Source: Marinomonas lutimaris (GTDB taxonomy: Bacteria > Pseudomonadota > Gammaproteobacteria > Pseudomonadales > Marinomonadaceae). Taken from it: a DNA stretch of 64,000 nt. A program made the translations under genes and the position numbers. The stretch spans positions 1 to 64,000 of the forward strand of contig NZ_JAHLLW010000011.1 in the NCBI RefSeq assembly GCF_019426345.1. Reading direction: 5' to 3'. Positions 1-64,000 of this stretch are shown here, in pieces (the stretch's first letter is position 1; each line of letters starts with the position of its first letter). Under the pieces are notes generated by a model. It made no database searches. It was given only the letters and a program-made list of their open reading frames with translations, and was not told the origin of the DNA.

Positions 1-76
1 TTTTTTGCGCTAAATCATCACCTTCCCGAAAGTTCGGTAAGCCCATCAGACGAAACATGCTCATAGAATCAGGCAT
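1..76 (-). CDS. cofE: F420-0:gamma-glutamyl ligase, N-terminal fragment
   Basis: Only about 25 N-terminal codons are inside the window; the gene runs off the left edge. The visible residues contain GLPNFREGDDLA, which matches the start of CofE/FbiB ligases (a G-L-P-x-x-x-x-G-D-D-L-A pattern). CofE adds glutamates to F420-0 using GTP. A strong ribosome binding site (TAAGGAGCG on the minus strand) precedes the ATG, and the start lies inside the end of cofC, so translation is probably coupled. Position as last gene of a cofG-H-D-C operon supports the call. The family assignment rests on a short segment plus context. Confidence 0.72.
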   Translation of the reverse strand, partial: MPDSMSMFRLMGLPNFREGDDLAQK

Positions 77-785
77 AGTGACGCTCCTTAATGTGCGATT
101 TATTTATGAATAGCGGTCCACTGTCGCGCCATGCTTTGAAGCGTTCAGGTTGACGAATCACCGCTACTTGCAGGTCTTCGCTGTGATCAATATCCAACGC
201 GAGATTGGCAAGATGCAGGCTGCGACAAACCAGTCGATTATTCATTGCATTGGCTTTATGGGCAGAGGCCGAATCGCAGCCATATTCAAAGTGAATCGCA
301 TCAGGTGGTGATGTTAATAACGCATTGGTGCCGCCATCCTTGGCAACGGCAATCACCACTGGCGCATCATGAGCCGCCTTCATCAATGCGATAATTTCCT
401 CTGGGTCCAACGCCGCAATATCGCTAGGGACGATAAGTTGGCTATCGTATCCAGATTGCTTCACCCAATCGCAGGCAAAATCTAACGCGCCGTTTAGACC
501 TTTCTCTCCATCATCAAATAAGGTGTTGGCTTCATAAGATTGAGCAATACTCAGTACTTCAAGGGATTCACTCACCACCAACACGTCTAGCATGGGGAAA
601 TGGCGCTGAAAAAATGCCAAGGTGTTTTCAAACAGTGTCAGGGACAAACTTTCACGAGCTGCATCCGACAAGCTACCAACCAATCTTTGTTTGGAACGTT
701 TAGGCGCTTTCATCGGAATCACCACGCACAGCTTATCGATTAAGTGATAAATGCTTGGCGAATACGTTGCAGAATGATGTTTCAT
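69..785 (-). CDS. cofC: 2-phospho-L-lactate (or analogue) guanylyltransferase CofC
   Basis: CofC activates the phosphorylated three-carbon unit of F420 (2-phospholactate, phosphoenolpyruvate or 3-phosphoglycerate, depending on the organism) with GTP for transfer by CofD. The 238-residue protein is of family length. Near residue 20 it carries the nucleotidyltransferase start VVIPMKAPKRSKQRL, matching the conserved V-P-x-K-x-x-x-x-x-K-x-R-L signature. Further in are NALLTSPP and FEYGCDSASAH, typical of CofC active-site loops. The start codon overlaps the cofD stop by one base (TAATG) and its end overlaps cofE. The sequence alone does not show which three-carbon substrate is used. Confidence 0.88.
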   Translation of the reverse strand: MKHHSATYSPSIYHLIDKLCVVIPMKAPKRSKQRLVGSLSDAARESLSLTLFENTLAFFQRHFPMLDVLVVSESLEVLSIAQSYEANTLFDDGEKGLNGALDFACDWVKQSGYDSQLIVPSDIAALDPEEIIALMKAAHDAPVVIAVAKDGGTNALLTSPPDAIHFEYGCDSASAHKANAMNNRLVCRSLHLANLALDIDHSEDLQVAVIRQPERFKAWRDSGPLFINKSHIKERHYA

Positions 786-1744
786 TAGGCCGCCCTCTGC
801 TTTTTATAAGACAAGGCGAACTCGACCACTTGAGTGAGTAACGCCGTTTTCTCCTCAGAGGTTTTCATTAGGATTGGCGTGACCAACACATCCAAACCTT
901 GCCCTTGCAACCAAGTGGCGTCTTGCTGATCCACATTGTCAATCACCATGCCATGCAAAAAGGAGCTATAACAGTCATAGATGCCTTTTGAATCGATGCT
1001 TTTCCCTGCACTTTCGAGCATTTTATCCGCAGGGCCTTTTACCGTTTTTCCGCCAATTAGTGGCGAAACAGCAATAATATAGGCGCCGCTTTTTTCCACC
1101 GCTTGCTGAATTTCCGGCACAGCGAGAATGGCACCAATACTAACGATAGGATTGCTCGGCGCGATGACAATCAGGTCACTGTTAGCAATTTGCTCTAAGG
1201 CTTCAAGAGTCGGTTTGGCATCAGCGATACCTTGATATTCAATATCCAGTACGTCGGACTGACAATGCTCGCGTACAAAAAACTCTTGGAAAGACAACCA
1301 ACCCTGTGGCGTCTTCACTCGGGTTTGCACTACATCGTTGGTCGGCAACAAAATCGGCACGCTAACGCCATGACGTTTTGCCAAGCGTTCTGTTATTTCA
1401 CTGGCGCTGACGCCTTGGTGCTTTAAATTCGTTCGGTAAATATGCGTGGCGAGATCCAAATCCCCCAGGGTCATCCAAGTGTCTTGCCCTAAGGCTTTTA
1501 GCTCGGTGAGTACTTGGTGCGTTTCGTTTTTACGTCCCCAACCTTGCTGGCGGTCGATCTGATCGCCTAAGGAATAAATCAGCGTATCGATATCTGGCGA
1601 GACCCAAAGACCGTGAAATTCATCGTCGTCAGCAATGTTGCCAATGATCTTGGTCGAGCTGGCGTATTGGCTTTTTGCCAAACCTTCTGCGGCTTTGGCA
1701 CCACCAACCCCGCCAGCCAACAAGGTGATATTTAAACCTGTCAT
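785..1744 (-). CDS. cofD: 2-phospho-L-lactate transferase CofD
   Basis: CofD transfers the activated phospho-three-carbon group from the CofC product to the 7,8-didemethyl-8-hydroxy-5-deazariboflavin (Fo) chromophore, giving F420-0 (dehydro or 3PG variants in other lineages). The 319-residue protein begins with the hallmark LLAGGVGGAKAAEGL nucleotide-binding loop. It also shows IGNIADDDEFHGLWVSPD near residue 35 and SNPIVSIGAILAVP near residue 197, both characteristic of CofD. Start and stop overlap the neighbouring cof genes by one base each (TAATG junctions), so the genes should be translated as one coupled unit. Assignment is secure. Confidence 0.94.
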   Translation of the reverse strand: MTGLNITLLAGGVGGAKAAEGLAKSQYASSTKIIGNIADDDEFHGLWVSPDIDTLIYSLGDQIDRQQGWGRKNETHQVLTELKALGQDTWMTLGDLDLATHIYRTNLKHQGVSASEITERLAKRHGVSVPILLPTNDVVQTRVKTPQGWLSFQEFFVREHCQSDVLDIEYQGIADAKPTLEALEQIANSDLIVIAPSNPIVSIGAILAVPEIQQAVEKSGAYIIAVSPLIGGKTVKGPADKMLESAGKSIDSKGIYDCYSSFLHGMVIDNVDQQDATWLQGQGLDVLVTPILMKTSEEKTALLTQVVEFALSYKKQRAA

Positions 1745-2949
1745 TACGCCACTCCCTGAATCGCAATGCGGTTCGTTAATGCTGAGCTGGCACCATTCCC
1801 TTCAACTAAATAGTCCTTTACCACTTCATATTTGGTACTGCGCTGCACCGCATGCAGACCCGCCGCTTGGATATTGGCGACCATGTCTTCTGGGAACACT
1901 TCTTGACCATGCGTCGCTCCTGCCGCGCGGGAAATACTTTCGTTCATCAAGGTGCCGCCCAAATCATTAGCGCCTGAGCGCAGCATTCTAGCGGCCACAT
2001 CTGGGCCCATTTTTACCCATGAGGCTTGAATATTATCGATATGACCTTGCAGCATCAGGCGAGCAATGGCGTGCATTTTAAAATGCTCGTCTTGGGTTGG
2101 GCCAGGACGAACCTTGTCTGGGTTGTCGTTGTACAAACGGGTTTCGTAATGGATAAAACCTAAGGGAACAAACTCGGTGAATCCGCCGGTTTCTTTTTGA
2201 ATATCGCGTAATAATTTGAGGTGATTTGCCCAATGAATTGGCTGATCAACATGACCGTACATGATGGTAGAAGTCGTCGGTACGCCAACAGAATGGGCGG
2301 CTTTGATAATGCGCACCCACTCTTCTGTAGTGAGTTTATTTTTGGTCAATTGTTTACGTACTTCGGTATCTAAAATCTCTGCCGCTGTGCCCGGCATAGA
2401 CCCCAAACCAAGATTTTTTAACTCGGTCAGAAAGACTTCTGGCTCAAGGCGACCTTTTTTGCAGCCATACCAAATTTCAAATGGCGAAAAGGCGTGAATA
2501 TGAATTTCTGGCACACGTTTTTTCACGGCGATAATGAGGTTTCGGTAATAATCTGCGCCAATTTCTGGATGCAATCCGCCTTGAATACAAACTTCTGTCG
2601 CACCGCGCGCCCATGCTTCTTCCGCTCGATCTGCGACTTGCTCAACGGTTAAAAACTCCGCTTCTTTGTCGCCTTTCTCTTTGGCGAAATTGCAAAATCG
2701 GCAGCCCATGTAACACACATTGGTAAAGTTGATATTGCGCGTAATCACAAAAGTTCCGACATTGCCGACGCGCTTTTCACGTACTTTGTCGGCGGTGTCT
2801 AATACAGCTTGGGCTTCTGCACCTTGCGTAGCAAATAGCACACAAGCGTCTTCGACACTCAGCTCTTCGCCCAATAAAGACTTATCCAAAATTGTTCGAA
2901 CAGATTCGCTCACTTGGGCATTGTTTGACGTTAAAGGAAATAGGTTCAT
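1744..2949 (-). CDS. cofH: Fo synthase subunit 2, radical SAM CofH
   Basis: CofH is the radical SAM enzyme that joins tyrosine to 5-amino-6-ribitylamino-uracil, the first half of deazaflavin (Fo) synthesis. The protein (401 aa) has the CX3CX2C iron-sulfur motif at C79, C83 and C86 in NVCYMGCRFCNFAK. It is followed by CIQGGLHPEI and HIHAFSPFEI, which are CofH/MqnC-family signatures. MqnC and MqnE of menaquinone synthesis are close relatives, but direct coupling to cofG and cofD argues for CofH. Its ATG overlaps the cofG stop (ATGA). In actinobacteria CofG and CofH are fused as FbiC; here they are separate as in archaea and cyanobacteria. Confidence 0.94.
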   Translation of the reverse strand: MNLFPLTSNNAQVSESVRTILDKSLLGEELSVEDACVLFATQGAEAQAVLDTADKVREKRVGNVGTFVITRNINFTNVCYMGCRFCNFAKEKGDKEAEFLTVEQVADRAEEAWARGATEVCIQGGLHPEIGADYYRNLIIAVKKRVPEIHIHAFSPFEIWYGCKKGRLEPEVFLTELKNLGLGSMPGTAAEILDTEVRKQLTKNKLTTEEWVRIIKAAHSVGVPTTSTIMYGHVDQPIHWANHLKLLRDIQKETGGFTEFVPLGFIHYETRLYNDNPDKVRPGPTQDEHFKMHAIARLMLQGHIDNIQASWVKMGPDVAARMLRSGANDLGGTLMNESISRAAGATHGQEVFPEDMVANIQAAGLHAVQRSTKYEVVKDYLVEGNGASSALTNRIAIQGVA

Positions 2950-4082
2950 GCGATAACTCCTCCACTCACTTGAGCAGCACGGCTAACCAGCGACGCGACT
3001 CGTTGCGTTAAATTAGGTGTTAGATATTTATTGTCCTGATGCTGAAAGCGGTCATAAATAGTCAGACGTTCTGCCAGCGAATAACCCAAACCTTCACAAG
3101 CTTGTGCCACGCTACTGATCTGCGGCCATGCTCGTTCTGGGTTAATGAAGTCTTTGGTCAAAGGCGAAATACCGCCCCAATCGTTGATGCCCGCATTGAT
3201 GTAACTGCCGTATTCGACTTCCAAATTTGGCGGTGCTTGTATGCTGATGTCATCGGGCAAGATCAAGCGCGCAACGGCGATGGTGCGCTTCATGTCGTCT
3301 AGATTGGGTTCTTGGTAATTGGCCATTGCCGTGCCTGCTTTGGCGCGAAAGTTCTGAATAATGACTTCTTGGATGTGCCCATAGGCAAGATGGCGATCAC
3401 GAATGGCGATAAGGCTGTTTACTCGGTCTGTCCAGCTTTCACCAATGCCAATAAGGATTCCCGTAGTGAAGGCGATATCAAGTCGACCCGCTTGCTCTAT
3501 GGTGTCGAGTCGACGTTTTGGCGTTTTGTCTGGGCAAGCATAATGAGCTTGGCCTTTCTTGAGTAAATTATTGGACACATTTTCAAGCATCATTCCCATG
3601 CTTGCGGCGACGGGTTTTAGGCGTTTCAGTTCGTCGAATGACAAAGCACCCGCATTCACGTGAGGTAGTAAGCTTGTGTGAGTTAAGACACTTTCGCATT
3701 GGTCATGCAGATAATCTAAGGTACTGTCGTAACCTAAATTAACCAACATGTCGCGAGCTTTCTGATGACGCTCTTCTGGGCGCTCGCCCAAACTGAACAA
3801 AGCTTCTTTGCAATCTAATGCCGCGCCTTCTCGTGCGGTTTTTAACACTTGCTCCGGTGTCATATAGTTAGCGTGAGGCGAATCTGGCGATTGCACAAAA
3901 GTGCAATAACCGCAGCTATCACGACACATATTAGTCAAAGGTATAAAGACTTTTTTTGAATAAGTAAGCTGTTTGCCCCAAGCGTTATCACGCGCTTTAG
4001 CGGCTTCTTGGCAGAGTGCGTACAAGTCTGGCCCAGTAGCAAACTCATAAGATATGGCTTCAGAATCAGAGATCATATTCAC
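2946..4082 (-). CDS. cofG: Fo synthase subunit 1, radical SAM CofG
   Basis: CofG completes the 7,8-didemethyl-8-hydroxy-5-deazariboflavin ring from the CofH adduct. The 378-residue protein has the radical SAM cluster motif C53-x3-C57-x2-C60 in NMCRDSCGYCTF, which is diagnostic for CofG. It also has LFSLGERPEERH near residue 96 and SIQAPPNLE near residue 282. It is the first gene of the F420 operon and overlaps cofH by four bases. The 267 bp upstream contain two RutR-like palindromes and a strong inverted repeat, so transcription may start there under control of the adjacent TetR-family protein; that is inference. Confidence 0.94.
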   Translation of the reverse strand: MNMISDSEAISYEFATGPDLYALCQEAAKARDNAWGKQLTYSKKVFIPLTNMCRDSCGYCTFVQSPDSPHANYMTPEQVLKTAREGAALDCKEALFSLGERPEERHQKARDMLVNLGYDSTLDYLHDQCESVLTHTSLLPHVNAGALSFDELKRLKPVAASMGMMLENVSNNLLKKGQAHYACPDKTPKRRLDTIEQAGRLDIAFTTGILIGIGESWTDRVNSLIAIRDRHLAYGHIQEVIIQNFRAKAGTAMANYQEPNLDDMKRTIAVARLILPDDISIQAPPNLEVEYGSYINAGINDWGGISPLTKDFINPERAWPQISSVAQACEGLGYSLAERLTIYDRFQHQDNKYLTPNLTQRVASLVSRAAQVSGGVIA

Positions 4083-4121
4083 TCCACGCTATTAGTGATT
4101 TGATGAGGTTAAATTAACTTT

Positions 4122-4137
4122 TTTACCATTTGGTATA
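4122..4137. promoter_or_regulatory. RutR-like operator 1, upstream of cofG
   Basis: The 16-mer TTTACCATTTGGTATA contains the inverted repeat TACCA-TT-TGGTA. It fits the known E. coli RutR consensus TTGACCAnnTGGTCAA at most positions. It lies about 40 bp before the cofG start, where a repressor would block transcription. Binding is inferred from sequence. Confidence 0.6.
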
Positions 4138-4175
4138 AAAATTAATAGCAATCATTTTGCGCAGAGTAAATTGTT

Positions 4176-4204
4176 TTTATTAGTGCAAAACACGCACTAA
4201 TAAA
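4176..4204. repeat. Perfect 11-bp inverted repeat with 7-nt loop
   Basis: TTTATTAGTGC and GCACTAATAAA are exact reverse complements separated by AAAACAC. Neither strand shows a clear U-tract after the stem, so a simple terminator is unlikely. It could be a second operator or an RNA hairpin in the cofG leader. Confidence 0.6.
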
Positions 4205-4238
4205 GGGCTAGCGGTCTAAAGTTTAGTTAAGTAATAAG

Positions 4239-4254
4239 TTAACCAAAAGGTTAA
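4239..4254. promoter_or_regulatory. RutR-like operator 2, upstream of cofG
   Basis: TTAACCAAAAGGTTAA is a palindrome apart from its centre and fits the TTnACC-N4-GGTnAA core shared with the sites at 4122 and 5200. It lies between the end of the TetR-family gene and cofG. Confidence 0.6.
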
Positions 4255-4266
4255 GATGATGAAAAT

Positions 4267-4309
4267 TGGCGTTTTTTTTACACAATTCAATTGGTCATAA
4301 AAAACGCCA
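4267..4309 (-). terminator. Inverted repeat, possible weak terminator after the TetR-family gene
   Basis: TGGCGTTTTTT and AAAAAACGCCA form an 11-bp stem with a loop of about 21 nt just downstream of the TetR-family stop codon. On the minus strand only a short ATTTTC follows, so termination would be weak. The stem is visible; the function is a guess. Confidence 0.4.
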
Positions 4310-4349
4310 GTTATGAAAATATCAGCAGGAAAATTCGATGAAATTATTT

Positions 4350-5027
4350 TTAATTATTTTTTTTGGCACCAAGAGCGCGCACAACAAAGTCGGTCACCGC
4401 TAATTCCGCTCGTTCAAAATCATCTTCATCTAAACGATGCTTGCCTAATAGCACTTCCATTTGCACCGAGAAATCCGCATAGGTTTGTGTCGCGGCCCAA
4501 ATAGTAAAAAACAGATGTTCTGGATCTATATCGTCGACTAATCCTTTATTTATCCATGACTTAACCAACATAACATCTCGATCAAACTGAGGTTTTAAGT
4601 GGCTAATTAGGTACTCTTTTAAGACAGGTGCGCCACTGATAATCTCATGAGCAAAAACCTTAGAACCATTCGGATACATGCGTGAAAGCTGCATTTTTTC
4701 GCGCACATAACGACGAATAACTGCCTCAGGTGTGTCACCTTGAGTTTCTAGAAAAGACAGCTTTTCTATCCATATATCGAGCATCTCTTTTAACACACGT
4801 TTGTAGAGTAACTCTTTGTTTGGAAAGTAATAAATAAGATTTTGCTTAGAAATATTTGCCGTTACCGCAATCGCTTCCATAGAAGATCCGCTGTAACCTT
4901 TTTCTGCAAATAACACTTCGGCAGAACGTAATATACGTGACTCTAATTCTTCTCTATTAATTGATTGCTTTGTGCGTTTCGCTTTCTTCTCAACCAAAAT
5001 CCAATCCGCCTTAAATAAAAAGTACAT
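4350..5027 (-). CDS. TetR-family regulator, RutR-like
   Basis: This is probably a uracil/thymine-responsive repressor. The 225-residue protein has an N-terminal TetR helix-turn-helix (about residues 30-75) with ISKQNLIYYFPNKELLYKRVL, very close to the E. coli RutR recognition helix region. A ligand domain follows with SRMYPNGSKVFAHEIISGAP, mirroring RutR. It also has IWAATQTYADFSVQ near residue 180, mirroring the RutR segment around its ligand pocket. It is divergent from a pyrimidine-degradation operon, with a perfect-arm RutR-like palindrome in between, and two more sites lie between it and cofG. The start is uncertain: AAGGCGG precedes a TTG at 4997, while the listed ATG has only a weak Shine-Dalgarno. 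Confidence 0.86.
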   Translation of the reverse strand: MYFLFKADWILVEKKAKRTKQSINREELESRILRSAEVLFAEKGYSGSSMEAIAVTANISKQNLIYYFPNKELLYKRVLKEMLDIWIEKLSFLETQGDTPEAVIRRYVREKMQLSRMYPNGSKVFAHEIISGAPVLKEYLISHLKPQFDRDVMLVKSWINKGLVDDIDPEHLFFTIWAATQTYADFSVQMEVLLGKHRLDEDDFERAELAVTDFVVRALGAKKNN

Positions 5028-5199
5028 TCTTTTTTAATCTTATAAGACGCTGTTTTTATTAAACATTATCTTTTTTACAGGTTTTAAAATAGCACAGTCA
5101 GATGACTCTAACGAGCCTTTCTCAGCAAACTTGATTAAAACTTGGCCTACTTATTGCTGACCTAAAAGACAAGTTGTTGATGTTTTTTTATCGACATTT

Positions 5200-5215
5200 T
5201 TTACCTTTTGGTAAA
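5200..5215. promoter_or_regulatory. RutR-like operator 3, between regulator and amidohydrolase operon
   Basis: TTTACCTTTTGGTAAA has perfect 6-bp arms (TTTACC/GGTAAA) around TTTT. It sits 30 bp upstream of the amidohydrolase ATG in the divergent promoter region, a classic place for a TetR-family operator. It shares the ACC-N4-GGT core with the two sites upstream of cofG. Confidence 0.7.
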
Positions 5216-5244
5216 GGTATTGGAAGCAGAAGTAGGAGCTAGTA

Positions 5245-6486
5245 ATGCAAGACCTTCGTATCAACGAGCAACGCCTTTGGGACACCTTAATGGAAATGGG
5301 CGACATTGGCGGTACAGAAAAAGGCGGTTGTAACCGTCTTGCAGGAACAGACTTAGACAAGCAAGCCCGCGACCTTTTTGTTTCTTGGTGTGAAGCCTGC
5401 GGCTGTAGCGTTGAAGTCGATAAAATCGGCAATATCTTTGCTCGTCGCTCAGGCACAAACAATGATTTACCCGCTGTTGGAACAGGTAGCCACCTTGATA
5501 CTCAACCTACTGGTGGCAAGTTCGACGGTGTCTTCGGCGTTCTTTCTGGCGTTGAAGTATTACGCACACTTCATGAAAACAACATTGAAACACCCACCGC
5601 AATGGAATTCTCCGTTTGGACCAACGAAGAGGGCTCGCGCTTCCAACCCGCTATGCAAGGCTCAGGAACTTACGTCGGTCGCTTCGATCTGGAAACCGAA
5701 TTAAACAAAACCGACGTCAATGGTATTCGTCTCGGTGACGAACTAGAACGTATTGGTTACTTGGGCGAGATGGAACTGGGCAGCCGGCACATGGGCGCAT
5801 TTTTCGAAGCGCACATAGAACAAGGGCCGATTCTTGAAGACGAAGAAAAAGCCATCGGCATCGTCCGACTAGGCCAAGGTATTCGCTGGTACAACATTGA
5901 GGTAGTGGGTCGCCCTTCTCATTCTGGCACCACGCCAATGCACCTTCGCAAAGATGCGATGTTAACGGCTGCTGCCATTGTTACCGAAATGAATGCCATC
6001 GCACTTCGCCATGAAAATGGCTTGGGCACGGTGGGTTTTATGCAAGTCTGGCCAAATTCACGCAATACGATTCCGGGCAATGTGAAATTCAGCGCCGACC
6101 TTCGTAACCCTAAACCTGATGTATTGCTCACCATGCACGAAGAGCTATTGGCGTTTTGCAAAGAAATCGCTCTCGATCATGGTGTGGAAGTTAACGTCGA
6201 TCCTTTTTGGTATTTCGCTCCAGTGGAGTTCAACGCTTCCGACGATGTAAAAGCCGCTACGGAAAAACTCGGTTATAGCCACATGGACATCTATGCTGGT
6301 GCGGGTCACGACGCCTGTTACATGGCGGATTTAGTACCAACTGGAATGATTTTTACGCCTTGTTTAAACGGTATCAGTCACAACGAAGCGGAATACAGCT
6401 CGCCCGAAGAATGCGCCGCCGGAGCCAATGTGCTGCTACACGCCATGCTCGAAGCCAGCGAACGCATAGCTAAAGAACATCAATAA
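5245..6486 (+). CDS. Zn-dependent amidohydrolase, N-carbamoyl-beta-alanine/amino acid type (PydC/HyuC)
   Basis: This M20-family amidase probably hydrolyses N-carbamoyl-beta-alanine (or an N-carbamoyl amino acid) to the amine, CO2 and ammonia. That is the last step of reductive pyrimidine or hydantoin breakdown. In 413 residues it shows the metal site GTGSHLDTQPTGGKFDG (H83, D94), the catalytic glutamates in TNEEGSRF, AHIEQGPILE, then PSHSGTTPM and GAGHDACYMA, closing with SHNEAE. AGGAG lies 6 bp before the ATG. It is the first gene of an operon with an NCS1 permease and a dihydropyrimidinase. Allantoate amidohydrolase is a close relative, but no other allantoin genes are nearby. Confidence 0.85.
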   Translation: MQDLRINEQRLWDTLMEMGDIGGTEKGGCNRLAGTDLDKQARDLFVSWCEACGCSVEVDKIGNIFARRSGTNNDLPAVGTGSHLDTQPTGGKFDGVFGVLSGVEVLRTLHENNIETPTAMEFSVWTNEEGSRFQPAMQGSGTYVGRFDLETELNKTDVNGIRLGDELERIGYLGEMELGSRHMGAFFEAHIEQGPILEDEEKAIGIVRLGQGIRWYNIEVVGRPSHSGTTPMHLRKDAMLTAAAIVTEMNAIALRHENGLGTVGFMQVWPNSRNTIPGNVKFSADLRNPKPDVLLTMHEELLAFCKEIALDHGVEVNVDPFWYFAPVEFNASDDVKAATEKLGYSHMDIYAGAGHDACYMADLVPTGMIFTPCLNGISHNEAEYSSPEECAAGANVLLHAMLEASERIAKEHQ

Positions 6487-6569
6487 CTCATGATGATAAA
6501 TAAATGAAGAAAACAAAGAACCATTGAATGAAACCAATAAATAATTGAAAAATAGAAGAGGTGGCAAAA

Positions 6570-9559
<2,990 letters not shown>

Positions 9560-9573
9560 AGATAAGCAAAAAC

Positions 9574-9727
9574 AACCCCATCCTAACCTTCCCCTTGGAA
9601 GTGATAAGGGGAAGGGACAGTGACAATTCAGGTCTGCTCCTCCCCCTTGTGTCTTGAAGGGGGAGGTTGGGAGGGGGTTATGAGTGTAGTTCAAGAGCTG
9701 AACCCCATCCTAGCCTTCCCCTTGGAA
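9574..9727. repeat. REP-like cluster of C/G-rich repeats
   Basis: Two direct copies of a 27-mer beginning AACCCCATCCTA and ending CCTTCCCCTTGGAA lie at 9574-9600 and 9701-9727, differing at one base. Between them is an inverted hairpin (CTCCCCCTT/AAGGGGGAG, 9639-9665), and the first copy forms a hairpin with AAGGGGAAG at 9606-9614. The pattern resembles the dispersed CCCTCTCCC-type extragenic repeats of many Proteobacteria. The first hairpin could also end transcription of the dihydropyrimidinase operon. Confidence 0.75.
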
Positions 9728-9744
9728 AAAGGTCGAAAAACAAC

Positions 9745-9850
9745 TTCCACCGATCTTGTAAGTCGCTATTTATCCTAAACAAAAATATACCGACAAAAAA
9801 CGCATTACGACAAATCACGTCTTGTCGGGCTAAAGCCGCGACCTACAAAA
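9745..9850 (-). repeat. Dispersed palindromic repeat, copy A
   Basis: About 106 bp whose reverse complement closely matches 30456-30546. The shared core is GGCTTTAGCCCGACAAGACG, followed by TTGTCG and TTTTTTGTCGG, and the ends are TTGTAGGTCG-type inverted repeats. Copy A has a longer central segment. It has the form of a short non-coding mobile (MITE-like) or REP element. No open reading frame of note lies inside it. Confidence 0.75.
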
Positions 9851-9899
9851 GCAAAATAACGTCACACGCCTGATCACGGTCGTACCTCCCTCATCAGTC

Positions 9900-10382
9900 C
9901 TACAAAACGAATTCCACCAAAGCTTGTAGGACGACAAAAGACATAATGCCGGCCAGTATATCGTCCAGCATGATACCGAAGCCGCCGTGGACGTTTTTAT
10001 CGACCCAAGAGATTGGCCAAGGTTTCAAGATATCGAATAGGCGAAACAACACAAAGCCCAGCACGATATAAAACCAACCCGCAGGCGCCAGCCACATGGT
10101 GATCCAGAAACCAACGAATTCGTCCCAGACGATACCAGCATGGTCATGTACGCCCATGTCTTTCGATGTTTTACCACAAAGATAAATCCCGACCAGTGAC
10201 GTCACCACCAGCACAGCAAGATACGCCATCGTGCTTAAATCTTGCAGGAACCAAATAAACAAAGGCACCGCAGCCAATGTTCCAAAGGTTCCCGGCGCTT
10301 TTGGCGCGGCACCAGAGCCAAGACCAAACGCCAAAAAATGTATCGGATTACGCCATACCGACGCTGGGGCAGAATTTGCCAT
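9900..10382 (-). CDS. pgpA: Phosphatidylglycerophosphatase A
   Basis: PgpA removes the phosphate from phosphatidylglycerophosphate to make phosphatidylglycerol at the inner membrane. The 160-residue protein carries the family signature FGLGSGAAPKAPGTFGTLAA at residues 15-34, the catalytic acidic segment GIVWDEFVGFW near residue 85 and several membrane segments. It follows thiL by 29 bp, the conserved nusB-thiL-pgpA order of Gammaproteobacteria, although here nusB is separated from thiL by another gene. Confidence 0.95.
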   Translation of the reverse strand: MANSAPASVWRNPIHFLAFGLGSGAAPKAPGTFGTLAAVPLFIWFLQDLSTMAYLAVLVVTSLVGIYLCGKTSKDMGVHDHAGIVWDEFVGFWITMWLAPAGWFYIVLGFVLFRLFDILKPWPISWVDKNVHGGFGIMLDDILAGIMSFVVLQALVEFVL

Positions 10383-10411
10383 GAAGCTTTACCTACTCGT
10401 TAAATAAAAAA

Positions 10412-11362
10412 TTAGAAATGTTGCCAACCTGTTACTTCGCCATCATAGTTTTGGATCACAAAACCATTGTCGACAACTTCCCCCACCTTGGTACAAGGCA
10501 AGCTTAGGGTTTGCGTGATTAGCGCTATCTCAGCGGCTTGAGCTTTTGATGCAGTAAAACATAACTCGTAATCATCACCACCGGTTAGCGCCAACGCCAG
10601 CGCAGATTCTGGCTGCCAACGACTTAACTCAGCGGAAATCGGCACACGACTCGCGTCGATATTTGCCCCGACGCCAGACGCTTTAAGTATATGCTGGATA
10701 TCTTGAGCAAGGCCATCGGAAATATCCATCATGGAATGAACCACTCGCTTCAGCGCCATACCTGCAATCAGCCTAGGCTGCGGACGCCAAAAACGATCAT
10801 AAAAATAATCAAAGCGCTCACTGGATACTTGCAACTCGCCCGTAACAATCGGCACCGCGGCCGCGGCATCGCCTAGCAAACCTGTGACATAAATATCATC
10901 ACCGACCTTTGCCCCGCTACGCTTTACCGCCATGTCTGGCTCTACATAACCATGCACTTGCAGCGTAATGGTCAACGGGCCTTTGGTGGTATCGCCGCCA
11001 ACCAAGGCCAAGCCTATTGGCTCGGCCAGTTCCGCCATGCCTTGTGCCAAACCTGCTAACCATTGCGGATCAGATTCTGGAATAGTCAGTCCCAAGGTAA
11101 AAAACGCTGGTTTTGCGCCCATTGCCGCTAAATCGCTCACACAGCTTGCCACCGCGCGATAACCGATATCAACAGGGTCCGCATCGAAAGGAAAATGTCG
11201 CCCTTCGACCAAGGTGTCCATGGAAAACACCAGACTCTGACCTTGCGGCACTTGCACCTGAGCACAATCATCACCAATGCCCAACAAAAGATCTCCCCGC
11301 CCCTGTGTACTTGCCATCACAGACGCTTGAAAGATGTTTTGTATCAACTCGAATTCTTTCAA
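10412..11362 (-). CDS. thiL: Thiamine-monophosphate kinase
   Basis: ThiL phosphorylates thiamine monophosphate to thiamine pyrophosphate with ATP. The 316-residue protein shows the AIR-synthase-like N-terminal motif GIGDDCAQV (residues 27-35), then SDLAAMGAKPAFFTLGL, LVGGDTTKGPLTI and the C-terminal MMDISDGLAQD and LTGGDDYELCF motifs. The start codon is TTG, seven bases after AAGGG on the minus strand. Spacing to pgpA (29 bp) suggests co-transcription. Confidence 0.95.
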   Translation of the reverse strand: MKEFELIQNIFQASVMASTQGRGDLLLGIGDDCAQVQVPQGQSLVFSMDTLVEGRHFPFDADPVDIGYRAVASCVSDLAAMGAKPAFFTLGLTIPESDPQWLAGLAQGMAELAEPIGLALVGGDTTKGPLTITLQVHGYVEPDMAVKRSGAKVGDDIYVTGLLGDAAAAVPIVTGELQVSSERFDYFYDRFWRPQPRLIAGMALKRVVHSMMDISDGLAQDIQHILKASGVGANIDASRVPISAELSRWQPESALALALTGGDDYELCFTASKAQAAEIALITQTLSLPCTKVGEVVDNGFVIQNYDGEVTGWQHF

Positions 11363-11450
11363 CAGACTACCCTTCTATTATTTCGGACCTCACATACAGC
11401 ACCGAAAACACTGGCAAAGCATACCGTATTAAACCGCCGATGTCAGAAGC

Positions 11451-11489
11451 AAAACAGGGCAGATTACGCTAGGTAATCTGCCCTGTTTT
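11451..11489 (-). terminator. Strong hairpin after the DUF6172 gene
   Basis: A perfect 17-bp stem (arms 11451-11467 and 11473-11489, core CAGGGCAGATTAC) closes a 5-nt loop. The A-rich and T-rich stem ends give U residues on either strand. It lies just downstream of the DUF6172 stop codon and upstream of thiL, so it should separate the two transcripts. Confidence 0.8.
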
Positions 11490-11518
11490 AATTGTACTTT
11501 TTAACGCCAAATTCGCGC

Positions 11519-11812
11519 TTAATCTTCTGAGCGTTTTGCGCGCTGCTTTGGTGTTGGAATCACTTCTAGATAAAAAGATTTCCAATGCTGGCTTTGTGCC
11601 GAGCTAATATTGGTATTGATATCGCCTTCGTGAATCGCACGCGCCTTGTCAGCGGTTTGACCAAATTTGCAGTTAAATCCCCAAAAATCCGCGCCATCTG
11701 GCAAGGCTTTATTACGCTCTGCTTTGATGTACTGCTTAACTTCGTTTTTCGCTTCTTCAATAAGACGCTGGTATGATTTTTTGGGGTGAGATAAAACAAA
11801 GTTCTTTTTCAT
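11519..11812 (-). CDS. DUF6172-like small protein
   Basis: A 97-residue protein of unknown function. The segment KAERNKALPDGADFWGFNCK near residues 31-50 and the opening KNFVLSHPKK match what I recall of the DUF6172 family, short soluble proteins starting with KKTF and containing a K-R-E-R-x-K-x-L-P motif. No membrane segment, signal peptide or catalytic motif is evident; it is rich in Lys and Glu and likely cytoplasmic. It sits alone between nusB and thiL with a strong terminator on each side, so it is probably its own transcription unit inserted into an otherwise conserved gene order. Confidence 0.7.
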   Translation of the reverse strand: MKKNFVLSHPKKSYQRLIEEAKNEVKQYIKAERNKALPDGADFWGFNCKFGQTADKARAIHEGDINTNISSAQSQHWKSFYLEVIPTPKQRAKRSED

Positions 11813-11963
11813 TATGATCCTAAAAGTATTGAGTAAGGCAGCGTAACAACCACCTTGATACCGCCTATGATAGCGGGTTCAGAATAAACCAGCCATCAAT
11901 AAGAACAATGTTTCGAAACAAATCGTTATTTGTTGGCTTTAGCCAAGGCTGAACATGAAGACA

Positions 11964-12000
11964 TAAAAAAGCCCCGCTATTAACAAGTAATAACGGGGCT
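11964..12000 (-). terminator. Rho-independent terminator after nusB
   Basis: Stem GCCCCG-ctatta / taataa-CGGGGC at 11971-12000, followed on the minus strand by a run of six U residues (11964-11970). It lies 29 bp beyond the nusB stop. Confidence 0.88.
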
Positions 12001-12028
12001 CTTAGGTATCTTTTAGTAATAGGTTCTA

Positions 12029-12553
12029 TTACTTATTGGACTCTTTATTCGCTTCTCGGCGAGCGGCGATTTCTTCGCGGCGCACGCGTTGTGCAAGCTT
12101 GTCTAGAATGCCGTTTACGTATTTGTGACTTTCCGTCGCGCCGAAGCCTTTTGCTAGCTCTACACTTTCGTTGATCGCGACACGGTATGGCACGTCTAAA
12201 CGTTGAGACAATTCAAATGCACCGATACGCATAACGGCCAATTCAATTGGGTCTAGTTCGCTTAATGGACGATCTAGTAATTCTTCAAACAAAGCGTCCA
12301 GTTTTTTCGCGCTGGCTGTTACACCTTGTAGCAATTCGCGGAAGTAGACTTTATCGCAAGAATCCATATCACGGTCTTGGTCTATAACGAATTGAGTTTC
12401 GATCTCGCTCACGGCAGATTGGTTCATCTGCCACTGATAGACCGCTTGTAATGCCAAACGACGAGAAGCACTGCGCAATTGCGAACGTGAAGGTTTTTTC
12501 TCTTTACGTTTTGGTGCTGGAGTTTGGTCGTTTGCTGTTTCCACTTCGCTCAT
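12029..12553 (-). CDS. nusB: Transcription antitermination factor NusB
   Basis: NusB binds boxA RNA with S10 (NusE) in rRNA antitermination complexes. The 174-residue protein shows SRRLALQAVYQWQMNQ near its start and the C-terminal RVAINESVELAKGFGATESHKYVNGILDKLA region typical of NusB (given here as landmarks, around residues 125-160). A TTG at 12565 is in frame, but GAGG lies six bases before the ATG at 12553, so that start is chosen. A charged N-terminal tail (PKRKEKKPSRSQ) precedes the domain. Unlike most relatives, no ribH gene lies directly upstream. Confidence 0.95.
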   Translation of the reverse strand: MSEVETANDQTPAPKRKEKKPSRSQLRSASRRLALQAVYQWQMNQSAVSEIETQFVIDQDRDMDSCDKVYFRELLQGVTASAKKLDALFEELLDRPLSELDPIELAVMRIGAFELSQRLDVPYRVAINESVELAKGFGATESHKYVNGILDKLAQRVRREEIAARREANKESNK

Positions 12554-12778
12554 TTTTTGCCTCAATTGTCCAGACTACGTCGCCTTATGGGCTGACGCTT
12601 TGGTCTGTTTGAAAGTACCCTTGGTTGTTAAAGAGCTATATTAGCTACTGCCTTTAGACAGCAACTGAGTCATATCGACCAAAGGTACGAATATACGGGT
12701 TGTCTTGGGCGGCGATTATAGCAACATTTATTCTAGGTTTCTCGGCAAAGTTGGCGAAATATCAGCAAGAAAAAACGA

Positions 12779-12810
12779 TTTTCAGGCTTTTCTTAAAAAA
12801 AGCCTGAAAA
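12779..12810 (-). terminator. Terminator after ribD
   Basis: TTTTCAGGCTTTT and AAAAGCCTGAAAA form a hairpin, followed on the minus strand by TCGTTTTTTC. It would stop transcription between ribD and nusB, so nusB needs its own promoter in 12554-12780. I see no gene in that 276-bp gap. Confidence 0.78.
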
Positions 12811-12830
12811 AGCAATGACTCAGCTTTTGG

Positions 12831-13985
12831 CTATTCGTCAAAATCGCCTTCAAAATCTTCATCGAGGTATTTTGGTATATAGACCAAACGCACATCTTGT
12901 CCAACTTGGCGAACCGATTTAAGTGTCAGATCAACCGCTTCGTCCATCGCCTCTAAAGGCAATTTAAATAATGGACGGGCACTGGAACCCAATAGTTTCG
13001 GTGCCATGTAAACCACGATTTCGTCGATCAGACCCGCTTCTAAAAAACCACCAGCCAATTCTGCGCCAGCTTCTAATAAAACTTCGTTAATGCCTGCATC
13101 GGCAAGTTGTTCCATTGCGTCCAGCAAGTCGAGTCGACCATCTTCGCCACGCGGCGCAAAACGCACCGTCACGCCTTTTTTCGTCAGCACTTCTAAATGC
13201 TCTGCTTCAACCTCTTCTTCTACAGAAAATACCCAAGCTTGATTTGCCGGATAAAGGATTTTGGCTTCTGGAAGAATCGACAAAGCCGTGTCCATTACCA
13301 CACGAATCGGCTGACGTACGCTCTTTGGATCTGCTTCTTGGTCATCGTTGTCGATGCGAACCGTCATGCTTGGGTTATCAGCCAATACCGAGCCAATACC
13401 AGTGACAATGGCATCGCTTTGCGCGCGTAAACGCTGTACATCAAGACGCGCCGCTGAATCGGTAATCCATTGGCTTTCGCCAGATTCCATTGCCGTGCGG
13501 CCATCCATGCTCATGGCAAGTTTCACTCGCACGTAAGGAAGTCCTTCGCGCATACGTTTGATAAAACCGGGATTGAGCGCTTCGCAATCCGCTTCCAAAA
13601 CAGGACCGATGATTTCAATGCCGGCTTTTTTGATTTTCGCCAAGCCATTACCAGACACTTCAGGATTCGGATCTTGCATGCCGTATACAACACGCGCGAC
13701 GCCAGCTTTAATCAAGGCATCAGCACAAGGCGGTGTTTTACCTTGGTGGCTGCAAGGTTCCAAGGTGACGTAAGCCGTTGCCCCAACCGCGTCTTGTTTT
13801 GCATCCGCCAAGGCATTGACTTCGGCGTGACCTTCTCCGGCTTTGACATGAAAACCTTGGCCAATGATTTGCTGATCTTTAACCAACACACAACCAACGC
13901 GTGGGTTTGGATGAGTGGTATAGCGGCCTTTTTTCGCTAGTTGAATGGCTTTCGCCATCCAGTATTCGTGATTATATGCTGTCAT
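12831..13985 (-). CDS. ribD: Bifunctional riboflavin deaminase/reductase
   Basis: RibD deaminates and then reduces the pyrimidine intermediate of riboflavin synthesis, leading to 5-amino-6-ribitylamino-uracil. In 384 residues the N-terminal deaminase has HAEVNAL and [11 protein letters not shown] zinc ligands (about residues 53-88). The C-terminal reductase has [13 protein letters not shown] and [12 protein letters not shown]. It overlaps nrdR by four bases. Ribityl-aminouracil is also the substrate of CofG/CofH encoded at the left of the window. The C-terminus carries an acidic extension ([10 protein letters not shown]). ribE, ribBA and ribH do not follow it here. Confidence 0.96.
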
Positions 13986-14473
13986 GCTTCGTCTTCTTTT
14001 TTCGATTCTGGGGCAGCCGTCTTATGGCTTTCTAGGCGGTCAATCGCTTCGCGAAATTCGCTAATATCTTTAAAGCTTCGATAAACGGAAGCAAAGCGAA
14101 CGTAGGCCACTTGATCAAGACGCTGCAATTCTTCCATCACGGCTTCGCCAGTCCAACGAGAGGGTAATTCTCGCTCACCAGTGGCTTGCATTTTTTCTTT
14201 GATTCGAGTGATCGCAGTTTCTACTGCTTCAATGCTAACGGGACGTTTTTCAATAGCTTTGATAATGCCATTGCGCAACTTGTCCTCGTCAAACACTTCT
14301 CGACTTCCATCGCTTTTGATCAGCTTAGGCATTTGTAATTCGGCCACTTCAAAGGTGGTGAAGCGCTCTTGGCAATGGCTACAGGTACGACGGCGGCGAA
14401 CTTGTGCGCCTTCAGAAACCAATCGAGAATCCACTACTTTAGTATCTTGAGTTCCACAAAAAGGGCATCGCAT
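13982..14473 (-). CDS. nrdR: Transcriptional repressor NrdR
   Basis: NrdR is the nucleotide-sensing repressor of ribonucleotide reductase genes. The protein starts MRCPFCG and has the zinc ribbon (CPFC near residue 3, [12 protein letters not shown] near residue 31) followed by the ATP-cone domain. A longer in-frame start at 14545 adds 24 residues before the invariant MRCPFCG start. The ATG at 14473 is preceded by TTGGAAG and gives 163 residues, near the usual family length. The stop overlaps the ribD start, matching the common nrdR-ribD order. Confidence 0.95.
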
Positions 14474-14636
14474 GGTGCTTCCAATATCGCTAATTTGGTG
14501 TAAGAATGCCTGAAAATTAGGCCATCGTGTGATGGGTGAAATCATACCAACCCCGCCATAATATAGCTACCGAGCTACTGTGTGCGCTTTTATCATTCTT
14601 CTGCATTAAAGAATGAATGAATTTATAAGGATTTAT

Positions 14637-15542
14637 ATGCCGTTCGCAGAATTATCGGGCTTGGTTGCTGCCTTGTGTTGGACTATTTCGAGCCTGATGG
14701 CGCCAAACTTAATTCAACGTTTTGGCACCATGCGCTTTAATACCTTTCGTATTGTTATTGCCAGCTCCATTCTTTTGGCAATTTGCTTAATCACCCAGCG
14801 CTTCAATTCAACCTTGTGGCAACATGCCGAGATAGTCATGCTGTCTGGTTTGTTGGGAATTTTTATTGGCGACACCATGCTGTTTACCGCAGTGCATCGC
14901 CTTGGCCCTCGACGCACAGGGGTGCTTTTCGCCACCAATGCGCCTATGTCGATTCTGTTAGGTTGGCTATTTTTAGGGGAAAACCTTTCTTTTAGTCAGC
15001 TATTTGCCTGCGGCTTAGTATTAATTGGCGTGGTGATTGCCATATTGTTTGGTCGCAGAAACAGCCTTCATGCTTGGGAACAAACTAAAGGCAAATTGAG
15101 CATGGGAATTTTACTCGCACTCGGTGCAGCGCTTGGTCAAGCCAGTGGTGCTCTACTTAGCAAACCTGCTTTGCTTGATGGTGCTGACCCAATTGCGGTG
15201 TCTGCATTACGCGTTGGAACTGGCGCTCTCGCTCTGGTTCTGGCATATGGTTTGTTTTATCGACACAAACAACCTGCTGACGCGATTCCCTTTGCTCAAC
15301 TAACTCGTGTTGATTTCATGGGCATCGCTACCCTCGCCACCATTGGTATGGTTATCGGCATGAGCGTCCTAGTTTGGGGCGTCGGCAACGCTAACGTGGG
15401 TATTGTCACTACGCTATCAGCCGTTGTTCCCGTGCTAATTTTACCGGGTTTGTGGATTACCACAGGTCAACGACCTGCCTTTGGCGCTTGGATAGGGGCT
15501 ATTTTCGTTGTGGCTGGTGCGGCTTTGATTATTCTGAAATAG
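14637..15542 (+). CDS. EamA/DMT family transporter
   Basis: An inner-membrane drug/metabolite-transporter-superfamily protein, about 301 residues with ten predicted membrane segments in two EamA repeats (residues about 5-135 and 155-295). FIGDTMLFTAVHRLGPRR and the second-half GVGNANVGIVTTLSAVVPV are landmarks. AAGGA at 14627-14631 fits the ATG at 14637 better than an upstream ATG at 14613. It is transcribed divergently from nrdR with about 160 bp between. The substrate cannot be told from sequence. Confidence 0.85.
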   Translation: MPFAELSGLVAALCWTISSLMAPNLIQRFGTMRFNTFRIVIASSILLAICLITQRFNSTLWQHAEIVMLSGLLGIFIGDTMLFTAVHRLGPRRTGVLFATNAPMSILLGWLFLGENLSFSQLFACGLVLIGVVIAILFGRRNSLHAWEQTKGKLSMGILLALGAALGQASGALLSKPALLDGADPIAVSALRVGTGALALVLAYGLFYRHKQPADAIPFAQLTRVDFMGIATLATIGMVIGMSVLVWGVGNANVGIVTTLSAVVPVLILPGLWITTGQRPAFGAWIGAIFVVAGAALIILK

Positions 15543-15640
15543 CCTTGATTGTGCTATCCTTACCCCACTAATTGCATTTGGCTCTCCATCGACTTGCTAG
15601 AGTTCTTTTGGCAACTCCGTGGAGCGTTTTAACGAAGTTT

Positions 15641-15662
15641 ATGCACGACATTAATAGTGCAT
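15641..15662. repeat. Inverted repeat upstream of ettA
   Basis: ATGCAC and GTGCAT arms with a 10-bp AT-rich spacer, about 33 bp before the ettA start. It could be an operator or a leader hairpin; only the symmetry is seen. Confidence 0.35.
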
Positions 15663-15694
15663 GGATCTCCAATCATAGGATAAGTTGACTCTTT

Positions 15695-17356
15695 ATGGCT
15701 CAGTTTGTATACAGCATGAACCGCGTTGGGAAAGTTGTTCCCCCAAAACGCGAGATTCTTAAAGACATTTCTCTTTCATTCTTCCCTGGCGCTAAAATCG
15801 GTGTATTGGGTCTTAACGGTTCTGGTAAATCGACTCTACTTCGCATTATGGCGGGCGTTGATACCGAGCATAATGGCGAAGCTCGTCCAATGCCAGGCAT
15901 CAAAATCGGCTACTTGGAGCAAGAACCTCACCTTGATCCAGAAAAGAACGTGCGCGGCATTGTTGAAGAAGCCTTCGCTGACGTGATTGAAGCCATGGCT
16001 CGTTTGGATGCAGTTTACGCAGAATACGCAGAACCAGACGCTGACTTTGATGCCCTAGCAAAAGAACAAGGCCAGCTTGAAGCCTTGATCGAAGCGAAAG
16101 AAGGCCACAACCTAGAGCGTGCCCTTGAAGTGGCGGCTGATGCGTTACGTCTTCCTCATTGGGATGCGAAAGTAGAACACCTTTCTGGTGGTGAGCGTCG
16201 CCGTGTTGCCCTATGTCGTCTATTGCTTAACAAGCCGGACATGATCCTTCTGGACGAGCCAACCAACCACTTGGATGCCGAATCCGTTGCTTGGCTAGAA
16301 CGCTTCCTAAAAGATTATCCGGGCACTGTTGTGGCAATTACCCACGACCGTTACTTCCTAGATAACGCCGCTGGCTGGATTCTGGAACTTGACCGTGGCC
16401 ACGGTATTCCATACGAAGGCAACTACTCTTCTTGGTTGGAGCAAAAAGACGCTCGACTACAAACTGAAGCGAAGCAACAAGCCTCTCACCAAAAAGCCAT
16501 TAAGTCTGAGCTTGAGTGGGTTCGCCAAAACGCCAAAGGTCGTCAGTCTAAATCCAAAGCCCGTTTGGCTCGATTCGAAGAAATGAACTCGCAAGAGTTC
16601 CAAGATCGTAACGAAACCAACGAATTGTACATTCCACCAGGGCCACGTCTTGGCAACAAAGTCATCGAAATCGAAGGCGTTAGCAAAAGCTTCGAACACA
16701 AGATGCTACTAGAAGACTTCAACATGGTGGTACCGCAAGGCGCCATCGTCGGTGTGGTTGGTGGTAACGGTGCAGGTAAATCGACTCTGTTCAAAATGAT
16801 CGCTGGCACTGAAAAACCGGATACCGGTACCGTCACAATAGGCGAAACCGTACAGCTGGCTTACGTCGATCAAATGCGTGAACTTGACGGCGACAAAACC
16901 GTTTTCGAAGAAATCGCTGATGGCCAAGACATGATCACGGTAAACAATTACAAAGTTGTGTCTCGTGCTTACATCGGTCGCTTTAACTTCAAAGGGTCTG
17001 ATCAACAAAAATTGGTTAAGCATTTGTCTGGTGGTGAGCGTAACCGTTTGCACCTTGCGAAATTGCTTAAAGAAGGCGGCAACGTATTGCTACTGGATGA
17101 GCCGACCAACGACCTTGACGTAGAAACCTTACGTGCACTGGAGGACGCGCTACTTGCCTTCCCAGGCGCCGCGATTGTTATTTCCCATGACCGTTGGTTC
17201 CTAGACCGTATCGCGACACACATCCTAGCGTACGAAGGCGATTCTAAAGCCGTCTTCTTCGAAGGTAACTATGCCGAATACGAAGCTGACTACAAAGCTC
17301 GTACCGGCAACGAAGCCACACCAACTCGTATCAAATACAAACGTATTGATGCTTAA
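15695..17356 (+). CDS. ettA: Energy-dependent translational throttle protein EttA (ABC-F)
   Basis: EttA is a ribosome-binding ABC-F ATPase that gates entry into elongation according to ATP/ADP ratio. The 553-residue protein (E. coli about 555) has two ABC domains. The first has GLNGSGKST (about residue 42) and LSGGERRRVALCRLLL; the second has VGGNGAGKST (about residue 354) and HLSGGERNRLHLAKLL with DEPTNDLD. The arm insertion in domain 1 (about residues 95-140) and the linker after domain 1, with RQSKSKARLARFEE, are as in EttA rather than Uup or YheS. There is no membrane domain. A good terminator follows. Confidence 0.95.
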   Translation: MAQFVYSMNRVGKVVPPKREILKDISLSFFPGAKIGVLGLNGSGKSTLLRIMAGVDTEHNGEARPMPGIKIGYLEQEPHLDPEKNVRGIVEEAFADVIEAMARLDAVYAEYAEPDADFDALAKEQGQLEALIEAKEGHNLERALEVAADALRLPHWDAKVEHLSGGERRRVALCRLLLNKPDMILLDEPTNHLDAESVAWLERFLKDYPGTVVAITHDRYFLDNAAGWILELDRGHGIPYEGNYSSWLEQKDARLQTEAKQQASHQKAIKSELEWVRQNAKGRQSKSKARLARFEEMNSQEFQDRNETNELYIPPGPRLGNKVIEIEGVSKSFEHKMLLEDFNMVVPQGAIVGVVGGNGAGKSTLFKMIAGTEKPDTGTVTIGETVQLAYVDQMRELDGDKTVFEEIADGQDMITVNNYKVVSRAYIGRFNFKGSDQQKLVKHLSGGERNRLHLAKLLKEGGNVLLLDEPTNDLDVETLRALEDALLAFPGAAIVISHDRWFLDRIATHILAYEGDSKAVFFEGNYAEYEADYKARTGNEATPTRIKYKRIDA

Positions 17357-17392
17357 TTCTATTTAGTAGGATTGGTTGGTTTGAATGGAAAG

Positions 17393-17421
17393 CCGCTTAT
17401 CGGAAGGTAAGCGGTTTTTTT
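17393..17421 (+). terminator. Rho-independent terminator after ettA
   Basis: CCGCTTA/TAAGCGG stem at 17393-17414 followed by seven T residues. It overlaps the 3' end of the convergent HEPN-like gene. Confidence 0.88.
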
Positions 17422-18100
17422 ATCTCATTCGATTAATCATAATGCTTTTGCATTTACCTAGCTCTACTTTTAGGTTATCAGGGATTTTTAAGAAAGGTGA
17501 GACTGTGCTATCTAGTGTTCGGATAGGATTATATTGTTGCCCAACCACATAATCCATTTCCATTGAAAGTAAAAACAAAGCCTTATAAGAATTCTCAAAA
17601 TCCTCTTCAAAATCCAAATCCGCTTTTTTTAGACGTTTAGCAAGCTCTAAAGACGGTACTCCAATATCTCTTGATTTACTATGAACTAGTTTATTTCTAC
17701 TTTTTACTAGCTGTTGCAAAGCTCTAAAAGCAGGTCCTGATTTATCCATCTCATTTCCGCATACTAATTTTGGCACTAACACCCACTTGGAGATCACATC
17801 CATACTATAAATATGTTTTTCACAGTACTTATCCCCTAACTGAATTCCAGCGTAATCATTTATCCCAGCTTCTACACACATACTAGAAAAAACTATCGCT
17901 TTGAGTGAATGCTGATATGCCAACGAAGAAAATTCACTTATCTCAAACTGATCGGTACTTGCTTTAGCCTTCAGTCTACACTCAATCCCCTGGGCAGCTT
18001 CTTGCAAAGCAATATCAAAATACGTTTTAGTTTGAGTGTTCACACGGGCCCAAGAGTCTCTTGGATGCTTTATCTCATTAGATTCATTTATCAAAATCAT
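17420..18100 (-). CDS. Hypothetical HEPN-like protein
   Basis: A 226-residue soluble, largely helical protein that I do not recognise by family name. It contains SRNKLVHSKSR with R135-N-x3-H140, which fits the R-[NDH]-x3/4-H signature of HEPN domains. These are often metal-independent RNases of toxin, abortive-infection or CRISPR accessory systems. The gene is richer in A+T than its neighbours and starts 14 bp after the hicB stop on the same strand, so the two may be co-transcribed. That hints at a small defence or toxin-antitoxin island. HEPN proteins without catalytic role also exist, so activity is unproven. Confidence 0.55.
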   Translation of the reverse strand: MILINESNEIKHPRDSWARVNTQTKTYFDIALQEAAQGIECRLKAKASTDQFEISEFSSLAYQHSLKAIVFSSMCVEAGINDYAGIQLGDKYCEKHIYSMDVISKWVLVPKLVCGNEMDKSGPAFRALQQLVKSRNKLVHSKSRDIGVPSLELAKRLKKADLDFEEDFENSYKALFLLSMEMDYVVGQQYNPIRTLDSTVSPFLKIPDNLKVELGKCKSIMINRMR

Positions 18101-18114
18101 TCCTTCAACTTCTA

Positions 18115-18519
18115 CTAGAATAAGTTAAGAACTCTCTTCGACGCCTCAGCCAAAAAGCCAGAACGCGATTTGTATTTCGGATTTGCAGCGACCATTTTGT
18201 CGATCTTAGTTATAAGTAGATGCGGTAATGTCACGTTAATTTTTTCGCTTTTACCCAACAAGGGTGTGATATCAACATTTACCACTGCCCACACGCCATC
18301 GGCGTAGTCTGGGTTGTCTTTATGGACAGAGATTGGGCTGGCGGTTGGAATGTCTTCACCCTCTTCGAATAAGAGTTCAAGGTGAGAAAAGATTGCTTCT
18401 TCCGCCATCTCAAGTGCTTCATCAAATGTATCGCCAGCTGAAAAACAGCCAGGCACATCTGGCACAGTCACGCCGTAACTAACGCCATTGTCGGTATGTA
18501 ATACAATTGGGTATTTCAT
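18115..18519 (-). CDS. hicB: HicB-family antitoxin
   Basis: HicB neutralises the HicA mRNA interferase and represses its own operon. The protein (134 residues from the ATG at 18519, which follows AGAGG) opens with the HicB partial-RNase-H fold: YPIVLHTDNGVSYGVTVPDVPGCFSAGDTFDEALEMA (residues about 3-39, landmarks only). The C-terminal part, KINVTLPHLLITKIDKMV then YKSRSGFLAEASKRVL, looks like a ribbon-helix-helix DNA-binding domain. An upstream GTG/ATG start would add eight residues. Its toxin partner just upstream is broken by a stop codon, so HicB may persist as an orphan repressor. Confidence 0.88.
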   Translation of the reverse strand: MKYPIVLHTDNGVSYGVTVPDVPGCFSAGDTFDEALEMAEEAIFSHLELLFEEGEDIPTASPISVHKDNPDYADGVWAVVNVDITPLLGKSEKINVTLPHLLITKIDKMVAANPKYKSRSGFLAEASKRVLNLF

Positions 18520-18551
18520 AGTTCGTACCTCTGCTAAAGCCACTAATGAAT

Positions 18552-18734
18552 TTAGTTGAGCTGAGCTTGTTTCTTTATGTTGTTGAAAGTGCCAATCGGT
18601 ATGTCTTTCTTCGGATGGGGAACCGTCACTGTGCTTCTTTTATCTGGATGCTTAAATTACACATGACTGCCTTTCACTCTAACTTCATACCATCCGTCTT
18701 CGACTAGCATTTGGATTACCTCTCGGCTTTTCAT
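18552..18734 (-). pseudogene. hicA: HicA toxin pseudogene with in-frame stop
   Basis: Translation from the ATG at 18734 gives MKSREVIQMLVEDGWYEVR, then VKGSHV, a TAA stop at 18659-18657, then FKHPDKRSTVTVPHPKKD and IPIGTFNNIKKQAQLN. This matches HicA throughout its length of about 60 residues. The stop falls at codon 26, right after the conserved G-S-H of the active site, where relatives usually have H/Q before the FKHP. A single CAA-to-TAA change would explain it. The reading frame is otherwise intact, which suggests recent inactivation. It was too short after interruption to appear as an open frame. Confidence 0.85.
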
Positions 18735-18865
18735 ATAAATCCTTTCGCCATTCCTTTCCCTAGGATAATTAACAATAACCCTGATAACTCCTGAAAACCA
18801 ATTGCTTTTCTATATAACCCCAATAACCCTTTAAATAAATAGCTATTACTTTCTGAACGTATAAA

Positions 18866-18900
18866 AAACAAAACCCCACTTACCATGGGTAAGCGGGGTT
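18866..18900 (-). terminator. Terminator after EamA transporter
   Basis: AACCCC-ACTTACC / GGTAAG-CGGGGTT hairpin at 18872-18900, followed on the minus strand by TTTTGTTTTTT. It lies 22 bp beyond the transporter stop. Confidence 0.85.
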
Positions 18901-18921
18901 CGGGGTTGCTAATTAGTGTGG

Positions 18922-19878
18922 CTACCGTTTCTTAAAAATCCCACTAGCAATAACGACACCGATGCTGACGAAGATGAGTCCGGCGATGGAGTAGCCTTCT
19001 AGGTGTTCGCCTAGTACAGGAATAGCGATGAGTGCGGCGAGTACTGGAGTGAAGGCGCCGATGGCGGCCATGTTTTCCGCACCGAGTTTTTGGATAGCAT
19101 AACCGTAGGAAAAGCCCGTCATGAGGCCGACGAGTAAGCTTTGCACGAGAATTTGTCCAGCCAACATGTCCCAAGAGGCATCAGCTAGTCCGCTAGAAGC
19201 TAGCCCACTTGCCCATAAAAACGCGAGAGCGATCAAGGATACTAAACCCATCAATGCCGTTGATACCAATGGAGGCAAACCTGCGATACGTAAACTGACG
19301 GTATACACCGCCCAAAAGAAGCTCGCAGCTAGCAGTAATAGATCACCTTTCCAGGTGTTTTCTGGCGCGGTTAGTAGTGACAAGCTGAATAAAACAATCA
19401 CGCCGATACAAACTAAGCTCAAGCCGATTTTGCGCGCTTGGCTGACTTTTTCTTGATAGAAAAGTACGGCTAATAAGGTAACAAAGAAAGGAAAGGCACC
19501 AAGAATTAACAAGCCAGCATGAGACGCAGGAGCGTATTTCAAACCTGTGGCACTGAGGTAGAAAAATGGCAGGCCTGCGCCACAAACAATACCTAACAAA
19601 AGTATGGGAGAAACCGCTTTTACTTGTGCTCTGGCTCGCCATAAAAAAGGAAACAGTAATAATGCTGGCGGAGAAAATCGCAAGATGCCCAAATCGAAAG
19701 CCGTCAAAGTATTGGTCATGCCGGCACGCATACTGACCAGCCAAGATGCCCAAATCAAAATACTCACAAAAGCAGCCAATAGACCAAGGCGAAAGCCCCA
19801 ACCTGTAGCGTATTGTTTGTATTTAGGCGGCTCTTGAGCGGATATTGATGATGTGTGTTGTGTGACTGTTTGGGGCAT
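18922..19878 (-). CDS. EamA/DMT family transporter
   Basis: A ten-segment inner-membrane exporter of the drug/metabolite transporter superfamily, about 318 residues. It has two EamA repeats with ASWLVSMRAGMTN near residue 46, PFFYLSATGLKYAPASHAG near residue 104 and LGAENMAAIGAFTPVLAALI near residue 265. GAGG lies five bases before the ATG at 19878, favouring it over the upstream GTG at 19884. It is divergent from an Lrp/AsnC regulator, an arrangement common for amino-acid exporters, so export of an amino acid under Lrp control is a reasonable guess. Confidence 0.85.
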   Translation of the reverse strand: MPQTVTQHTSSISAQEPPKYKQYATGWGFRLGLLAAFVSILIWASWLVSMRAGMTNTLTAFDLGILRFSPPALLLFPFLWRARAQVKAVSPILLLGIVCGAGLPFFYLSATGLKYAPASHAGLLILGAFPFFVTLLAVLFYQEKVSQARKIGLSLVCIGVIVLFSLSLLTAPENTWKGDLLLLAASFFWAVYTVSLRIAGLPPLVSTALMGLVSLIALAFLWASGLASSGLADASWDMLAGQILVQSLLVGLMTGFSYGYAIQKLGAENMAAIGAFTPVLAALIAIPVLGEHLEGYSIAGLIFVSIGVVIASGIFKKR

Positions 19879-20014
19879 AACCACCTCGCGGGAAATCGAT
19901 AGCTTTATTATCTGCTCTCATCCGCGAGCATGTCCTTGCTATTTACCCTCAAGAAAGGCTACTTTTTAGCATATAACACTCAATTCAATTCTATAAATTA
20001 CTAAGTGTGCCAAT

Positions 20015-20476
20015 ATGGATAAAACAGACCTAGATATTCTCTCTCATCTGCAATCAGACGGACGCCTGACCAACGTCGCATTAGCGGAGGAGATTCACCT
20101 ATCGCCCTCGCCTTGTTTACGTCGCGTGAAGCAATTGGAAGACACTGGTGTGATCGAGGGTTATCACGCACGTATCGATCGTCAAAAAGCCGGATTTTCC
20201 ATGACGGTGTTTGTGGAAGTGCGTTTGAAGAGCCATGCTGGCGATAAACATATTGTGTTTGAGAAGGCGATTTTAGAGATGGAAGACATTATCAGCGCGC
20301 ATCTTGTGTCTGGCATTGCGGATTATCGATTAGAGGTGGTGGCAATGGATTTACCAGACTATGAGCGTATTCTAAAAGCCTTACAGTCCTTACCTCATGT
20401 AAAAGACATTCAAAGCCATTTTGCTATTCGCTCGGTCAAAACGGCGGCGCCATTGCCATTAAAAAGAATGGCTTAA
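20015..20476 (+). CDS. Lrp/AsnC family transcriptional regulator
   Basis: A 153-residue feast/famine regulator. It has an N-terminal helix-turn-helix (residues about 5-50: LDILSHLQSDGRLTNVALAE, then LSPSPCLRRVKQLEDTGVI) and a C-terminal RAM ligand-binding domain with AHLVSGIADYRLEVVAMDL. It probably senses an amino acid and controls the divergent EamA transporter across the 136-bp shared promoter region. Specificity cannot be read from sequence. Confidence 0.92.
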   Translation: MDKTDLDILSHLQSDGRLTNVALAEEIHLSPSPCLRRVKQLEDTGVIEGYHARIDRQKAGFSMTVFVEVRLKSHAGDKHIVFEKAILEMEDIISAHLVSGIADYRLEVVAMDLPDYERILKALQSLPHVKDIQSHFAIRSVKTAAPLPLKRMA

Positions 20477-20502
20477 TCGACTTACCTCAGACTATAAATG
20501 AA

Positions 20503-20532
20503 AAAACCGCTTATCTTTCGATAAACGGTTTT
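20503..20532. terminator. Bidirectional terminator between Lrp regulator and chemoreceptor
   Basis: AAAACCGCTTATC/GATAAACGGTTTT stem with a TTTC loop, A-rich before and T-rich after, between two convergent genes. Confidence 0.82.
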
Positions 20533-20553
20533 AGTTTACGTTACGCGGTAGAC

Positions 20554-22167
20554 CTAAACTTTAAAGCTTCCAACTTGGTGATCAAGGTTTTTATACAGCT
20601 TAGTAATGTCTTTGGACTGCTGTTGGATAAGATCCGATACAGACTGAACAGAATCAGTTTGGTCTTTCAACGACACCATGTTTTGGTTGATGTCATTAGC
20701 AACAATTGATTGCTCTTCTGTTGCTTGTGCCGTTTGCGCTGCCATCTCTTGAACCTTCGCAAAGGATTCCTGCAAACTATTGAACACCTTGGTTACTTCG
20801 TCAAAATTCTCCACAGTAAACCCAGCGTTATCACGGCTGTTCTGTATCGCTTTAGACGACTCAGACACATTAATCTTAAGTTGCTCAATCATGCCTTCAA
20901 TTTCATTGGTGCTGTCTTGGGTACGCGTTGCTAGGGTACGAACCTCATCGGCGACCACTGCGAAACCACGACCTTGCTCGCCAGCACGCGCGGCTTCAAT
21001 TGCGGCGTTCAATGCTAGCAAGTTGGTTTGTTCTGCAATGTTGCGAATCACTTCTAAGACAGAGGCTATGTTCTCAGAACTCTTTTGTAATTCATCAGAG
21101 CGGCCTAGTGCCAACTCTATATCAGAAACCAGTTCAGTAATCGCGTGCTGTGATTTATTGACTGCAGTCATACCATTTTGCGTCAAACTATTAGAAGTCT
21201 TCGCTTCTTCTGCAGTATCACGTGCTACCGTCGCCATTTGTTGGTTAGACATGTCCATTTCATGACCAGCGCTAACAATAGAGGCAGAGGCATTCGCTAA
21301 TGCGGTCGTAATTCCAGAAGTTTTCATTGCGACGCTATTTAACTGACCTGTCATTTCTCCCAACGCATCAGACTGTTTATGAATATTAGCAATAATAACT
21401 CTTAGGCGACCGACAAAATCGTTAAATTCATTAGCAAGATCCCCCAATTCATCTTTAGTAGAAAATTCGATACGTTGAGTTAAATCGCCGTCGCCTTCCG
21501 ATATTTCACGAATACGCTGTCCTAAATAACGCACTTGGTGAGCCAAGGTTTTAGGCGTTTTATAACTAAACCAAACGGCAATCAGCAAACCTATCGCAAC
21601 AATAACAATGGCAACTTTTTCAAACGCTTTTTCTTCTTCTATTATGGCTTTTTTAGACATTTCTGCATGGTTATTTACCGCTTCGCCCGCTTTATCGAGG
21701 ATACCTCTTAAAGCGCTAAAGTCTGCATTGGCTTTTTGCTCAGCGGCAGTAAAAGTTGAAGCATTTTTGTCTAATGCAACAAAGGCGTTAGAAGAGTTTA
21801 ACCAAGTCGTAAAGGCTTTATCAAAGTCGCCCAGTGAATTATAAATCTGAGGTTCGGCGGATAAGTACTGACGAAATAAATTAAAACGATCTTTTACTTG
21901 TTGGGCATTTTCAACACGATCCTTTTCTTCGTCATCAAGCTTGCCCACACCAACCACAATACGTTGCTCAGCAAGCTTAGCTTGATAAAGATCTCGGTCC
22001 GCATTCAGAATAACTGCAGAGGCTTTTCCGTAAGAATCTGCTTGCGCATTAAGAGCAGCGCCTAACTGATTAACGATATACACCATTGAAGCTAAGGCCA
22101 CAATAAAGGTAATACTCATCACAAGAACGGGTAAAGAGCTTTTCACCCTGATGGAATTAAAACGCAT
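20554..22167 (-). CDS. Methyl-accepting chemotaxis protein
   Basis: A chemoreceptor of about 537 residues. Membrane segment 1 (about residues 12-32) is followed by a four-helix-bundle type periplasmic sensor rich in Ala/Lys, membrane segment 2 (about residues 185-205), a HAMP domain and a cytoplasmic signalling domain. The last carries the invariant hairpin tip [20 protein letters not shown] and [21 protein letters not shown] seven bases upstream supports the ATG at 22167; the longer TTG start would place that site inside the gene. The ligand is unknown. No CheW-binding pentapeptide for CheR is evident at the C-terminus. Confidence 0.93.
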
Positions 22168-22443
22168 AATATTGTCTCCTAACAAAAATCACCGTGTCTA
22201 ATGTATAACTCATAGTAGAGTGGTTTTGTACGATGAATCAATTCGATGTAACAATTACCTACATTTATACTGCATTTAATAACTTATAAATACTATCCTG
22301 TTGATATAGCTCAACAACATTAACATTAGACTTAATTAAAGATAGGTGACTGACCTTTGCCTTTATCAATAACATCAAGTAAAACAAAGTAATAAAGAGG
22401 ACAATGGGTGCATACGAATCTATGAAAAGAGCAACGCGATAAC

Positions 22444-23769
22444 ATGACTTTCCCAACATTCAAAGCCAAACTCGCCCTAGCAGCTTGGTTAGAAACGCAT
22501 ACCGAGTTTCGATTGTCGACTCACGCAAGCGACCTAACTAGTGCGCTAAAAGAACTAGAAGCATCACCTAAATCCACCAGCTATCTAGCTCAGTTTACAC
22601 AGCTAAAGCGTTACTTTAATCGTGGAATTTTAGGGTTGCTGATCGTTTCTTTGTTGCTGGGTTTTATGGCTGTGCCACCCGCTTTTGCGACAGGCCAATC
22701 CAATCAGGTGAATATTTTTTGGTTGTTCATTATCTTGCTGGGATTTCATGCGCTAAATTTTGTCGTTTGGTTTGTTACCATGATAGCCACCATGAAACAA
22801 CACACAGAAAGTAAAGGTATATTGTTAAACCTGCTGATTTTTCTTAATCGTAAGATAAGTAAGCACTCACATATAAACACAGATGTGAGTGCGGCTTACA
22901 TCCATTGGCAATGCCCTGCTCATTCGAATAAATGGTTAATCAGCAGTCTTTCTCATGGTGCATGGGGCTGTTATTTATTGGCAGGTTGGGCCATGACTCT
23001 GCTTTTGCTACTGACCAATCAAGTCAACTTTGTCTGGGAAACCACGCTATTAAGCGACGATGCTTTTATTCAACTGACGCAAACGCTCAGCGCTATTCCA
23101 CAGTGGTTTGGTATTGCTCTTCCTAACCAATTAGACATTCTCGCCAGTCGCGTCGATCTTATTTCACAAACCGCTGCCACCAGACAGCATTGGGCGAACT
23201 TTCTACTCGCAAGTATTTTTATATACGGCGTGCTGCCGAGGCTAATTTTTACCGCCATCTGTTTGGGGATGTACCACTTTAAGCGATCTATTCAGCCTCT
23301 CAGTACGCAAGAAAAAATCATTCAGAATCGTTATCGCCAACAGGAAAGCCAGAGCCGCAATATCTTAGATGCAGACCATCATAAAGCCTCTCGCTCGCCG
23401 ATGAATTCGGACGGTACAAATAATGATACTCTTGCAAACAGCGCCTTTTCTCAACATTGGGCTTTATTTGAATGGAGTCATGCTAAACCTGATTATTTAA
23501 ATACTGCGCGTTCTGTCTCGCTACTAAACAGCCGAGAAGAACAAGATCAATTTTTAGCCTCATCCAAGGAAGAGCCTATTTATATTTTAGTCAACGCTGA
23601 ACAAAGCCCAGATCGCGGCACACGACGATTTTTCACCCAAGCCAGCAAGGCGTACTCGACTTTGACCATGGTCATTGCAGAGCAAGGCAAGGCTAAATTT
23701 ATCGAAGATTGGCAACGCCTAGCCAAAGAAGCGCACATTTACTCTACCCAACTCAAGCATAAGGACTAA
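22444..23769 (+). CDS. DUF2868 family membrane protein
   Basis: A 441-residue protein with four hydrophobic segments (about residues 63-82, 93-116, 172-192, 258-280) and a soluble C-terminal half. It is followed after 3 bp by a GTPase/DUF3482 gene; this pair is conserved in Pseudomonas and relatives, where both are uncharacterised. I assign DUF2868 from this pairing, size and topology rather than a strong motif. The C-terminal part (ILVNAEQSPDRGTRRFF) may contact the GTPase. Function unknown; a membrane-anchored regulatory complex is possible. Confidence 0.75.
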   Translation: MTFPTFKAKLALAAWLETHTEFRLSTHASDLTSALKELEASPKSTSYLAQFTQLKRYFNRGILGLLIVSLLLGFMAVPPAFATGQSNQVNIFWLFIILLGFHALNFVVWFVTMIATMKQHTESKGILLNLLIFLNRKISKHSHINTDVSAAYIHWQCPAHSNKWLISSLSHGAWGCYLLAGWAMTLLLLLTNQVNFVWETTLLSDDAFIQLTQTLSAIPQWFGIALPNQLDILASRVDLISQTAATRQHWANFLLASIFIYGVLPRLIFTAICLGMYHFKRSIQPLSTQEKIIQNRYRQQESQSRNILDADHHKASRSPMNSDGTNNDTLANSAFSQHWALFEWSHAKPDYLNTARSVSLLNSREEQDQFLASSKEEPIYILVNAEQSPDRGTRRFFTQASKAYSTLTMVIAEQGKAKFIEDWQRLAKEAHIYSTQLKHKD

Positions 23770-23772
23770 GCC

Positions 23773-25149
23773 GTGTCGATATCTCTCTTGGTCGTTGGCC
23801 ACGCAAACACAGGCAAAACCTCGCTGATCCGTACCTTGTTGCGTAAGCAAGACTTTGGTGAAGTAAGCGATAGAGCTGGAACCACTCGCCACGTTGAAAG
23901 TGTGAAAATCAAAATTGGCCAACAATCCGTTATCACCTTAACCGACACACCCGGTTTTGAAGATTCCATTGGCCTTTGGCAAATCCGCCATTCAGAAGCA
24001 TTCCGATCTTACCAAGGCGCAGACTGGTTACAGCCATTTTGTGAAAGCCACTTTGCACAAGACGAGTTTGAGCAAGAAGCGAAAATCCTTAAGCAATTAA
24101 CCAAGGCAGATATCATCTTATACGTGATTGATATTCGCCAGGCACCTCTCGGCAAGTATCTAGATGAACTGGCGTTATTGGCCAGCGCGAATAAACCCAT
24201 TATTCCTATCCTGAATTTTAGCGCGTCGCCAAGTGCTCATCTAGAAGCTTGGCGTAAAGTCTTAGCAGAACGCCATTTGCATGCGGTGATAAAATACGAC
24301 ACGGTGGCTTTTTATTTCGAGGATGAAAAACGTCTATATCAAAGTATTCAAAGCCTGATGCCGGAAGATTATGACGCCATCAAACACCTAATTGAATCAC
24401 GAGAAGAAGCCGCACAATTACGCCTTACTATGGCGGCGAATCAATTAGCCGAATTAATACTAAAAGCGGCTTGTACTCGCATTGAGTGCTCAAACTACCC
24501 GCCAACAGTCAGCGAGTCATCAGCTTTCGAAGGTAAGATTCGAACATTGGAAAGCCGTTATATCGCCGGATTATTGCGCCTTTATGAGTTTCAAGAAGAA
24601 GACTTAAAAGCCACACCACTGGCGATTAAAAATGATCGCTGGCAACAAGATATTTTTGATGCCGATACATTAAAAGAATGGGGAATAGAAACCAGTACCA
24701 GCGCATTAACTGGCGCGGCAATTGGCGCTGGTATTGATGTGATGTCGGCAGGTTTAACACTAGGCACCGCGACGACAATTGGCGCTATTTTAGGTGCCAC
24801 ATGGAAAACAGGCCAACATTACAAAGACACACTAAAAAGCAAATTTACCAAGCGCTATTATCTGTGTCTTGATAAAGCTACGTTAACGCTTTTATGTCTT
24901 CGTGGTTTAACGGTGATTCACCATTTACATCAGCGTGGTCATGCTTCTCAGCAAGCTTACGAACTTGCTAATCAAGCCCAAGACGATGATCTGATTGACC
25001 AAATTAAACCTTATTGGAAACAAGCTCAACAACACCCAGAATGGGAAAAGCAAAGTTTGCCAGATACCCACTCAAGTAAACAAGGCTTACAAACCGTACT
25101 AGAAAAAATCCTTAACTCAGATAAAAGCTCTAATAAGAATCAAAGCTAG
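23773..25149 (+). CDS. GTPase with DUF3482 domain
   Basis: A 458-residue protein starting at GTG, with AAGGA nine bases before. The N-terminal TrmE-Era-like G domain has G1 GHANTGKTS (residues 8-16), G2 AGTTRHVE, G3 DTPGFED and a long insertion. The C-terminal half has a glycine-rich hydrophobic stretch (GAAIGAGIDVMSAGLTLGTA, about residues 315-334) typical of the DUF3482 membrane-associating region. Together with the preceding DUF2868 gene it forms a two-gene operon ending convergently with plsC (4-bp overlap). The cellular role is not known. Confidence 0.85.
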   Translation: MSISLLVVGHANTGKTSLIRTLLRKQDFGEVSDRAGTTRHVESVKIKIGQQSVITLTDTPGFEDSIGLWQIRHSEAFRSYQGADWLQPFCESHFAQDEFEQEAKILKQLTKADIILYVIDIRQAPLGKYLDELALLASANKPIIPILNFSASPSAHLEAWRKVLAERHLHAVIKYDTVAFYFEDEKRLYQSIQSLMPEDYDAIKHLIESREEAAQLRLTMAANQLAELILKAACTRIECSNYPPTVSESSAFEGKIRTLESRYIAGLLRLYEFQEEDLKATPLAIKNDRWQQDIFDADTLKEWGIETSTSALTGAAIGAGIDVMSAGLTLGTATTIGAILGATWKTGQHYKDTLKSKFTKRYYLCLDKATLTLLCLRGLTVIHHLHQRGHASQQAYELANQAQDDDLIDQIKPYWKQAQQHPEWEKQSLPDTHSSKQGLQTVLEKILNSDKSSNKNQS

Positions 25150-25871
25150 TTTTGTTGATTCAGAAGTTCCTGATCCAAACGCAACTGTGTTTCATGCATC
25201 TGCTTTTCACAAGTCTCTAACAGATTCATGACATCACTTTCATGTAGCCCTGTTGTGTCTATTGGCGGCAACATTTCAACAATGACTTTGCCATTATCCC
25301 AGCGATTCAAACCCACTTGCCCATGCGTACTGCTGCACACAACGGGGACAACAGGAACACCCGCTTGTACAGCAGCATGAAAAGCACCACGTTTAAAGGG
25401 TAACCAACCACGCCCTCGACTGCGTGTACCCTCAGGAAACATCCAAATAGATAAGCCAGTTTTTTTCATGCTAAAGACAATTTGATCTATGGTGGCAAGC
25501 GCCTGTTTACGATTTTCTCGATTTATCAAAAAATTACCACTGGCCCAATACAAAGCGCCAAAGAAAGGAATCCAACGTAAGCTGGTTTTACCTACTGTCA
25601 CCACGCCTTTGGGAACGACGACAGCCAAGGTAAACAAATCAAAATTATTTTGATGGTTAGCAACGTAAACAGCTTGGGGAATATTTTTTGCAGATTCGGC
25701 CACTCGACCTTCGACCGATAACCCAAACAGAGGGCCAATTTGGGCAAACACTCGACCTAAATAGTACACGCGATTTTTAGACCATAAGGTAAGCAGACAA
25801 AACACAATACCTAATAGTGTTACGCCTACCACCAACAATAATAGCAATGCCATCCGTATCAAAAGCAACAT
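25146..25871 (-). CDS. plsC: 1-acyl-sn-glycerol-3-phosphate acyltransferase
   Basis: PlsC acylates lysophosphatidic acid to phosphatidic acid at the inner membrane. The 241-residue protein has an N-terminal membrane segment (residues about 4-30), the catalytic H-x4-D motif in VANHQNNFDLF (about residue 72), and the acceptor motifs FPEGTRSRGRG and VPVVPV. These are standard for the LPLAT/AGPAT family. Its end overlaps the convergent GTPase gene by four bases. Confidence 0.92.
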   Translation of the reverse strand: MLLLIRMALLLLLVVGVTLLGIVFCLLTLWSKNRVYYLGRVFAQIGPLFGLSVEGRVAESAKNIPQAVYVANHQNNFDLFTLAVVVPKGVVTVGKTSLRWIPFFGALYWASGNFLINRENRKQALATIDQIVFSMKKTGLSIWMFPEGTRSRGRGWLPFKRGAFHAAVQAGVPVVPVVCSSTHGQVGLNRWDNGKVIVEMLPPIDTTGLHESDVMNLLETCEKQMHETQLRLDQELLNQQN

Positions 25872-25922
25872 ATTGGAATAACCTCACGTTAGCGGCGTGT
25901 AAGATTGATCTCTTATTGTCAT

Positions 25923-28229
25923 TTATCGTTTATGAAAAGCTTCACGCCATTTAAAGAACTCTTCTGCAACCAAAGGCTTAGAGAAAAAATAGCCTTGTAT
26001 TTTATCACAATGATATTGTCTTAAAAGCGCCGTTCCCTCCGCATTCTCAGCGCCTTCAGCGGTTACCTGAAAGCCCAAACTGTGAGACAGCTCAATGGTC
26101 GCCTTGGTAATAAACTCGTCGCCTTTATTGCTATCAATAAATTGGATAAAAGCTCGATCGATTTTTACTTCATTCACCGGTAACTCACGCAAATAAGCTA
26201 ATGATGACTGTCCCGTACCAAAATCATCAATAGCAAGGTGAACGCCCATTTCTTGCAAAGCCTTCAAGACATTAATAACTTTCGCTCGATCTTTCATTAC
26301 GGCACTTTCTGTGACTTCTAGCGCCAAAGCACGAGTTGGTAAACGATTCGCTAGCAATGCTTCAGACACAATAAATGGCAATTGTTCGTCTAACAGATCA
26401 TGAGCAGATAAATTGACTGCTACACGTATCTCAAGCCCTTCTGCCCACCATTTACTCAGTTGGGACAACACAGTATTCAGCACCCATTTTGTTAACTGTT
26501 GGATGCTGCCAGCGTGTTCTAACAAAGAAATAAACTCATCGGGTGGAAGAAAACCTAATTCGGGATGAATCCAGCGAATCAAAGCTTCAGCTTCATTGCA
26601 ATCATTATCTGCTAAACCCACTTTAGGTTGATAAACAACAAACAGTTGGTTGCTCTTCAACGCACTAGGCAGATCTCGGATAATTGTCAGCTGACGACGG
26701 TGGTTTTCATCCTGACCGACTTCATAAAAAACACATAACTCGCTTGATTCTCGTGCTTCATCAGCCACAATATCCAAGCGGCGCATGGCGCTATTTACAC
26801 TGGCCGTAGCATGTTCAAATGGCAATATAGCAATACTAATATCAAGACGAATTCCAGAGCCTTTTTCTACTTCAAACTCTTCACTAAACAGACATTTTAA
26901 ATCGCTACAATCTTGCTCAGTTATTGGACGACCAAAAATCAGCAAAAACTTATCACCGCTTAATCGAGCCAACATATTGGCATCATGCCCCCATGTTTGA
27001 AGACGTTCCGCCACTTTTGAAAGCAAGGCATTGCCGACATCAAATCCCAACATATTATTGATATCTTTAAAGTGACGAATATTAACAAGCACTAAACCAC
27101 CCTGTTCTTTGGGTAATGTGTCGCTTAAATACTGCTCTACTGCACTCTGATTGAACAAACCTGTGAGCTGATCATGGGAAGCTCGATAGGTCAGCTCTTC
27201 TTCCCTATTAATAATCGAGTCTTGCATTGTCTTCATGGTATGGGATAAAACGCCAAATTCGCCAACCATACTCGGCGCACTAATTTTTTCTTTATTACCA
27301 CCCTGACCAATTTGCTTGGCGTAGTCGACCAAACGGCTAATCGGCTGAGTCATATTTCGGGCAAGAGCAATACCAAAAAGCAGCGCCAGCGCCAGCGCAC
27401 CAGTAAAGATCAAAACTAACTGGTTACGAGTGTTGTTGTAACTCTGTAGCCAAGGACCGTAAGGCAGATGAATAATGCCCCATTGATTTGGCATCCCAAG
27501 ATCTACACCGAGCGATAGATACTTTTCATCATTAGAAAAAACGGGAGATTTAAGAATACTTTCAACGTTACCAATATCCTTCAGTAGAGCATCTTTCTCT
27601 TCTAACGGCAGGGTCGATCCACCAGAAAGAGAGTGTTCATTATCAACTTCATAGACAAAACTGATGTCTAATCCTGTGACATTTTTAATCTGCTCAGCCA
27701 AAGCTTGATCTAGCAAAAAAGCCATCCCAACCCACGCCACTACATTGGGTGCTTTTATAGGCACCAAAACCAGCTGATAAGCACGATTATCAAAGGCAAT
27801 CATAGTACTGATGGATGAACCACCTGAACGACGTGCGGCAAAAACTAGCTCTGCAATCGTATTGTTAATATTCAGCTCTTGAGTGGCCGTAATCAATTCA
27901 CCTTGAGGGGAAACAAGAAGTGAGATATCCGCGTTTATTCGCGCACCATGATTTTGTAAAACAGAACGAATTGTGCCGGTTTCTCTGGTCGCTACCGCTT
28001 GCTTAAAACCAAAGTCAGAGGTCAATATTTCAACGCCTTTGGTTAACTGTTCTGCGCGTGCTTCTAAAAATAAATCGAAGACATTGCGTGATACGTCGAT
28101 GGAATGAACGCCTTGCCTGTAGTTATCCTCTTTTAGAGACGACAATACAGCTAACGCCGTTCCTAATTGAACCAGCGCAAGCAACACTAAGACAAACATA
28201 ATGAGTCGTGCTTGAAAGCTTTTTAACAC
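25923..28229 (-). CDS. Membrane GGDEF-EAL protein, probable c-di-GMP phosphodiesterase
   Basis: A 768-residue c-di-GMP enzyme. Order: membrane segment (about 8-30), extracytoplasmic Cache-like sensor (about 35-265), membrane segment (about 270-290), HAMP (about 291-345), GGDEF (about 350-500), EAL (about 515-765). The GGDEF site reads SGDKF at 424-428, so cyclase activity is probably lost. The EAL site is intact: E548-A-L550, NLSAHD, EVTES, DDFGTG at 668-673, KIDRAF and AEGAE. The start is GTG after AGAGG. Most likely it degrades c-di-GMP in response to an external cue, with the GGDEF as possible GTP sensor. Confidence 0.9.
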   Translation of the reverse strand: MLKSFQARLIMFVLVLLALVQLGTALAVLSSLKEDNYRQGVHSIDVSRNVFDLFLEARAEQLTKGVEILTSDFGFKQAVATRETGTIRSVLQNHGARINADISLLVSPQGELITATQELNINNTIAELVFAARRSGGSSISTMIAFDNRAYQLVLVPIKAPNVVAWVGMAFLLDQALAEQIKNVTGLDISFVYEVDNEHSLSGGSTLPLEEKDALLKDIGNVESILKSPVFSNDEKYLSLGVDLGMPNQWGIIHLPYGPWLQSYNNTRNQLVLIFTGALALALLFGIALARNMTQPISRLVDYAKQIGQGGNKEKISAPSMVGEFGVLSHTMKTMQDSIINREEELTYRASHDQLTGLFNQSAVEQYLSDTLPKEQGGLVLVNIRHFKDINNMLGFDVGNALLSKVAERLQTWGHDANMLARLSGDKFLLIFGRPITEQDCSDLKCLFSEEFEVEKGSGIRLDISIAILPFEHATASVNSAMRRLDIVADEARESSELCVFYEVGQDENHRRQLTIIRDLPSALKSNQLFVVYQPKVGLADNDCNEAEALIRWIHPELGFLPPDEFISLLEHAGSIQQLTKWVLNTVLSQLSKWWAEGLEIRVAVNLSAHDLLDEQLPFIVSEALLANRLPTRALALEVTESAVMKDRAKVINVLKALQEMGVHLAIDDFGTGQSSLAYLRELPVNEVKIDRAFIQFIDSNKGDEFITKATIELSHSLGFQVTAEGAENAEGTALLRQYHCDKIQGYFFSKPLVAEEFFKWREAFHKR

Positions 28230-28365
28230 CTTAAAACCTCTTTAATGCTAATGACCTAGCCTGCTTAGCTTAAATTCCAAAAACACAACGGATGATCAAG
28301 AATAATAGGGCTTATAACATGTTTATGCTATATCAGACCTAATACACTTGTATATCAACAAAAAT

Positions 28366-28377
28366 TAACTTAAGTTA
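28366..28377. promoter_or_regulatory. Palindrome upstream of psuK
   Basis: TAACTTAAGTTA is a perfect 12-bp palindrome 27 bp before the psuK start in an AT-rich promoter region. It might be an operator; short AT-rich palindromes can occur by chance. Confidence 0.3.
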
Positions 28378-28404
28378 TTTTTTTAAACTTCTGTTAGTGG
28401 CCAT

Positions 28405-29481
28405 ATGAAAGAGCAAACTTATCGCGTCTACGAAGCCATCAAATTAGATCCTCTAGCCTCACAACAAGCGATTGCCGATCGACTAGGTATGAGCAGAGAA
28501 TCGGTTGCAGGGCATATAATGCAACTCACTCGACAGGGTTATATCCTAGGGAAAGGCTACTTACTCGCCGAACAAAACGCTTATGTTGTTCTCGGTGGTG
28601 CCAATGTCGATATCAATGGTCATAGCAACGCGACCTTAAAATCTGGTGATTCAAACCCAGGAACCATTAGCCAGAGCCCTGGCGGAGTCGGTCGAAATAT
28701 CGCTGAAAACTTAGCTCGTCTGGGTGAACATGTACATTTGGTCGCCCCCATTGGACTGGATCAACGCGGAGATTGGCTTATTGAGCAAACTCGTTTAAGT
28801 GGCGTCGAAACCCATAACGTTTTACGTCATGACACCTTACCAACGGGTACTTACTTAGCCATCAACAATGATAATGGTCAGTTGCAAGCAGCGATTGCTG
28901 ATATGCGCATCATTGACACACTAGATGAGCAAAAACTTAGTAGCAAGCAGGCATTATTACAAAGCGCTTACAGCATTATTATCGATGCGAATTTGTCAGC
29001 CGAGGTTATCGAATGGTTGGCAAAACAACCTCTGTCGGCACGCTTTATTGCCGATGCAGTGTCCACCGCAAAAGCGCCTAGATTACGCTCTATCTTGCCG
29101 CAATTGAGCCTATTAAAAGTCAATCAAGATGAAGCTAGAGCCATTCTTGATAGCAATGAAACAGAACCAGAAAAACTAGCAGAAGCCTTACTTAACGCTG
29201 GCGTTGAAGAAATATTGCTCAGCCTTGGTAGCCAAGGCGTGCTTTTTGCTAACGTAGAATACAGCCAACGCAAAGCTTGCCACCCAAGCTCATCAGTTAG
29301 CGACAGCGGTGCCGGTGACGCATTGTTGGCAGGTTATATAAGTGCTCGTCAGCAGAACAAAAACCTCGATCAGGCTCTATCTTTTGCTCTGGCTTGCGCC
29401 GCGATGACATTAGAAAGCCCTCACGCAAATCACCCAGAACTTACTGTTCAAAATGTAACTCAATGGATAGAAAAACTATGA
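28405..29481 (+). CDS. psuK: Pseudouridine kinase-like PfkB protein with N-terminal winged helix
   Basis: This enzyme phosphorylates pseudouridine to pseudouridine 5'-phosphate for the next gene, PsuG. The 358-residue protein has an N-terminal helix-turn-helix (about residues 1-50; SQQAIADRLGMSRESVAGHI) fused to a PfkB kinase (about 60-355). The kinase carries SPGGVGRNIAENLARLG and the catalytic DSGAGDALLAGY near residue 300. E. coli PsuK lacks the extra domain, while the related YeiI has it, so this protein may also regulate its own operon. It overlaps psuG by four bases (ATGA). The psuG linkage decides the substrate call. Confidence 0.88.
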   Translation: MKEQTYRVYEAIKLDPLASQQAIADRLGMSRESVAGHIMQLTRQGYILGKGYLLAEQNAYVVLGGANVDINGHSNATLKSGDSNPGTISQSPGGVGRNIAENLARLGEHVHLVAPIGLDQRGDWLIEQTRLSGVETHNVLRHDTLPTGTYLAINNDNGQLQAAIADMRIIDTLDEQKLSSKQALLQSAYSIIIDANLSAEVIEWLAKQPLSARFIADAVSTAKAPRLRSILPQLSLLKVNQDEARAILDSNETEPEKLAEALLNAGVEEILLSLGSQGVLFANVEYSQRKACHPSSSVSDSGAGDALLAGYISARQQNKNLDQALSFALACAAMTLESPHANHPELTVQNVTQWIEKL

Positions 29482-30383
29482 ATCAATACCTAGACATACA
29501 CCCAGATGTTGCCGCAGCCATTGCGGCAGGAAAACCTGTTGTCGCCTTAGAAAGCACCATTATTTCTCATGGCATGCCGTGGCCACAAAATGCCGAAACT
29601 GCCAAGAAAGTAGAGCAAATCATCCGTGATAATGGCGCCGTTCCTGCGACTATCGCCATTATTGATGGCCGCCTGAAAGCGGGATTAAGTAATGATGAAA
29701 TTGATACTTTGGCAAAAGCTGGCTTGTCTGTGACCAAATGCTCACGCCGTGATTTACCCTTTGTTGTCGCACAAAAACAACACGGTGCAACCACGGTTGC
29801 AGCGACAATGATTATTGCGGCAATGGCTGGTATTAAAGTATTTGCCACTGGTGGCATTGGTGGCGTTCACCGCGGCGCACAGCAAACCTTTGATATTTCA
29901 GCGGATTTACAGGAGTTGGCCAAAACTAATGTAGCCGTTGTCTGTGCCGGCGCAAAGTCGATTCTTGATCTTGCTCTAACACGTGAATATTTGGAAACTC
30001 AAGGCGTGCCAGTATTAGGCTATAAAACCGATATGCTGCCTGCTTTTTATACTCGCGAAAGTGATCAAACAGTAGATTACAACATGCAGTCTGCTGGCGA
30101 TATTGCCGACTTTATTAAGGCAAAATGGGGAATGCAATTGCACGGTGGAGCGATTATCGCGAACCCAATTCCGGAAGAGTTTGCGATGGATAAAGCGGCC
30201 ATTGATGCTGCTATTAATCAGGCATTAACAGAGATGGAAGCACAAGGCGTAGCAGGTAAAGAGTCCACCCCCTTCTTGCTAGCACGCGTGGCGGAATTAA
30301 CCGGTGGCGACAGTTTAGCCAGTAATATTCAGCTGGTGTTTAACAACGCTCGCCTTGCTGCCGAAATCGCCTCCGCACTTTAA
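29478..30383 (+). CDS. psuG: Pseudouridine-5'-phosphate glycosidase
   Basis: PsuG cleaves the C-C glycosidic bond of pseudouridine 5'-phosphate to uracil and ribose 5-phosphate. From the ATG at 29478 it has 301 residues, the family length. Landmarks are ALESTIISHGMPWPQN near residue 23, ATGGIGGVHRGAQQTFDIS (about residues 120-140) with the conserved active-site cluster, and CAGAKSILDL. A longer frame from 29394 runs inside psuK and is rejected. The released uracil could feed the reductive pyrimidine operon at 5245-9559. A dispersed repeat lies about 75 bp downstream. Confidence 0.95.
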   Translation: MNQYLDIHPDVAAAIAAGKPVVALESTIISHGMPWPQNAETAKKVEQIIRDNGAVPATIAIIDGRLKAGLSNDEIDTLAKAGLSVTKCSRRDLPFVVAQKQHGATTVAATMIIAAMAGIKVFATGGIGGVHRGAQQTFDISADLQELAKTNVAVVCAGAKSILDLALTREYLETQGVPVLGYKTDMLPAFYTRESDQTVDYNMQSAGDIADFIKAKWGMQLHGGAIIANPIPEEFAMDKAAIDAAINQALTEMEAQGVAGKESTPFLLARVAELTGGDSLASNIQLVFNNARLAAEIASAL

Positions 30384-30455
30384 CCAAGCGAACTACATGG
30401 CAAACACCTACGTTTGTCATGTCTAACTAGCCTACAATTGGTTGATTTATATTGG

Positions 30456-30546
30456 TTTTTGTAGGTCGTGGCTTTAGCCCGACAAGACGTAATTTGTCGT
30501 GGTGAGTTTTTTGTCGGCATAAATGCGCGACCTACAAGATCAACGG
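30456..30546 (+). repeat. Dispersed palindromic repeat, copy B
   Basis: About 91 bp matching the reverse complement of 9745-9850. The ends TTGTAGGTCG (30459-30468) and CGACCTACAA (30528-30537) are inverted repeats. Inside are GGCTTTAGCCCGACAAGACG and TTTTTTGTCGGC. It lies between the convergent psuG and rlmF ends and may serve as a terminator or be a MITE-like element. No coding potential is seen. Confidence 0.75.
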
Positions 30547-30588
30547 AAGCCGTTTAGCCTCTCTTCGCGGGGAATTCACACTAAGAGA

Positions 30589-31572
30589 TTAGCTTTGCCA
30601 ATAATTGCCTTTCCAGTAGTCGATTTGATCGTCTCCGAGGAAACTCCACGCGACAAATCGACTAATTTTCTGGCCTTGCGCCATTTCAATCGTTTTCACT
30701 TGGCGAGCACCGACTTCCTTTAATGTGCGATAAATCGCCTCTAAATTGCCCTGACGCGCCACTAAAGAGGTAAACCAAAAACAACGATCAGCGTACTGCA
30801 CACTTTCTTTTACCATGCGCGAGACAAAGCCAGCTTCGCCGCCATCACACCATAATTCTGCGGCTGTACCGCCAAAGTTCAGCACAGGCTTTTCCGTCGT
30901 CGTTGTTTTGCCTTTCACACCACGCCATTTTCGCTGAGATTCGTCAATCATTGCCGATTCGCTGGTATGAAATGGCGGATTACATAAGGTCAAATCAAAG
31001 CGATCTTTTTCCTTCCACACACCATCAAAAAGCTTAGTGGGTTGAGTTTGCAAGCGCGCACTAATCACGCCTTTGAGACAAGCGTTAGATTTCACAATGG
31101 TGTCACAGGTTGCCACAGCAACAGGATTCACATCGGAACCAACAAACTGCCAGCCATATTCTTGATGACCAATAATCGGATACACACAGTTTGCACCAAC
31201 ACCAACATCCAAAACTTTTATACCTTTGCCACGAGGAATCACGCCCTGATTACTGGCGGCCAGTAAATCAGCTAAATAATGAATGTAATCCGCTCGCCCA
31301 GGAATAGGTGGACAAAGATAACCCGGTGGAATATCCCAAAAGGCAACACCATAGAAATGACTAAGCAAGGCACGGTTTAAGGTTTTCACCGCATCAGGAT
31401 TGGCAAAGTCCACTGACTCATTACCGTATTGATTGAGTTGAATAAAACCAGATAATTCAGGGCAAGAATCCGCCAATAGGGCAAAATCGTAGCGCGCACG
31501 ATGCGGGTTACGAGGATGAAGCTCTAATTTATTGGTGCGTTTGCTTTTCGTATTCTTGCTTTTTAAGACCAC
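30589..31572 (-). CDS. rlmF: 23S rRNA (adenine(1618)-N6)-methyltransferase
   Basis: RlmF methylates A1618 of 23S rRNA using S-adenosylmethionine. The 327-residue protein begins with a basic tail and the family hallmark LHPRNPHRARYDF (about residues 17-29). It continues with PPGYLCPPIPGRADYIHY, the SAM motif VLDVGVGANCVYP and the N6-methyltransferase motif NPPFHTSE. The start is GTG. No operon partners. Confidence 0.95.
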   Translation of the reverse strand: MVLKSKNTKSKRTNKLELHPRNPHRARYDFALLADSCPELSGFIQLNQYGNESVDFANPDAVKTLNRALLSHFYGVAFWDIPPGYLCPPIPGRADYIHYLADLLAASNQGVIPRGKGIKVLDVGVGANCVYPIIGHQEYGWQFVGSDVNPVAVATCDTIVKSNACLKGVISARLQTQPTKLFDGVWKEKDRFDLTLCNPPFHTSESAMIDESQRKWRGVKGKTTTTEKPVLNFGGTAAELWCDGGEAGFVSRMVKESVQYADRCFWFTSLVARQGNLEAIYRTLKEVGARQVKTIEMAQGQKISRFVAWSFLGDDQIDYWKGNYWQS

Positions 31573-31645
31573 TGTGATGCCATTGTTTTAAACCAAAACG
31601 CGAGTATAACCGAATTCCTCAGCTTGGACTAAATGTGCTGGAAGG

Positions 31646-32578
31646 TTACGGTTCTGGGTAAGGAATTAAGCTTTTTGCCACCTCTTCTGTGAGCTTTCTA
31701 AACCATTCAACGGCAGGGTCTCGCTCAATACTTTTTGGCCAACTTAAAAAATATTTTGAATCAGGAAATTCAACGGGCAGCGGTTTCATTGTAAGGTTAA
31801 ATTGATCACAAAATCGCTCTGCCAATAAACCGCTGGTACTAATTAACAACGAAGTACGCCCTACTGTTTCTAACGCAGACAAAAAGTACGGCGTACGAAA
31901 TGCAAAACGCCGTTCATGGGCCCTGTCAGCCAAAACAAAATCACTCACCACGCGTCGAGTTCCGCCCATACTAACCAGCACATGGGAAAAGCTTAAATAT
32001 TCATCAAGACTAATTTTGTCTTGCTTAGCAAGTGGGTGATTATTCGACATGATGCAGCGAAACTTTTCACGCCCCAACAAAACTTTGCGGTAGGTATTCG
32101 GAATCTCAATGTATTCACTACATAACACCACATCGACAGAATGCTCGGTTTGACTGATTAAACTGGTTTCAGTAATAGTCGTTGTTTCCAAAGAGGCGAA
32201 TGGCGCTTCTTGGTAAAAGCGTTCCGCTATAGCTGGCACATAGGCTTGAGCCTGATAATGGGTGGTTTGTAAGCGGAAAACACGGTTGCTGCTTTGCGGT
32301 TGAAAGTCTGGAGGAGACTCCAGCCCCGCCATTTGTTCCATCATTAACTTTAATGGCGCTTCTAGTGCTAATGCTTTTGATGTTGGCACCATGCCTTTTG
32401 AGGTACGAATAAACAAAGGATCATCAAAAGCGTCACGTAGTCGATTAAGCAATCGACTCATGGCTGATTGGCTTAAATACAGGCGATCCGCCGCCCGGCC
32501 AACGTTACGCTCTTCCAATAAATATAGAAGTCCAGTTAAGGATTTAAGATCCAAATGTTGTAGCGAACTAGGGATCAT
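31646..32578 (-). CDS. LysR-family transcriptional regulator
   Basis: A regulator of about 310 residues with an N-terminal helix-turn-helix (LLEERNVGRAADRLYLSQSA, about residues 19-38, then MSRLLNRLRDAFDDPLFIR) and a periplasmic-binding-like effector domain. An in-frame TTG two codons upstream (32584) is the alternative start. It is divergent from a DMT transporter 110 bp away and probably controls it, since LysR regulators often govern the adjacent divergent gene. The promoter gap contains ATGCATAATGATTAGAACTA-type AT-rich DNA with no clear operator I can fix. Confidence 0.9.
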   Translation of the reverse strand: MIPSSLQHLDLKSLTGLLYLLEERNVGRAADRLYLSQSAMSRLLNRLRDAFDDPLFIRTSKGMVPTSKALALEAPLKLMMEQMAGLESPPDFQPQSSNRVFRLQTTHYQAQAYVPAIAERFYQEAPFASLETTTITETSLISQTEHSVDVVLCSEYIEIPNTYRKVLLGREKFRCIMSNNHPLAKQDKISLDEYLSFSHVLVSMGGTRRVVSDFVLADRAHERRFAFRTPYFLSALETVGRTSLLISTSGLLAERFCDQFNLTMKPLPVEFPDSKYFLSWPKSIERDPAVEWFRKLTEEVAKSLIPYPEP

Positions 32579-32688
32579 GACCAAATCTCGATTTATGCAT
32601 AATGATTAGAACTATTATGCATTGGATTTAACAGAGGGGGGAAGCCATTATGGCATTTCTGGTTCACTTAATTTAAAAGGCTACTGCC

Positions 32689-33654
32689 ATGTTAACTGCA
32701 AAACAGACTTTCTTGTACGGCCTCTTTTTTAGTTCTGTTACCGTGCTGTTTTGGGGAATGCTTCCTATTGCTCTTAAACTATCAGGTGGATTTTCCGATC
32801 CGATTACTCTGACTTGGCTGCGCTTTTCTATAGCGGGTATCATATTGGGCTTATGGCAATGGCAACGCGGCAAGCTAGGAGAATTTAAATCCTTGTCTAA
32901 AAATGACTGGCTACGTCTTTTCGCTGCAGGAACCTTTTTGATTATTAACTACACCAGCTTTGCGTGGAGCTTGAACTTTTTATTACCGGGTTCAGCGCAA
33001 TTGAGTTTTCAAATTGCACCGTTGTTTCTCGCCTTAGGTGGTTTGTTCTTTCTGAAAGAAAACATTAACTGGCAACAATGGCTATGTTTTGTGGGAATAG
33101 GTCTAGGGATGTTGGTATTCTTCCACCCTATTTTTGGGCAAGGTGGTCAAGGCTCAATTTGGGTTGGTTTTGCTATTGTTCAAATGTCTGCCGCAGCGTG
33201 GTCTATGTATGCATTACTGCAAAAATCTTTGTTCAAACATCTAGCACCGTCCAATATTTTACTGGCGATTTATATTTATGCCTTGATCGTTATGCTGCCA
33301 TTTTCATCGCCAAGCGAGCTATTAAAGATGTCTTCTGATGATGCTTGGATTGCGGCATTTTGCTGTCTTAATACACTTATCGCTTATGGCGCTTTTGCGC
33401 AAGCCATGCGTTATTGGCAAACAGTGCAAGTAAGCGCGTCTGTTGCTTTGACGCCTGTAATGGCATTTATACTGACCGAGCTTTGTGTCGCCTTTGGATG
33501 GTGGACGAGCAGTATTAGCTCATCTCATGCTGACTTGTTAAGTTTATTTGGAATGTTAATTGTTATCGTCAGTGCGATTAACGTGCAATTGATTAGTGCA
33601 AGAGTTCAGCGTAAAGCCGCGTTACTAACAAAGTCACTCAGTGAAGCGGCTTAA
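32689..33654 (+). CDS. EamA/DMT family transporter
   Basis: A 321-residue, ten-segment inner-membrane transporter with two EamA repeats. Landmarks are FWGMLPIALKLSGGFSDPIT near residue 22 (a proline-rich first loop common in the family) and FAQAMRYWQTVQVSASVALT near residue 238. It is divergent from a LysR regulator, suggesting inducible export of a metabolite or toxic compound. Substrate unknown. Confidence 0.85.
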   Translation: MLTAKQTFLYGLFFSSVTVLFWGMLPIALKLSGGFSDPITLTWLRFSIAGIILGLWQWQRGKLGEFKSLSKNDWLRLFAAGTFLIINYTSFAWSLNFLLPGSAQLSFQIAPLFLALGGLFFLKENINWQQWLCFVGIGLGMLVFFHPIFGQGGQGSIWVGFAIVQMSAAAWSMYALLQKSLFKHLAPSNILLAIYIYALIVMLPFSSPSELLKMSSDDAWIAAFCCLNTLIAYGAFAQAMRYWQTVQVSASVALTPVMAFILTELCVAFGWWTSSISSSHADLLSLFGMLIVIVSAINVQLISARVQRKAALLTKSLSEAA

Positions 33655-33678
33655 TTTGATCTTCAAAGCTTTAGGCGG

Positions 33679-34029
33679 TTACAGCCATAACGTAAATGGA
33701 ATAATTGAAATACCTAAAATAATCAACACGGCGATTAGAGTAAAAATTGCTTCCGTAGGATTCTGACGAGCGTGTTGTAAATAACCCAATATCCATTGCC
33801 CAAAAGTGATGGGACGCATGGTTTGAGCTCGGGCAATTTGGTCTTCTCGAATTAACTCTCTTGCTTTGATGGCTTGCTCTTTGTCTTTTACCCACAGACC
33901 AGCCATGGAAATTTGCCAGCGCCCTGCAGTGGTTTCGTAGAAGGCAATATCGTGGTCGGTTAATAGTTGACGAATATCATCCGCTTCCTCATCAGGAACA
34001 TATTTAAGCCGAAAAACCAGAGTTGCCAT
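33679..34029 (-). CDS. DUF6164-like small membrane protein
   Basis: A 116-residue protein with a soluble N-terminal domain and one C-terminal membrane segment (about residues 94-114). The sequence LVFRLKYVPDEEADDIRQLL, then HDIAFYETTAGRWQIS and LWVKDKEQAIKARELI, matches my recollection of the DUF6164 family, which is small, inner-membrane anchored and uncharacterised. The N-terminal fold looks like a putative signal-transducing DUF2007-type domain. It is convergent with the DMT transporter (24 bp gap). Confidence 0.75.
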   Translation of the reverse strand: MATLVFRLKYVPDEEADDIRQLLTDHDIAFYETTAGRWQISMAGLWVKDKEQAIKARELIREDQIARAQTMRPITFGQWILGYLQHARQNPTEAIFTLIAVLIILGISIIPFTLWL

Positions 34030-34115
34030 ATTGTAAAAACCTTGAGCGTAGAAATTGAGCGATAGAGGGTAAGAGAAGCGGACACATAATACAATCTAGT
34101 ATCGCAATAGCGTCT

Positions 34116-35669
34116 TTATTTAATAGTGTTTTCTTCAAACCAGGCAATAACTTGCTCTTTCGGTAAAGGCCGGCAGAAGTAGTAACCTTGCACTCTGTCT
34201 ACGCCAAGTTCTCGAACTGCGTTTAATTGGTCTTCTCGCTCAACACCTTCAGCCACCAGCTCCATGTTTAACTCTTTTGCTAATTTGGTAACCGAGGTAA
34301 GTATCTGACGGGTAAATTGATCATCTTTCAAACTAGCAATAAAGACTTGATCCAACTTTAATGTGTCGTATGGGAAACGCCGAAGAAAATCTAAACCTGC
34401 ATAGCCCGTTCCAAAATCATCCACGGACAAACCGACACCCAAGGCTTTAATGTGTTCAAAACGACTCACCATCAAAGGCAACTCCACAGCGTTTAATGCA
34501 CTGGTTTCAGTGACTTCCAGCCCTAGTCGACCTTTTAACTCTGGGTACTCTTCAAGAATAGTAGCCAAGGTGTCAGCAAAACCGTCTTTAAGTAAGCTGT
34601 GTCTATCAACATTGACAGCCGTTTTTATATTACGTAATTGCTCCGGATACTCTCTATAAAAGTCCCCAACTTTTCGAATTACCATCCAAGTAAGGTCATC
34701 AATCAGGCCAAGTCGATCTGCCATATCTACAATGACCAATGGCGAAACCTGACCATGGCGAAAGGAACGCCAACGGATAAGCGCTTCCATTTCATGAAAG
34801 CAACCAGCATTAAGCGAAACAATAGGCTGGAAGTGTACTTCCATGGTCTCACTTTTAATCGCTCGTTTGATGCAGTGGCGCAAAGAACGACGATAATAAA
34901 CCAGTACGAAATGCCCGATAAAAAATGCAGCTAACAACAGCGCCCAACAAATTAGCATAACCGGCAAGAGCGACCAGAAGTGCCGCCAGTATAGACTTGA
35001 AGGCAAAAGTACGACCAATGACATAGACCAATCAGCCAAAGACGCTTCTTGTTCAGCCATAACACTTGAATCAATACCTTCTCTATTGGAAGAAAGAATT
35101 TGCTTGCCCAGAGTCAACTCATAGAAATAATCTGGCAAGAGTATTATATCAACGCTGATGGCAATCCTATCTGGTGGAGCTAGCCCATTAGCACCAAGAC
35201 CGTCGCTTCTTTGATAAAAAGCAAAAAAAGTCGACTCACTCAAGGTATTAGAGCGCATGAGTGAAACCGTTTTTCTATCTGCACTACCTTTAATACGAGA
35301 GATAATAGAGTCATATATCTTGATATTAGCGGGACCTAGATTAGAGCAATAAACCTTAAAATTAGAGTTAAATAAGCCAATCTCTTTAAAGGTGGGCGAA
35401 TAAAATGTTGCTCGACGTAACAGCTTGATATTATCCCTGTCACATGACAAATCAGCATCATCTGTAACCTGCTTTAGCTCAGTAAAAATGCCATCCATTC
35501 GCTCAGATAAAGCACGTTTAGCGGCTGTGGTTTTATTTTCTAAATCGTTTAATAAAGAAAGATAAAGCCCTAAAGTGAAAAGGGTCAGAATGAGAAATAG
35601 GGATAGAAGGCCATAAAAAGAAAGTACTTTTTTTTTCGAGGGCATTAATGCACTGATATTTTTAAACAC
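34116..35669 (-). CDS. CSS-motif EAL phosphodiesterase
   Basis: A 517-residue membrane c-di-GMP phosphodiesterase of the E. coli PdeC type. Membrane segment (about 17-40), periplasmic CSS-like domain (about 45-225) with C76 and the C108-S-N variant of the CSS motif in YCSNLG, second membrane segment (about 233-258), cytoplasmic EAL domain (about 265-515). EAL residues are intact: E295-A-L, NVDRHS, EVTETS, DDFGTGYAGLDFLRRF, KLDQVF, AEGVE. In PdeC the cysteines make a redox-sensitive disulfide, and the two cysteines here could do the same. Start is GTG behind GGAGGCGG. Confidence 0.92.
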   Translation of the reverse strand: MFKNISALMPSKKKVLSFYGLLSLFLILTLFTLGLYLSLLNDLENKTTAAKRALSERMDGIFTELKQVTDDADLSCDRDNIKLLRRATFYSPTFKEIGLFNSNFKVYCSNLGPANIKIYDSIISRIKGSADRKTVSLMRSNTLSESTFFAFYQRSDGLGANGLAPPDRIAISVDIILLPDYFYELTLGKQILSSNREGIDSSVMAEQEASLADWSMSLVVLLPSSLYWRHFWSLLPVMLICWALLLAAFFIGHFVLVYYRRSLRHCIKRAIKSETMEVHFQPIVSLNAGCFHEMEALIRWRSFRHGQVSPLVIVDMADRLGLIDDLTWMVIRKVGDFYREYPEQLRNIKTAVNVDRHSLLKDGFADTLATILEEYPELKGRLGLEVTETSALNAVELPLMVSRFEHIKALGVGLSVDDFGTGYAGLDFLRRFPYDTLKLDQVFIASLKDDQFTRQILTSVTKLAKELNMELVAEGVEREDQLNAVRELGVDRVQGYYFCRPLPKEQVIAWFEENTIK

Positions 35670-35781
35670 AAAGCCGCCTCCCTACATTTAATATCTAACA
35701 ACATACTTAATCTAACCACATAAACATACTATTTATAGGGTCATGAAAATATCCGCATAATTACACAGATATTTAAAAGTA

Positions 35782-35812
35782 CCAATAAAAAAGACCGCTT
35801 TAAAGCAGTCTT
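35782..35812 (-). terminator. Terminator of the RpoE-ChrR-linked lipid operon
   Basis: AAGACCGCTTT/AAAGCAGTCTT hairpin at 35791-35812 with one mismatch pair, followed on the minus strand by TTTTTTATT. It lies about 115 bp after the DUF3833 stop. The rest of 35670-35926 shows no gene. Confidence 0.8.
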
Positions 35813-35926
35813 TTATGCATAACCTAGAAGATAATCCTTACACTCACTACCTCTATCCAGCTTAGTAATAAAGTCTCTTAAGCATTATTCATTTCTGGGT
35901 AAAAAGTCAGAATACCACTAAATTAC

Positions 35927-36484
35927 TCAGTACTGTTGAGGTGTTTTTTCAATAACAATAGTTAAGTAACCCACTTCGACCCCAAATTTTTTCATCACAG
36001 ATTCGTTGATAACCACACCTTCTTTTACCATGTACATACGATCATCAACATTCACATCGATTAAGTCACCATCATAGGGAACTTGTAAGACATAATTCAT
36101 AAACAAGGCATTACCGGATATTTTAATGTCACCAGATCCAACTACATCATTCGCTGTTGCTGAGTATTCGCCCTGCTCATTTGGCGTCATAATCCAAGTT
36201 CTATGTTGGATTTCACCATCATCAAACACAAATTTCTCAGCTAATATGCCAACACCACCTTTCCAACGACCTTCTAACGTAGCATTGAAATAACGAGTCA
36301 CTTCACCGCTACGATTTTTCAAAATGCCATGCGCAGTTAAAGGCCCAGTAAAGAAACTTTGTAAGTCAAACTTTGGCTCATTTTTAGCGTACAAAGACAC
36401 ATCAGACGTAGAGCATGCCGTAAGCAATAATACACACAGTAAAACAGTGAGTTTACCCGTAACAGATCGGAACAGATGTCTCAT
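35927..36484 (-). CDS. DUF3833 family lipoprotein
   Basis: A 185-residue predicted lipoprotein: signal peptide with lipobox LLLTAC (cysteine about residue 24), then a domain with FFTGPLTAHGILKNRSGEVT and FDDGEIQHRTWIM, characteristic of DUF3833. Family members occur next to cyclopropane-fatty-acid synthase and DUF1365 genes in marine Gammaproteobacteria. AGGAG precedes the ATG. It is the last gene of the divergent operon facing rpoE-chrR. A role in handling modified lipids in the periplasm is an inference from the company it keeps. Confidence 0.86.
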   Translation of the reverse strand: MRHLFRSVTGKLTVLLCVLLLTACSTSDVSLYAKNEPKFDLQSFFTGPLTAHGILKNRSGEVTRYFNATLEGRWKGGVGILAEKFVFDDGEIQHRTWIMTPNEQGEYSATANDVVGSGDIKISGNALFMNYVLQVPYDGDLIDVNVDDRMYMVKEGVVINESVMKKFGVEVGYLTIVIEKTPQQY

Positions 36485-36520
36485 ATTACTTACTTCTCCT
36501 AAGCTAACGTTGAAAATAAA

Positions 36521-37249
36521 TTACATATAATGGTATTGAATATCGACTGTTTGATATTTACCTTGTTCATCACAAATATTTGCTCGACCAGTAAAGCGTA
36601 ATAATCTTTTGTCTGCTGGGTCATAAGCAACCACAATAGGATCGACCGCCAATTTTACCAACCAAGATACTGGAGTAAGTGCGAAACACTGAGCGCCGTC
36701 CGCAGTACCTTCCACACAGGAGGCTTTGCTAAAACGGAAGGAAAAGGTTGTTTGTTTGCTGGGCACTAGATATTCAATATCCATGTTTTTACCTGCTTCT
36801 AAGGCATCCCAGTACTGTTTGATGAATGCATCAAAGCCAGCATCGACAATCATACCTGCCGCAAGTTTCACAGAGGCTTTTTCTTCTTTAGCAGCACGAT
36901 TTTCTTGATAAACGATGTTTAATTTCCCACCAGACTGAGTGACTCCAATCTTTTCGCCATTACGCTCATTAACCTGAGAAAAGCTAGGTGTCATCTTCGA
37001 CTGAGAAAAATCGAGTTTTTTATGCCCAAAAACACGACCATCAGGCTCTGAATATTCTACATTGTAAGCTTCGTCGCTGAGTTTCTCGTGAGTTTCTCTA
37101 TACAACAAAGCACCTGTTTTCACACTATAAGCACTGCCTACTATTTTTGAAAAAGATGTATCGGCCAAACAGAAAGAGCTAAAGAAGAAGGCACAAAGGG
37201 CTGCTATAAAAAACCGCTGCTGCGGAAAAAATACGAAAGAACGCTTCAT
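36521..37249 (-). CDS. Secreted hypothetical protein of the lipid-modification operon
   Basis: A protein of about 242 residues that I do not assign to a named family. From the ATG at 37249 it has a typical signal peptide (basic start KRSFVFFPQQRFF, hydrophobic core, cleavage near SFCLA-DT). The mature part is beta-rich with VLPSK-like motifs such as IEYLVPSKQTTFSFRF. The longer frame begins with a GTG at 37267 lacking a Shine-Dalgarno. Placement between DUF2878 and DUF3833 genes in the same operon suggests an envelope role in the same process. The two cysteines SCVEGTADGAQC could form a disulfide. Confidence 0.75.
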   Translation of the reverse strand: MKRSFVFFPQQRFFIAALCAFFFSSFCLADTSFSKIVGSAYSVKTGALLYRETHEKLSDEAYNVEYSEPDGRVFGHKKLDFSQSKMTPSFSQVNERNGEKIGVTQSGGKLNIVYQENRAAKEEKASVKLAAGMIVDAGFDAFIKQYWDALEAGKNMDIEYLVPSKQTTFSFRFSKASCVEGTADGAQCFALTPVSWLVKLAVDPIVVAYDPADKRLLRFTGRANICDEQGKYQTVDIQYHYM

Positions 37250-37274
37250 TTTCTTATCTATCCTCACTTTTTAA

Positions 37275-37790
37275 CTAATGCTCTCTTTGAAACAAGGCCC
37301 ATTTTTCACAAAGCCATACGCCCAACGGTAACACCAAAGACCAAATAATCGCTACTATAAAAAGAGTCAAGATCACAGGTTCTGCCAAGCTGATACCGGC
37401 TAAATTAGCACCAGCAAAATAACTCATCGTTGGCCCAACTACGCCCATTACAGCGCTCAAAACATAACGTGAGCGCAAAAAAGCCAAACTATGAGCAAAT
37501 AAGGTACCGACGCAAACCCAAAGACAGAGCAACCAAATGGGCGGCAATGCTGTTTGTCCAAACAATGTTACGTTCGATGAAAACACTCCGATTTGAAACA
37601 AAGTACCATCAATGACGACACCTAGTGCTAGGAAGGAAAACAGCAGACGCCATTCTCTACGAGAATGCATAAAATAGCGATCATGCAAAAAAAGATAAGC
37701 CAAAGTGGCGACCAATGCCCAAGCATTACCAGCAAGCAAGCAGACAAACCAAACGACTTGAAACAAAATGGCATTCATCAAAGGTTTCAT
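37275..37790 (-). CDS. DUF2878 family membrane protein
   Basis: A 171-residue integral membrane protein with about five hydrophobic segments. The start AILFQVVWFVCLLAGN and the segment LFQIGVFSSN resemble DUF2878 proteins, which regularly accompany cyclopropane-fatty-acid synthase operons of this kind. GGAGTAAATGGC precedes the ATG. It lies 14 bp after the methyltransferase gene, within the operon. Function unknown. Confidence 0.82.
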   Translation of the reverse strand: MKPLMNAILFQVVWFVCLLAGNAWALVATLAYLFLHDRYFMHSRREWRLLFSFLALGVVIDGTLFQIGVFSSNVTLFGQTALPPIWLLCLWVCVGTLFAHSLAFLRSRYVLSAVMGVVGPTMSYFAGANLAGISLAEPVILTLFIVAIIWSLVLPLGVWLCEKWALFQREH

Positions 37791-37804
37791 GCCATTTACT
37801 CCAT

Positions 37805-39073
37805 TTACTTAGTGCCAATCGACAAGCGATGATCCGGCTTAGCAAAAACAAACTGTCCTGTACTAATGGCTCGCTCTTTAAAACCACCTTCACAATAAGC
37901 TAGATAAAAGTCCCACATGCGACAAAACACATCATCGAATCCCATGTCGGTTACTTCACGACGTGCCGCATGAAAACGTGTACGCCAATCCGCAAGAGTT
38001 TTCGCGTAATGTTCAGTGATGTCTTCTAGCCCGACAATCTGCATGTCTGTTTTAGAAGCAATCTTGTGAGCAATCACTTGGTTGGATGGTAAACAACCAC
38101 CAGGGAAAATATAACGCTGGATAAAGTCCACAGAGCTGCGTGCGTAATCATAGCGCTGATCAGCAATAGTGATAGCTTGAATCACCATGACACCGTGCGG
38201 TTTCAATAGCGCACTGCACTTAGAAAAATAACTGTCATAGTATTCGTGGCCGACCGCTTCTATCATTTCGATAGATACGAGTTTGTCGTATTGGCCTTGA
38301 AGATCACGATAATCTTCAAGCAACAAAGTGATCTTGTCTTGCAAGCCTTCGGCTTCAACCCGCGCTTTGGCAAATTCGTACTGCTCTTTCGAGATAGTCG
38401 TAGTAGTCACTTGGCAACCATAATGCTTCGCGGCATGAATCGCCATCCCGCCCCAGCCTGTGCCAATTTCTAAAAGATGATCATCTTCACTAAGCTGAAG
38501 TTTTTGGCAAATACGATCCAGTTTATTCACCGACGCTTCTTCTAAAGAGGAGTTAATCTGAGGATAAACCGCGGAGGAATACATCATGGTTGGATCTAAA
38601 AACAAAGAGAAAAAGTCATTACCCAAATCATAATGAGCAGAAATATTGTCCTTTGAGCCTTTTTTAGTATTAGCATTTAACTTGTGTACAATTTTGGCAC
38701 CGATACGGCTCCAGATTGGGCGTTTCGCGTCCATTTTATTGATTAAATTCAGGTTAGCGACCATCAAACGAATAACACCAACAACGTCTGAAGACGACCA
38801 CCAGCCTTTCATATAAGCTTCGCCCGCACCGATACTGCTGTTTTGGAATACATCTCGGTAAGCATGAATATCGTGAACATGAATATGAGCAATGTATTGA
38901 GTATTATCTTTCGCTTCACCAAAGGAATAGGTTTCACCATTCTCTTCCAACGTAAGATGACCCACTTCCAATTTACCCAGCATAGTAAAGACCATTTTGC
39001 GGGCTAAATTATCAAACCATGTTGTTGTGCGATTTTTTCTCACTTTTTGATTATCCATACTGACGGAGTTCAT
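37805..39073 (-). CDS. Cyclopropane-fatty-acyl-phospholipid synthase-type methyltransferase
   Basis: A 422-residue SAM-dependent lipid methyltransferase of the Cfa/Ufa superfamily. It shows the SAM motif LEIGTGWGGMAIHAAKHYGC (about residues 207-226), SAHYDLGNDFF and YSSAVYP upstream of it, and QRYIFPGGCLPS near residue 313, all hallmarks of Cfa proteins. It may make cyclopropane fatty acids. The operon pattern (FAD oxidoreductase, DUF1365, SDR, RpoE-ChrR) equally fits a UfaM-like enzyme methylating fatty acids on the way to furan fatty acids, as described in Rhodobacter. Sequence alone does not separate the two. Confidence 0.9.
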   Translation of the reverse strand: MNSVSMDNQKVRKNRTTTWFDNLARKMVFTMLGKLEVGHLTLEENGETYSFGEAKDNTQYIAHIHVHDIHAYRDVFQNSSIGAGEAYMKGWWSSSDVVGVIRLMVANLNLINKMDAKRPIWSRIGAKIVHKLNANTKKGSKDNISAHYDLGNDFFSLFLDPTMMYSSAVYPQINSSLEEASVNKLDRICQKLQLSEDDHLLEIGTGWGGMAIHAAKHYGCQVTTTTISKEQYEFAKARVEAEGLQDKITLLLEDYRDLQGQYDKLVSIEMIEAVGHEYYDSYFSKCSALLKPHGVMVIQAITIADQRYDYARSSVDFIQRYIFPGGCLPSNQVIAHKIASKTDMQIVGLEDITEHYAKTLADWRTRFHAARREVTDMGFDDVFCRMWDFYLAYCEGGFKERAISTGQFVFAKPDHRLSIGTK

Positions 39074-39112
39074 ACTTGTTAGTCTCCTAATGCATTTGTT
39101 CTACTTAATTTA

Positions 39113-39898
39113 TTATTTCAATTTAGTAGTGGTAGACGATGAATTCGGATGTGAATAAAAAGGGACTTTCTTCATCCAAAGCTTAAGTGCTTGCCAATAA
39201 ATACCGAATGCGACTTTCATCGTCATGACAGGGTAATTAAACAGCACCCTAGCCATGGAGTTTGACGTTAGTGTCATTCGAGTCAGCGACAATGTGGCAT
39301 CAAACACACATTGCTCACCCTCTAATTCTTTGTTCTGCATGTGTACAGCTAACTTCTTATTCGGAACATTGCTGCGCCAATCGTAAAAATGTTCCATCGG
39401 ATGAAAAGGCGACACATGCATTGCCTTATTGAATTGAATACGCTGCATTTGATCGCTTGGATCACATTTTAAAACGTAAGGTATTTTCTCGTTCCAAGGC
39501 GTGTTTGTCACTTCAAGCAACATGGCTTGCAGCTGCTCATTTTCATCAAAGCAGTAATAGATGGTAATGGGGTTAATGATGAAGCCAAAGTAGCGGCAAT
39601 TGGTCAGCATGCGCACAGAGCCAGATAACTTCAGCCCCAGACGATCATTCACTTCCGACAACACCGATTGTTTAATGGAAAGAGATTGGTTCCCGAAATA
39701 ATCCTTCCGACAGAATCGAGCGAGAGACCAATTCTTCATTGACCACCAAGGACACATCGCCAACACATCGTCTAACTCGTCTAAATCGAAATACATCATA
39801 AAAACACGATAACGAAACGCATGTTCGCGTGGAGTGAAGCGACGATGACGCACCATTCCCTGATAAATAGCACTGTGCTTAGGAACAAAATCTACCAT
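39113..39898 (-). CDS. DUF1365 family protein
   Basis: A protein of about 261 residues of the DUF1365 family. From the ATG at 39898 it begins VDFVPKHSAIYQGMVRHRRF and continues HAFRYRVFMMYFDLDEL, NPITIYYCFDEN and HVSPFHPM, all conserved in the family. An upstream in-frame start at 39940 is inside the oxidoreductase gene. The chosen ATG overlaps that gene's stop by seven bases, indicating coupling. DUF1365 proteins are nearly always next to an FAD oxidoreductase and a Cfa-like methyltransferase, which points to lipid modification, but the reaction is not established. Confidence 0.9.
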   Translation of the reverse strand: MVDFVPKHSAIYQGMVRHRRFTPREHAFRYRVFMMYFDLDELDDVLAMCPWWSMKNWSLARFCRKDYFGNQSLSIKQSVLSEVNDRLGLKLSGSVRMLTNCRYFGFIINPITIYYCFDENEQLQAMLLEVTNTPWNEKIPYVLKCDPSDQMQRIQFNKAMHVSPFHPMEHFYDWRSNVPNKKLAVHMQNKELEGEQCVFDATLSLTRMTLTSNSMARVLFNYPVMTMKVAFGIYWQALKLWMKKVPFYSHPNSSSTTTKLK

Positions 39899-41142
39899 GA
39901 AACACCAAGTCCATTCGCGACACGAACACCGCTCCAGCAACCATCTTCATGAAATCCGTTGCGCCAATAGGCACCACAGAACCATGTTTTGTTCACACCA
40001 TTTATCTCTGACCAACGGTCCTGAGCCTTGATGCCTTCCAAAGTAAAGGTAGGATGAGAATACTGAAAGCGCCCAACTATTTTGTCTTCCGCGATCATAT
40101 CCGTCTGATTCAAGGTCACCACATAAGTCGTGTCGCTGGAAAAATGCTGCAGAATATTCATGTTGTAGCTAAGGGTTGCAGGTTTAGTTCGATCCGTGCC
40201 GAGGTGATAATTCCAGCTCGACCAAGCCAGCTTTTTCTTAGGTAAAAGTCGTGTGTCGGTGTGAAGTACCACGTCGTTATTTCGATAAGGAATCGCACCC
40301 AAAACTGCTTGCTCGTCTTGGGAGGGATCAGCTAACAAAGCCAAGGCTTCGTCACTGTGACAAGCGAATACCACTTGATCAAAAATTTGTGCTGAGCCAT
40401 CACCAAAATGAATAATGACTTTATCTTCAGAGCGATGCACTTGAGTAATATCTGCCCCAAGCTCGATTCTGTCTTTGAACTTTTCAACCAGAGGCTGTAA
40501 ATACGCCGAAGAACCTCCTTCGATTACTCGCCATTGCGGGCGATCATTAACGCTCAATAAACCATGATTTTTAAAGAAACGAACGAAGAATACCAAAGGG
40601 AATTCCATCATTTCATCCAAGGTAGACGACCAAATAGCGCTTCCCATAGGAATCAAGTAATGGCTCGCAAAGCGGCTACCGTAACCCTTTTCTTTTAGAT
40701 ATTCGCCAAGCGTCACGCCTTCTTTTAACTGGCCGCTTTCTAGGTCAAAAATGGCTTCTTTATTAAAACGTAGGATGTCTTTTAACATGCCAATAAAAGA
40801 GAAGTTCAATAGGTTTCGACGCTGAGCAAACAAGGTGTTTAAGTTGTTTCCACCATACTCTAATCCACTACGCTGACAGCTGACGCTAAAGCTCATTTCT
40901 GTTGCTTTAGATTTCACACCTAACTCGTCCATCAAACGAATGAAGTTTGGGTAAGTCCAGTCATTAAAGACAATAAAGCCAGTATCAATTGCCCGAGTAC
41001 TCCCTGCTTCTTCTACTTGTACGGTCGCAGTATGGCCGCCGATCCGCTCTGCAGATTCAAACACCGTCACATCATGTTGCTGCTGTAAAAGATAAGCGCT
41101 GGTTAGACCGGAAATCCCTGATCCAATAATGGCAATTTTCAC
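39892..41142 (-). CDS. FAD-dependent amine oxidase-like oxidoreductase
   Basis: A 416-residue flavoprotein starting at GTG seven bases after AAGGGG. The N-terminal dinucleotide-binding motif IGSGISGLTSAYLL and GGHTATV at about residue 35 are typical of amine oxidase/desaturase family members. C-terminal RFQYSHPTFTLEG and WFCGAYWRNGFHEDG are found in the subfamily that accompanies DUF1365 and Cfa genes. In the furan fatty acid pathway an FAD enzyme (UfaD) desaturates a methylated acyl chain; this protein is a good candidate for that kind of role, by inference. No signal peptide. Confidence 0.88.
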   Translation of the reverse strand: MKIAIIGSGISGLTSAYLLQQQHDVTVFESAERIGGHTATVQVEEAGSTRAIDTGFIVFNDWTYPNFIRLMDELGVKSKATEMSFSVSCQRSGLEYGGNNLNTLFAQRRNLLNFSFIGMLKDILRFNKEAIFDLESGQLKEGVTLGEYLKEKGYGSRFASHYLIPMGSAIWSSTLDEMMEFPLVFFVRFFKNHGLLSVNDRPQWRVIEGGSSAYLQPLVEKFKDRIELGADITQVHRSEDKVIIHFGDGSAQIFDQVVFACHSDEALALLADPSQDEQAVLGAIPYRNNDVVLHTDTRLLPKKKLAWSSWNYHLGTDRTKPATLSYNMNILQHFSSDTTYVVTLNQTDMIAEDKIVGRFQYSHPTFTLEGIKAQDRWSEINGVNKTWFCGAYWRNGFHEDGCWSGVRVANGLGVSW

Positions 41143-41207
41143 TCATTGTCCCCTTAAAACATATTTTGTGATTACCAGCTGAACTGGTGTTTTTAGATTT
41201 GAAATCG

Positions 41208-41960
41208 TTATTTAGTTTTTGGCGCCAACATCGAAAGCCATAATTTAGGAAAATGTCTTCCTGCCCACAACATGGCCGTTAGCCGTTTTGGAAAGGCGTA
41301 CTCGAATGGACGAGACTCTAACGCGTTAAACATTCGTTTTGCGGCATCATCCGGTGACATTAGAAACGGCATAGAAAAGGTGTTTTTCTGCGTCAAAGGC
41401 GTATCAACAAAACCCGGCAATAAACAGGTGACATCGACATTAAATTGCTTTAGATCCATTCGTAAAGAAGATAAGAAATATCGAATAGCGGCTTTACTTG
41501 CTCCATAGGCTTCAGCTTGAGGGAAGGCGGCTTGTACAGCTTGAGAACTCACACCCACCAAATGCGGACTTGATGCTTTTTTAAGCAAAGGTAAACACAC
41601 TTCAACACTGTTCACTAGACCAAAGAAATTAACCGACATTATGCGATCCATCATTTTCCAATCTGGTTCATTAATATCTAAATATTCACAGGTTCCTGCA
41701 TTCAATACAGCACAATCTAAATGAGCAGAATAGGAACTCAAAGTATCATGAACCGCTTCGATCTGACTGTCATCGGTCATGTCAAAGGGCACAAAGGCTA
41801 AGCTATCAAACGCTTCTAATAGATCCTCAAGCTCACCGGACTTTCTTGCGCTAGCTAACACTCGCCAGCCGTCTTCTAGATAACGCTTAGTTAAAGCAAG
41901 CCCTATACCAGAACTTGCTCCGGTTATCCAAACGACTTTTTTATCCATTGCCTGACTCAT
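41208..41960 (-). CDS. Short-chain dehydrogenase/reductase
   Basis: A 250-residue SDR with the cofactor motif TGASSGIG (about residues 14-21), the NAG motif in VLNAGTCEY, the catalytic serine in GVSSQAV and the Y-x3-K pair in EAYGASKAAIRY. AAGGAG precedes the ATG. It lies 10 bp after the NTF2-like gene and precedes the FAD oxidoreductase, so it is the second gene of the lipid operon. The substrate is unknown; acyl-lipid or lipid aldehyde reduction is suggested by context. Confidence 0.9.
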   Translation of the reverse strand: MSQAMDKKVVWITGASSGIGLALTKRYLEDGWRVLASARKSGELEDLLEAFDSLAFVPFDMTDDSQIEAVHDTLSSYSAHLDCAVLNAGTCEYLDINEPDWKMMDRIMSVNFFGLVNSVEVCLPLLKKASSPHLVGVSSQAVQAAFPQAEAYGASKAAIRYFLSSLRMDLKQFNVDVTCLLPGFVDTPLTQKNTFSMPFLMSPDDAAKRMFNALESRPFEYAFPKRLTAMLWAGRHFPKLWLSMLAPKTK

Positions 41961-41970
41961 AGGACTCTCC

Positions 41971-42420
41971 TTAGTTCGCTAGGCGCTTTTTTAAGCCTTT
42001 TACCACAGCACCCAACAAAGGCACGTGCTCATAAATCAACTGACCAAGGTCATAAACATCTTCATGAAAATAGATACGCTCGTTAAATTGCACCTGGCTA
42101 ATGCCGCGAACAGTAATGGTTTTATTGCCTAGTTTTGGATGTTTGAAATGCATATTCCATTTTATGTAGGCCGTATTATCGGACACAATTTGATCTAAAT
42201 ATTCGAAACGGCCACTGTGAACGTTGACACACATCTCTGACAAATAAGCATGCAAGTTTTCTGCACCACGTAGCTCATGGACAGGATCTTTAAACAATAC
42301 ATCTTCTGTATATACGTCATCTATTTTGTCTAGCTTTGGATGCTTTACATCAAGATAAAACGCTTTAAAACGCTCTATTAACAAAGAATTGGGATCCATT
42401 TTAGAGTCCGTCATGCCCAT
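41971..42420 (-). CDS. NTF2-like/SnoaL-like protein
   Basis: A protein of about 149 residues with the NTF2-like cone fold pattern: KIDDVYTEDVLFKDPVHELR near residue 35, then IKWNMHFKH and IYFHEDVYDLG. It is a nuclear-transport-factor-2-family protein of the kind that leads RpoE-ChrR-linked operons. AAGG lies six bases before the ATG at 42420; in-frame GTG (42423) and ATG (42414) are alternatives. It is the first gene after a predicted sigma-E promoter. It may bind a lipid or small ligand; no catalytic residues can be named. Confidence 0.82.
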   Translation of the reverse strand: MGMTDSKMDPNSLLIERFKAFYLDVKHPKLDKIDDVYTEDVLFKDPVHELRGAENLHAYLSEMCVNVHSGRFEYLDQIVSDNTAYIKWNMHFKHPKLGNKTITVRGISQVQFNERIYFHEDVYDLGQLIYEHVPLLGAVVKGLKKRLAN

Positions 42421-42484
42421 CACTTACCTTAGCCATCTTGATCTGGAGAATTGATCAAAATCAATTCGTTTCATTTATTTTCCT

Positions 42485-42512
42485 TAAACGTGTTCAAGCA
42501 AATTCTGGATCA
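42485..42512 (-). promoter_or_regulatory. Predicted RpoE (ECF11) promoter for the lipid operon
   Basis: On the minus strand TGATCC (42512-42507), 16 bp, then CGTTTA (42490-42485). This is the TGATCC/CGT pattern known for RpoE-ChrR sigma factors, with the same spacing as the promoter facing the other way. It lies about 65 bp before the first gene of the operon. Confidence 0.75.
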
Positions 42513-42612
42513 CTCTTTTTTTAAATAGAGGGTCTGAAAAGTAAGATTTTTCACACCCTTATTTTTACCTATTTAAAAGTACAAATGTTTTTACTATTAA
42601 AAAAGACGAATG

Positions 42613-42640
42613 TGATCCATCCTTCTAATTAGCACGTATA
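42613..42640 (+). promoter_or_regulatory. Predicted RpoE (ECF11) promoter for rpoE-chrR
   Basis: TGATCC (42613-42618), 16 bp, then CGTATA (42635-42640), about 40 bp before the sigma factor ATG. It matches the autoregulated promoter type of RpoE-ChrR systems and mirrors the divergent promoter at 42485-42512. Confidence 0.8.
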
Positions 42641-42680
42641 TTTGAGAAACGACATGTCAGCCTTCCTTTTGGAGCGATAA

Positions 42681-43256
42681 ATGGAACGCGCAATACAAAT
42701 AGAACCAGATGAACAACGCGTAGCAGATATGCTTGCTATTGCGGAGCACAGAGATCAAGCGGCACTCGTTCGTCTGTTTGATCACTATGTTCCGAAAGTA
42801 AGAGCTTTTTGCCTAGCAGCACAGCCTGGTGCCAATTTAATGGCCGATGATATTGCTCAAGAAGTGATGATTCGCATATGGAACAAGGCTCACACTTACA
42901 AGCCTGAATCCGCGTCTCTTAACACTTGGGTTTTTACTCTAGCTAGAAACGCACGTATTGATTATTTGCGTAAAAACAGTCGCCATCAGTCAGATATTGA
43001 CCCTGAGTATCTTTGGCAAAATGTGGTCGATGAAAATGCGGACCCATTCAAAGATGCGCAACAAAAAAGAGATCAGGAACGGATTCAACAAGGCTTAGAC
43101 AAATTGCCTGCGGATCAAAAACAGGTTTTGGCCAAAGTCTATTTGGAAGGCAAAACTCATAAAGAAGCGGCAGAAGAGTTATCTCTTCCACTTGGGACGA
43201 TTAAGTCTCGAGTTCGCCTAGCTTTGCACAAACTCACTATTTACGTTAAGAGGTAG
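42681..43256 (+). CDS. rpoE: ECF sigma factor RpoE (ChrR-controlled, ECF11 type)
   Basis: A 191-residue extracytoplasmic-function sigma factor. Region 2 includes LMADDIAQEVMIRIWNKAHT (about residues 54-73) and NTWVFTLARNARIDYLRKNS; region 4 includes KEAAEELSLPLGTIKSRVRL. The ChrR-type anti-sigma gene starts 5 bp downstream, which defines the ECF11 group that answers singlet oxygen and organic peroxides in Rhodobacter, Vibrio and relatives. GGAG lies seven bases before the ATG. A TGATCC-N16-CGTA promoter upstream indicates positive autoregulation. Confidence 0.93.
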   Translation: MERAIQIEPDEQRVADMLAIAEHRDQAALVRLFDHYVPKVRAFCLAAQPGANLMADDIAQEVMIRIWNKAHTYKPESASLNTWVFTLARNARIDYLRKNSRHQSDIDPEYLWQNVVDENADPFKDAQQKRDQERIQQGLDKLPADQKQVLAKVYLEGKTHKEAAEELSLPLGTIKSRVRLALHKLTIYVKR

Positions 43257-43261
43257 TATCG

Positions 43262-43951
43262 ATGATTCACTACCATCCATCGATTGAAATACTGACCGAC
43301 TACGCTGCCGGCTCATTACCATTAGCACATTCTTTATGCGTATCTACACATCTAGAACGTTGCCATGAGTGCCAACAGCAAATCCGCAAGTTGGAAATGC
43401 TCGGCTCACATCTTTTTGATCAGACTAAGACCGACAGTCGTCAGCTTAGTAATTTAAAAGACAGCTTTTTCGAAAAGCTAAACGCACAAGCCGAGCAAAA
43501 CAACAGTCTGAAGGTAGAAGAAGAGCCAACAGCGATTGATTGGGATAACTACGCGATTCCTAAGAGCCTGCGTCAATTTATTAAGAAAAATTACGATGAC
43601 TTAAATTGGATGCGCTTATCACCGTCGTTTAAGATTGCCACCCTTTACAACGAAGAAGGCGGTGCTCAGATTGCGCTCACCAGAGTAAAAGCGGGCGCTC
43701 ACATGCCAACTCACACGCATACTGGTGACGAAATAACTTTGGTATTGGAAGGCGCATTTTCTGATGAGAGCGGCGTCTATCGCCAAGGCGATTTTATTAA
43801 TCGTGACGCCAGCCATAAACACAAGCCAATCGTCACCAAAGACGCGGAATGCATCTGTTTAACCGTATTAGACGCACCAATTGAATTTACTGGTTGGTTA
43901 ACACGATTATTGAATCCAATTATTCGTCGATACCATCCACATTCGAGTTAA
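43262..43951 (+). CDS. chrR: ChrR-family anti-sigma factor (cupin)
   Basis: ChrR holds RpoE inactive until singlet oxygen or related stress. The 229-residue protein has the zinc anti-sigma domain with ligands H5, H30, C34 and C37 in HLERCHEC, matching the H/H/C/C set of Rhodobacter ChrR. It also has a C-terminal cupin domain with HMPTHTHTGDE and the later histidines in ASHKHKP, the second zinc site. All expected ligands appear present, so the sensor should work. It is cotranscribed with rpoE (5-bp gap) and divergent from an eight-gene lipid operon. Confidence 0.93.
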   Translation: MIHYHPSIEILTDYAAGSLPLAHSLCVSTHLERCHECQQQIRKLEMLGSHLFDQTKTDSRQLSNLKDSFFEKLNAQAEQNNSLKVEEEPTAIDWDNYAIPKSLRQFIKKNYDDLNWMRLSPSFKIATLYNEEGGAQIALTRVKAGAHMPTHTHTGDEITLVLEGAFSDESGVYRQGDFINRDASHKHKPIVTKDAECICLTVLDAPIEFTGWLTRLLNPIIRRYHPHSS

Positions 43952-43962
43952 TAAAAGCAGAC

Positions 43963-43994
43963 TGTGCCTATCAGCAGAGCCAACGATAGGCACA
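43963..43994 (+). terminator. Hairpin after chrR
   Basis: TGTGCCTATC and GATAGGCACA form a 10-bp stem with a 12-nt loop just after the chrR stop. There is no U-tract, so it could be a Rho-dependent stop or a stabilising 3' hairpin. Confidence 0.5.
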
Positions 43995-44080
43995 CGATAG
44001 CAGACGTTAGCCAATAACAAGCAAATTTTGTGAAAATCTGGTATAGTCCTTGTTCAAACTAAAAACAAGGACTATTTATC

Positions 44081-44263
44081 ATGGCAACTAAGAAGAAACA
44101 GCCAGCAGCTTCGGAGACGTCTGAATCCATTGAAAAGCAAATGCAAGAGTTTCTAGCTCGCGGTGGACACATAGATAAAATCGATTCAGGAGTTAGTGGA
44201 CAATCTCAACTAACAGGATCACGTCACATTTCCCTAGGAAATAGCAAAACGAAAGCACAATAA
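44081..44263 (+). CDS. Small hypothetical protein with SutA-like motif
   Basis: A 60-residue, charged, probably disordered protein. KKKQPAASETSESIEKQMQE leads into FLARGGHIDKID. The latter resembles the A-M-E-E-F-L-S-R-G-G-K-V-Q-E-I segment of Pseudomonas SutA, an RNA-polymerase-binding regulator used in slow growth. SutA is longer and has a different acidic N-terminus, so this is at most a relative. TAAAAACAAGGACTATTTATC before the ATG provides AAGGA. It is a stand-alone gene between chrR and the inositol regulator; a weak stem (AACGAA/TTCGTT) straddles its stop. Confidence 0.6.
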   Translation: MATKKKQPAASETSESIEKQMQEFLARGGHIDKIDSGVSGQSQLTGSRHISLGNSKTKAQ

Positions 44264-44347
44264 GCCTTCGTTTTATTCAGCTAAGACTAAGCTCATTAGT
44301 GAAAGAATAACGCAGACTTGGCTTCCTTTATCGAGCCTGAAGCCAGT

Positions 44348-45193
44348 CTAAGCGTTCTTTCTCTCTAGCTCATAAGCTAATCCAATCGATAATGCCTGCG
44401 CTAAGCAAAGCGAGGAAGACAAAGAACGAAAAGAGTCTATCTCAGCTTCTTTGACAACAAAACATACCGATGCAATAGAAGCCAACGGACTAATTTGATT
44501 ATCCGTAATCACGATAAGAGGCACATTTTTCTCTGCCGCCGCTTTCGCAACACTTTGCGTTTCCTCAGCATAAGGGTGAAAGCTCACCGCAATAAGCACA
44601 TCATTCTTGTCTAAAGCGCTAGCCTGTTCCTTGTACATCCCACCCACGCCATCGACCAAATACGCTTTTTGATCAATATGACGCAAGGCATAAGCAAAAT
44701 AGCTGGCGACAACAAACGCCCGTCTTACTCCGACAATATGCGCCGCATGAGCTTGAGACAATATTTGTATCGCCTTATCCAAATCCTCTGCAGCTGTCGT
44801 TTCACCCAAATGCCCAAGGGCGATTGCATTAGCGTGTGAAAAACGAGTTAATAATTGAGACGGAGACTGCTGATTACTTTCTTCCCCAAACGCTTCTCTA
44901 GCTAAACGAATTCGATCTTGATAGCTAGGCGCTTCCTCCATCAAGTTCTGTTGGAATAACTTCTGCATTTCGCTAAAACCGCTAAAACCAAAAGCATTCG
45001 CAAATCGAACCCATGTAGAAGGATGCACTCCAGCATCTTTAGACAAGGTAGCAACGGTGCCAAAGGCAACTTCGCTTGGCGCATCTAATACAAACTCAGC
45101 CACCTGGCGTAGTCGTTTACTTAATTTTGAATAATGCTGTTTAATGATCTCTTTCAAATCTGTTAGCGATTCTGGAGCTAGGACGTCTGACAT
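44348..45193 (-). CDS. MurR/RpiR-family regulator, probable IolR
   Basis: A regulator of about 281 residues (from the ATG at 45193; a longer frame starts at 45232) with an N-terminal RpiR helix-turn-helix (LSKDAGVHPSTWVRFANAFG, about residues 45-65). A C-terminal SIS sugar-phosphate domain follows (IVGVRRAFVVASYFAYALR near residue 135, then VLIAVSFHPYAEETQSVA). RpiR-type IolR proteins repress inositol genes in Sinorhizobium and Salmonella through GGAA-N6-TTCC sites. Matching sites precede this gene, the inositol importer and iolC here, so it is the best candidate for the local IolR. Confidence 0.85.
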   Translation of the reverse strand: MSDVLAPESLTDLKEIIKQHYSKLSKRLRQVAEFVLDAPSEVAFGTVATLSKDAGVHPSTWVRFANAFGFSGFSEMQKLFQQNLMEEAPSYQDRIRLAREAFGEESNQQSPSQLLTRFSHANAIALGHLGETTAAEDLDKAIQILSQAHAAHIVGVRRAFVVASYFAYALRHIDQKAYLVDGVGGMYKEQASALDKNDVLIAVSFHPYAEETQSVAKAAAEKNVPLIVITDNQISPLASIASVCFVVKEAEIDSFRSLSSSLCLAQALSIGLAYELERKNA

Positions 45194-45288
45194 GAAATAC
45201 TCTCTGTACTCAAAGTTCTCCCAAAAAACCAAGCATAGTCACATAGAGAAATAGTGAGCCTATAGAGAGAAGTAATTATTGCAATTTT

Positions 45289-45302
45289 AGAATAAAAATT
45301 CT
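45289..45302. promoter_or_regulatory. IolR-like operator upstream of the RpiR regulator
   Basis: AGAATAAAAATTCT fits xGAA-N6-TTCx and is flanked symmetrically (TT...AA). It lies about 95 bp before the regulator start and could serve autoregulation and the divergent small gene at 45380. Confidence 0.5.
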
Positions 45303-45379
45303 AACTTAGTAATTACTAACATGTCTAGTATCAAAACGCCTAGACAAAGATACTTATTTAATAAAATAGGATATTTAAA

Positions 45380-45568
45380 TTGAACGAAGCAGATCGTAAA
45401 TTCTTCCGCCCTAAATGGCGTCGTGTTGCAGCTACCGTATTTTGTTTTGGCTGGACATTAGTCGAGTGGCTATCAGGAGAACCATTCTGGGGGATCATTG
45501 CTGCAGGTATTACTTTTTATTGTTTATGGCACTTTTTTTATAAATTCGATGAAAACCAAGACGCATAA
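45380..45568 (+). CDS. Small predicted membrane protein
   Basis: A 62-residue protein with one long or two short hydrophobic segments (VAATVFCFGWTLVEWLSG and FWGIIAAGITFYCLWHFFY). A basic N-terminus (RKFFRPKWRR) and an acidic C-terminus suggest the N-end faces the cytoplasm. The start is TTG, about eight bases after AGGAT. I do not recognise a family. It lies between the divergent RpiR regulator and a LacI regulator, so it may be an inositol-island accessory, or simply a neighbour. Confidence 0.6.
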   Translation: MNEADRKFFRPKWRRVAATVFCFGWTLVEWLSGEPFWGIIAAGITFYCLWHFFYKFDENQDA

Positions 45569-45639
45569 GACATTAAATTCCACGCTAAGATATCAGCCCT
45601 AATAACAACTACGTACTGCATAATATCAGGTTATCTTCT

Positions 45640-46674
45640 ATGTCTAAAAGACCGACTATTCACGATTTAGCGGATGCGGCAGGTGTTAGCATTGCCACTG
45701 TTGATAGAGTATTGAATAAGCGTTCCAAAGTGCGAGAATCGACCTCTCAGCGCGTTCTTATTGCTGCTGAAGATATTGGCTACCACGCGTCTGGTTTGCT
45801 CAAAAGACGCGTACGAGAATCCAAACCATTTAAGCATTTATCCATTTTGCTGCAACGCAGTAATGATGAGTTCTATGAAGGTTTAGGAGCAGCGATTCGC
45901 CAAGCTTGCGCCCAGGAAACACAATTCCAATTTGAAACAAAAGTGATCTTTATGGATGAAGTCACTCCTGAATACATCACCGAGCAAATAATCAAAGAAA
46001 GTAAGCATGCTGACGGTATTGCGCTAGTCGCTCTAGATGATCACATTCTTAATCGTCATATCGAACAACTGGTTGAAGAAAACACACCCGTTTTTACTAT
46101 TTTATCGCCTCTATCTACTAATACCTGCACTGGACATATTGGTGTAGACAATAGAAAGGCCGGACGCACTGCCGCTTGGGCCATTTCTAGATTGGCTAAA
46201 ACCGCTGGTAAAGTTGGCATATTGCTTGGTAGTCACCGCTATTTGAACCAAGATATTGCCGAGATCAGTTTCATTTCCTACTTTAGAGAAATTAAGCATA
46301 ACTTCGATTTGCTTTCCCCGCTCACCAACCTAGATGATGAAACACTCGCATATCAAGCCACCAAAACACTGCTGACCGATTATCCGAACGATTTAACGGC
46401 TATTTACAGTGCCGGAGGTGGCGTAAAAGGCATTATTAAAGCCTTAAAAGAAGCGGGGAAAAGTCAGCAAATCACACTTATCTGCAATGAATTAACGTCT
46501 TATACACGCCTAGCGTTAAGCGATGGCACCATAGATATGATTATTGCTACGCCAGTTCAAAAACTAGCACATAGACTGTCAGACTTGTTTGCTGAATCTT
46601 TTAGCAGCAAAAAATACCGACCTCTTGCACCAGTCCAACTTTCGGTCGAGCTGCATGTAGCGGAAAACTTATAA
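45640..46674 (+). CDS. LacI-family transcriptional regulator
   Basis: A 344-residue regulator with a LacI helix-turn-helix (TIHDLADAAGVSIATVDRVL, about residues 5-24, then NKRSKVRESTSQRV) and a periplasmic-binding-protein-like effector domain (HIGVDNRKAGRTAAW near residue 165). The effector part resembles those responding to sugars or sugar alcohols imported by ribose/inositol type ABC systems. It is convergent with the inositol ABC importer. It may control that importer or an alternative inositol isomer pathway; the operators noted nearby fit RpiR better than LacI. Confidence 0.9.
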   Translation: MSKRPTIHDLADAAGVSIATVDRVLNKRSKVRESTSQRVLIAAEDIGYHASGLLKRRVRESKPFKHLSILLQRSNDEFYEGLGAAIRQACAQETQFQFETKVIFMDEVTPEYITEQIIKESKHADGIALVALDDHILNRHIEQLVEENTPVFTILSPLSTNTCTGHIGVDNRKAGRTAAWAISRLAKTAGKVGILLGSHRYLNQDIAEISFISYFREIKHNFDLLSPLTNLDDETLAYQATKTLLTDYPNDLTAIYSAGGGVKGIIKALKEAGKSQQITLICNELTSYTRLALSDGTIDMIIATPVQKLAHRLSDLFAESFSSKKYRPLAPVQLSVELHVAENL

Positions 46675-46826
46675 AGAGATTTATCGCTTACAGCCCTTCT
46701 CTTAATCCTCTCTGTTCATCCCCTCTCAGCTTGAATGTGGACTTGAAATCATTTCCACATCCAGATCTTATCAAAACAACAGCCTAACCTTACCTAAACA
46801 GTCCCAGCAACTTAAAATCCACGCAT

Positions 46827-46859
46827 AAAAAAGCAGCTCGATGTATAACAAAGAGCTGC
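46827..46859 (-). terminator. Terminator of the inositol ABC operon
   Basis: GCAGCTC/GAGCTGC stem (46833-46859, 13-nt loop) followed on the minus strand by TTTTTTATG. It lies 41 bp after the permease stop. Confidence 0.85.
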
Positions 46860-46899
46860 AATAGGGAGTTTAGATCCCCGACAGAGACAGTAGGTAACG

Positions 46900-47943
46900 C
46901 TATGTAGTCTTCTTACGCTTGTTCTGACGTTGTTGGTCAATAACAACCGCTACAACGATAATCGCGCCTTTGATAATGTCTTGGTAATAAGCATCGATTC
47001 GTAGGAAAGTAAAACCAGACAACATCACACCCAGAATCAGGGCACCAATTACCGTTCCTGCAATACGGCCTCGACCACCAGAGAGAGAAACACCACCGAT
47101 AACAGCAGCGGCAATCGCATCTAACTCATACATCAAGCCCATACCAGCTTGAGCTGTTTTAATACGTGCAATTGCAACCATTGCAGCTAAACCAACAAGC
47201 AACCCAGCGATGGTATATACCTTGATTAAATGACGATCAATATTGATACCAGAGACACGTGCAGCCTGAGGGTTTGCACCAATTGCATAGGTGAACTTAC
47301 CGAATCGTGTGTAGCGCATAACGATGTGAAAGATAATCGCGACAACGATGAAGATAACAACTGGCATCCAACGATCTAAGGCATTACCCAGCATAGCAAA
47401 TTCTTTTGTGAAACCTGATACAGGACTACCATCAGTGTACCAACGAGCCACACCACGCGCCGAAACCATCATCCCTAACGTTGCAATAAATGGTGGTATT
47501 TTCGTCTTCGTAATTAACCAACCATTCACAAAACCAGCCATAGCACCGACAGCAAGACCAACAAGAATGGGGACAAAAAATGGTAAATCGGTCAAAGCAG
47601 GAGACAGTACTTTAGGCCAATTACTTGACTGAGCAAAGGTTGCCGCAATCATTGCGGACATCGCCACAACAGACCCAGAGGATAAATCTATCCCTCCGGT
47701 TATGATAACCATGGTCACCCCAATGGCGATAATCCCAATCACGGACACTTGCAAAACAATAATCTGTAGACGACTCATGTTCATCAAAAAGCTTTGACCA
47801 ATAAACATCCAGCCAAGTATTTCAAACATAATAGAAATACCTACTAAAACAAGAAGAATACTCACCTCAGGAGGAATTCTTTTTGTTTTCTTGGCTCCCT
47901 GACTATCTTTAGCCGTTTTAATGGTGTCATTTAACGTAGTCAT
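46900..47943 (-). CDS. Inositol/sugar ABC transporter permease (IatP/RbsC type)
   Basis: A 347-residue inner-membrane permease of the RbsC family with about ten membrane segments. Landmarks are ITGGIDLSSGSVVAMSAMIA near residue 86 and ELDAIAAAVIGGVSLSGGRG near residue 272, with the EAA-like loop that contacts the ATPase. It follows the ATPase gene by 32 bp in an operon with a periplasmic binding protein. Myo-inositol as substrate is inferred from the surrounding iol genes; ribose-type systems look the same. Confidence 0.9.
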   Translation of the reverse strand: MTTLNDTIKTAKDSQGAKKTKRIPPEVSILLVLVGISIMFEILGWMFIGQSFLMNMSRLQIIVLQVSVIGIIAIGVTMVIITGGIDLSSGSVVAMSAMIAATFAQSSNWPKVLSPALTDLPFFVPILVGLAVGAMAGFVNGWLITKTKIPPFIATLGMMVSARGVARWYTDGSPVSGFTKEFAMLGNALDRWMPVVIFIVVAIIFHIVMRYTRFGKFTYAIGANPQAARVSGINIDRHLIKVYTIAGLLVGLAAMVAIARIKTAQAGMGLMYELDAIAAAVIGGVSLSGGRGRIAGTVIGALILGVMLSGFTFLRIDAYYQDIIKGAIIVVAVVIDQQRQNKRKKTT

Positions 47944-47975
47944 AAAAAAACCTCTTATTTTTCTAATTTTTTATA

Positions 47976-49526
47976 CTATTGTGCGGCCAAATTCATTACA
48001 GATACTTGGTCTGCTTCAGAACGGTCCAAGATTCCAGTAACATGCCCTTCGTGCATAACAAGTACTCTATCGCTCATGCCGAGCACTTCAGGTAACTCGG
48101 AAGAAATCATAATAACGGCAACGCCTTTATGAGCGAGCTGTGTAACTAATGTGTGAATTTCGGACTTAGCTCCAACATCAATACCTCGTGTCGGCTCATC
48201 CAAAATCAAAATGCGCGGATGGGTAAGCAACCAACGACCTATTAATACTTTTTGTTGGTTACCACCTGAAAGGTTCTCAATGGACTCTTCCATATTTGGA
48301 GTTTTAACTCGTAATTTTCGGCATAACTCTTCGGATTCTTCATTCAATTTAGCTTGATCGACAAAGCCACCGCTATTAACAAAATTTTCATGCAAAACGG
48401 CAGATTGAATATTCTCTTGGATATCTAAGGAAAGAAAACAACCGGTTTCTTTACGATCTTCGGTTAAAAAAGCCATACCTTGCATAATGGCATCGTTTGG
48501 ATTTTTGATATGAACTTCTTCGCCATTAATCCAAACCGTACCTGAATCTGCTGGTGTCACGCCGAAAATAGCTTCCGCGACGTTTGAGCGTCCAGAACCA
48601 ACAAGACCTGCAAACCCCAAAATCTCACCCGCTCTAACGTCAAACGAAACATCGTGAAAAACACCTTCTAATGTTAGGTTTTTTACAGATAACAAGACAT
48701 CGCCCAACTCAACTTCTTCTTTTGGAAACATCTGATCAACACTACGACCAACCATCATTTGAATGATGTCATCACGCGTCACATCACTAGATGCATGTGT
48801 TCCAATGTATTTTCCATCACGGAAAACCGAAAACTCGTCTGCAATTTCAAACAGCTCGTTCATTTTATGAGTAATATAAACAATACCAATGCCCTGTTTA
48901 CGCAGACTGCGAATAATATCAAAAAGGTGAGCCACTTCCGTTTCGGTAATCGCCGAAGTTGGTTCATCCATAATCAAAACATCTGAGTTAAAAGACACGG
49001 CTTTGGCTATTTCGACCATTTGACGGTTAGCTACCGATAGCGTGCTGATTTCAGCTTCAGGATCAAGTTGAATGTTTAGACGCTCAAATAGCTCCTCTGT
49101 CATTCTGTGCATTTCAGAATGGTCGATGAAACCAAAAGAATTGGTTGGCTCGCGTCGTATCCAAATATTTTCAGCGACAGTCATCTGGTTCATCAGCAGT
49201 AGCTCTTGATGAATCATGGCGATACCAGATTCCTGAGCTTTTAGTGGCGTCTCTAAAGTAATAGTCTCGCCTCTCAATCTAATTTCACCGCTATCAGGCT
49301 GATAAATACCAGCAATAACTTTCATTAGTGTTGATTTGCCAGCTCCGTTTTCTCCCATAAGTGCATGTACACTCCCTGGGCGAACTTTTAACATCACATC
49401 ATCTAATGCCAGCACACCAGGAAATTCCTTGCGTACATGGTCAACTTCTAAAACATATTCGAACGATTGTTCTCGGGGAATTGCGCCATTAACAGGCACT
49501 GCTTCCTCAACTGCTGCGCTATTCAT
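47976..49526 (-). CDS. Inositol/sugar ABC transporter ATP-binding protein (IatA/RbsA type)
   Basis: A 516-residue ATPase with two ABC domains. Domain 1 has Walker [10 protein letters not shown] (about residue 58), signature [15 protein letters not shown] and DEPTSAI. Domain 2 has the degenerate Walker [10 protein letters not shown] and the signature [15 protein letters not shown] with DEPTRGID, the pattern typical of RbsA/MglA/IatA. GGAGG precedes the ATG. It energises uptake by the neighbouring permease and binding protein. Substrate is inferred from context. Confidence 0.92.
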
Positions 49527-49588
49527 AACGCAATCCCTCCAATTTTTATTTTAATTTAATGGATTTCTAGTTTTTTAACCTTTAACTA

Positions 49589-50515
49589 TTATTTCAAATA
49601 GTTATGAAGGTTTTCTGGTGTTACCAATTCAAATGGAACCCAAACTTTTTGGTCAACACTTTGACCTTTTGCCAATTTCATCGCGGCATCAACAGAGCCT
49701 CGACCTTGACCTTCCGCACTCTGGAAAACCGTTACATCAAGTTCCCCAGCTTTCATCGCTGCCAATGCATCTGTCGTTGCATCAATACCTGCAATGACAA
49801 CATCATCCATTGACCGACCAGATGCTTTTAAAGCTTGAATAGCACCAATAGCCATTTCATCATTGTTAGCAATAACGGCGTCAAACTGAATACCTGCTGC
49901 GATCCAGTTGGTCATCAAATCATTGCCTTCAGTACGAGACCACTCAGCTGTTTGCTGCTCAACTACTTTAATGCCTGAACACTCTTTGGTTTCTAAAACA
50001 TCATGAATATCTTGTGTTCGTTGTAACGCTGCTTGGTTTGTTAACTCTCCCATCATAACCACAACGTTACCTTTGCCTCCGAGTAGGCGGCACACCTCTT
50101 GTGTTTGTAGCGTCCCTGACACTCTCTCATCAGAAGCAACAAAAGCCTGATTGTCTGGTAGTAAATCGACATTTATCGGTTGACGATTCACATAAATAAG
50201 GGGAATACCAGCAGCTTGCGCGTCATCGGAAATAGACGTCGTAGCATCAGTATCAACAGGGTTAACGATAATCGCGTCTACACCTGATGCAATAAAGTTC
50301 TGAATTTGGTTTAACTGATTGCCAACGCCATTCTTAGCATCCTCAATCTGAACATCTACTCCGTTCTCTTTTGCGCCGGCTTGAATACCATTTCGCAGAC
50401 TCGTTAAGAAATTGTCATCAAAAAGAGCCATAGATACGCCTATCTTTAGATCGGCTGCCGAAACAGAAGTTGCGATAACTGAAGAAGCTATAGCTGTAAG
50501 AATTAATTTTTTCAT
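49589..50515 (-). CDS. Periplasmic inositol/sugar-binding protein (IbpA/RbsB type)
   Basis: A 308-residue periplasmic binding protein with a signal peptide (MKKLILTAIASSVIATSVSA, cleaved before ADLKIG). Landmarks of the Peripla_BP_4 family include IQNFIASGVDAIIVNPVDTD, IPLIYVNRQPI and AVIANNDEMAIGAIQALKA. It is the first gene of the importer operon. Two IolR-like palindromes lie 155-200 bp upstream, so induction by inositol is probable. The ligand is inferred. Confidence 0.92.
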   Translation of the reverse strand: MKKLILTAIASSVIATSVSAADLKIGVSMALFDDNFLTSLRNGIQAGAKENGVDVQIEDAKNGVGNQLNQIQNFIASGVDAIIVNPVDTDATTSISDDAQAAGIPLIYVNRQPINVDLLPDNQAFVASDERVSGTLQTQEVCRLLGGKGNVVVMMGELTNQAALQRTQDIHDVLETKECSGIKVVEQQTAEWSRTEGNDLMTNWIAAGIQFDAVIANNDEMAIGAIQALKASGRSMDDVVIAGIDATTDALAAMKAGELDVTVFQSAEGQGRGSVDAAMKLAKGQSVDQKVWVPFELVTPENLHNYLK

Positions 50516-50669
50516 TGTGCGATTTCCTCGAAAATAAGCGTTTATACGCTCTAATTGTTTTTATTTTTTCCGGTAAAGCGCGTTTAGGAGATGGACAACT
50601 CAGCACATATAGAGATCCCTTTCTTCTAAACAATCGAATTGAACGTCTCATCGGTAACACGTTCAATTC

Positions 50670-50683
50670 GAATATATATATTC
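50670..50683. promoter_or_regulatory. AT-rich palindrome upstream of the inositol importer
   Basis: GAATATATATATTC is a perfect 14-bp palindrome resembling a stretched GGAA-N6-TTCC IolR site. It lies in the 437-bp gap (50516-50952) between the binding-protein gene and the divergent IolI-like gene. Apart from this and the site at 50701, I see no gene in the gap; an inverted pair TGTGATT...AATCACA at about 50790-50820 has too wide a spacer for a normal CRP site. Confidence 0.45.
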
Positions 50684-50700
50684 CATGGATAAACACATAT

Positions 50701-50714
50701 GGAATATACATTCC
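50701..50714. promoter_or_regulatory. IolR-like operator upstream of the inositol importer
   Basis: GGAATATACATTCC fits GGAA-N6-TTCC exactly and is flanked by ATAT and AAT as are the sites before iolC. It could control the importer (minus) and the divergent catabolic gene at 50953 (plus). Confidence 0.65.
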
Positions 50715-50952
50715 AATTTGCTTGATGAGACTTATTTTGTCAAGCCTAAAATTACGATTTCATAGAGATTCATAATTCCCCAAAAATGATGTGATTTGAT
50801 AGTTTATGAGTTAATCACAACATTCTTGATTGACGGTTTTTTTTCACCAGCAGTACTATGCCAAGGCAAAAATAATTCTAAAACCGCACTTTTGTATTGC
50901 TTGCTTTGCAATTTAAGAAGAAATACAAGGTACACATTAAAGGTATAAAAAC

Positions 50953-51759
50953 ATGTCTACATTACCGAAATTCGGTTTAAACCATATGGTTTGCCCATCC
51001 TATTCCTTGAAAGATTTTCTAACTCTTTCGTCTCAACTTAATGCAAAAACCGTTGAATTTAGGAACGATGTTGGCGAGAACAGCTTAACAGACTTAGCGA
51101 CTGCAAAGATGGCTGGAAAGTTGGCTGATGAGCTCAATATCAAAGTTCTGTCGATAAATGCCCTTTACCCGTTTAATGTTTGGAATGATGAACGTGCCCA
51201 ACAAGCCAGAGACATGGCGGAACTTGCAAAAGCTGCCAAGGCAGAAGGATTAGTGGTTTGCCCTTTAAATGATGGCAATGAGGTAAGTTTCGAAGACCTC
51301 AAATATGCGCTTTCAGAACTCGCAAAAATTTTAGAAGAATATGATCTTAAGGGTTTCGTAGAACCATTAGGCTTCCCAATTTCTTCACTTCGTTCTAAAC
51401 GCGTGGCTATAGAAGCCATTGATGCGATTGGCCAGCAAGATAGATTCTCTCTAGTTCACGACACATTCCACCATAAAGGAGCTGGGGAAGATGAGTTTTT
51501 TCCAGAACGTACAGGCCTAATTCACATTTCCGGCTTAGAAGACAATATCACCTTTAATGACATGCTTGATGGCGACCGTGTTTTAGTTGGCCCAAATGAT
51601 CGACTAGATAATGTCGAGCAGCTCCGTACTTTACTGGCAGCAGGTTATTCAGGCCCGGTGTCATTCGAACCTTTCTCTAAAAAAGTGTGGGATCTTCCAA
51701 ACCCAAAACAAGCGGTTCAAGACAGCATTGATTTTGTGAACCAATCATTAGCTCAATAA
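50953..51759 (+). CDS. Sugar isomerase-like TIM-barrel protein, IolI-like
   Basis: A 268-residue AP-endonuclease-2/xylose-isomerase-like TIM barrel. FVEPLGFPISSLRSK, the metal-site LVHDTFHHKGAG and HISGLED correspond in order to the metal ligands of Bacillus IolI (2-keto-myo-inositol isomerase), which converts between inosose isomers. It is followed by a second TIM barrel (IolH-like) and iolG, so it works in inositol use. Hydroxypyruvate isomerase is a related alternative. Confidence 0.75.
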   Translation: MSTLPKFGLNHMVCPSYSLKDFLTLSSQLNAKTVEFRNDVGENSLTDLATAKMAGKLADELNIKVLSINALYPFNVWNDERAQQARDMAELAKAAKAEGLVVCPLNDGNEVSFEDLKYALSELAKILEEYDLKGFVEPLGFPISSLRSKRVAIEAIDAIGQQDRFSLVHDTFHHKGAGEDEFFPERTGLIHISGLEDNITFNDMLDGDRVLVGPNDRLDNVEQLRTLLAAGYSGPVSFEPFSKKVWDLPNPKQAVQDSIDFVNQSLAQ

Positions 51760-51808
51760 TCACTGACCGAATTCATTCTATAAAAATAAATAATAGGTTT
51801 TTATTATT

Positions 51809-52705
51809 ATGAAAATTGCACTCGATCCCTACATGCACCGCCACCTTTCTTTAGAGGCGCTGTGCCGAGCCACTAAAGAAATGGGCTACGATCACATTGA
51901 ATTGTCACCGCGAGCTGACTTTTTACAATGGTGGACTCGTCCTCGCGTTTACCCTGAGCGCTTGCAAAGCTTTAAAAAAGCCATGAAAGATCACGACGTT
52001 TCATTGTCCACTATCCAGCCCATGTATCGTTGGTCTAGTCCATACGAAGACGAATGGAAAATGGCCATGGACAACTGGAAGCGAACGATTGAGATCGCTG
52101 TCGAGCTGGATAATCCATTGCTTATTTCCGAGTTTGGTCGAGGCGGTTCGCCAGAACGTTCCAATGCTGATCGCCAAGGCATTCATACACCAGAAGCCTG
52201 CGAAAATGCCTTTTGGCGATCAATGGATGTCTTGGTTCCGTTACTTGAAAAGGAAGGCTTAACCTTGTGTGTAGAGCCGCACCCAGAAGATTGGGTGGAA
52301 GAGATGGCGCCTGCTATCGATATCATCAAAACCATTAATTCGTCGGCGGTTCAGTGCTCTTATATCGCGCCCCATTCTTTCTACTATGGGGATGATTTAG
52401 CCGAGACAATTCGCGCCACCAAAGGTGTTTTGCAGCATGCACGAGTAGCAGACACCTACAACCATAAAGGTTCGTCACAGCTACGTTATATCGTCAACCC
52501 ACCTGGCTCTAATGCTCGCGTCCACCAGCATTTAGACATAGGAGAAGGCGAAATAGATTGGGACATATTCTTTAAAACCCTGCATGAAATTGGCTTTAAT
52601 GGCGTGCTATCCAGCTGCGTCTTTGCATGGGATGAAAGAGCTGAACAGTCATCGCGCTTCATGCGTGATGAAATCCAACGCTATGTCGACAAATACTGGA
52701 AATAA
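51809..52705 (+). CDS. iolH: IolH-like sugar isomerase/epimerase TIM barrel
   Basis: A 298-residue TIM-barrel protein resembling IolH of inositol operons: [20 protein letters not shown] at the start, [45 protein letters not shown] and [14 protein letters not shown], which follow the IolH order. The reaction of IolH is not firmly established. It lies 49 bp after the IolI-like gene and 52 bp before iolG, with a weak Shine-Dalgarno (AATAGG) far from its ATG. Confidence 0.82.
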
Positions 52706-52757
52706 CAACCATTTATTGACGACAACCAACAACAAAAATAATGAAAAGGAAACCAAC

Positions 52758-53768
52758 ATGACACTTAAAATTGGCGTAATTGGCACGGGCGCTATCGGCG
52801 CAGACCACACTCGACGCATCACAAATACATTAACTGGTGCAGAAGTCATTGCTCTGACGGATGTAAACCAAGAACAGGCAGAAAAAGTAAAACAATCATT
52901 AGGCCTCAAGGCGACTATTTATAAGGATGGTCATGAGCTGATTGAAAAGAGCGGAGTAGATGCTGTTCTCATAACATCTTGGGGCGGCACTCATGAAGAA
53001 TATGTTCTAGCAGCCATCAAAGCCGGTAAATATGTATTCTGCGAAAAACCACTAGCAACTACAGCTCAAGGCTGTCAGAACATAGTGGACGCAGAAATGG
53101 CCGCAGGAAAACGCCTTGTACAAGTTGGCTTCATGCGCCCCTACGACTCTGGCTACAAAATGCTAAAAGAAGCCATTGACTCAGGTGCTATTGGTGAACC
53201 ATTAATGATTCACGCGGCACACCGCAACCCAAGCGTACCAGAAATGTACATTACACCAATGGCTATTCATGACACGCTTATCCACGAATTGGACGTATTC
53301 CGCTGGTTACTAGATGACGAATATGTATCTGCACAAGTCGTTTTCCCTCGTAAATCAAAATACGCTCACAGCAAAGTTGCCGATCCACAAATCGTCATGC
53401 TGGAAACGAAGAAAGGCACTCGTATAGACGTGGAAGTGTTCGTTAATTGCCAATACGGCTACGACATCCAATGTTCAGTAGTGGGTGAAGAAGGTGTCGC
53501 GAATTTGCCTGAACCTCAAGCTCTTACCATGCGTAAAAACGCCAACTTAGGACAATCCATCCTAACTGATTGGAAAGACCGCTTTATAGAATCCTATGAT
53601 GTTGAACTGCAAGACTTCATTAATGGCGTGCAAGCAGGCAAATTGACAGGTCCATCCTCATGGAATGGCCTAGCGGCTGCGGTATCTGGCGATGCCTGTG
53701 TGAAAGCACAAGAAAGTGGCTTAATCGAACCAATCAACTTGCCAGATCGTCCGGTATTTTACAGTTAA
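52758..53768 (+). CDS. iolG: Inositol 2-dehydrogenase
   Basis: IolG oxidises myo-inositol to 2-keto-myo-inositol with NAD+, the first catabolic step. From the ATG at 52758 (AAAGGAAA upstream) the protein has 336 residues. It has a Rossmann start [18 protein letters not shown], the catalytic EKPLATT and the D-x3-H-type site in [15 protein letters not shown] longer frame from 52584 runs inside iolH and is rejected. It ends the IolI-IolH-IolG unit before a terminator. Confidence 0.95.
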
Positions 53769-53780
53769 ACATGATACGCA

Positions 53781-53816
53781 AATCCCGCCTTAAGTTAGAT
53801 TAAGGTGGGATTCTTT
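53781..53816 (+). terminator. Terminator after iolG
   Basis: AATCCCGCCTTAA/TTAAGGTGGGATT hairpin (53781-53812) followed by CTTTTATTATTT. It splits the inositol genes into two transcripts. Confidence 0.85.
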
Positions 53817-54058
53817 TATTATTTCCAAATTAATAAATGACCAGTAGCGTTCATTTGGTCGTTATACATTTTATTGGAAGCAACAGAGTTCACACACCTA
53901 ACAAGATATAGATTTGCCGCTTAAAACATAAAAAACGTTTTTTTTTGAAAAAATTAAAATATTTGTTTCATTTCGCTGGCATGAAAAGACGAGAAAAACA
54001 CCAAATAAAACACCCAAGTATTTGTTTTTAAATAGTTTTTATATTTTTAAATCGATAT

Positions 54059-54072
54059 GGAATATTTCATTC
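54059..54072. promoter_or_regulatory. IolR-like operator 1 upstream of iolC
   Basis: ATATGGAATATTTCATTCTAAT context at 54055-54076: GGAA and TTCT arms are seven bases apart, one more than the ideal. The 441-bp gap 53769-54209 is strongly AT-rich and contains no gene that I can see, only the iolG terminator and two operator-like sites. Confidence 0.45.
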
Positions 54073-54089
54073 TAATCTATTGAAAATAT

Positions 54090-54103
54090 GGAATATATAT
54101 TCT
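54090..54103. promoter_or_regulatory. IolR-like operator 2 upstream of iolC
   Basis: GGAATATATATTCT contains the perfect palindrome GAATATATATTC and fits GGAA-N6-TTCT. It sits about 107 bp before the iolC start, in the same ATATGG...CTAAT flank as the site 31 bp earlier. Confidence 0.6.
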
Positions 54104-54209
54104 AATATCATTTCAGATATATTTAACAATAAAAAAAACAGCCACTTCATTTTGACAAAGTACTAATTCACCTTGTTGTCATTTCGGCTGATATGGGAGA
54201 TGAAGAACC

Positions 54210-56147
54210 ATGCTCAAAGATAAAACGTTAGATCTTATTTGTCTTGGACGCGCAGCAGTCGATATGTATTCAGAGCAAATAGGCAGCCGTTTAGAAGACG
54301 TTAGCAGTTTTGCAAAATACCTTGGTGGCTCATCAGGCAACATGGCATTTGGTACAGCGCGTCTTGGCTTAAAAAGTGCTATGTTAACGCGCGTTGGTAA
54401 TGAGCACATGGGGCGCTTCGTAAAAGAAGAATTAGCCCGCGCCGGTGTCGATACCAGCCACGTTATTACTGATCCAGAGCGCTTAACGGCCTTGGTAGTA
54501 CTCGGCATTAAAGACCAAGACACTTTTCCATTAATTTTCTACCGCAATGATTGTGCCGACATGGCCGTCAGTAAAGACGACTTTGACGCTGATTTTATTG
54601 GCTCTGCAAAAGCGCTTGTTATTACTGGCACTCACTTCTCTACAGAAAGCACTTACGAAACCAGTAAACAAGCTATTGCCTACGCTAAACAAGCGGGCAC
54701 AAAATGCGCTTTGGACATCGACTACCGTCCAGTTCTTTGGGGATTAACCAGCCCTGGCGATGGCGAAACACGTTTTATTTCCAATGAAAAAGTCTCTGCT
54801 CACTTACAAAGTATTTTGGCTGATTTTGATCTTATCGTTGGGACAGAAGAAGAAGTTCATATTGCAGGTGGCAGCACAGACACTATCACGGCCCTGAAAA
54901 AGATCCGTGAGCTAAGTAGTGCCACTATCGTACTTAAACTTGGTTCTCAAGGCTGTACAGTACTTGAAGGTACAATCCCTGACTCTATGGATGAATTTGA
55001 ACTGCATGTTGGCGTTCGCGTAGATGTACTCAACGTGCTTGGTGCTGGCGATGCTTTCATGAGTGGTTTCTTGCGAGGCTGGATTCGAGGCGAGTCAGCA
55101 GAGCAATCTTGCACTTATGCAAATGCATGTGGCGCTTTGGTTGTATCTCGCCATGGTTGTGCTCCAGCGATTCCAAGTGCAGAAGAATTAGATAATTACA
55201 TAGCTCGTGCAGCACAAATTAAACGCCCAGATTTAGATCGTGAACTAAATCATTTACATCGTGTCACCACAGAACGATTACCTTACGACTGGCAAGATCT
55301 ATGTATTTTTGCCTTTGATCATCGTAAACAACTCTTTGATATGGCTCGTGAAGAAGGTGCAGATCCTTCTCGCATTAAAAGACTCAAACGTCTATTGGTT
55401 GATGCATTAGATGTTGGCGCTCGCGAGCTAGGCGGTAGCCAATACGGCGTATTAATCGACGACACTTATGGTCAAGATGCACTAAATGCCGTTACAGGTC
55501 GTGGCCTTTGGATTGGTCGCCCTGTCGAGTTGCCAAGCTCTCGTCCTATCGAATTAGAAGGTGGCCGCAGTATTGGCTCACGTCTAAAGAGCTGGCCAAA
55601 AGAACACATCGTAAAATGCCTTGTTTTCTATCACTCTCAAGATGAAATAGAAATGCGTGCAGCTCAAGAACGTCAAGTTGTAGAGTTGTATAAAGCCTGC
55701 TGTGCTTCTGGCCACGAACTCTTACTGGAAATTATTCCTCCACGCGACAAAGACTTCGACGACAGTCTATTCACTGACTCGATCAAACGCTTCTATCACT
55801 TAGATGTGCGCCCAGACTGGTGGAAACTACCACCTCAGTCTAAATCGAACTGGCAGGCCATTACAGACATTATTCATCATCATGACAAACACTGCCGTGG
55901 TGTAGTGATGTTGGGGTTGGATGCGCCAATGAACGAACTAAAAGAAGGTTTTGCTAACAGTGCAGGATTTAATATCTGCAAAGGCTTTGCCGTTGGTCGC
56001 TCTATTTTTAGTGAGCCAAGCCGTGCGTGGTTGGGCAATCGTTTTGATGACCAACAACTTATCGATGCCATCGTATCGAACTATTTGGAATTAGTGTCCT
56101 ACTGGAAAGAACGCCACAACACTCAGCCACAACAGAAACAGGCTTAA
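54210..56147 (+). CDS. iolC: Fused 5-dehydro-2-deoxygluconokinase / DUF2090 aldolase-like protein
   Basis: A 645-residue two-domain enzyme. Residues 1-320 are a PfkB kinase (YLGGSSGNMAFGTARLGLKS near residue 36; catalytic VLGAGDAFMSGF near residue 280) that phosphorylates 5-dehydro-2-deoxygluconate. Residues about 345-640 are a DUF2090 domain (LCIFAFDHRKQLFDMA, LLEIIPPRDKDFDD, GVVMLGLDAPM) related to class I aldolases. In other Proteobacteria this fusion is proposed to combine IolC with the IolJ aldolase step. AGATGAAGAACC precedes the ATG. It begins the iolCDEA transcript. Confidence 0.92.
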   Translation: MLKDKTLDLICLGRAAVDMYSEQIGSRLEDVSSFAKYLGGSSGNMAFGTARLGLKSAMLTRVGNEHMGRFVKEELARAGVDTSHVITDPERLTALVVLGIKDQDTFPLIFYRNDCADMAVSKDDFDADFIGSAKALVITGTHFSTESTYETSKQAIAYAKQAGTKCALDIDYRPVLWGLTSPGDGETRFISNEKVSAHLQSILADFDLIVGTEEEVHIAGGSTDTITALKKIRELSSATIVLKLGSQGCTVLEGTIPDSMDEFELHVGVRVDVLNVLGAGDAFMSGFLRGWIRGESAEQSCTYANACGALVVSRHGCAPAIPSAEELDNYIARAAQIKRPDLDRELNHLHRVTTERLPYDWQDLCIFAFDHRKQLFDMAREEGADPSRIKRLKRLLVDALDVGARELGGSQYGVLIDDTYGQDALNAVTGRGLWIGRPVELPSSRPIELEGGRSIGSRLKSWPKEHIVKCLVFYHSQDEIEMRAAQERQVVELYKACCASGHELLLEIIPPRDKDFDDSLFTDSIKRFYHLDVRPDWWKLPPQSKSNWQAITDIIHHHDKHCRGVVMLGLDAPMNELKEGFANSAGFNICKGFAVGRSIFSEPSRAWLGNRFDDQQLIDAIVSNYLELVSYWKERHNTQPQQKQA

Positions 56148-56158
56148 AGGAAATCCAC

Positions 56159-58009
56159 ATGACAACAATAAAACTTACCATGGCCCAAGCCGTCGTCCGA
56201 TTCATGATGGCGCAAAAAATAGAAACAGATAACGGCATCCAGCCTATGTTTGCAGGTGTATGGGGGATTTTTGGTCACGGCAACGTCGCAGGCCTTGGAG
56301 AAGCGCTTTATCAAGTAAAAGACAAACTTCCGACTTATCGCGCGCACAATGAACAAGGCATGGCACACGCTGCTATTGCTTATGCAAAAACGAAAAATCG
56401 CCAACAAATGATGGCCTGCACTGCATCTGCGGGCCCTGGTGCCGTAAACATGGTAACGGCTGCTGCTGTTGCCCATGTGAACCGTATCCCGGTTTTATTT
56501 CTTCCTGGCGATACTTTTGCTACTCGCATGCCTGACCCGGTATTACAGCAAGTAGAAAGCTTTCAGGATATGACCATCACATCGAATGATTGTTTCCGCC
56601 CAGTTAGCCGATTTTTCGATCGTATTACTCGTCCAGAACAGCTAATCACAGCATTGCCACAAGCCATGCGTGTATTGACCGACCCAATTGAATGTGGCCC
56701 TGCAACGTTAGCATTACCGCAAGACGTTCAAACCATGGCGTTCGACTACCCAGTGAGTTTATTCGATGAAAAAATCCATCGTCTACGTCGCCAAACGCCT
56801 GATTTTTATGAGCTAAATGATGCTTTAAAACTAATTAGACAAGCTAAAAAACCAGTCGTTATTGCTGGTGGTGGTCTTCATTATTCTGGTGCATTAAAAG
56901 AATTTGACGCATTTGTCAGTCAGTTCCAACTACCAGTTGGCGAAACACAAGCCGGCAAAGGTGCGCTTCCTTGGGACCACAAACACAACATGGGCAGCAT
57001 AGGTGTAACTGGTGCTGCATCAACGAATAATCTATGCGCCGATGCAGATCTTATTATTGCGGTAGGCACACGCCTTGGGGATTTCACCTCAGGCTCTCGT
57101 TCTCTTATAAACCCAAATGCAAAAATAGTGAGCCTAAACGTGGCTTCCTTTGATGCGATCAAACATAAGAGCCAAGCATTAGTGGGTGACGCTAAATCAA
57201 CGCTTCCTCTATTAAGTAAAGCTCTGCAAGGTTGGAAAATAGAACCATCTTGGATCAAAAAAGCCGAAGCAGAACGCGTTAATTGGCAACAGGTTGTCGA
57301 CAAAGTGACAACTGATCGAGGAACGAGTTTACCAAGCGATGCCGAAGTTGTTGGAGCTGTAAACCGTGCCGCTGGCGAAAAAGACATGGTGGTTTGTGCA
57401 GCAGGAGGTCTGCCTGGTGAACTACAAAAACTGTGGCGTACTCGTTATAACCGCGGCTATCACATGGAATACGGTTATTCCTGCATGGGTTATGAATTAG
57501 CTGGCGGTTTAGGCGCAAAAATGGCGAGTCCAGAGTCCGAAGTTTTCGTTATGGTAGGCGATGGTTCTTACTTAATGCTGAACTCCGAAATAGCTACTTC
57601 GGTGATGTTAGGGAAAAAAATCATCGCCGTTGTATTGGATAACCGCGGTTTTGGCTGTATTAACCGTTTGCAACAAGCTGGCGGTGGCGCAGGCTTTAAC
57701 AACCTTTTAGAAGACTGCTTCAGTGTAGCGGAAGGCGCACCGAAAACAGATTTTGCAGCTCATGCCAAAGCTCTCGGCGCTAACTCGGAAAAAGTCGCCA
57801 ACATTGCAGAATTAGAACAAGCCCTTGTTCGCGCCAAGAATTCATCTATCAGTTATGTCATTACCTTAGATACCGACCCTCTGAAAACAACAGAAGAAGG
57901 GGGGCATTGGTGGGATGTAGCCTTAGCTGAAGTGTCTGAGCGCAAACAAGTCAACGACGCTCGTAAAGAATATGAACAGCGCAAAGCGAAGCAATTTAAA
58001 CATTTGTAA
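56159..58009 (+). CDS. iolD: 3D-(3,5/4)-trihydroxycyclohexane-1,2-dione hydrolase
   Basis: IolD is the thiamine-diphosphate enzyme that opens the cyclohexane ring to 5-deoxy-glucuronate. The 616-residue protein has the three-domain TPP fold. The catalytic glutamate is in YRAHNEQGMAHAAIA (about residue 66), and the TPP/Mg motif is GDGSYLMLNSEIATSVML to NRGFGCINRL (about residues 470-500). AAAGGAAAT precedes its ATG, 11 bp after iolC. Confidence 0.95.
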   Translation: MTTIKLTMAQAVVRFMMAQKIETDNGIQPMFAGVWGIFGHGNVAGLGEALYQVKDKLPTYRAHNEQGMAHAAIAYAKTKNRQQMMACTASAGPGAVNMVTAAAVAHVNRIPVLFLPGDTFATRMPDPVLQQVESFQDMTITSNDCFRPVSRFFDRITRPEQLITALPQAMRVLTDPIECGPATLALPQDVQTMAFDYPVSLFDEKIHRLRRQTPDFYELNDALKLIRQAKKPVVIAGGGLHYSGALKEFDAFVSQFQLPVGETQAGKGALPWDHKHNMGSIGVTGAASTNNLCADADLIIAVGTRLGDFTSGSRSLINPNAKIVSLNVASFDAIKHKSQALVGDAKSTLPLLSKALQGWKIEPSWIKKAEAERVNWQQVVDKVTTDRGTSLPSDAEVVGAVNRAAGEKDMVVCAAGGLPGELQKLWRTRYNRGYHMEYGYSCMGYELAGGLGAKMASPESEVFVMVGDGSYLMLNSEIATSVMLGKKIIAVVLDNRGFGCINRLQQAGGGAGFNNLLEDCFSVAEGAPKTDFAAHAKALGANSEKVANIAELEQALVRAKNSSISYVITLDTDPLKTTEEGGHWWDVALAEVSERKQVNDARKEYEQRKAKQFKHL

Positions 58010-58041
58010 TATAACCAATTTACCGGTCGGAGAATAATAAT

Positions 58042-58941
58042 ATGAGCGTCAGAATCGGCATTAACCCATTAACATGGACAAACGACGATCTACCAACACT
58101 GGGAGCAGAAACCTCCCTTGAAACCTGTTTGACAGAAGGCAAACAAGCAGGCTTTAGCGGCTTCGAATTAGGCCAAAAATTCCCTCGCACGCCAGAAGTG
58201 CTTGGCCCTATCTTAAAAGCGCATGGTTTGGACTTGGTTTCAGGCTGGTTCAGCGGCGAATTATTAACCCGCAGTGTAGAAGAAGAGATCGAAGCCATTA
58301 AACCTCATCTTCACTTATTAAAATCCCTTGGTGCGAAAGCCATGGTGTACTGCGAAGTAACAGGCTGTATCCATGGACAAATAGAAACCCCATTGTCGCA
58401 CCGCCCTATTATCAGCGAAGAAAAGATCGCTGAAATGAGTAAGAAGCTGACTCAAGTCGCAGACTACTGCCTATCTGAAGGCGTTCAAATTGCTTACCAC
58501 CATCACATGGGAACCGTCATTGAAAGCCAACACGAAGTTGACTTGTTGATGAAATACACCGGCCCTTCTGTTGGCTTACTTTTAGATACGGGCCACATGA
58601 CTTTTGCAGGCGGTAATCCATTAGAAGTTCAAGCAAAACACGCTGATCGTATCATTCACGTGCATTGCAAAGATCTCCGCCCTGAGATCTTAAAAGACGC
58701 TAAGAACCGCGATATAAGCTTCTTGAATGCGATGTTAAATGGCGTATTTACTGTACCTGGCGATGGCTTTATCGATTACAGCAGCTTGTTCAAACAACTT
58801 AAAGCCAGCAACTATTCTGGCTGGTTAGTGGTAGAAGCAGAACAAGATCCAGCCGTTGCGCACCCATTAACTTACGCAACGCTTGGAGCAAACAACCTAA
58901 AAGCGCTATGCGCTGAATCTGGGTTAGAAATCGTAAAATAA
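58042..58941 (+). CDS. iolE: Myo-inosose-2 dehydratase
   Basis: IolE dehydrates 2-keto-myo-inositol to the trihydroxycyclohexanedione used by IolD. The 299-residue TIM barrel starts with IGINPLTWTNDDLP, an IolE hallmark. It has the metal ligands in YHHHMGTVIESQ, LLDTGHMTFAGG, HVHCKDLRPEIL and VEAEQDPA. CGGAGAATAATAAT precedes the ATG, 32 bp after iolD. Confidence 0.95.
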   Translation: MSVRIGINPLTWTNDDLPTLGAETSLETCLTEGKQAGFSGFELGQKFPRTPEVLGPILKAHGLDLVSGWFSGELLTRSVEEEIEAIKPHLHLLKSLGAKAMVYCEVTGCIHGQIETPLSHRPIISEEKIAEMSKKLTQVADYCLSEGVQIAYHHHMGTVIESQHEVDLLMKYTGPSVGLLLDTGHMTFAGGNPLEVQAKHADRIIHVHCKDLRPEILKDAKNRDISFLNAMLNGVFTVPGDGFIDYSSLFKQLKASNYSGWLVVEAEQDPAVAHPLTYATLGANNLKALCAESGLEIVK

Positions 58942-58959
58942 TCGCCCTCTTTTATTCAT

Positions 58960-58991
58960 GAGGCTAACGCTAGAAGAATAGTGTTAGCCTC
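58960..58991. terminator. Hairpin between iolE and iolA
   Basis: GAGGCTAACGCT pairs with AGTGTTAGCCTC (12 pairs, one G-T) around an 8-nt loop. No U-tract follows, so it may attenuate or protect the iolCDE mRNA end rather than stop all transcription. Confidence 0.55.
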
Positions 58992-59023
58992 AACAAAAAC
59001 ACATGCAAACGTTAGGTATTCTC

Positions 59024-60526
59024 ATGAAAACATTAGGTAACTACATTAACGGTCAGCAAATTGCCAGCCAAAGCGGCCGTACAGGTCCAGTCTACAATCC
59101 AGCAACTGGCGCACAAAGTCTTAGTGTTGCACTTTCTAGTGCCGACGAAACTCGCACTGCGATTGAATCAGCACAAGAAGCGTTCAAAACATGGAGCAAG
59201 GTCACACCACTTAATCGTGCTCGTGTCATGTTTAAATTTAAAGCATTGTTAGAACAACACGCAGACGAAATCGCAGAGATGATCACCAGCGAGCACGGCA
59301 AAGTATTTTCCGATGCCAAAGGTGAGTTAACCCGTGGTATCGAAGTAGTAGAATTTGCTTGTGGCATTCCACACCTACAAAAAGGCGAACATAGCCTAAA
59401 CGTTGGTCGCGGTGTAGACAGCATGTCTTTGATGCAGCCTCTTGGCGTTTGTGCGGGCATTTCACCGTTCAACTTCCCAGCCATGGTTCCAATGTGGATG
59501 TTCCCTGTTGCCATTGCCAGCGGTAACACTTTTGTGATGAAACCATCAGAAAAAGACCCTTCTGTTCCTCTACGTTTGGCAGAGTTACTTACTGAAGCGG
59601 GTCTTCCTGACGGCGTTTTCAATATCGTTAATGGTGACAAAGAAGCTGTAGATGTGTTGCTAACGGATGAACGAGTTCAAGCAGTTAGCTTTGTTGGTTC
59701 CACACCTATTGCTGAATACATTTATGCAACGGCCTCTGCTCACGGTAAACGCGTGCAAGCGCTTGGCGGTGCCAAAAACCATATGATCGTCATGCCAGAT
59801 GCAGATCCAAGCCAAGTCGTTGGTTCCCTAATGGGAGCAGCATACGGCTCAGCGGGGGAACGTTGTATGGCGATTTCTGTTGCTGTCTGTGTAGGCGATG
59901 ACGTTGCCGATAATTTGATCGACAGCTTAAGTATCGAAATCGACGGAATGCGCGTCGGCCCAGGTGTCGGCTTGCCAGAAGAGGCTCACATGGGCCCAGT
60001 TATCTCCAAAGAGCATTGCGCAAAAATCAAAGACTACATAGGTATCGGTGTGGAAGAAGGCGCAACTTTGGTTCGTGATGGTCGCGATTTTGTCTATCCA
60101 GGCAATGAAAATGGTTACTTCGTCGGACCGACCTTGTTCGACAATGTGAAACAAGGCATGCGCATCTATAACGAAGAAATTTTTGGCCCTGTTTTATGTG
60201 TTGTTCGCGCTAGCAGTTACCAAGAAGCATTGGATATGATCAATGCCCACGAATATGGCAATGGCACGTCGATCTTCACTCGTGATGGCGATACCGCTCG
60301 TCAATTCTGTGAAGACGTTCAAGTGGGCATGGTTGGCGTGAATGTGCCAATTCCTGTACCAATGGCATTCCATAGTTTTGGTGGCTGGAAACGCTCCTTG
60401 TTTGGCCCATTGCACATGCACGGTCCAGATGGCGTGCGCTTCTACACTCGCATGAAAACCATCACAGCACGCTGGCCAACAGGCCTTCGCGCTGGTGCAG
60501 AATTCTCAATGCCAACGATGAAGTAA
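59024..60526 (+). CDS. iolA: Methylmalonate-semialdehyde/malonate-semialdehyde dehydrogenase (CoA-acylating)
   Basis: IolA (MmsA) converts malonate semialdehyde to acetyl-CoA and CO2, the last inositol step. It can also serve valine breakdown and the malonate semialdehyde made from beta-alanine during pyrimidine degradation. The ALDH protein has about 500 residues. GVCAGISPFNFPAMVPMWMF is the subfamily signature, and the catalytic cysteine is in GSAGERCMAISVAV. The ATG at 59024 is seven codons inside the longest frame and better matches homologue starts (MKTLGNYINGQ). A strong terminator follows. Confidence 0.93.
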   Translation: MKTLGNYINGQQIASQSGRTGPVYNPATGAQSLSVALSSADETRTAIESAQEAFKTWSKVTPLNRARVMFKFKALLEQHADEIAEMITSEHGKVFSDAKGELTRGIEVVEFACGIPHLQKGEHSLNVGRGVDSMSLMQPLGVCAGISPFNFPAMVPMWMFPVAIASGNTFVMKPSEKDPSVPLRLAELLTEAGLPDGVFNIVNGDKEAVDVLLTDERVQAVSFVGSTPIAEYIYATASAHGKRVQALGGAKNHMIVMPDADPSQVVGSLMGAAYGSAGERCMAISVAVCVGDDVADNLIDSLSIEIDGMRVGPGVGLPEEAHMGPVISKEHCAKIKDYIGIGVEEGATLVRDGRDFVYPGNENGYFVGPTLFDNVKQGMRIYNEEIFGPVLCVVRASSYQEALDMINAHEYGNGTSIFTRDGDTARQFCEDVQVGMVGVNVPIPVPMAFHSFGGWKRSLFGPLHMHGPDGVRFYTRMKTITARWPTGLRAGAEFSMPTMK

Positions 60527-60641
60527 GCATTTATAGACATAGTACCAAGCAAAGTTTTTCCCAATACTATTCTATGTAACGGGATCACCCTAGCTCAGTC
60601 GCAGATTGTTTATTGTCTAACTCTCTAGTAAGCGACTTTTT

Positions 60642-60667
60642 AGCCCACCTTTTGGTGGGCTTTTTTT
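60642..60667 (+). terminator. Rho-independent terminator after iolA
   Basis: AGCCCACC/GGTGGGCT stem with TTTT loop followed by seven T residues. Confidence 0.92.
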
Positions 60668-60689
60668 GTCTCGTATTCATTAATATTTT

Positions 60690-60729
60690 AGGTCATATAT
60701 CCGCCATACAAACGTCACGCTTCTGTCAT
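60690..60729 (+). promoter_or_regulatory. Putative PhoB-box array upstream of the OlsF-like gene
   Basis: Four 7-mers at exact 11-bp steps: AGGTCAT (60690), CCGCCAT (60701), ACGTCAC (60712), CTGTCAT (60723), with AT-rich or short 4-bp spacers. The PHO-box consensus is two CTGTCAT-like 7-mers separated by 4 bp; the last unit matches perfectly and the others partly. A TAAGAT-like -10 lies near 60751. Function is inferred. Confidence 0.55.
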
Positions 60730-60787
60730 ATTAACGCTCTACTCTCATTAATAAGATATCTAAAACTTATTAGAGCGGAGCGTCACT

Positions 60788-62518
60788 GTGATACAAGTCG
60801 AGCAAATGATTGCCAGTAAATCCCCTCAGTTTTTCGATAAAAGCCCATTTATCACTCGCCCAACGTTAAGCGTGCTAAAGCGCTTATTCCACGAAAGTGA
60901 AGTAAACCAATTCCTGGAAAAAAACAACGGCTGTGTCGGCTTCGAATTTATTGATCGAGTACTGGATCACTTCAACTTTAGCTATCAAGTGAGCCAAGTT
61001 GATCGTCGAAATATCCCAGCTAGTGGACGGGTGATGATCATCGCCAATCACCCTCTTGGCGCCTTAGATGGTCTCGCTTTACTTAGATTAATCGGTGAAA
61101 TCCGCCCAGATGTGAAAATTGTCGCCAATGATTTATTAATGGGCTTTGACGGTTTAAAGCAGCTGGTGCTGCCTGTCGATAACCTTGGTGGAAAAACCGG
61201 ACGCCAACAGCTGAAAGCCATTATGAGCTGCTTACATAATGAAGAAGCGGTGATTATTTTCCCTGCCGGCGAAGTGTCTCGAATGTCGCCAAGCGGCGTA
61301 AAAGATCAGCACTGGAATCAGAACTATCTTAAGCTAGCGCAAAAGACCAACAGCCCCTTGTTACCGGTTCACATTGGCGGCCGAAATTCTATGCTGTTTT
61401 ACACCAGCTCTATTTTGTATCGTCCGCTTTCCACAATACAGCTAGCTAACGAGATGTTCCGCCAACGAAATCGTAAAATCCCCATGCAAGTTGGCCAAGC
61501 CATTCCGATTCAAGAACTGGCAAAATTACCTTTAAGTGATAAAGAGAAAAACAAACTAGTAAAACGCCATTTGTACCGTATAGCCAAAGGCAAAAAGCCA
61601 CTGCTGAAAACCGAAAAAACCGTTGAGCATCCACAAAATAGACAGATGATCAAACAAGAGCTCAAAATAGCCGAGCATCTTGGCAGCACCAAAGACAACA
61701 AACAAATTTACTTGGTTGATTACGATCCGATGTCGGTAACGATGAAAGAAATCGGTCGTTTGCGCGAAATCGCCTTCCGTAAAGTCGGTGAAGGCACAGG
61801 CGAGCGCTCTGATTTAGACAAGTTCGACCAATATTATCGTCATTTGATTTTATGGGATGAAGAAGAGCTCGAAATCGTTGGCGCTTATCGAATTGGCGAA
61901 GTCGCTAAATATATGAAATCAGACACGCCAAATCGTATCTACAGCGCCGAATTGTTCCAATACTCTTGCGACATGGAGCCCTACTTCGAACAAGGCATTG
62001 AACTTGGACGCAGCTTTATTCAACCAAAATATTGGGGCAAACGCAGCTTAGATTATTTGTGGTACGGTATTGGCGCATATTTAGACAGACACCCTGAAAT
62101 CCGCTACATGTTTGGTCCTGTAAGTCTAAGCAACAGCTACCCACAAGTGGCAAAAGATTTCATCGTCTCCTTCTACAAACTCTATTATGCAGACAAGGAA
62201 CACTTGGCGCGTTCATTCACGCCTTATCAAGTAAACGCAGAGCACTCTGACATCATTTCAGGCATGTTCAGCGGCGATGACTATGAAGAAGACTTTAGAA
62301 TACTCAAAGAACAGCTCAGCCACTTTGGCGCCAGCGTACCGACACTGTTCAAACAATATAGTGAGTTGTGCGAGACGGGCGGAGTTCGCTTCTTAGACTT
62401 TGGTGTCGATGCCGACTTTGGCTACTGCGTGGACGGTTTAGTCCTAGTAGACCTAAATACAGTCAAAGAAGCGAAAAACAAACGTTACCGAGGTCACAAC
62501 GCTGGCAATCAACCCTAA
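60788..62518 (+). CDS. Two-domain acyltransferase, OlsF-like (ornithine lipid synthesis candidate)
   Basis: A 576-residue protein starting at GTG behind GGAG. The N-terminal domain is a PlsC-like O-acyltransferase with IIANHPLGALDG (N87, H88, D94) and FPAGEVSRM (158-166). The C-terminal domain (about residues 310-575) is an OlsB/GNAT-like N-acyltransferase, with MKEIGRLREIAFRKVGEGTG and YRHLILWDEEELEIVGAYRI. This order matches OlsF of Serratia and Flavobacterium, a bifunctional enzyme that makes ornithine lipid from ornithine. Hemolysin-like acyltransferases of unknown role share the architecture. A PhoB-box-like array upstream fits a phosphate-free lipid. Confidence 0.75.
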   Translation: MIQVEQMIASKSPQFFDKSPFITRPTLSVLKRLFHESEVNQFLEKNNGCVGFEFIDRVLDHFNFSYQVSQVDRRNIPASGRVMIIANHPLGALDGLALLRLIGEIRPDVKIVANDLLMGFDGLKQLVLPVDNLGGKTGRQQLKAIMSCLHNEEAVIIFPAGEVSRMSPSGVKDQHWNQNYLKLAQKTNSPLLPVHIGGRNSMLFYTSSILYRPLSTIQLANEMFRQRNRKIPMQVGQAIPIQELAKLPLSDKEKNKLVKRHLYRIAKGKKPLLKTEKTVEHPQNRQMIKQELKIAEHLGSTKDNKQIYLVDYDPMSVTMKEIGRLREIAFRKVGEGTGERSDLDKFDQYYRHLILWDEEELEIVGAYRIGEVAKYMKSDTPNRIYSAELFQYSCDMEPYFEQGIELGRSFIQPKYWGKRSLDYLWYGIGAYLDRHPEIRYMFGPVSLSNSYPQVAKDFIVSFYKLYYADKEHLARSFTPYQVNAEHSDIISGMFSGDDYEEDFRILKEQLSHFGASVPTLFKQYSELCETGGVRFLDFGVDADFGYCVDGLVLVDLNTVKEAKNKRYRGHNAGNQP

Positions 62519-62524
62519 CTCTAA

Positions 62525-62704
62525 CTATCGCGAATCATGGTGATGTCCACGATAGTGGCGACTATGGGCATGATGACCATGAGCGTGATGTCCATGTGAA
62601 TGGTCGTCTTCTTGTTGCCCAGATCGTTTGAAGAAAACAAGATAAACAATCTTAATGATCAGCATTACACTTAATAGGATAAGAACGACTGTTTGAATTT
62701 CCAT
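62525..62704 (-). CDS. His-rich single-span membrane mini-protein
   Basis: A 59-residue frame below common annotation cut-offs. From the ATG at 62704, preceded by GAGGTG, it reads MEIQTVVLILLSVMLIIKIV then YLVFFKRSG, one membrane helix. A C-terminal tail follows with clustered histidines (HSHGHHAHGHHAHSRHY, then GHHHDSR). The strong ribosome binding site, the helix and the biased tail support a real gene. The tail may bind Zn, Ni or Cu, or be a metal buffer. It faces the OlsF-like gene convergently, 6 bp beyond its stop. No family is recognised. Confidence 0.7.
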   Translation of the reverse strand: MEIQTVVLILLSVMLIIKIVYLVFFKRSGQQEDDHSHGHHAHGHHAHSRHYRGHHHDSR

Positions 62705-63042
62705 AAAAACACCTCGTTATTTTTGTTGGTGTTATTTGAGTATAGGACATGAAAACTGTCTAAAATGTGAATTTACTGTTTAAAACGCATACAGTTTTGT
62801 AAGCCCTGAAATAGCGCATCTAACATCATGTTAGACACTAAAATGGATCGGGGCAGATAAAACCCAAAGCAAGCAATCAAGATTTTTGTTTAAGAATTAA
62901 GCAGTTATAAAATATGGCGTAAGCTTTGCTTTACGAATAAAAGAGCTTATTCAAAAAATCGTTTAAAAAACACGTTTCATCTACCCTCGGGCTTTTGCAG
63001 TAGCCTTACACATTTGTCTATCGCTAGACCATGGAGCTGGAA
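62705..63042. other. Intergenic region without recognised gene
   Basis: This AT-rich stretch of 338 bp carries the promoter region of the His-rich mini-protein (minus) and presumably of the CBM48 gene (plus). I see no convincing hairpin or open frame in it. Confidence 0.5.
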
Positions 63043-63348
63043 ATGATTGAGAAAACCTATTTAAAAACCAAACCCGAATGCAAAGTGAAATTCGCCTTAC
63101 CTGCTGAAGCGATTGGTGATGCCAAAAGCGTCGCTGTCGTTGGTGACTTTAATAATTGGGACAGCACAGCCAACCCAATGAAAAAACAGAAGTCTGGTAT
63201 TTTTGTGTCGACGCTTAACTTGGATATCGAAACCTCGTACCAATTTCGTTATGTTCTGGACGGCACAGAATGGCTAAACGATGACATGGCTGACGCCTAT
63301 GTTCCAAGCCCTATCAGCTACGACACCAACGGCGTCATCAGCCTGTAG
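63043..63348 (+). CDS. Stand-alone CBM48/isoamylase N-terminal-like domain protein
   Basis: A protein of about 101 residues made almost entirely of an early-set carbohydrate-binding domain (CBM48, as in isoamylase and AMPK beta). VAVVGDFNNWD and YQFRYVLDGTEWLNDD with the C-terminal AYVPSPISYDTNGVISL are its landmarks. GGAG at 63033-63036 fits the ATG at 63043; the earlier ATG at 63031 overlaps that site. There is no catalytic domain and no signal peptide. Possible roles are glycogen targeting or regulation of another enzyme. A hairpin terminator follows. Confidence 0.82.
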   Translation: MIEKTYLKTKPECKVKFALPAEAIGDAKSVAVVGDFNNWDSTANPMKKQKSGIFVSTLNLDIETSYQFRYVLDGTEWLNDDMADAYVPSPISYDTNGVISL

Positions 63349-63384
63349 TAGCACTTCTTAGTTTCTATACTGCCACAAACAATT

Positions 63385-63418
63385 CGTCTCGATTTTAGAC
63401 TTTAAGCCGAGACGTTTT
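63385..63418 (+). terminator. Terminator after the CBM48 gene
   Basis: CGTCTCG (63385-63391) and CGAGACG (63408-63414) form a stem followed by TTTT. The remaining gap to betB (63419-63655) holds the palindrome at 63570 and no gene. Confidence 0.7.
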
Positions 63419-63569
63419 GCCTCTCTCTGCCTTGCTTTGAGGGATGTCTTATGCCCAATATTCCCACATTCAATCAGTAATACTCTTCGTACCATAACGT
63501 CATCTTTTTGCCCCAAAACCACTAATTCACGGATTCGAGCTGCAATTTATAGCCAAAATATGTACAATT

Positions 63570-63599
63570 GTTTTTATTAAACGCGCGTTTAATAAAAAC
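63570..63599. promoter_or_regulatory. 30-bp perfect palindrome upstream of betB
   Basis: Each half is GTTTTTATTAAACGC followed by its exact reverse complement, centred on CGCG. It lies 56 bp before betB in the promoter region. A BetI-type TetR repressor site is the likeliest reading because BetI controls betB in many bacteria; a BetI gene is not in the window. Confidence 0.7.
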
Positions 63600-63655
63600 T
63601 CAAATACCTCAATGACTCGAAACAGAGCATTGAAACAGACATAAAGAGGCACATC

Positions 63656-64000
63656 ATGGCACATCAGCAGCAATACATTCATGGCCGCTACCATGCATCC
63701 ACCAGCGGTGAACACTTTGAGACAATCAACCCTGCGACAGGCGAAGTGATTGCAACAGTAGAACACGCAGGACAAGCTGAACTAGATGCTGCTGTAGAGT
63801 CTGCAAAACAAGGTCAAAAAGTGTGGGCCGCAATGAGCCCTGCTGAACGCGGACGCATCCTTAAAAAAGCCGCTGAGCTATTGCGTGAAAACAATGAAGA
63901 ACTTGCACGTCTCGAAGTATTGGACACAGGCAAGCCACTTCAAGAAGCCATTTGCGTAGACATTCAAACGGGCGCTGACGTGATCGAATATTACGCAGGC
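63656..64000 (+). CDS. betB: Betaine-aldehyde dehydrogenase, 5' part
   Basis: The first 115 codons of an aldehyde dehydrogenase that runs off the right edge. It starts [15 protein letters not shown] and continues [16 protein letters not shown], then [15 protein letters not shown] and [15 protein letters not shown], which follow BetB of Gammaproteobacteria closely. BetB oxidises betaine aldehyde to the osmoprotectant glycine betaine. AGAGG precedes the ATG. The strong palindrome upstream suggests choline-responsive repression. The catalytic cysteine region is outside the window. Confidence 0.87.

Follow-up and report, generated by a model that had tools for sequence, protein, structure and literature searches.

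RutR-type operators upstream of F420 biosynthesis genes in Marinomonas suggest a uracil-responsive regulon with a candidate F420-dependent reductase

Introduction

The closest described system to the locus analysed here is the reductive Pyd pathway of pyrimidine breakdown (PydA/PreTA, PydB, i.e. HydA, and PydC, with the regulator PydR). The Pyd pathway and this locus share a RutR-like TetR regulator, a dihydropyrimidinase, a ureidopropionase-type amidase and a nucleobase transporter; some relatives of the locus further share AptA and a semialdehyde dehydrogenase. They differ in that the genome studied here has no PreA over cut-off; F420 biosynthesis genes belong to the predicted regulon instead, joined in relatives by NpdG and by a luciferase-fold F420 enzyme.

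The second point of comparison is Escherichia coli RutR and the rut operon, with which the locus has in common a TetR-family regulator, the form of the operator and all five uracil contacts. RutA is an FMN monooxygenase; it is a luciferase-fold protein that acts on uracil, and is only a distant relative of the enzyme considered below. The E. coli system differs also in that the regulator of our locus falls below the RutR equivalog cut-offs. The closest solved fold to the candidate enzyme is that of Mer, the F420-dependent methylenetetrahydromethanopterin reductase, for which another substrate is expected.

In Pseudomonas putida PydR is a RutR-like repressor of the dihydropyrimidine dehydrogenase gene, according to a title in the references of PMC7332683. 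Reductive ring-opening pathways with a replaced electron donor or reductase, as proposed here, have two precedents: PydAc, which passages of PMC7332683 present as ferredoxin-dependent and still a PydA homologue, and an F420 yanthine reductase proposed in Chloroflexota, which in the part of PMC12507026 that deals with it concerns uric acid. RutR regulons have been reconstructed in 68 proteobacterial genomes, in a paper whose main text does not contain the term F420 (PMC5343134). The original prediction on this DNA was made with no described link of this kind known to its author; we likewise found none in the open-access literature among the matches listed, although the regulon tables of PMC5343134 may list cof genes.

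We propose that the locus is quite probably a uracil- and thymine-inducible regulon for reductive pyrimidine catabolism in which F420 would replace the usual first-step route, i.e. a known pathway in a new form with a candidate new enzyme.

Results

Layout of the locus

The window, i.e. the whole stretch of 64,000 nucleotides analysed here, is the start of contig C3 in the draft assembly of a 4.54-Mb genome. The closest named relatives among the matches listed are Marinomonas pontica and M. shanghaiensis, whose cofG genes are 96 and 95% identical to that of the window. The features of the locus are collected in Table 1.

Table 1. Features of the cofG-rutR-hyuC locus, in window coordinates.
Feature	Position	Strand	Basis
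cofE, F420-0:gamma-glutamyl ligase, first 25 codons, cut by the contig end	2..76	-	DNA match
cofC, 2-phospho-L-lactate guanylyltransferase	69..785	-	TIGR03552, 148.9 bits, cut-off 105
cofD, 2-phospho-L-lactate transferase	785..1744	-	TIGR01819, 291.6 bits, cut-off 257.45
cofH, FO synthase subunit	1744..2949	-	TIGR03551, 500.1 bits, cut-off 374.1
cofG, FO synthase subunit, gene 1 of the F420 operon	2946..4082	-	TIGR03550, 461.6 bits, cut-off 213.35
RutR-type operator 1, TTTACCATTTGGTATA	4122..4137		one mismatch to TTnACCnnnnGGTnAA
Presumed cofG promoter	4142..4170	-	TTTACT (4165-4170), 17-nt spacer, extended -10 TGC-TATTAA (4142-4147); alignment read by eye
RutR-type operator 2, TTAACCAAAAGGTTAA	4239..4254		exact; 117 bp upstream of operator 1
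RutR-like TetR-family regulator	4350..5027	-	best NCBIfam match RutR, 174.8 bits; TetR_C_3 PF08362
RutR-type operator 3, TTTACCTTTTGGTAAA, before hyuC	5200..5215		exact
hyuC-like Zn-dependent N-carbamoyl amidohydrolase, presumed beta-ureidopropionase	5245..6486	+	TIGR01879, 415.4 bits, cut-off 204
NCS1-family nucleobase transporter	6561..8054	+	PF02133, 317.4 bits
hydA, dihydropyrimidinase	8117..9559	+	TIGR02033, 585.2 bits, cut-off 393.25

Four genes of the F420 set (cofG, cofH, cofD and cofC) exceed their family cut-offs, and cofE is present on the contig as 25 codons. This start of cofE was identified by DNA comparison, C3:4-182 matching the cofC/cofE junction of M. shanghaiensis, whose full-length cofE reaches 251.8 bits for TIGR01916 (cut-off 180.65). 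The Pyd-type dihydropyrimidinase and N-carbamoyl amidase are both present above cut-offs, and the transporter is slightly under the cut-off of TIGR00800 (335.7 against 353.1 bits). The gene calls of the original prediction for cofG, the regulator and the hyuC-NCS1-hydA block hold, as does the placing of the regulator between the two operons; we add that the regulator gene is oriented towards cofG.

The F420 operon in relatives ends with a TIGR03842 protein

In relatives the operon runs cofG-cofH-cofD-cofC-cofE, followed by npdG (NADPH:F420 reductase) and by a gene for a luciferase-family protein of 333-346 aa. That of M. shanghaiensis reaches 519.9 bits for TIGR03842 (cut-off 295.45), a hypoth_equivalog of NCBIfam described as an LLM class F420-dependent oxidoreductase, with no function given. 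In the genomes of the window's order and genus the scores for this family range from 479 to 530 bits, one of the matches being truncated.

For a wider comparison we used 82 loci, namely the best 80 of at least 586 cofG relatives and two plasmids, the window and the loci L110, L113 and L114 being excluded; these loci are partly non-independent, eight of them being Marinomonas. Gene presence was scored by bit-score thresholds chosen for this analysis. TIGR03842 is present in 42 of these best-matching loci and plasmids. Among the 42, npdG is found in 38, cofE in 40, the RutR-like regulator in 32, hyuC in 25 and hydA in 21; the corresponding numbers in the 40 others are 4, 6, 0, 1 and 2. At least one of hydA and hyuC accompanies TIGR03842 in 27 of 42 loci, against 3 of 40 in its absence. 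The whole comparison of the 42 with the 40 is confounded by ancestry, 25 of the 40 not being labelled Proteobacteria.

The cluster is also carried by plasmids. On a Leisingera plasmid, annotated genes for an NCS1 transporter, a dihydropyrimidinase, a Zn hydrolase, an aminotransferase and a transhydrogenase face a cofG-H-D-C-E-npdG-TIGR03842-regulator block. A Paracoccus plasmid has the F420 block with TIGR03842, and no annotated pyrimidine gene within 14 kb. On a Streptomyces plasmid, the sole plasmid of Actinobacteria for which a match above the cut-off was found, the TIGR03842 gene (590.5 bits) starts 11 nt after the dihydropyrimidinase gene hydA (554 bits), and no cof gene turned up in the 17 kb that were read. 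In Rhodococcus a more distant protein stays below the cut-off (228.5 bits).

Some neighbouring genes may be mentioned here. The Streptomyces plasmid carries, near hydA and TIGR03842, an aminotransferase distantly like AptA (L110:3080-4117, 29% identity) and a nitrilase-type hydrolase (2067-3005). Transhydrogenase genes, pntA and/or pntB, adjoin the cluster at L111:5254-8271 and in L035, L037, L040, L049 and L051 (Rhodobacterales, Halomonas-type), as expected if NADPH drives F420 reduction. The cof cluster of a record titled Nocardioides marinus (L047) is Rhodobacterales-like; there may be an error in its title or in the sample.

A fold prediction for the M. pontica TIGR03842 protein (29-sequence alignment, pLDDT 88.4) gives a model with the luciferase fold of F420 enzymes. 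The best structural match is the F420-dependent Mer (Z 35-36, the top match reaching 35.7, with 26-28% identity), followed by other F420 enzymes. RutA with uracil shares the modelled fold at Z 25, with 13-14% identity in structural alignments. Over 43 TIGR03842 proteins, that of Streptomyces included, the invariant positions include a block WF..MVGNHVAD (223-234). The alignment with Mer is poor around this block, which is a candidate substrate-site signature.

Operators in the window and in the genome

Three palindromes with the core ACC-N4-GGT had been claimed at this locus. All three are found at their positions (Table 1), operators 2 and 3 being exact and operator 1 carrying one mismatch relative to TTnACCnnnnGGTnAA. 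As predicted, two sites are upstream of cofG, both between rutR and cofG, and one is in the divergent promoter region of the pyrimidine operon, operator 3 being located in the rutR/hyuC gap, 30-45 nt before hyuC.

The bare core is not rare: 10 copies are present in the window versus 7.2 +/- 2.8 in shuffled sequences. Six exact copies of the 16-mer TTnACCnnnnGGTnAA are present in the 4.54-Mb genome. Two are at this locus, 1 kb apart, and of the other four three are within reading frames and one is between reading frames. When two mismatches are allowed there is no genome-wide enrichment, with 2530 forward matches versus 2908 for a reversed control pattern. As the core is near chance and the loose 16-mer is not enriched, the case for the operators is carried by the exact sites and by their conservation.

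Nine Marinomonas sequences, window included, were aligned upstream of cofG. Operator 1 (TATACCAAATGGTAAA on the cofG strand) is invariant in all nine. The core of operator 3, in front of hyuC, is likewise invariant in nine of nine Marinomonas sequences. Operator 2 is recognisable in seven, five of them exact and two with one mismatch; it is degenerate in L028 and lost in L031. All nine also retain TTTACT and TG-n-TATTA, with a spacing of N17/18 and a TGn extension. If this element is read as the cofG promoter its start point falls inside operator 1, so operator 1 likely covers the presumed transcription start of cofG. A promoter scan, whose rule requires T at position 6, called neither a promoter nor a terminator.

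Between the two cofG operators there is an inverted repeat TTATTAGTGC-N7-GCACTAATAA (TTRGTGC-N7-GCACTAA, window 4177-4203), which is retained with changes in most of the nine Marinomonas sequences. Its reading as a sigma-54 -24/-12 site was rejected: the GG is not conserved, and in L030 the spacing differs.

Conservation of the operators across species

In the 82 loci a box was scored when 11 or more of the 12 positions of TTKACCN4GGTMAA were found within 250 bp upstream of a gene. A box precedes cofG in 33 of the 82 (best 80 of at least 586 relatives plus two plasmids), for 0.17 expected from shuffles, and these 33 split into 28 of the 42 loci with TIGR03842 and 5 of the 40 without. In the same set of best matches, boxes are found before hyuC (12/26, 0.10 expected), before the regulator gene (9/31, 0.03 expected) and before aptA (4/9, 0.10 expected). 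The control genes of this set are almost devoid of boxes: none before cofH (0/72), the TIGR03842 gene (0/42) or mmsdh (0/8), and one before cofD (1/55). Boxes precede hydA, which is operon-internal in many loci, in 1 of 23 cases and ncs1 in 2 of 19.

The operators span Marinomonas, Vibrio, Halomonas and Rhodobacterales. In four loci (L042, L043, L044 and L058) the cofG box is present and there is no rutR, hydA or hyuC in the stretch examined. Such boxes, in loci without a nearby regulator, hydA or hyuC, speak for a genuine regulon. The Marinobacterium stanieri locus (L041) has boxes before cofG, an omega-aminotransferase gene, the NCS1 gene and a gene of 238 aa which has no family match at 1e-30, and two looser boxes lie some 0.5 kb ahead of genes for cytosine deaminase and permease; TIGR03842 was not found in the stretch examined.

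As a separate observation, L041 (11318-15409), L056 and L057, which belong to Marinobacterium, Amphritea and a relative, have a cofG without cofH or TIGR03842 in the stretch examined, and RutR-type boxes near NCS1 and aminotransferase genes.

The regulator

The window's regulator is below the RutR equivalog cut-offs, with 174.8 bits versus 368 for TIGR03613 and 159.2 versus 230 for NF011584. By that test it is RutR-like and not RutR. The closest solved structures are those of E. coli RutR (E about 5e-43). The uracil contacts of RutR, as given in passages of PMC10891134, are W77, Y97, W167, Q171 and Q179'. All five are retained in 33 of 33 regulators, i.e. the window protein and 32 others of the locus set. 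From these contacts and the 16-bp palindromic operators we regard the regulator as a putative RutR-like, uracil-responsive repressor, predicted to bind the operators and to be released by uracil or thymine.

The regulatory link between F420 and pyrimidines put forward in the original prediction gains support from the operators, whose range extends from Marinomonas to Vibrio, Halomonas and Rhodobacterales, and from the retained uracil contacts. It is well supported by sequence that the F420 genes would be under the same uracil-sensing switch as the genes for uracil breakdown.

A variation of the regulator was also observed: T replaces K52 in 8 of the 32 proteins (L047, L051, L053, L060, L063, L064, L066 and L111). 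All eight loci have a TTTAyy-N4-AGTCAA site upstream of cofG, in the exact form TTKACT-N4-AGTMAA in two of them. A co-variation of repressor and operator is possible, and only a lead, since the same form of site is found in L048 and L054, whose regulators keep K52, and a GGT-type 11/12 box is also present in three of the eight K52T loci.

Co-occurrence with hydA and mutual exclusion with PreA

The comparison of uracil routes in the window's genome covered the Pyd-type genes PreA, hydA and hyuC. No PreA was found over the cut-off in this genome, the best match reaching 48 bits for a cut-off of 335. Wider samples were analysed with E-value limits of 1e-80 for PreA and 1e-110 for hydA at the level of the order, and of 1e-60 for PreA at the level of the genus. 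A phylum-wide sample had TIGR03842 in 1 of 388 genomes, too few for a test of exclusion; the order and genus samples were therefore used.

Of 48 Marinomonas genomes, 24 have TIGR03842; hydA is present in the same 24 and in the window's genome, and PreA in none of the 48. The 244 genomes of the window's order comprise 10 with TIGR03842, 15 with PreA and 24 with dihydropyrimidinase. None of the 244 has both TIGR03842 and PreA, and hydA accompanies TIGR03842 in 9 of 10 genomes and PreA in 9 of 15. The association of TIGR03842 with hydA has a P of 1.7e-9 in the 244 genomes and the exclusion between TIGR03842 and PreA within the 24 hydA carriers a P of 0.004, both values ignoring relatedness. The TIGR03842 genomes of the order belong to four families (f1, f6, f37 and f39), and in f37 TIGR03842 is found in one genus and PreA in another.

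Discussion

Proposed mechanism

In the absence of pyrimidine the RutR-like repressor would occupy the boxes before cofG and hyuC and block transcription. Uracil or thymine would bind the repressor, which would then be released. F420 would be made by CofG-H-D-C-E and reduced with NADPH by NpdG, and with F420H2 the TIGR03842 luciferase-fold enzyme would convert uracil or thymine to the dihydropyrimidine. Ring opening by HydA would follow, HyuC would free beta-alanine (or beta-aminoisobutyrate), and AptA and the semialdehyde dehydrogenase, where present, would carry the product on.

We propose an F420-dependent uracil reductase on the joint grounds of co-occurrence, exclusion, regulation and fold; it best explains these four together and is probably correct. 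The fold does not give the substrate, and the specificity for uracil is presumed. We lean, a little less firmly, towards the fuller statement that TIGR03842 is an F420H2-dependent dihydropyrimidine dehydrogenase unrelated to DPD/PreTA, that many Proteobacteria keep a uracil-induced F420 pathway mainly for that reaction, and that Actinobacteria use the same enzyme beside hydA.

Several observations are counted against this model. In 9 of the 42 TIGR03842 loci (best 80 of at least 586 relatives plus two plasmids) hydA, hyuC and rutR are all below thresholds in the stretch of 7-29 kb, and in 14 of the 42 no box upstream of cofG reaches 11/12. In the order, one of the ten TIGR03842 genomes (G105) lacks hydA at the limit used, and 6 of the 24 hydA genomes, the window's own and five others, have neither reductase. 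The position of the regulator under the RutR equivalog cut-offs and the end of the operon in the window's strain count in the same direction.

Alternative readings

The expectation that an F420 reductase fills the missing dihydropyrimidine dehydrogenase step is supported by the absence of PreA over the cut-off, in this genome and throughout the 48 of the genus, and by a candidate that ends the operon in relatives; the window's strain may still have this enzyme. Its assembly, which is rated 100% complete, contains neither TIGR03842 nor npdG, nor the remainder of cofE. The absence would fit a deletion of the operon end, F420 being no longer made and the cof genes being relics. When the cofE-npdG-TIGR03842 DNA of M. 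shanghaiensis is compared with the window's genome, it matches at the start of cofE and in two short repeat-like stretches near the far end of the query. Several features speak against such a loss. C3 begins inside cofE, and contig C22, found with the sequence further on, ends 144 bases past a match to L027 20818-21134; C3 and C22 flank the gap, so by the map of L027 about 6.6 kb are unassembled. Since both flanks are contig ends, an assembly gap is probably a better reading than a clean deletion. Moreover cofC, cofD, cofH and cofG have intact reading frames, the operators are preserved, no other of the 48 Marinomonas genomes has hydA without TIGR03842, and two other Marinomonas assemblies (G622 and G625) also split hydA and TIGR03842 across contigs. 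We thus consider that relic cof genes in this strain are quite unlikely.

Less unlikely, yet still improbable, is a reading in which the regulon stands as described but the TIGR03842 enzyme serves a different step or a different ring compound, for example a substituted pyrimidine, a hydantoin, a purine-derived ring or malonic semialdehyde. HydA and HyuC both belong to broad families, and the NCS1 protein is also similar to allantoin permease (267 bits, under the cut-off). A Kiritimatiellae locus (L055, 4061-8034) encodes a 60%-identical luciferase-family protein, with an ORF 2 kb away whose N-terminus resembles, as we assume, an SsnA-type amidohydrolase, perhaps a purine version of the same idea. 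An F420 luciferase-family reductase has also been proposed for a uric acid intermediate in Chloroflexota, in the relevant part of PMC12507026. Against such substrates stand the uracil contacts kept by every one of the 33 regulators, the nature of the mutually exclusive partner, PreA being a dihydropyrimidine dehydrogenase subunit, and the boxes of L041 before NCS1 and aminotransferase genes and, at a distance of about 0.5 kb, upstream of the genes for cytosine deaminase and permease. Finally, the F420 and pyrimidine genes could travel together by the chance of horizontal transfer, the boxes serving their neighbours only. The cluster is indeed patchy in the genus (24/48) and is on plasmids in Leisingera and Paracoccus. 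The association is nevertheless kept through several different gene orders, and the boxes stand directly before cofG, at varying distances, in many genera, including loci without a nearby regulator or hydA; chance transfer is thus very improbable.

Significance

If the F420-dependent uracil reductase is confirmed, it would explain in concrete terms why a group of marine Gamma- and Alphaproteobacteria make F420, and would assign a function to an oxidoreductase family known in NCBIfam by number only. Reductive uracil breakdown would gain a further entry step, without homology to PydA. The F420 content of these bacteria would be switchable by uracil, which is easily measured and may help F420 production.

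Further features of the window

A repeat of about 50 bp is located 3' of hydA (9567-9624) and recurs across many contigs of the genome. Far from the locus, at about 50900-62100, the window contains ORFs which from their N-termini or short starts we take to resemble myo-inositol catabolism genes. One of these ORFs, at about 59150-60526, presumably resembles methylmalonate-semialdehyde dehydrogenase.
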